From a virus: a DNA stretch of 21,069 nucleotides. Below the pieces are notes generated by a model that had not been told where the DNA came from, did not search any database, and saw only the letters and a program-made list of their open reading frames with translations. The first letter of the stretch is position 1. Every line of letters begins with the position of its first letter. Of this stretch, positions 1 through 21,069 are shown one piece after another. Location of the stretch: positions 1 through 21,069 of IMG/VR virus record IMGVR_UViG_3300022925_000220. One strand, written 5' to 3'. Made by a program: the position numbers and the translations under genes.

Positions 1-424
1 CTTCAGCACCAATAAAAGTACCATCTGTGCTAGTGTTATCTTTGAGGTTAATAAACGAATACTGGTCTGTGCTTTCAAAAGTTGCGGTTGTGTTTGTAGT
101 TCCAGAATTAACCGTCAGCCCATCAGCAGAAATACTGCCGGTCACATCAATCCCGCTACTATTAACCGTCAATTTGGTTGAACCAGCCTTCTGAATGAGC
201 AAATCACCAATGCCAGCTTGGTTGATAATTGAGTTACTGGCGTTATGGACAAGCGTCAAGTCTTGAGAATTACCCAGACGGATAAATTCATTGTCGCCAA
301 GGTCTACTTGGTCAACGTTGATTTCGTCCATCCTGACCTTAACATTCCCGCCGCTACGGACAGCAATTAGGTAGTCTGTGCTTACTAAGCTACCACCGTC
401 TGTTAATTCACTAATCTTTGACAT
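1..424 (-). CDS. Tail or side fibre protein, N-terminal part (cut by window edge)
   Basis: The reading frame starts with ATG at 424, after AGGAG at a 7-base spacing, and runs off the left edge after 141 codons with no stop, so the C-terminus is missing. The protein opens MSKISELTDGG and then shows short beta-type repeats: LGDNEFIRLGNSQDL, a VHNASNSIINQAG stretch, GDLLIQKAGSTKL, and alternating ITG/SADGLTVNSGT segments. Patterns of the type LG.SQDL.I.HD.SNS.I are common, in my recollection, in fibre proteins of environmental phages, where they build elongated beta structures. Its position behind the central fibre gene and one small gene fits an accessory tail fibre or receptor-binding protein. 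A C-terminal chaperone or adhesin domain might lie outside the window. The fibre role is fairly likely; the receptor and the exact family are unknown. Confidence 0.7.
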   Translation of the reverse strand, partial: MSKISELTDGGSLVSTDYLIAVRSGGNVKVRMDEINVDQVDLGDNEFIRLGNSQDLTLVHNASNSIINQAGIGDLLIQKAGSTKLTVNSSGIDVTGSISADGLTVNSGTTNTTATFESTDQYSFINLKDNTSTDGTFIGAE

Positions 425-455
425 TATTCGTCTCCTATTCCGTCATTTTACGATA

Positions 456-665
456 TTAGGCATCGTTTGGATATAATTTGGCGTACCGCGAAACAACAGC
501 TTGGTTCAGATTAACGTCATACCCAGCCATTTCTAGGTATAAATACTCTGCCTCTGGATAATCTGCAACTGATGACGTCAGCATATCGTTTGCCTCAACA
601 ACCCGCTCGTATTCACCAATTACTTGTTCAGTCCCATCCTGAAATCTAACGCCTACAGTAATCAT
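456..665 (-). CDS. Small acidic phage protein of unknown function (69 aa)
   Basis: I place the start at the ATG at 665 because it overlaps the stop of the giant central fibre gene as ATGA, the junction style used repeatedly in this module, with a weak GGAAA ribosome site upstream. A longer frame beginning with TTG at 701 exists but would run 40 bases into the fibre gene without a visible ribosome site. The 69-residue product opens MITVGVRFQDGTEQVIGEYE and ends YAKLYPNDA. It is acidic and rich in Tyr, Glu and Val, has no signal peptide or membrane segment, and looks like a small alpha/beta fold. I do not recognise its family. Lying between the central fibre and an accessory fibre, it could be a fibre assembly factor or small tail-tip protein, but nothing in the sequence proves this. 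Confidence 0.7.
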   Translation of the reverse strand: MITVGVRFQDGTEQVIGEYERVVEANDMLTSSVADYPEAEYLYLEMAGYDVNLNQAVVSRYAKLYPNDA

Positions 666-3600
666 GCTATATTTTCCACGGTTCCATAAATCTTCGGGCA
701 AGTAACAGTCAAGTTTGTGTATTGGCTTTGATTTTGAGCATAGATTCTATAGTCTCGCGCAACGGTTGTTGCTCCAAATGAAGCAATTAAAGGAACCGTT
801 TTATACGTGATGCTTGTACCATCAAGTAACAGTGTCTGACGACCCTGCCATGCTGAATTAGGATAAACGCCTGATGCTGTAAATGCGCTTGGGGAAAAAT
901 ACATGGTTGTCCCATTTGAATAATGAGGCGAAGTACCACTTCCAAAAGAAACTTCAATATTCGTTTTATTTGTAGGCGCTTGATATGTTACACCTATGAT
1001 TTTCCCTATTTGTGCTGCGGTAGGATTCGTGTTTGGCGCTATGGCTCCGTTATTGTCCATGATATCAGTAACGTTTCCGTCTATAGTATAAACCTCAACG
1101 TAATTCGTCACTGGCGTACTCAATAATGTAACATCTCCAATTTCGACTGCTTCAAATCCTATGCTTTTTCTTGAAACCCAATAAAGAATAGTATGGCTAT
1201 CTAAACCTGACCCTGAAGACCTATTAGATTGAACTTCAAATGCTAATGATATTCTCTGTCTTTTGCTCACTGAATTTTCTGGTGCTGGAATAGAAAATAC
1301 AGACATAACGGTAGCATTAGGTGTTGCGCTGTTGTCGAAAGAAAGATTTGGTGTCGAACTTATTGGATAGACTTCTGTGACTTCTCCTGAAATCTTTCCT
1401 GCGTCGAATCCCGTGACTGCGCCCGTGATGTTAGTTACGTTTAAACTGGTAGCGGTCAAAGCGCCGACTATGTTCAACGCAGAACCAGTCCATTGCATTG
1501 ACTGATTGGCATCGCCAACGCCGAAAGTGTAATTACTTCCGTTATAGCCTAAGAAAAACCCGTTGGTAGTGTCTGATTCGCTGTCTTTACCAGTGGTCTT
1601 GATGGCGCCACCTTCTGACATAATAATGCCGCCGCCTGTTATAGTCGTGCCAGAGATGAGACCGTTTTGAGTTGTAGTTTGAGAATTAGTGTTATCTACA
1701 TTGCCGAGGTCAACATCTGTTGCTGTGGTGTTAGCGTTAAGCGTGTTGGCCTCTGTCAGATTTGTACTGCCAACCGTGATTGTGCCCTTGACCGTAAGCG
1801 TAGAACCGTCAAAAGTCAGTTTTTGAGTGTTATCTGAGTTTCCAATGCTAAATTTATAAGCGTCTGTGTCATAGCCAAGGAAAAATCCTGCGGCATCATC
1901 ATCATCATATTCAGTTTGGCCGCCTTTAATCGTGCCGCCCGAGGATAAAGTAATACCCCCGCCTGTGATTGTAGTTCCTGCTATTAACCCTGTTTGCGCT
2001 TGATTCTGAGCATCTAAGTTTTCAACATTCCCAAGCCCAACGTCCGAGCTGGTCGCGGCTGTTAGCGTGTCCGATTGGATTGTCGCTTGGCTTACATTGT
2101 CAACATTCGCTAAACCCACTACGCTTTTAGCAATAGTTACACCTTCTGAAAGCGTTAAGCTAGTAGCGGTTATAGCTCCGCTTATCGTCGCAGAGGTAGC
2201 AGTTAAAGCCCCTTCTGGCGTTACTCTAAATTCAGCGTCAGCAAACGTTTCATTACCAAGATAAATGCCATTTGAATCTGCCTTAAAAACACTTTCGCCT
2301 GACCCTATCTTGATGTCGTTGTTGATTGTTGCGGTATCTGTAATTAAAGATCCTGCGTTAATAACCCCAGAAACGTCAATATAATCAGCAAGAATTGTCC
2401 CTGTCAGGATATTCCCACCGCTAATAATTGTTGTGTCGTCGGACAAATCATTTTCAACAACAATACTTCCAGCGGTGATTACTGCGCTTGCAACACTGTT
2501 TGCATTTATTTGGTCAGCAGATACAGAACCATCTACCAGCAAGTCACCAGATATGAAATTAGTAATTGCTACCCAAGTTGCTTCTGTTGCGGGGTCTGCA
2601 ACTCCCGCTCCAGTGCATGTCCACCCATAAGTAGTGTCAGGTGTGGTGGTAGTGTCTGTGGTTATTACAATATCATTGACCTTCGCTAATCGACCAGCAG
2701 CAGTGTTAAATTCTGAATTAGAAGGTGCTTGATTATCATCGGTAGTGATTCGCCAGAAGCTAGGGATTGCGTGTTGGTTTTCTGAAATAACCCCTGTTAC
2801 TTGCGCCATCAGTTGTTGCGCGTTTGATATTGCGCCATCCAAATCTGATAACGTTGCTCCCTGCGATAAAGTAAATGATGATGCCGTTACATTACCCGCT
2901 AAAGTTGCGCTAGTTGCGGTCAATGCGCCTTGCGGGGTAACTCTAAACTCTGCATCAGCAAAAGTTTCATTGCCAAGATATATTCCGTTTGTATCGGCGC
3001 TGAATACCGCTTCACCGCTGCCAATCCTAATGTCATTTGCAATCGTTGCAGAATCAGTTATTAAAGAGCCTGAAGTAATAACCCCATCTACATCTATATT
3101 TCCCGCTGATAGCGTTCCTGTAACAGTTAAACCGTCAAAGGTAAACCCATCAGATGCGTCAACTGTTCCCGTTATGTTTACTGATGTAGCAGTTAAATCT
3201 CCTGCTGGTGTTACTCTAAAAGGCGCAGATGCGAATGTAGCATTGCCTAAATAAATGCCATTAGAATCGGCTTTGAAAATGCTATCCCCAGTCCCGATAG
3301 CAATAGATGAACTTAAGGTTCCACTGGTTGCGTTTATTTCACCTGTAACCTTTGCGTTTTGAAACTCAACATCACCAGAGGTTAGAATTTGCCAGCCGCT
3401 TGTGTCTGCAACGTAATTTGTGCTTTGCAAAGTATTAGCAAATTTATCTACTGTAACAGCATCGTTTGAAAGTCTTGCTGTGGTAATTGCGTTTTCTGCA
3501 ATCTGACTTGTATTTATTCCACTTTCTTTGATGATAAGACTTGTGACACCGCCTACTGTTTCGGTGTCAAACATCACACCGTCTATCTGTAGTCTGTCTG

Positions 3601-6600
3601 CTGAAATCGTGCCAGTAGAAATTAAATCACCCGAAACGATTACATCAGCACCAAAATAAATCTTATCTGCTGTAACCGTAAAAGGCTGAATTGGTGTGTC
3701 AGCGGTAGAGTCAGGACTGACGATTGAGAACTGGTCTGCGACTACCGCGAATTCAGAAAACGGCGTTGCCCCAGCAGTCGTAGACAATAAACCAAACCCA
3801 GTTATGCGATTATTGTTATCTATCTTTACTGAGTAGTTAGCTTCAACCCCGTCGATAGAATTAGCTTGCGTTGTAATGCTCGCAGTATTCTCACCAACGG
3901 TTGTGGTTAGCGTCGTCAAATCTTGAGCCGTTGAAGTAACCACCCCATCAATCACGCTAACTTCTGTGCTGAGGCTGGACAATGCCCCTGCGGTAGCGAC
4001 CACCCCGTTTGTCGGGTCGTTTACCGTAGATTCTAATGCGGTAATCTGGATAGCTTGCGTCTGAATGCCGTTTTCATTGGCAAAAGTCTGAACTGTCAAA
4101 GCGTCGATTGCGCTTGATGAACCCGCAACAAAGTCAGTTAAATCTTGTAACTGTACTGTTCCAGAAGTTTCTAGGTCTAGTAAATCATCGCTTTCATCTT
4201 CGACTTCAGTCCTAAAGTGAAGGTCTTCTGTATATGTCGCGTCTAACGTAGTAATAGCGGATGAATTCGTATCAATACCATCTTCGGTAACTTCAACCCT
4301 GGTCGTCAGCGATGAAAGACCTGAAGCGTTCGCAGCGACACCTGTCGTGGCATCGTTGACCGTTGATTCAAGCGCTGTAATGTCAGACGACTGCGTTGTG
4401 ATAGTGCCTTCAGCAGTTGTTACTCGTGTGTCGAGTCCCGAGATAGCACTTGCGTTGGTGGTAATATTTCCTTCAGCGGTAGTTACATCTGTTTGCAAAG
4501 TCGTAATGTCTGAAGCATTAGTCGTAATTGACCCTTCAGCAGCCGTGACCCTAGTCGTTAGATTTCCCAGAGCTGTAGATGTTGCTGCAACTCCGGTGGT
4601 AGGGTCGTCAACCGTTGTCTCCAATGCAGTCACATCGGCTGCGATTGACGTTATAGAGTTGCCTTGTGAAATCGTAGTTGCATCTAATGCCGATATTGCG
4701 CTGGCATTACTGCTGACATTTGAGTTAGTCGTTGACAAGGATGTTTGCAGATTTGTAATATCAGATGCGTTTTGGGCTATCTGCGGGTTAGACAAATCAA
4801 TCCACGATGTCCCGTTCCAGTAGTATGGAGTATTAGCATTATCTGTTGAATCATACCATCGGGAAAATTCAGGTATCGGGTCTGGAATACCACCAACACC
4901 AGCAACAGGTTCAGTCTCCTGAATGTAAATATCAGACGTTCCTGACGTGATATCAACAATAACGTCTTCAAGGTTTGACAGCGAATTAGCGACAGTATTG
5001 ATATTGCTCTGAAGTACTGCATCTTGATTAGAAACGTAGATTGCCACATCACCGAGATTCTGGATGTCTACGTTTTGGCCTGTCTCTAAGTCTAAGACTT
5101 CACCAGCCTCGACTTCGACTTGCAGGATTTCTTGCGCCAAGACTGAGTTCTTTACATCATCTTGTGTCATCACCGTAGAGCCATCGGCGTCGTACAGGTT
5201 GACAGATATCTGCGCCCCTACGGTTGCGTTATCCGCTGGTGCATCTGTCGAGCCAGAAACGTCTGCCCATTCAACCCTGCCGACTGTAGCAAATACCGTA
5301 GTATTCGGGTCAGCATTCGGCTCCAAGTTGGACTGACTAGCCGCGTCAGTTCCTACGTTTTTAACAGCTCTGACCCAATAGTATCTTAAATTGCCTGGAG
5401 CAAGCGTTTCCCATAGGCTACCAGTTCCAGAGCCTGTAGAAGTTGCGGTAAAGACTACTCCAACTGTATTTGAAGCAGCGCCCATCGCCACAAAGTTTGT
5501 ATCCCCAACGGTTCTAATCGTGTAAGTGTCACCAACATTAACAACTGAAGGTGAAAATATTAAAGATTTGTTTGATGCGTCGTGAATAAACTGTGTGCCG
5601 TCTGTCTCACCTATCTTAACTGCTGAACTAAAATTACCGTTACGAGATGCGTAGACATATATAGTTCCGTAATCAGCGGGGCGACCAGGATTGACCCAGT
5701 TTAATTCGTTGCTCTTTAAACCTGGCGTAGCACTTAATCCAGATGGGCTAGGAACGCCCCTGAACCCGTCTGTGATGTCCCCAGTTGCGGTAATGGTTGA
5801 ATAGGCAACGGGAAGTGGGTCGGCGTAGGAAGTGCTAGAATCCTCTCTAAGAGTAAGATTAACCCCGCCTTCTTCTGAGAATGTCCAGCCTACACATAAA
5901 AAGACTTTGTTTGACCAGCTTAATTCTTCAACAGATACTTGGACTCTATCTCCAACGGTAATTCGTAACGCTGACAAGTTCGCTGGAAAACTAACGACTT
6001 TCTGCTGGTCGCTTAACTGGATTAATTTGTTAGACAGTCTCTGAGCCATGTAGCTAGAGTTAGTCATGGGATACTGTACTTCTTTCTCTAAGACTTCCCC
6101 GTTGTCTCTTGTTACAGCGTCAGCTAACTGTATTTTGGGAAACTCGCTAGACTTATAATTCTGCGCAGGGTCGATGAATATCCCTTTAATCGTGTTGAAT
6201 CGGTCCGACCGCTCAAACGATGTCTTGATACCAATAGCGCCGATAAGGTCATCTTCGTTAAGACTTTCAGTTGGCGCTTCGTAAATACCAGCCCTGATAA
6301 TGTATTTGCCGTTGGAATAAACCAACGAGCCATTCATTGAGGATAGGATTTTGTTTATATTTGCTCGGTTTGAATCTGTGCCGAACAGAACACCGTTACA
6401 GGTAAATCTGTTTTGAGTGCCGCCAGGAACATCAACAGAGACATCACATCCATCGGCGGCAGTTACTACTGCGTTCCAGTCTATTTTTGATGGGGCAATA
6501 CCCATTCCAAAGTCATCGTTGATTAGATAATCAATCAAACATAAAGCTGGATTGGTTGAATAAGCTATATAGCTCGCGTTGGTTACGTCTTGCCCATACG

Positions 6601-7330
6601 TCGCAACGCTTGCGAACTCTAATCTTGGGTCATAGACTTTTCGACCTTGAACGATAGCTTTGATGTCTGACGGTGCGTACTTATCCCAGACTTCTGCTGA
6701 GTCTTCGTTCAGCTTCCATTTCATTGCTATGTAAGCAATGCCTTTACCCTGATGTTCTGTAGTGTAATCAGCAAACGTGCCAGCCATCATAGAATCAGCA
6801 GCTTGTGTAGCCGTTCCTAAATGCTTGTTGATTACACAAATAGTCGTGCTGTTCTTAGGGCCAAAAGTCCCTGCTGTAACGTTACCGCCAGCACTAGAAC
6901 CACCATTTATCTGAGAATCCTCTATCAGCTCATTGTCAAAGTAGATATCCGTGATATCTGTGACTTCGTGCCCTGCTAAGGCTATGACGTGATATAGGTC
7001 TTCGTTGTCAGTTCCAGACATCCCTATATAGGAAATAGGGCCACTGACAAGCGTCTCACCATAGATGATTTTGTAGGGTTCAGTGGTTGACTTTACTGTT
7101 CTTTGTCTTGACGCATCGGTATCGACCTTTGGCATGTCGATTTCAAACAAAGAAGCCATAGCTTTGTTTGCTACTAGCGTAACGCCAGCAATAACTGCGC
7201 CTCCTAATGCTATTGCTTGCCCTATTCCAATAGAAGCGGCAGCACCAAGCCCACCGACAGCGCCTGCTACTGCAATACCGACTTTTTGCAAAAACAATAA
7301 AAAGGGTGCTACTGGCCCCATAACTTCCAT
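662..7330 (-). CDS. Giant central tail fibre / tail-tip hub protein (lambda J-like, 2222 aa)
   Basis: This is the host-specificity hub protein at the tail tip, corresponding to lambda J or the large hub protein of gene transfer agents. Residues 7-54 form a Gly/Ala-rich hydrophobic stretch typical of the N-terminus of this family. Residues about 66-520 match the hub core (KIIYGETLVSGPI; YHVIALAGHEV followed by DIYFDNELI). A fibronectin-III-like domain lies near residues 540-680, interrupted by an inserted module. Residues about 847-1144 are coiled-coil-like repeats rich in Ser, Thr, Asn and Ala. About 1341-1961 consist of duplicated beta modules, and the last 260 residues are a probable receptor-binding tip. 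At 2222 residues it is about twice the length of lambda J (1132). ATG 7330 overlaps the upstream peptidase-like gene; a second ATG at 7321 has a nearer GGAAG and could be the true start. It ends in an ATGA overlap. The family call is strong; the receptor is unknown. Confidence 0.9.
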   Translation of the reverse strand: MEVMGPVAPFLLFLQKVGIAVAGAVGGLGAAASIGIGQAIALGGAVIAGVTLVANKAMASLFEIDMPKVDTDASRQRTVKSTTEPYKIIYGETLVSGPISYIGMSGTDNEDLYHVIALAGHEVTDITDIYFDNELIEDSQINGGSSAGGNVTAGTFGPKNSTTICVINKHLGTATQAADSMMAGTFADYTTEHQGKGIAYIAMKWKLNEDSAEVWDKYAPSDIKAIVQGRKVYDPRLEFASVATYGQDVTNASYIAYSTNPALCLIDYLINDDFGMGIAPSKIDWNAVVTAADGCDVSVDVPGGTQNRFTCNGVLFGTDSNRANINKILSSMNGSLVYSNGKYIIRAGIYEAPTESLNEDDLIGAIGIKTSFERSDRFNTIKGIFIDPAQNYKSSEFPKIQLADAVTRDNGEVLEKEVQYPMTNSSYMAQRLSNKLIQLSDQQKVVSFPANLSALRITVGDRVQVSVEELSWSNKVFLCVGWTFSEEGGVNLTLREDSSTSYADPLPVAYSTITATGDITDGFRGVPSPSGLSATPGLKSNELNWVNPGRPADYGTIYVYASRNGNFSSAVKIGETDGTQFIHDASNKSLIFSPSVVNVGDTYTIRTVGDTNFVAMGAASNTVGVVFTATSTGSGTGSLWETLAPGNLRYYWVRAVKNVGTDAASQSNLEPNADPNTTVFATVGRVEWADVSGSTDAPADNATVGAQISVNLYDADGSTVMTQDDVKNSVLAQEILQVEVEAGEVLDLETGQNVDIQNLGDVAIYVSNQDAVLQSNINTVANSLSNLEDVIVDITSGTSDIYIQETEPVAGVGGIPDPIPEFSRWYDSTDNANTPYYWNGTSWIDLSNPQIAQNASDITNLQTSLSTTNSNVSSNASAISALDATTISQGNSITSIAADVTALETTVDDPTTGVAATSTALGNLTTRVTAAEGSITTNASDITTLQTDVTTAEGNITTNASAISGLDTRVTTAEGTITTQSSDITALESTVNDATTGVAANASGLSSLTTRVEVTEDGIDTNSSAITTLDATYTEDLHFRTEVEDESDDLLDLETSGTVQLQDLTDFVAGSSSAIDALTVQTFANENGIQTQAIQITALESTVNDPTNGVVATAGALSSLSTEVSVIDGVVTSTAQDLTTLTTTVGENTASITTQANSIDGVEANYSVKIDNNNRITGFGLLSTTAGATPFSEFAVVADQFSIVSPDSTADTPIQPFTVTADKIYFGADVIVSGDLISTGTISADRLQIDGVMFDTETVGGVTSLIIKESGINTSQIAENAITTARLSNDAVTVDKFANTLQSTNYVADTSGWQILTSGDVEFQNAKVTGEINATSGTLSSSIAIGTGDSIFKADSNGIYLGNATFASAPFRVTPAGDLTATSVNITGTVDASDGFTFDGLTVTGTLSAGNIDVDGVITSGSLITDSATIANDIRIGSGEAVFSADTNGIYLGNETFADAEFRVTPQGALTATSATLAGNVTASSFTLSQGATLSDLDGAISNAQQLMAQVTGVISENQHAIPSFWRITTDDNQAPSNSEFNTAAGRLAKVNDIVITTDTTTTPDTTYGWTCTGAGVADPATEATWVAITNFISGDLLVDGSVSADQINANSVASAVITAGSIVVENDLSDDTTIISGGNILTGTILADYIDVSGVINAGSLITDTATINNDIKIGSGESVFKADSNGIYLGNETFADAEFRVTPEGALTATSATISGAITATSLTLSEGVTIAKSVVGLANVDNVSQATIQSDTLTAATSSDVGLGNVENLDAQNQAQTGLIAGTTITGGGITLSSGGTIKGGQTEYDDDDAAGFFLGYDTDAYKFSIGNSDNTQKLTFDGSTLTVKGTITVGSTNLTEANTLNANTTATDVDLGNVDNTNSQTTTQNGLISGTTITGGGIIMSEGGAIKTTGKDSESDTTNGFFLGYNGSNYTFGVGDANQSMQWTGSALNIVGALTATSLNVTNITGAVTGFDAGKISGEVTEVYPISSTPNLSFDNSATPNATVMSVFSIPAPENSVSKRQRISLAFEVQSNRSSGSGLDSHTILYWVSRKSIGFEAVEIGDVTLLSTPVTNYVEVYTIDGNVTDIMDNNGAIAPNTNPTAAQIGKIIGVTYQAPTNKTNIEVSFGSGTSPHYSNGTTMYFSPSAFTASGVYPNSAWQGRQTLLLDGTSITYKTVPLIASFGATTVARDYRIYAQNQSQYTNLTVTCPKIYGTVENIA
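1440..2035 (-). repeat. Two-copy module (period 109 aa) within the central fibre gene
   Basis: Two adjacent protein modules share LGNV(E/D)N, then Q.GLI(A/S)GTTITGGGI, then GGFFLGY-type and F.(I/V)G(N/D) segments. The LGNV Leu codons lie at 2033-2035 and 1706-1708, exactly 327 bases (109 codons) apart. Motifs of the type VGLGNVDN recur in phage tail fibres. The second copy lacks part of the linker. DNA similarity is visibly lower than protein similarity. Confidence 0.75.
2130..3304 (-). repeat. Three-copy beta module within the central fibre gene
   Basis: Three units begin IAIGTGDS, IRIGSGEA and IKIGSGES, with first codons ending at 3304, 3031 and 2314. Each continues with the motif (K/S)AD(S/T)NGIYLGN.TFA, then FRVTP.G.LTATS. 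The latter two copies are nearly identical for about 19 residues. Comparing those copies, about ten of 57 bases differ, mostly at third positions, so the protein repeat is conserved while the DNA has drifted. The units are dispersed (273 and 717 bases apart), not strictly tandem. Confidence 0.75.
3900..4790 (-). repeat. Coiled-coil-like repeat shaft in the central fibre gene
   Basis: The encoded segment (about residues 847-1144) repeats short units such as TTAEG.ITTNAS.I and L.TRVT. Three copies of a conserved ALE(S/T)TV(N/D)D(P/A)T(T/N)GV motif lie at about 4580-4640, 4320-4385 and 3985-4045. Such heptad-like Ser/Thr/Asn-rich repeats form trimeric coiled-coil shafts in phage fibres. Spacing of the motif copies varies (roughly 250-340 bases). 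Confidence 0.7.
5407..5570 (-). other. Module inserted in a fibronectin-III-like domain of the hub protein
   Basis: Between the fibronectin-like strands GTQFIHDASN and NLRYYWVRAV lies a segment of about 50 residues containing VGDTYTIRTVGDTNFVA, then MGAASNTVGVVFTAT, ending in a GSGTGS linker. In lambda J-type proteins these two strands are normally joined by a short loop, so I read this as an inserted domain. The boundaries are approximate. Confidence 0.55.
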
Positions 7331-7698
7331 CCCATAACGATGAATTCTTTAGGCATTCTAGCCAGACCTTTTAACGTCAGACATACTGCTTGATTGCCTA
7401 ATTTAACGCCTAGAAGCTGTGTTTCAGGCAAGGTAATTAACACAGGGCTACCATCAGGGAGACTGTCAATCTCGTCTGTAGACTCTCCTAAGACCGTTGA
7501 AACAGTGTCCTCAAGGTCGCCGTTAGACCTGATTATCTGATACGCTTCGTCCTCTGAATTATAGTGGAAATCAGCCAAATAGTCTTTGCCGGTCATCTCT
7601 TTGACGATAAATCCAGCAAACTGACAGCAATCAGCATCCCCGTAGGTAAAGTCTCTACGCTCCCATTTGTTTAATGCTTGTAAGACTTGCAACTGCAT
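7309..7698 (-). CDS. Tail-tip NlpC/P60-like peptidase-type protein (lambda K / GTA gp14 position, 129 aa)
   Basis: The product fits the small phage tail proteins related to NlpC/P60 cysteine peptidases (DUF6950-like in my reading). W13 and the segment YGDADCCQFAGF (residues 19-30) give the canonical D-C motif, with candidate nucleophile Cys24 or Cys25. The C-terminal GLARMPKEFIVMGWKLW resembles the usual terminal Trp strand of the family. I see no obvious catalytic His in the second half: the segment that normally has one reads LGNQAVCL. The enzyme may therefore be inactive or structural. In related phages this protein sits at the tail tip and may cut peptidoglycan during DNA entry. It starts with ATG at 7698, overlapping the upstream stop as TAATG, and overlaps the hub gene by 22 bases. 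The position between the L-like and J-like genes supports the call. Confidence 0.75.
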   Translation of the reverse strand: MQLQVLQALNKWERRDFTYGDADCCQFAGFIVKEMTGKDYLADFHYNSEDEAYQIIRSNGDLEDTVSTVLGESTDEIDSLPDGSPVLITLPETQLLGVKLGNQAVCLTLKGLARMPKEFIVMGWKLWGQ

Positions 7699-8330
7699 TA
7701 ATCAACAGTTTGAGTTGTTAAACGTTTAGCATCATCTTCAAGGTCGAAAGTACCATCAGTACCAGCGGTCCTAGCCCCCCAGTCGAACTTAGCACCTTGA
7801 ACCTTGTGAATATGGCTGAAAAATAAATCGCCTGAGTATCTTTCTTGCTGGGCGGCGTTGGTGTACATCAGATTTGCAGACTTATCAAAACGTGATAGCT
7901 CAGATTCGGCAATTAATTGAATAGCGTCACCACCATCTGCCCCAACGGTTAGATTCATCTGATCCATAAATCCAGCCCAAATCTCTGTCGGATTAGCAAT
8001 CAGCGCATCGTCGGCGTCTAAGACTCCCAGATAAACCGTGACAGGGTGCATGAAGTAGTCTTCTGTCAGTGCTGCACCAGATATCGTAGCGTCAAGCCCT
8101 GAAAGCGTTAAAGTTATCGCGTATGGGCTAACATCTAAGCCTTCTTCTACTTGGCTAATAGAACCTAAATCTCCGACACCTAACCAATCTTGGCTATCCC
8201 AGTTATAAGTACCGATTGAATTATGAACGTACAAAGTACCAGACGGGAATTCTAGCTTTGCGAACGTAACAATAGAAACATGCTGCTGGGCCAATGCAGT
8301 TGCTACTGCTGGTGGAAAACCTCTGCTCAT
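7698..8330 (-). CDS. Minor tail-tip protein (lambda L / GTA gp13 position, DUF2163-like, 210 aa)
   Basis: This 210-residue protein opens MSRGFPPAVATALAQ and contains a beta-rich core with LEFPSGTLYVHNS, YNWDSQDWLGVGDLGSI and SPYAITLTLSGLD. That pattern of a hub-attached beta domain measuring surface displacement is typical of the minor tail proteins annotated DUF2163 or tail assembly protein in lambda-like and gene-transfer-agent-like tails. The second half (IWAGFMDQM, LIAESELSRFDKS) forms the remaining strands and ends with QERYSGDLFF and a short tail. The start overlaps the upstream gene as ATGA and the stop overlaps the next gene as TAATG, so translation of the three tail-tip genes is probably coupled. 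In gene transfer agents this protein joins the distal tail ring to the hub. Family assignment is from pattern memory and moderately sure; a tail-tip role is very likely. Confidence 0.75.
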   Translation of the reverse strand: MSRGFPPAVATALAQQHVSIVTFAKLEFPSGTLYVHNSIGTYNWDSQDWLGVGDLGSISQVEEGLDVSPYAITLTLSGLDATISGAALTEDYFMHPVTVYLGVLDADDALIANPTEIWAGFMDQMNLTVGADGGDAIQLIAESELSRFDKSANLMYTNAAQQERYSGDLFFSHIHKVQGAKFDWGARTAGTDGTFDLEDDAKRLTTQTVD

Positions 8331-8935
8331 GCTAAGACATCCTCGACTGCCTCAATCGTAAAACTAGACACTAGACCTGGCTGGGTATCCCAAGACGTAG
8401 ACCCTGCGAGCATAAAAACACCAAGGACAGGATATAGATAATCAATAGGGTCGTCGTTGTCCGTGGGTTTCCTAATCGGCGGTGCTATCGGAATAGCTAC
8501 CTCGCCAATCCCAGATGAATTACAGTCATCTGTGACCATGTGAAGCTCGTTGTTGAAGGCAATGTAATCACCGGCCTTTAAATATCCCGTCTGGCTCAAA
8601 GTCGCACCGTCAGCGTTTAGGGTAGACCCTGTTTGACCAGCACCATTAACTAACAAGCTATCAGCGGGGCTAGGCGCTATGCCTCTCTTGACGTAAGCAT
8701 GGTCGGGCAAGAAAAACCTATGCTCTTGACCGTTTAACTTAGTCAGAAACGCTTGCATGATTGCCCTGTTGTCGCCAGTTAAATTATTAAACTGAAGCGA
8801 CGCTTTCCACAGAGAACCTTTCCTACCAACGGTCTGAACTGCGTTAGTCAAAGGGCTTTGAAACGTCCTTGTATTCGTCACCAGCTCAAACGTACTGGAT
8901 GATGGCGTTATGCTTGGAAATGTATAGGTTGTCAT
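8327..8935 (-). CDS. Distal tail protein, first tail-tip ring (lambda M / GTA gp12 position, 202 aa)
   Basis: The first gene after the tape measure, where distal tail proteins are encoded. Residues 1-100 form the tube-like beta domain: FPSITPSSSTFELVTNTRTFQSPLTNAV is characteristic of the opening strands, followed by KASLQFNNLTGDNRAIMQAFLTKLNGQEHRFFLPD. The middle (about 100-150) carries an inserted beta domain (LLVNGAGQTG, LKAGDYIAFNNELHMVTDD). The C-terminus returns to the tube fold with SFTIEAVEDVLA. Proteins of this shape form a ring ending the tail tube and docking the hub. The start ATG at 8935 overlaps the tape measure stop as ATGA and the stop overlaps the next gene in the same way. 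I infer this role from order and sequence style; an annotation tool might simply return hypothetical or DUF2460-like tail protein. Confidence 0.75.
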   Translation of the reverse strand: MTTYTFPSITPSSSTFELVTNTRTFQSPLTNAVQTVGRKGSLWKASLQFNNLTGDNRAIMQAFLTKLNGQEHRFFLPDHAYVKRGIAPSPADSLLVNGAGQTGSTLNADGATLSQTGYLKAGDYIAFNNELHMVTDDCNSSGIGEVAIPIAPPIRKPTDNDDPIDYLYPVLGVFMLAGSTSWDTQPGLVSSFTIEAVEDVLA

Positions 8936-11397
8936 ACGAAACGCCTTCTACGCATCAAATCTTGTATTGTAGCGACTGTCTGCTGCGAACTCTGTTGCAT
9001 TGCAGCGCGAATCTTCATATCTACGTTTGCGTCAGCGCCCTTTGCGTCAATGTTGTTTACGATAGTAATGCCGCCGCCTTGTCCTTTGGTATGGTCTATA
9101 ACCGTCTCATTGGGGTGAAGTATTGCAGGGAAGCCGCCCTTCCCATCTACACCGCCAGATCTAGCGCCCATCCCAGTAAAACCACCACCATCAAATGATG
9201 TTGATTTGATAGCTGCTACGTTAGCTAAACCAGCGGCCACAGCAGTTGCTGCAAATACTTTTGGTAGGGGCCAAGGGTAATTTGATGAAAGAGCGTTATT
9301 AGCCGCGTCGTATGTGTTCTGTATAGCATTGGCTATTTTGTATGCTTTCTGCGCCGCGAACATCTTCTTGTTTGCTGCTTGGACACCGGCAAACTGTTCG
9401 CCCAATTGACCTAGCATGTGACCAGTTAATTCGCTACCTCTTAAGATTTCCTGATCGGCCTCTTTTTTTAATAATCCTTTTTTCTTTTCGTTATAATCAG
9501 CAAGAAGTTTTAGCTGTAAATCCCTAGCAGCCTGTTCGGTAATAGATCTTGTTGCCAAAGCCTCGGCCACTATCTGATTCTGACTAACAAATGAATTAAA
9601 TAGCGCCTCCTCCTCAGTTGCTAATGATTGTCTTAAAGACTCAATGTTTGCTATACCAGCCTGCTTATCTTGCTCTGCCTTAAACTCCTTCATTCTTTCT
9701 ATAGCATTGTTGAAAGCTGTTTTCTGAGTTTCGTCTAACTGCGCAGTGAGAATGTTAGCCTCAAGAAGCTCTATATTGCTTTTACCAAGGGCAGCGGATT
9801 GAGCAACTACACCATCTACAAAGTTTTGTCTTGAGTTTGCAGCATCAATCTCTGCTTGTGCTGCTTTTTCTGTTTCTGATTTTGCTGTCTGTAATTCTGA
9901 AACTCTTTGCCTTAAAGCCATTACCATATCTATTTCAGAGGCGCTAAGTCCTTCGTTGGCAAGCTTTAATCTTTGAGCCGCATCTTCACTTATATCTAAA
10001 GAAATAATCTCATTTTGTAGCGACGATACTAACCCATCAACAGTTTGCTGAACCTGAAGTTGAGCTTCAGCTAACTCTTTCGCTTCTTTTGTGCCAGATT
10101 GCAACTCTTCAGAAAAGTTTGCTTGCAAGGCAGTTAATGCAGCTATCTGCCTTTCATTAAGCATTTCTGCTTCAGTTAATTCATCTATAGCTGTTTTAGC
10201 ATCAAGCAGTGCTTGCCTTTGCTCTGAAGTAGCGTTTTTTGTATGCTGAATTGACTGCAAGAGTGAGTCAAACGCTGGAACAGCGCCATCTACTCCCTGA
10301 CCTACAGCCACGGCAGCGGCGAGCAATTGCTCTGCCGAGTCTTTGGTTATACCAAATTCTGTCTTTAATTCTCCCAAACTTTGAGGAACAACAAGCCCAG
10401 CATGAGTACGGGTATCAAACTCATCTATCTTTTCAAGCAACCCTTCCTGTGCTACGGTCACTGATAAAATAGCTGCTTCTAATCCTCCCTTTAACTTTCT
10501 TCTAGCAAGATCTTCAGATACTTGTCCAAGCTCAATTATTTCATCGGTGAGAGTTCCTGTCCCAGCAACAAAGTCTAGGGCCATCACCTTGGCTACTCTT
10601 TCAGCAACTTCTTCCAGCTCTTCTAAATGATTTCTAGTCTTGAACAAGCTTGGCGCTAATGAAGTGCCAATCGCCGCACCAACCGCAAGCAAGGCACCAA
10701 TCAATGCGCCGTTTTGACCAAACAAAGAAGCAATCTGCGAACCCTGCTGCCCGAAGACCAGCATCGCGTTCTGTCCCATTTGAAGCTGTACTGCAATATC
10801 CTGAACTTGATGACCAAGCTGACCGAAGCCACCACGCATAATTCTAAGTCCAGTCTTAGACGTATTAGCCGCGACTACGCCTTGTTGTCGCATCTCGCTA
10901 GTGGCAAGTTGTGCAGCTTTAACTTGCTCTATTTGGGCCTTGCTCAACCCCATCAATTCTAGCTTCATGAGCTGGATCTGATCTGCCGTCATGTTGGCAG
11001 ACTGGGCCTCAAAATTTAACTGTCTTATAGTTTTTTCAGTTATATCCGCAGCACGTTGGTCTTCGTCTGCTTTAGCTTTAGCCTGGCGAGCAGCTTCTTC
11101 TTGAGCCTCTGCTTGGCGCTTGTGAGCGTCAATGGCTTGATGAAGTGAGGTGATATGGTCTAGCTGGGCCTGATTAGCGCCCATGTTGGCAGCAGCTAAT
11201 AGATCCAGCTCTTTAGCCGATTTCTTTAGTGCTTGTACTTGGGTTTCTAGCCCAAGTTGTATTTTGTCTATCGCATGCTTGCGAAATGCTTCAGAGGTTT
11301 TCTTTGCTCGCTCTACGTTACGAGCATAGGAGTTAAATCCTAATTTAGTTTGATCATCTATTAGGATTCTTGCTAGGACTGTGTCTCTTGTCGCCAT
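8932..11397 (-). CDS. Tail tape measure protein (lambda H-like, 821 aa)
   Basis: The tape measure sets tail length during assembly and is ejected with the DNA. Residues 1-170 are long charged helices. Residues 184-252 contain GGFGQLGHQVQDIAVQLQMG and the hydrophobic segment ALIGALLAVGAAIG (231-244), a typical membrane-active stretch of this family. About 255-700 is mostly alpha-helical coiled coil. Residues 735-771 carry the conserved FDGGGFTGMGARSGG, then FPAILHPNETVIDHTKG, seen near the C-terminus of many lambda-like tape measures, and it ends MRRRRFV. With about 0.15 nm per helical residue, 821 residues predict a tail of about 123 nm, close to lambda (gpH 853 residues). The ATG at 11397 lies inside the T extension of the frameshift product (44-base overlap), as in lambda, and has only a weak ribosome site, so translation is probably coupled. 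Confidence 0.92.
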   Translation of the reverse strand: MATRDTVLARILIDDQTKLGFNSYARNVERAKKTSEAFRKHAIDKIQLGLETQVQALKKSAKELDLLAAANMGANQAQLDHITSLHQAIDAHKRQAEAQEEAARQAKAKADEDQRAADITEKTIRQLNFEAQSANMTADQIQLMKLELMGLSKAQIEQVKAAQLATSEMRQQGVVAANTSKTGLRIMRGGFGQLGHQVQDIAVQLQMGQNAMLVFGQQGSQIASLFGQNGALIGALLAVGAAIGTSLAPSLFKTRNHLEELEEVAERVAKVMALDFVAGTGTLTDEIIELGQVSEDLARRKLKGGLEAAILSVTVAQEGLLEKIDEFDTRTHAGLVVPQSLGELKTEFGITKDSAEQLLAAAVAVGQGVDGAVPAFDSLLQSIQHTKNATSEQRQALLDAKTAIDELTEAEMLNERQIAALTALQANFSEELQSGTKEAKELAEAQLQVQQTVDGLVSSLQNEIISLDISEDAAQRLKLANEGLSASEIDMVMALRQRVSELQTAKSETEKAAQAEIDAANSRQNFVDGVVAQSAALGKSNIELLEANILTAQLDETQKTAFNNAIERMKEFKAEQDKQAGIANIESLRQSLATEEEALFNSFVSQNQIVAEALATRSITEQAARDLQLKLLADYNEKKKGLLKKEADQEILRGSELTGHMLGQLGEQFAGVQAANKKMFAAQKAYKIANAIQNTYDAANNALSSNYPWPLPKVFAATAVAAGLANVAAIKSTSFDGGGFTGMGARSGGVDGKGGFPAILHPNETVIDHTKGQGGGITIVNNIDAKGADANVDMKIRAAMQQSSQQTVATIQDLMRRRRFV

Positions 11398-11874
11398 CTG
11401 TTAATTCTCTTTTAACTCTAAAGAAAGTCCACCAGTGATCAAATTCAGAAACAGTCATGTCTAGGATTGTCGTTAAAGGCTGACCAAGGCGTTCAGCTAA
11501 CTCGTACATGTAGTATAGCTGAGTAGGTTTGTCTTGGTCAGTTAGGAGTTTTTTTCCCTGTCCTCCTCTGACTCAGAGTCAGCGGTAAGAACAAACGTAG
11601 CAAGCCGAGTCACTATGTCTGGATCTGCTCTACCTCTTAGCGCCAGCCTATCTTCAATGGTAAAGACGGGCTCACCTTGATCGTCAGCAAGACCAAAGAT
11701 TAATGCGTAGATTAGATAATCTGTGTTATCAGAATCTGCTCTACGCAACATCTTAGCTTTATCATCAAGCGTCAAGTTCTTAGCGTAAACAGTAACATCC
11801 CATTCTGGGACTTCCATTTTGCGAAGCTCCTTCCCCTTGAAATGCTCTACAGCATTTTCAATTAGCTTCGTCAT
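11354..11874 (-). CDS. Tail assembly chaperone, minus-1 frameshift fusion (gpG-T-like, 173 aa)
   Basis: The fusion is read from 11874 to 11548, where the base at 11548 is read twice, and then from 11548 to 11354. The first 109 residues are shared with the short form. The minus-1 frame then adds 64 residues beginning LLTDQDKPTQLYYMYELAE, with RLGQPLTTILDMTVSEFDHW next and FFRVKREL later. A Leu-rich helix followed by MTVSEFDHW is exactly the signature of T-type extensions (compare the SxxE(F/L)xxWxA(Y/F) pattern in related chaperones). The extension fills an otherwise unexplained gap of 144 bases and overlaps the tape measure start by 44 bases, as lambda T overlaps H. In lambda the T part binds tail tube protein and recruits it to the tape measure. 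The reading frame and signals are seen directly; expression is inferred. Confidence 0.88.
11480..11541 (-). promoter_or_regulatory. Frameshift-stimulating stem-loop
   Basis: On the transcript, CTGACCAAG (11541-11533) pairs perfectly with CTTGGTCAG (11488-11480), a 9-bp stem beginning 6 bases after the slippery heptamer. The enclosed loop contains a second perfect 6-bp stem, CAGCTA (11521-11516) with TAGCTG (11499-11494), which extends by ACT/AGT after a bulge. Spacing and stem strength suit a minus-1 frameshift stimulator. Confidence 0.75.
11542..11874 (-). CDS. Tail assembly chaperone, short form (gpG-like, 110 aa)
   Basis: This is the unshifted product of the tail chaperone gene, placed between tail tube and tape measure as in lambda G. 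It opens MTKLIENAVEHFKGKELRKMEVPEWDVTVY, a beta strand pattern common to these chaperones, followed by a helical region (LDDKAKMLRR, YLIYALIFGLADDQG) and an acidic tail ESEEDREKNS. Such proteins coat the tape measure during assembly and are absent from the virion. There is no good ribosome site: the ATG follows the tail tube stop after two bases (TAATAATG), so re-initiation is likely. The stop codon lies just behind a slippery heptamer and part of the ribosomes are expected to shift. Confidence 0.85.
   Translation of the reverse strand: MTKLIENAVEHFKGKELRKMEVPEWDVTVYAKNLTLDDKAKMLRRADSDNTDYLIYALIFGLADDQGEPVFTIEDRLALRGRADPDIVTRLATFVLTADSESEEDREKNS
11548..11554 (-). promoter_or_regulatory. Slippery heptamer A AAA AAC for minus-1 frameshifting
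   Basis: In the chaperone frame the codons read GAA AAA AAC TCC TAA, so the last A of GAA plus AAA AAC forms the X XXY YYZ heptamer A AAA AAC. A ribosome slipping back one base continues into the open T frame. The zero-frame stop is only one codon downstream. Confidence 0.88.
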
Positions 11875-11876
11875 TA

Positions 11877-12269
11877 TTAACTAACAACCGAACTAGTCAA
11901 TGCGCCAGTGCCTTGGAACGTGATAGATGCTTCTACCATTCCGTCAAAGCTTGAAGACTTGCTTACGCCAGTAACATGCATTGTACCTGTGTAATAGGTT
12001 GCACCAACCGCAGTACCTTCTGGATAAAACTCAATAGTCAAATCTTCAGTACCTACTGCAAGTGAAGTTTGAGCTGTGTCAGTTTCGTCCCAATAAACAT
12101 CCGCACTTCCGCTAAAAGAAGTTAAAGTGACCTTATGCGTTCTTGCCGAAAGGGTCATTGTGGTTGTTTCTACGGTATCAGCGGTCTCTTCAATAGAGAA
12201 GCTTCTCAGCTCTGCAATTGCATTAGCGCCTACTTTAATAACACCATCGCGTCCGATGTGAGTTGCCAT
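11877..12269 (-). CDS. Major tail tube protein (lambda V-like position, 130 aa)
   Basis: Residues 1-130 look like a single tube-forming beta domain: MATHIGRDGVIKVGANAIAE, then LRSFSIEETADTVETTTM, a strand VTLTSFSGSADVYWDETD, LTIEFYPEG and a final VSKSSSFDGMVEASITFQGTG. The alternating strands and the closing ASITFQGTG are typical of siphovirus tail tube subunits, which stack as hexamer rings around the tape measure. A strong ribosome site (AAGGAG, 8 bases before the ATG) marks a highly expressed gene, even though the ATG overlaps the previous stop by one base (TAATG). It is shorter than lambda V (246 residues) because it lacks the C-terminal Ig-like domain. Position directly before the chaperone gene agrees. 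Confidence 0.88.
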   Translation of the reverse strand: MATHIGRDGVIKVGANAIAELRSFSIEETADTVETTTMTLSARTHKVTLTSFSGSADVYWDETDTAQTSLAVGTEDLTIEFYPEGTAVGATYYTGTMHVTGVSKSSSFDGMVEASITFQGTGALTSSVVS

Positions 12270-12445
12270 TATTCAGACTCCTTATCTGATTCAATTTTAG
12301 GCTCAACAATCTCTACAGGCTCAGGAGCCTTTTTAGGTTTTGCTTTACCCTTCTTTTCTTCTGTCCAACCAAGGTTGATTAAAGACTGTACTTTAGACGA
12401 ATGCGCATTAATTTCCGCTGATCCGTCTGGGCTATATAACTTCAT
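12269..12445 (-). CDS. Small charged protein between tail terminator and tail tube (58 aa)
   Basis: This short frame fills the 176 bases between the terminator-like gene and the tail tube gene. It starts with ATG at 12445 after a good AGGTGA site at a 7-base spacing and ends with a TAA that overlaps the tail tube ATG. The product opens MKLYSPDGSAEINAHSSKVQ and SLINLGWTEEK, a small ordered domain ending in a Gly-Trp pair. A disordered Lys/Pro then Glu-rich tail follows (KGKAKPKKAPEPVEIVEPK). Small proteins of this build, with a positional GW motif, are common near capsid and tail genes of phages, but I know of no established role. The clean ribosome site and exact fit between neighbours make a real gene very likely. 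Confidence 0.8.
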   Translation of the reverse strand: MKLYSPDGSAEINAHSSKVQSLINLGWTEEKKGKAKPKKAPEPVEIVEPKIESDKESE

Positions 12446-12455
12446 AGTATATCAC

Positions 12456-12899
12456 CTATATTCCTGTTTCTGGAGCGTTTTGTGCCGTCCTATATTCTAC
12501 AACATAATTCATCGTTGCATACCCTACTGGATTCTCACCGTCACCATCATAGTCAATGTCAGTAGATTCCAGATAACTAAATCTTGCCTTACCGTTTAAC
12601 TTAGGGTCATTGCCCATAGCGGTTTCTACTTCCGCGCAAATCGTATCTATCGTATCGTCAAACGTAAGATTGGCTTTAACGTAAGCTTCTATCGTCAAAG
12701 TCATGGTTCTTTCCATTCCAAGACCAGTTCCAATAGTGGATATTGTACTTGTTTCAGCCTTAGAATAGATCACCAGGGCTGGCATAGACGTTTCGTTAAG
12801 AGGATAAACGCGTGACTGGAATACATTGCTGCCGGTCGTAGAAAGCCCTGTCAGCGTAGCTGCTACTTGCTCCCTGATTTGTTGCCTTATGTGACTCAT
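12456..12899 (-). CDS. Tail terminator protein (lambda U-like, 147 aa)
   Basis: The protein opens with a helix, MSHIRQQIREQVAATLTGL, followed by NVFQSRVYPLNETSMPALVIYS, a strand TMTLTIEAYVKA, a helix FDDTIDTICAEVETAMG and a final strand VGYATMNYVVEYRT. This alpha-beta order, with the R.YPL....PAL.IY segment, is characteristic of lambda U-type terminators, which cap the tail tube and join it to the head. The ATG overlaps the stop of the preceding gene (ATGA). A tail completion protein like lambda Z normally lies nearby; no second gene of that kind is seen, so this one could alternatively combine or replace that role. Order (joining protein, terminator, tail tube) supports the call. Confidence 0.8.
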   Translation of the reverse strand: MSHIRQQIREQVAATLTGLSTTGSNVFQSRVYPLNETSMPALVIYSKAETSTISTIGTGLGMERTMTLTIEAYVKANLTFDDTIDTICAEVETAMGNDPKLNGKARFSYLESTDIDYDGDGENPVGYATMNYVVEYRTAQNAPETGI

Positions 12900-13195
12900 T
12901 GCTGTTCCAATTGAATCTCAGAGATGCCTGTGCCGTCTGGCCGAATATTTACCACTTTGTATGTGATTGATTCTATTACCATAGTATCTTGATGGGAGAT
13001 AGATGGTGCGTCTGCGGTTCTAATTACTGCTATGGGCTGGTTTACTTCTACCGCAACGCTGCCCGTTTCAACCGCATAATAATCGTTTAATAAAATGGTC
13101 TTTATTACGGTTGTCGCGCCGCCGTCAGGAGTATATGAACAATCAACCCCAAAATCACTTAGCATGATCAGGCGATCTTGTTGGGTTTCAACCAT
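12896..13195 (-). CDS. Head-tail joining protein (lambda FII-like, 99 aa)
   Basis: Residues 13-99 show a compact beta barrel: DFGVDCSYTPDGGATTVIKTILLNDYY, then VEVNQPIAVIRTADAPSI, TMVIESITYKVVNIRPDGTG and a terminal strand ISEIQLEQQ. The opening F(G)VD..Y..DGG and the late I...Y.V..I.PDGTG are characteristic of lambda FII-type joining proteins, which attach to the portal-adaptor complex and provide the tail-binding face of filled heads. It overlaps the gene before it by 8 bases and the terminator gene by 4 (ATGA). Length is normal (lambda FII 117 residues). I am confident of the joining role. Confidence 0.83.
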   Translation of the reverse strand: MVETQQDRLIMLSDFGVDCSYTPDGGATTVIKTILLNDYYAVETGSVAVEVNQPIAVIRTADAPSISHQDTMVIESITYKVVNIRPDGTGISEIQLEQQ

Positions 13196-13406
13196 CTATT
13201 TTCTTCTTTTTATACGATCTTTTAATCGTGGACTCTGACGCATTTTCAACGTCAACAGCTCGGTTTTCTAACTTTGGCTCATCGTAAGGCATTATCCTGC
13301 CCATAGCCAAAAGATCTTTTTGCTCTGAGGGCGGTACTTCTATAACACTTCCCGCACTAGTTGGAGCATTGTTGATAACACAAGATTTCAATACTTTGTA
13401 TTTCAT
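13188..13406 (-). CDS. Small basic-tailed protein after the capsid gene (FI-like position, 72 aa)
   Basis: I choose ATG 13406, preceded by GGAG at a 7-base spacing; the open frame extends further upstream to 13469 but that part contains the GC hairpin and no ribosome site. The 72-residue product opens MKYKVLKSCVINNAPTSAG and SVIEVPPSEQKDLLAMGRI, a small SH3-like strand-helix pattern seen in many short proteins encoded just after phage capsid genes. It ends in a highly basic tail IKRSYKKKKIDG that could contact DNA or the acidic capsid interior. The position equals lambda FI but the sequence does not resemble FI clearly. It overlaps the joining protein gene by 8 bases. Function unknown; probably head completion or a capsid accessory. 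Confidence 0.75.
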   Translation of the reverse strand: MKYKVLKSCVINNAPTSAGSVIEVPPSEQKDLLAMGRIMPYDEPKLENRAVDVENASESTIKRSYKKKKIDG

Positions 13407-13424
13407 ACTTTCTCCAAAAGAATC

Positions 13425-13442
13425 GGGGGGCTTATGCCCCCC
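13425..13442 (-). terminator. GC-rich hairpin after the capsid gene (partial terminator or RNA-stabilising stem)
   Basis: The transcript reads GGGGGGC ATAA GCCCCCC, a perfect 7-bp stem with a 4-base loop, 29 bases after the capsid stop. It is followed by GATTCTTTT, a poor U tract, then the ribosome site of the next gene. It may terminate part of the transcripts or protect the capsid mRNA 3' end, lowering expression of later genes relative to the capsid gene. Confidence 0.65.
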
Positions 13443-13471
13443 TTTCCATTTACTCGTAGTGAGCGTCAAGC

Positions 13472-14710
13472 TTATGCTCCGTCGTTACCGAGGGCGAAGC
13501 TAACTGCGTGTCGTACTGCGGTATCCATCGTTTGGATAGCACGAATACGAATTGTTCCGCTAAGACCATTCGTGTATGGGTCTAACTGGAGGTCAAGACC
13601 GCCCCAGAACCCAACTAAAAGATCCGCGAAATTGCCAAAATAAAGATCGCCAGCAGTTACCTGATTGGAAACGATTGAACGATATCCATTCAGAGTGTTG
13701 CCTGGCTCAACGATAAATTGAGCAGTACCAGTTGCTTTTTCTGTGGTCTTCAACGCACCAAACATACCAGAAGCTAAGATGTATGACAGGTTGCCCATGA
13801 GCGCATTGTCAGCCGCAACTAGAGTTTCCATGTCTACTACTTCAGCGTATGTTGGGTTTACAGCACCAAACGTCTTGCTGTTGATTCCAGCAGTATTTTT
13901 GATACCTACTGGTGATCCAGCAGCTCCGTCTCCTTGCAAAGCAGCAAGGTCCATAGCCAAAGCAATTGCTTGAGCAAGGTCATCTCGGACGAGGGATTCT
14001 AAATCCATTGTCTGTTGCTGAAGCATTCTTCGTGAAATTTGAGCGTATGCGCCTAAATCTTTCGGGGTCAGAGAGATCTGACTGAAGGTTGGCTCCGTCT
14101 GAACTACGTTGTCGCCTTCCGCTGCAAGCCATGCTGCCGTTGAAGCAGTTGCTTTCTTAGGAATCTTAACGTCGCTAGACAGTCCAGTCAGGGTGCGAGC
14201 ACCGGCCTGCATTACTGAAGACTGATTACGCAATACGTCGATGAAATCGCCAGCTCGGAAATCTTCCGTCAGTACGTTAGCATCGTCAGTAGTGTTCAAA
14301 TCACGCGTCCAGTTTGACAAAACGTCAGCAGGGAGCATAACGCCGCCCGTAGTTCTGCCGTACTGATTGCAAGCTGCTTCTGAGCATTCAAACTCAAATT
14401 TAGCGGCTTCTTGTGCACGTTTGTCAGTCGGATTAACCAAAGCATTAACCGCTCGCAAAATGCTGAATCGCTTTGCTTCTTTTTCGGTCAAGCCAATTTC
14501 TTGGTTGTTTAATGCTTTTTGAGAGCCGATTTCTTCTAGCAAAATGCCTCGGAATTCTTCAATGCTCCGTCCTTCTGAAATGGCTCGTTGGGCCATGTCA
14601 GACTTGTTGTGTCGAGCGCCAAGCTCAACGATTTGCGCTGCATTCTTTTGTTCTGCCTTGCGAGCTTCACTTTGAACCGCAGCAACGTCTACTACATTTT
14701 CTTCAGACAT
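13472..14710 (-). CDS. Nested start: major capsid protein with delta domain alone (412 aa)
   Basis: The in-frame Met207 (ATG at 14710) is preceded by GAGGT at 14718-14722, with 8 bases between GAGG and the ATG, one of the best ribosome sites of the window. It lies exactly at the end of the protease linker. Initiation there gives MSEENVVDVAAV followed by the delta region and the capsid shell domain, 412 residues, close to the size of HK97-type capsid precursors (385 residues in HK97). A virion needs hundreds of shell subunits but few proteases, so separate translation makes sense, comparable to the nested scaffold start in lambda C/Nu3. The signal is seen; use is inferred. Confidence 0.65.
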   Translation of the reverse strand: MSEENVVDVAAVQSEARKAEQKNAAQIVELGARHNKSDMAQRAISEGRSIEEFRGILLEEIGSQKALNNQEIGLTEKEAKRFSILRAVNALVNPTDKRAQEAAKFEFECSEAACNQYGRTTGGVMLPADVLSNWTRDLNTTDDANVLTEDFRAGDFIDVLRNQSSVMQAGARTLTGLSSDVKIPKKATASTAAWLAAEGDNVVQTEPTFSQISLTPKDLGAYAQISRRMLQQQTMDLESLVRDDLAQAIALAMDLAALQGDGAAGSPVGIKNTAGINSKTFGAVNPTYAEVVDMETLVAADNALMGNLSYILASGMFGALKTTEKATGTAQFIVEPGNTLNGYRSIVSNQVTAGDLYFGNFADLLVGFWGGLDLQLDPYTNGLSGTIRIRAIQTMDTAVRHAVSFALGNDGA

Positions 14711-15328
14711 TGATATTACCTCAATATGTGGGGTTTCGGTTTGGGTTGAAGGCTCGCTAGACCTACCTATGCCAACTGTCACGTCAGCAGGGATAGACAC
14801 TAAACTTGCCTCTACTGGTCGCCAAGATTTAGCGACATAAGTGTCGTTGCCTCTTTTCTCCAGTTTGTTGATAGAGTAACCAACACTAATGTTGGCTCTT
14901 ATTCCATCAACTACATCGTCGAAAGCTTCAACAGCCAGTCCGTTTCGTCCAAAACGAACTTTAGCGCGGAGTCGCCGCGTTTCACTGTCAAGTTCAACAG
15001 ATTCTACGATTCCTATAACCTTCTCGGGGTGGTGGTCGAGAAGGAGTGGGGCTCGTCCAGAAGCTAAGAAACTTAAATCAATAGCTTCAGGAGTATGTTC
15101 CAAAATTTCATTGCCAAACGACCTTTGAACAGGTTCCTCGCTGGATACCGCAATCATTACAGTCCGTTTTTCTTCGTCAATCGGCCCTTTGTCCAATTCC
15201 ATTGCGCGATGAATGACCTCTGGCTCAGACCGCTCAATGTCTTCTTTCATAGCTTCATAGACTTCTACAGCTTCCTCAACTACAACGTCAGGAGCTTCAA
15301 ATTCTTCACTCTCTCTTAAATCATCCAT
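13472..15328 (-). CDS. Prohead protease - major capsid protein fusion (HK97 type, 618 aa)
   Basis: Two head proteins are joined in one frame. Residues about 50-190 match the HK97-type prohead protease: LLLDHHPEKVIG with His99/His100 and ANISVGYSI with Ser148, a His-Ser spacing like that of HK97 protease, followed by the typical EASLVSIPAD (173-182). A linker (about 188-206) leads to a helical scaffold-like delta region (207-320: SEARKAEQKNAAQIVELG, LRAVNALVNP). The HK97-fold shell domain runs from about 324 (GRTTGGVMLPADVL) to 618, with IPKKATASTAAWLAAEGD, SLTPKDLGAYAQISRRM and GAAGSPVGI. The start has AAGGA at a 7-base spacing. The protease would process the delta region during maturation. 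Fusions of this kind occur in other phages. A strong internal start lies at codon 207. Both domains are clearly recognisable. Confidence 0.93.
   Translation of the reverse strand: MDDLRESEEFEAPDVVVEEAVEVYEAMKEDIERSEPEVIHRAMELDKGPIDEEKRTVMIAVSSEEPVQRSFGNEILEHTPEAIDLSFLASGRAPLLLDHHPEKVIGIVESVELDSETRRLRAKVRFGRNGLAVEAFDDVVDGIRANISVGYSINKLEKRGNDTYVAKSWRPVEASLVSIPADVTVGIGRSSEPSTQTETPHIEVISMSEENVVDVAAVQSEARKAEQKNAAQIVELGARHNKSDMAQRAISEGRSIEEFRGILLEEIGSQKALNNQEIGLTEKEAKRFSILRAVNALVNPTDKRAQEAAKFEFECSEAACNQYGRTTGGVMLPADVLSNWTRDLNTTDDANVLTEDFRAGDFIDVLRNQSSVMQAGARTLTGLSSDVKIPKKATASTAAWLAAEGDNVVQTEPTFSQISLTPKDLGAYAQISRRMLQQQTMDLESLVRDDLAQAIALAMDLAALQGDGAAGSPVGIKNTAGINSKTFGAVNPTYAEVVDMETLVAADNALMGNLSYILASGMFGALKTTEKATGTAQFIVEPGNTLNGYRSIVSNQVTAGDLYFGNFADLLVGFWGGLDLQLDPYTNGLSGTIRIRAIQTMDTAVRHAVSFALGNDGA
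14718..14722 (-). promoter_or_regulatory. Internal ribosome binding site for the nested capsid start
   Basis: GAGGT on the transcript, followed by AATATCA and ATG at 14710 in the frame of the fusion gene. It sits in the Pro/Thr-rich linker between protease and capsid domains, where a chance ribosome site would be less expected than within a helix-coding region. Confidence 0.65.
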
Positions 15329-15342
15329 AGATTTATCCTTGG

Positions 15343-15371
15343 CTTATAACCATGCTGTATAAGATTATCAA
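15343..15371 (-). promoter_or_regulatory. Sigma-70-like promoter candidate upstream of the protease-capsid gene
   Basis: On the minus strand TTGATA (15371-15366) is separated by exactly 17 bases from TATAAG (15348-15343), five of six matches to each consensus. The -35 element overlaps the stop codon of the preceding gene. The expected start of transcription near 15336 would leave a leader of only about 10 bases, cutting into the ribosome site, which argues against strong use. Confidence 0.35.
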
Positions 15372-16528
15372 ATATCTGTGTTATGTGGAATAAGTTTTGA
15401 CGCTTTCTGAACGCCTGTATTTATCACTTCAAGCGAGCTTGCGTTGGTGCTGACCAGGTTATTAACCGTCTCATCAATCACATTAGCTGTGCCTGTTGAG
15501 TTATCAACGACTCTACAAACACCCCTGACCGGAATAAAGCCAGCCGTTACAGATGAATGGATAATGCATACACCGCTAGAGAAATCTAAACATAAGTCGC
15601 CATCACCGCTGTTATCCGTATGGTTCCTAAGCTCTATGGCCCCTTGGTAGTCTCGGAGAATTAGCTGACCATTCCCATTGAAATCAATAATTGGTTGTTG
15701 TGTCCCTGCAAGCCTGTTAGAGAAACACGACAGCAAGGCTAGAAGCTCCCCTCCATTAATTTGTATCGTGCCGTTTAAGCTACACTGAAAAATAAATCCT
15801 GATGTAAAATCTACATCTAAGATAATACAGTTGCGATAAATATTATTACCGTCTGCCGTACCCTGAACCGACACATTATTAAACTCGCAGAACTGTACAT
15901 CTGCCGAGGGGTTTACTGTTATAACAGTCGTGCCTGGATTGTCTGATGTAAACACAAAGCCATCACTGAAGTCAGTGTTAGCTAAAGTACAAGAATCAAG
16001 AATCCTAATAGTCCTAGCGCCCTCTTTTATGGCGATAGTTCTTGCGTCATCAAAATTATTGACTGGCTGGGTTCTTGTCCCAATAGGCACATCTGTCCCA
16101 GCTTGACCGTTGTTTACATCAACACATACTTCGCCGTTATATGCGGAAGATAGAATAACTGATAAGTCTTGTAGCCCTGCTGAGTTAGCAGAACGAACTG
16201 AAACTTGGTTTACGTTTACAATGTCGCCTACGTTTGAGTTAGCACCGACTAAATTGACAGCATATTGTCCGTCTTCAAATGTGACAGTGTAACCATTGAC
16301 AATCTCAATCACGCGAGCAAGCGTCACGCCTCCAACAGTGACTGAAGTGTTATGTTTGTGCGTCTTTTCAAACGCCATTCCGTCTTCTGAGTCTTCTAGG
16401 TCTTTTAAAATCAACCTAAAAGAATCTAAGTTTAACTGTCGTATCTCTGTCGGTGAGGATTGAATAAGGGTCATATCCGCTCTGGGGATATTAATTACCT
16501 TAGTTCCCCAATTAATGGATATTGCCAC
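15368..16528 (-). CDS. Probable beta-helix virion protein (386 aa), capsid or tail fibre
   Basis: The start is GTG at 16528 (encoding MAISINWGT), well supported by GGAGGGG a few bases upstream. Residues 1-120 form an attachment-like domain: INWGTKVINIPRADMTLI, FRLILKDLEDSEDGMAFEK, then NGYTVTFEDGQYAVNLVGAN and VNVNQVSVRSANSAGL. I recall this N-terminal block as recurring in phage proteins of undefined role. From about residue 140, PIGTRTQPVNNFDDARTIA introduces repeated short strands with Cys, Asn and Ile (FCEFNNVSV, YRNCIILDVD, FQCSLNG, LLSCFSN) that look like a right-handed beta-helix. The C-terminus has DETVNNLVSTNASSLEV, possibly a trimerising helix. It overlaps the coiled-coil gene by 17 bases. 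Likely an external virion protein; capsid fibre, decoration or tail fibre cannot be separated by sequence alone. Confidence 0.75.
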   Translation of the reverse strand: MAISINWGTKVINIPRADMTLIQSSPTEIRQLNLDSFRLILKDLEDSEDGMAFEKTHKHNTSVTVGGVTLARVIEIVNGYTVTFEDGQYAVNLVGANSNVGDIVNVNQVSVRSANSAGLQDLSVILSSAYNGEVCVDVNNGQAGTDVPIGTRTQPVNNFDDARTIAIKEGARTIRILDSCTLANTDFSDGFVFTSDNPGTTVITVNPSADVQFCEFNNVSVQGTADGNNIYRNCIILDVDFTSGFIFQCSLNGTIQINGGELLALLSCFSNRLAGTQQPIIDFNGNGQLILRDYQGAIELRNHTDNSGDGDLCLDFSSGVCIIHSSVTAGFIPVRGVCRVVDNSTGTANVIDETVNNLVSTNASSLEVINTGVQKASKLIPHNTDI

Positions 16529-16721
16529 TTGTAGCCCCTCCGCTAAATAGTTTCACTTGGAGCTGTTGAACCTGTTGCATAATCATGTCTAATCTTTGAT
16601 TTAGCAACATATTTTCAGCCTGCAACTGAACGACCATTGCAAAAAGACTGTCTATGTCTGCCTTGTTTCCCTGACTATGCTGTAATACAGCTAGCATATT
16701 TTTATGATTGATATCAGTCAT
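16512..16721 (-). CDS. Small coiled-coil protein (69 aa) within the fibre cassette
   Basis: The ATG at 16721 overlaps the end of the 583-residue gene by 8 bases, and the 3' end overlaps the following gene by 17, showing a tightly coupled order. The product is almost entirely helical with heptad-like Leu/Met/Val spacing (LFAMVVQLQAENMLLNQRL then MIMQQVQQLQVKLF), ending in a flexible GGATSGNIH. It has no signal peptide. It could be an oligomerising adaptor for the neighbouring fibre proteins or, less likely, a spanin-like or other helper. The ribosome site is weak. The conserved order and lack of a better frame make it likely real; I do not recognise the family. Confidence 0.65.
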   Translation of the reverse strand: MTDINHKNMLAVLQHSQGNKADIDSLFAMVVQLQAENMLLNQRLDMIMQQVQQLQVKLFSGGATSGNIH

Positions 16722-18465
16722 CAGGTATCAAACTTACATTGATTGAAGTATCAGCAGAACTTGAGATAGTCCCCGAAATTGATGTTGCCTTATAATATGT
16801 TCCAAGTGAAGCAAGCCTAATATTGCCAACATAAGGCTGATTTCCAGAATAGCTTCTGGTGTCAGAGACTTGACCGCTGGCATTCGTTAATACTTTATCT
16901 ATTATCACGGTTCCTTCTGCCAATCCACCACCGGCTGCCGCTGTCACATAGACTCTTGCGTTTTGTAACGCCGCGTCAGTGTCAATATCTTTTACTGTGA
17001 TGGTAAATGTTCTTTGGCCGGCAACTACATTAACTGTGGCGCCTGCTGACCTTATGGATGGAATGCTTGCCCCATCTTGTACGTTTATGGTCAAAGTGCC
17101 TGAACCGACATTGACAAAGATAGCCTCATCGCCGGTTGAAGTTGGCGTAATAGGAGAGCCTGTTGAACCCGTATCATACCCAGACAATGAGCAATCCCAA
17201 TTCATACTGCCATCGCCTATTGATGTTAATTCTACGGCATGACCTGTTGCGCCCTTCGTAAACGAACAGTTAGAAAGGTTTTCTAGCTCAGTAGTTGTGA
17301 CCGCAGATGCTGCTGAACTTTCTGTGATAACGCAACTTGTCAGCGCAGCAGTGCCTGATAAGGTTATTTGGGCTGAATTTACAAACGCACAATCTACCGC
17401 TTCTGACCCAGTTACAAAAGTAAACCCAGCGCATCCTGAAATACTGTTGCCTTTAAAATTATGTGAAGCTGCGTCAAATGTTAATGAGCCTGTTAGATTT
17501 TCAAATGAGCATCCATACCAGTTACCTGTCTCTACGTTGCCATCAGAAAAATCAATACCAAAAGTGTAGGAATCATTGCCTACTATAGATATCCCGTTTC
17601 GTCCACCAGTTGTGCTTACAGGTTGTCCTAAAGACAAGCTGTTAGTTCCTGACCCGCCGACTACGTTTATTGCTGCGAAACTATTAGGAGCCGCATTGAC
17701 TTCAGCGCCCTGATAATAAATAGGTTCCGCTGCGAATATCTTAGAATCTTCATCGGTAATTGTAGATGCTGTTGCGCTGGTATCACCAAGAGTTAAAGTT
17801 CCAGCAATCTCAACAGCACTATTGGAATCGTTCAAAGACCGGACAATGCCGTATCTTTGCGTTGCTTCATTAGTCAGCAATTCATTAAAAAGACCTAGCG
17901 TTGAAGTGCCTGTAATAATCAAACCATTACCGACATCGCAAGCGTCTAAGATTAAATTATCAAAACGTGCTGTAGTACCGCCAACATCAGCGAACACCCC
18001 AATGTGGGTTATGTTTGATGTGTTCAGCGTACCAGCTCCACCAGACCTTGTTTTGGTTGGGTCAAGAATCATTCTTACCCAGCCGCCTGCATAATTATCA
18101 GACCCGTAGTATGTAAACAAAGAATAGTTGCTTGCAGTTGGTGTTCCTGAGCTTAAACAAATACCAAAGCCATTAGCTGCTTGGGTGTTTAGCAATGAAG
18201 CCGCAAGGAAGTTACCCCAAACATAAATCAGTTGACCTGATTCAGTTGTAGAAAAGTTCAAGGCAGAAGGAACTGCAACAAACAAAGCAACGCCTTGCTT
18301 GCTTACCTGTACAGTTATAGCTGTGCTTCCTTCTATAGAACCGTCAGCAGCCGCTGCGCTAGGAGAACCACCAGACCCAGCATATTTGACAACGGTGACA
18401 GAATCACTGCCATTATTAGCAGTGAACTGTCTACCATTACCATCCCATGCGACTGATACAGTCAT
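16714..18465 (-). CDS. Beta-rich virion structural protein with C-terminal Ig-like domain (583 aa)
   Basis: The ATG at 18465 overlaps the upstream stop as TAATG. Residues 1-190 look like a jelly-roll domain (VSVAWDGNGRQFTANNGSDS, ESGQLIYVWGNFLA, WVRMILDPTKTR, ARFDNLILDACDVG). Residues about 190-480 are repeated strand units with Cys, Asn and Ser (WYGCSFENLTG, NSISGCAGFTF, VDCAFVNSAQ, LSNCSFTKG, WDCSLSG), suggesting a beta-helix. From about 487 a single Ig-like domain follows: TFTITVKDIDTDAALQNARV, VLTNASGQVSDTRS and SISGTISSSADTSI. There are no obvious catalytic motifs. It is probably exposed on the virion as a fibre or decoration, given its neighbours. Which structure it belongs to is inference. 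Confidence 0.72.
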   Translation of the reverse strand: MTVSVAWDGNGRQFTANNGSDSVTVVKYAGSGGSPSAAAADGSIEGSTAITVQVSKQGVALFVAVPSALNFSTTESGQLIYVWGNFLAASLLNTQAANGFGICLSSGTPTASNYSLFTYYGSDNYAGGWVRMILDPTKTRSGGAGTLNTSNITHIGVFADVGGTTARFDNLILDACDVGNGLIITGTSTLGLFNELLTNEATQRYGIVRSLNDSNSAVEIAGTLTLGDTSATASTITDEDSKIFAAEPIYYQGAEVNAAPNSFAAINVVGGSGTNSLSLGQPVSTTGGRNGISIVGNDSYTFGIDFSDGNVETGNWYGCSFENLTGSLTFDAASHNFKGNSISGCAGFTFVTGSEAVDCAFVNSAQITLSGTAALTSCVITESSAASAVTTTELENLSNCSFTKGATGHAVELTSIGDGSMNWDCSLSGYDTGSTGSPITPTSTGDEAIFVNVGSGTLTINVQDGASIPSIRSAGATVNVVAGQRTFTITVKDIDTDAALQNARVYVTAAAGGGLAEGTVIIDKVLTNASGQVSDTRSYSGNQPYVGNIRLASLGTYYKATSISGTISSSADTSINVSLIPDD

Positions 18466-20195
18466 TAGGCATCACTTGTTCTGATTGCTGTCACGCTGGC
18501 ATCAGTAGCACCAAACACTGCTGATGTGATGAACTCTTTAATTGGACTAGCTCCACCATCTCTTACTTTCACCACTAGGTTTCGGTTTGAGTTATAAACT
18601 GCAGTGAAGTTTGCAGATGTTGCTGATGCTGTCTCATCAATGTATGCAATCCAAACATTGTTAGAGCTTGCGGCGTTGTCTCCGCTAAAGTCTGTTGAAG
18701 CAATAGTAAACGTCGAACCTGTATATGAAGTGTACGGTACTCGCCTATATGCTCCGCTTGCTAACTGAATTCTAATAACTCCTGCTGATGGGGTATCTGA
18801 AGGAATCGTTGTAGTCACGACCACGGCAGTTTCTGTCGCTCCAGTCAATGCTGTATTCAAAGATAGTTGGTCAGTGTCGATTGCAGGATTGCCTTCTGCA
18901 TCCGTAGAAGTACCATCCCAAGGGCCAACCAAAACTCTGTCTTCAGTGCTAATCAAACCACTAACTGTGAAAGTCACGTTGTTTGGTGGCGATACTTCAG
19001 ATGCAGTTAAGTCAAAGACCTTATCACTTGAGCCTAAGTCTTGAGAACCCACACCATAAGCACCGATAAGCGCTGAACCTGTAGAAACACCCAAGCCTGG
19101 CGCTGCTGTGGTTTCTACCGCTCTAGGCGTTGCTGTACCAGAAGCCGTACCTGTTGCAGTTGAAACGCCTGTAATAACTTGAGAATTCGTAGGAGCTGCG
19201 CCCGTCAGAAGCTGAATCCACATCTTCGTGCCGGCAGTAACTGAGTCGATGGCTAGCATCTGGCCTGTGCCGCCTGTCCAGCTTACTGCTTCAAACGCTG
19301 AGAAAGTTCCCGTTCTTGCTGACAAGCTGATTTCGTGAGTTACGCCACGAAACAAAAGACCGTTTAGACCGAATAAAGTCTCAACAGTCCCGTTTCTAGT
19401 AATGTATTTAGCTTTCTCATAGACATCATTGATGGCTGTTCTTGTGCCTTTGTCCCACTCAATATAATAGGCTTCATTTACGCTGTTGTTATCAATATCA
19501 AGTTCAACATAACCTTGAGTATTGGCAGACGAATCCCATCCCGCAACAGTTCCTGAAGCAGTCTGGTTGTTTAAGTCAGTCGACCTAGACAAAGCGAATA
19601 CGTTATTACCTCTTGACGTAGCAGAAATTGCAAATTCGCCATAGGTAAAACCGTAGTCACGGGTCAGACCTAGCAACTTTCGACCGTCAGTATCGGCTCC
19701 ACCTGTTCGTACTTTAATCATGAAACGGTGAGAAATACCGCCAGCCGCGTCAGAGTTAAGACCTAGACTTGCAGCGTTGTTGTCATTGTTCCACCAATCA
19801 TCAGAAATAACTGAACCGTTTTGAATAACCTGAATATCAGGCGCGTTACCAAAGTTTACAATTCCGTCATAAATGACATCACCGGATGATTGAATAATAG
19901 AACCGTCATACAAATGCTCGCTTGCAGCGTCATCAATATTGTAGTTGCCTAAAAGCGTGATGATGTTATCCGTAGAGCGTGATGATGGGTTTTCATCAGT
20001 AATGTCTAGCTGGTCATCGCCGCTTGAACTTGCATCATCTGCAAAGTCTTGCAATGCTCGGTGAAATTCAATTACCGTTGCGTAAGTCGGGGTTGTTCTT
20101 CCGTTAGTCCCAGCGGTTCCGTCGTGGTCTGCGCCAACGTACCGGATATTCCCGCTAGAACGCGTTATTTCCCAGTCTAATGGTTCAAATGCCAT
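18465..20195 (-). CDS. Conserved-type phage virion structural protein (576 aa)
   Basis: The start ATG at 20195 follows AAGGA at a 7-base spacing; that ribosome site overlaps the stop of the collagen-like gene, so the two are coupled. Residues 1-300 form a distinct domain: MAFEPLDWEITRSSGNIRYV, YATVIEFHRALQDFADDASS, HLYDGSIIQSSGDVIYDG, then GISHRFMIKVRTGGADTDGR and LLGLTRDYGFTYGEF. I recall this block from phage proteins annotated only as hypothetical or structural. Residues about 300-390 are Gly/Thr-rich strands, and the C-terminal part has Ig-like or jelly-roll strands (NVTFTVSGLIS; VRIQLASG-type). There is no transmembrane segment. Together with the 583- and 386-residue proteins it forms a set of large beta proteins. 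Role unknown; capsid or tail surface is my inference. Confidence 0.72.
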   Translation of the reverse strand: MAFEPLDWEITRSSGNIRYVGADHDGTAGTNGRTTPTYATVIEFHRALQDFADDASSSGDDQLDITDENPSSRSTDNIITLLGNYNIDDAASEHLYDGSIIQSSGDVIYDGIVNFGNAPDIQVIQNGSVISDDWWNNDNNAASLGLNSDAAGGISHRFMIKVRTGGADTDGRKLLGLTRDYGFTYGEFAISATSRGNNVFALSRSTDLNNQTASGTVAGWDSSANTQGYVELDIDNNSVNEAYYIEWDKGTRTAINDVYEKAKYITRNGTVETLFGLNGLLFRGVTHEISLSARTGTFSAFEAVSWTGGTGQMLAIDSVTAGTKMWIQLLTGAAPTNSQVITGVSTATGTASGTATPRAVETTAAPGLGVSTGSALIGAYGVGSQDLGSSDKVFDLTASEVSPPNNVTFTVSGLISTEDRVLVGPWDGTSTDAEGNPAIDTDQLSLNTALTGATETAVVVTTTIPSDTPSAGVIRIQLASGAYRRVPYTSYTGSTFTIASTDFSGDNAASSNNVWIAYIDETASATSANFTAVYNSNRNLVVKVRDGGASPIKEFITSAVFGATDASVTAIRTSDA

Positions 20196-20205
20196 TTTCT
20201 ATTCC

Positions 20206-20925
20206 TTAAATTGTGATTGCTTTTTCGGCAACCAATCCACTAAACGTACCGCCTGAATAATTCTGATAAAACGCATCAGACGGATTCCCAATTACTCTAT
20301 AGAGCGTTGTTGAGCCGTAATTGTAGCTATAAACATCACCTTGCGCGATTGTTTCTATGAAAACAGGCTCTGTTGCGTATCCTGTCGCGTAATCAATCCA
20401 AGTTTTACTAGCACCGCCGCCAGATATATATTGATTTGTCATGTTGAACTTGACAAATTGCCCGTATTGATTCGGGCTAGTCTCAAACGCTATTGCGCCG
20501 TTTTGTATTTTATGTCTAGGAATTCTCCCAGCTTTACCGTCAGCCCCTTTCTTTCCTGATGGGCCTTGCTCTCCTTTATCTCCCTTGTCTCCTTTTGGAC
20601 CTTTCGGGCCTACGGGTCCATTTTGACCCTGTATACCTTGATCGCCCTTATCACCTTTGTCGCCTTTAGCGCCTGTTTGTCCCTTTGGACCTTGTGGTCC
20701 CATTGGGCCTCTTTCGCCGTTTCTACCTTCTAATCCCTGTAAACCTTGTTCTCCGCGCTCTCCAGGCTCGCCCCTTTGACCTTGATCGCCTTTTTCACCA
20801 GGTATTAGCTTGAAATCGCGAACAACTTCTAGTTGCTCCGACAATTGCTCAATTTCTGATTTCGTTTTCCTATCTAAACGCTGAATTCTTTCTAGGAATA
20901 ACGCTACAGCTTGATTAATCTTCAA
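20206..20925 (-). CDS. Collagen-like virion protein with 31 Gly-X-Y triplets (239 aa)
   Basis: The start is TTG at 20925 (MKINQAVALFLERIQ), supported by AAAAGG about 8 bases upstream; no Met occurs in frame before the collagen repeat. Residues 1-40 form a charged amphipathic helix that can trimerise. Residues 43-135 are 31 uninterrupted Gly-X-Y triplets rich in Lys, Asp, Glu and Gln (GDKGDKGDQG, GPKGPKGDKG), typical of bacterial and phage triple helices stabilised by charge rather than hydroxyproline. The C-terminal 104 residues are a globular head rich in Tyr, Gly and Asn (NQYGQFVKFNMTNQYISGGG and a final LVAEKAITI). Collagen-like proteins occur in tail fibres and in capsid decorations such as SPP1 gp12. 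Before the capsid gene, a capsid fibre is attractive. It overlaps the upstream gene by 11 bases. Confidence 0.85.
   Translation of the reverse strand: MKINQAVALFLERIQRLDRKTKSEIEQLSEQLEVVRDFKLIPGEKGDQGQRGEPGERGEQGLQGLEGRNGERGPMGPQGPKGQTGAKGDKGDKGDQGIQGQNGPVGPKGPKGDKGDKGEQGPSGKKGADGKAGRIPRHKIQNGAIAFETSPNQYGQFVKFNMTNQYISGGGASKTWIDYATGYATEPVFIETIAQGDVYSYNYGSTTLYRVIGNPSDAFYQNYSGGTFSGLVAEKAITI
20521..20799 (-). repeat. Collagen-type (Gly-X-Y)31 coding repeat
   Basis: Thirty-one consecutive codon triplets begin with a Gly codon, without a single interruption. Units such as GDK GDK GDQ recur, and the DNA is a degenerate 9-base periodic array, which could expand or shrink by slippage or recombination in multiples of 9. 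Confidence 0.9.
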
Positions 20926-21069
20926 CGAAACACCTTTTCAGGCTTTCTGCAAGCGCTTGATTTAATCCACGCTCTCCGTCATCGTCTTCGTCATCTTCCT
21001 CTTTTCTGACCGCTCCAAACGGTTCAAGGCTGTATTCAACTCCAAATTGCTCTGCTAATTCTCTATCTC
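20915..21069 (-). CDS. C-terminal end of an upstream gene (50 codons visible), possibly portal protein
   Basis: An open frame enters from the right edge and ends with TAA at 20915. The first complete codon is at 21067. It encodes DRELAEQFGVEYSLEPFGAV, an acidic run EEDDEDDDGERG, then an amphipathic helix NQALAESLKRCFVED. The part before the acidic run (A...GV.Y) resembles the C-terminal region of some lambda-type portal proteins, and a portal gene commonly lies near a protease-capsid gene. The visible portion is too short to decide. It overlaps the collagen-like gene by 11 bases, which implies co-translation. Confidence 0.6.
   Translation of the reverse strand, partial: DRELAEQFGVEYSLEPFGAVRKEEDDEDDDGERGLNQALAESLKRCFVED

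Follow-up and report, generated by a model that had tools for sequence, protein, structure and literature searches.

The 21,069 nucleotide stretch of viral DNA analysed in this work (hereafter the window) carries a siphovirus tail module, in which genes for head closure, the tail terminator and the tail tube lie ahead of a gene for a tail assembly chaperone (G), and the -1 frame extension of G (T) is followed by genes for the tape measure protein, a distal tail protein and a J-like central tail fibre protein. The tail terminator gene is thus succeeded by those for the tail tube, G, T and the tape measure, and a G-type chaperone gene placed between the tail tube and tape measure genes is as expected for lambda-type G/GT systems. 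All of the junction genes lie on the minus strand, which the first-pass annotation of this DNA had not specified. The genes and sequence features at the junction, in window coordinates, are as follows:

12456..12899, minus strand, tail terminator (gpU-like; PHROG 4204, E=7.9e-26)
11877..12269, minus strand, major tail (tube) protein (PHROG 1407, E=7.9e-21; Pfam Phage_tail_2)
11542..11874, minus strand, tail assembly chaperone G, zero-frame ORF (110 aa; 110 codons + TAA)
11548..11554, minus strand, slippery heptamer A AAA AAC, in phase by codon reading and in relatives
11542..11544, minus strand, zero-frame stop TAA, two codons past the heptamer by codon reading
11533..11541, minus strand, 5' arm of the outer stem, CTGACCAAG (conserved core GACCAAG, 11539..11533)
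11516..11522, minus strand, 5' arm of the inner hairpin, TCAGCTA (register not conserved among relatives)
11493..11499, minus strand, 3' arm of the inner hairpin, TAGCTGA (pairs with TCAGCTA)
11480..11488, minus strand, 3' arm of the outer stem, CTTGGTCAG (conserved core CTTGGTC, 11488..11482)
11354..11548, minus strand, -1 frame extension T, 64 codons + stop (open frame; PHROG matches in homologues)
8932..11397, minus strand, tape measure protein (PHROG 1538, E=4.7e-31)

The G protein matches the tail assembly chaperone family PHROG 344 (E=3.9e-10) and, under its gathering score, Pfam TAC_13 (E=2e-4). Profile matches for the T half, to PHROG 25875 and PHROG 337, are weak (E about 0.002 in the window and 4e-6 for the best of its relatives), though clearer in the relatives than in the window, and no Pfam match of note was obtained for it. 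In the relatives the -1 frame is kept as a protein with a T-type domain, its homologues matching the tail assembly chaperone family PHROG 25875 in 10 of 11 cases and the tail protein family PHROG 337 in 9 of 11, which supports the T-type character that the first-pass annotation had ascribed to the extension.

The final zero-frame codons of G are GAC AGG GAA AAA AAC TCC TAA, and this reading gives A AAA AAC the phase that a tandem -1 slip requires. The heptamer is separated by the 6 nt spacer TCCTAA, which includes the zero-frame stop, from a stem in which CTGACCAAG (11541..11533) and CTTGGTCAG (11488..11480) pair over 9 bp, and within which the TCAGCTA/TAGCTGA hairpin is nested. The -1 frame stays open for 64 codons up to the stop at 11354, giving a predicted GT fusion of 109 + 64 = 173 residues, and overlaps the tape-measure start (ATG at 11397) by 44 nt; between the stop of G and this ATG 144 nt are left. 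The phasing, spacer, open frame, overlap and gap are thus all as described in the first-pass annotation. Folding of the window sequence at this site gave a minimum free energy of -21.2 kcal/mol (z = -3.8), which was equalled by none of 200 dinucleotide shuffles. By mere number, AAAAAAC is not enriched in the window (3 observed vs 6.6 expected), and therefore the case for this site stands on its phase, place and conservation.

Relatives were gathered by two separate routes, one based only on G and the other only on T. An in-phase X XXY YYZ heptamer is present close to the junction in all of the 234 related loci that have a T half, and a broken heptamer or T frame was seen at none of them. The 80 loci from the T-profile scan were found independently of the slippery site, and the junction of every one carries such a heptamer in phase (A AAA AAC in 76 loci, G GGA AAC in 4); elsewhere in the same G genes in-phase heptamers occur at only 14 of 5856 other codon positions. 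The 61 distinct non-outlier junctions, of which 57 hold A AAA AAC and 4 hold G GGA AAC, can be aligned without gaps, and in this alignment the heptamer, the T residues L1 and Q5 (upstream of any ATG) and the stem are kept at constant spacing. Among the 25 distinct junctions examined for their reading frames, the AAC of the heptamer is followed by the zero-frame stop, either at once or with a single codon in between, in 25/25, the T frame is open for 64-72 codons in 25/25, and the tape-measure start overlaps T by 44-62 nt.

These comparisons bear upon two ways in which the T half could be expressed without ribosomal frameshifting. Slippage of the RNA polymerase on the A run would yield mixed mRNAs and hence GT, and the seven consecutive A of the window, like the run of eight A followed by G in L205, L231 and L232, are what such a process would use. 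However, the in-phase heptamer is also kept where there are only six A, as in GGGGAAAAAAC of the L040/L081 group, or only three, as in the GGGAAAC of L140, L142, L146 and L235. Runs of six or three A are shorter than those known for efficient polymerase slippage. Transcriptional slippage, which also has no need of the covarying downstream stem described below, is on account of this retention of phase considered very improbable. Alternatively, G and T could be separate proteins, with T initiated from its own start at the ATG of T codon 14, which is retained in 59 of 61 relatives. This is the sole candidate ATG, yet it is replaced by ATT in L218 and L223, the T protein is conserved for 13 codons upstream of it (including the invariant L1 and Q5), and a separate start would leave the invariant phase of the heptamer unexplained; because of the upstream conservation and the two relatives without this ATG, we regard internal initiation as scarcely credible.

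The outer stem is a conserved feature of this group whose predicted pairing is supported by covariation. Its 7-bp core (GACCAAG/CTTGGTC) is paired in all of the 61 non-outlier junctions (60 of 60 distinct junctions in a further count), and among the 5151 possible 7-bp helices in the 61 distinct junctions it obtained the top covariation score. Of the perfect 9-bp stem noted in the first-pass annotation, all 9 pairs are formed in the window, but the outermost pair (columns 13/74) is not conserved, whereas 8 bp are kept in about 90% of the relatives; hence the stem of the family is one of 7-8 bp with a spacer of 7-8 nt, and a conserved downstream helix, with the base of its core 7-8 nt past the heptamer, is found at a fixed short distance. 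In the 53 distinct 84-nt sequences, 98.8% of the cells of the 8-bp stem are paired compared with 91.1% after shuffling, and 23 cells are changed on both sides compared with 3.9; the compensatory changes that the first-pass annotation had proposed to look for in both stems are thus present in the outer one, while those of the nested stem are at shuffle level. Both-sided changes occur at three pairs, where the pair types are A-U, C-G or G-C at one position, G-C or C-G at the next position outward, and A-U or G-C at the third. Some of these changes entail coupled amino acid replacements, viz. Asp to Pro on one arm together with Gln to Glu on the other (C-G for G-C), and Asp to Ala on one arm accompanied by GGT to GGG on the other. 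On a tree from the G protein alone at least 7 changes were counted at pair 16/71; only three concordant contrasts fall on starred, well-supported branches, which are too few pairs for significance in a sign test and give the phylogenetic test of double changes low power.

Frameshifting could be real and the stem a mere by-product of protein-coding constraint with no stimulating effect, since its arms encode the conserved residues D-Q and L-G-Q and many predicted hairpins at shift sites seem to be fortuitous (PMC4066793). Codon usage within the arms argues against this. For the Leu encoded in the 3' arm, 59 of 61 relatives use CTT and the other 2 use CTC, whereas four or five codons are in use where Leu is invariant elsewhere (codons 1 and 17 of T), and the Gly codon (GGT, GGG or GGC) tracks the bases of the opposite arm. 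In addition, the folding energy is better than that of synonymous-codon shuffles that preserve the protein (mean z -2.8). A purely coding origin of the stem is accordingly judged unlikely. According to a further proposal, frameshifting in the tail chaperone gene of this lineage requires an RNA stem maintained so strictly that it has shaped the codons, and even the amino acids, of both arms, and this stem would act as a stimulator on a heptamer that works poorly in E. coli; the proposal appears to us about evenly balanced.

Several other candidate elements were considered and set aside. The second, nested stem of the first-pass annotation is formed in the window, but it is rejected as a conserved element: the exact pairs are formed in 58.8% of cells across relatives (67.1% for another register) and their both-sided changes are no better than in shuffles. 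Compared with synonymous shuffles, the relatives show a slight preference for a generic inner hairpin whose register shifts (mean z -1.4), and in the window 12 of 100 synonymous shuffles fold as well. A Shine-Dalgarno-like AGGAGG is present in the window 7 nt upstream of the heptamer (11567..11562); as a stimulator of the dnaX type it was rejected, anti-SD pairing across relatives being not clearly above that of synonymous shuffles. The same applies to a pseudoknot between loop columns 50-56 and columns 108-114 (80.5% paired vs 78.7% shuffled), in which the pairing is attributed to conserved Glu and Phe codons. No tRNA genes were found within the window, so that it encodes no phage Lys or Asn tRNA, and an Rfam search of the window gave no match.

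The gene order, the family matches, the universal in-phase heptamer, the T frame open in relatives and the covariation of the stem together support the G/GT cassette put forward in the first-pass annotation, and are most readily explained by a lambda-type programmed -1 ribosomal frameshift that joins the tail chaperone G to T, a reading to which we assign a probability of roughly 0.95 on these comparative grounds. Most ribosomes would read G and stop at TAA, while a minority, with Lys-AAA and Asn-AAC on A AAA AAC, would slip one base back on both codons, probably aided by the RNA stem that begins 6-8 nt further downstream, and would continue for 64 codons to yield the 173-residue GT. The ratio of G to GT would then be set by the efficiency of slipping. 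By analogy with lambda, G and GT may form a coat around the tape measure protein, with tail tube subunits recruited through the T domain. We infer slippage, its efficiency, its stimulation by the stem and the role of GT from the anatomy, conservation, pairing and homology observed at these loci. A point against this reading is that ribosomes of E. coli slip much less readily on A AAA AAC than on A AAA AAG (PMC5009743).

In phages with long tails, -1 frameshifting from G to GT is described as standard (PMC5009743, citing Xu, Hendrix and Duda 2004). As far as the lambda gpG/gpGT system is outlined there (Levin 1993; Xu, Hendrix and Duda 2004, cited in PMC5009743), the window shares with it a chaperone gene immediately upstream of the tape measure gene, an X XXY YYZ sequence close to where G ends, a -1 extension T and a fusion of low abundance, the last of these being predicted for the window. 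The two differ in that the window has A AAA AAC where lambda has G GGA AAG, that it has a downstream stem supported by covariation, and that its G and T are only distant relatives of those of lambda. The first-pass annotation regarded A AAA AAC as a variant site; this claim fails, as the site has already been described for tail chaperones, viz. in the relevant passages on Caulobacter phage phiCbK gp93/gp94 (PMC3556154), Acinetobacter phage Loki gp12/gp13 and IME_AB3 (PMC5313236), and, tentatively, Paenibacillus phage Dragolir (PMC6003738), and also for the archaeal virus HCTV-2 (PMC5009743). Like the window, phiCbK, Loki and Dragolir have a tail chaperone -1 frameshift predicted at AAAAAAC; they belong to other phage lineages, and those passages make no mention of a covarying stem.

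Among cultured phages, Rhodobacter phage RcCronus (RCCRONUS_11/_12; KR935217) has a homologous G (26% identity) in the same gene order and a two-piece -1 join annotated at this junction, but differs in its GGGAAAC site and in having a shorter T of 46 codons. Roseobacter phages CRP-811 and CRP-406 and Pelagibacter phage HTVC026P share the in-phase AAAAAAC, the open T and the gene order, whereas no GACCAAG/CTTGGTC stem is apparent in their sequences. In the records of these three phages the T half is left as an unannotated gap before the tape measure gene (L237 8942-9081, L073 1183-1322 and L072 1539-1706).

The new part of this work is modest: for a marine phage lineage it adds a T half that had not been annotated and a stem with support from covariation. 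A missed gene half is thereby confirmed in an uncultivated marine phage group, with the same omission in the cultured Roseobacter and Pelagibacter phage records, and the covarying stem offers a clean natural data set on the relation of RNA structure to the G:GT ratio at a slip site that is poor in E. coli.

A side lineage (L205, L231 and L232) reads CGA AAA AAA AGC TAG at the junction, has ELRQP in place of LGQP and has apparently lost the GACCAAG/CTTGGTC stem, which makes it a natural contrast for stem dependence. Two other loci with G, T and the junction (L235 and L234) are on contigs binned as metagenome-assembled genomes (MAGs) of Euryarchaeota and Gammaproteobacteria, and the Euryarchaeota assignment probably reflects mis-binning of a phage contig.

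Elsewhere in the window, 662..7330 encodes a tail tip protein of 2222 residues, which has a Phage_Tail_Tip domain and whose long middle section resembles a coiled coil. The major capsid protein (13472..15328), whose closest cultured match is that of Roseobacter phage CRP-811 (59% identity), matches prohead protease families in its upstream region, viz. Peptidase_S78 (under the cut-off) and the major head and protease protein PHROG 4523, which suggests from homology that the gene encodes a fused protease-capsid protein. The region directly ahead of the capsid gene (15368..20925), whose place is occupied by the portal gene in CRP-811, encodes three large proteins (386, 583 and 576 aa) with no PHROG or Pfam match, which are perhaps decoration or adhesin proteins, and also a collagen-like protein that matches tail fibre families.
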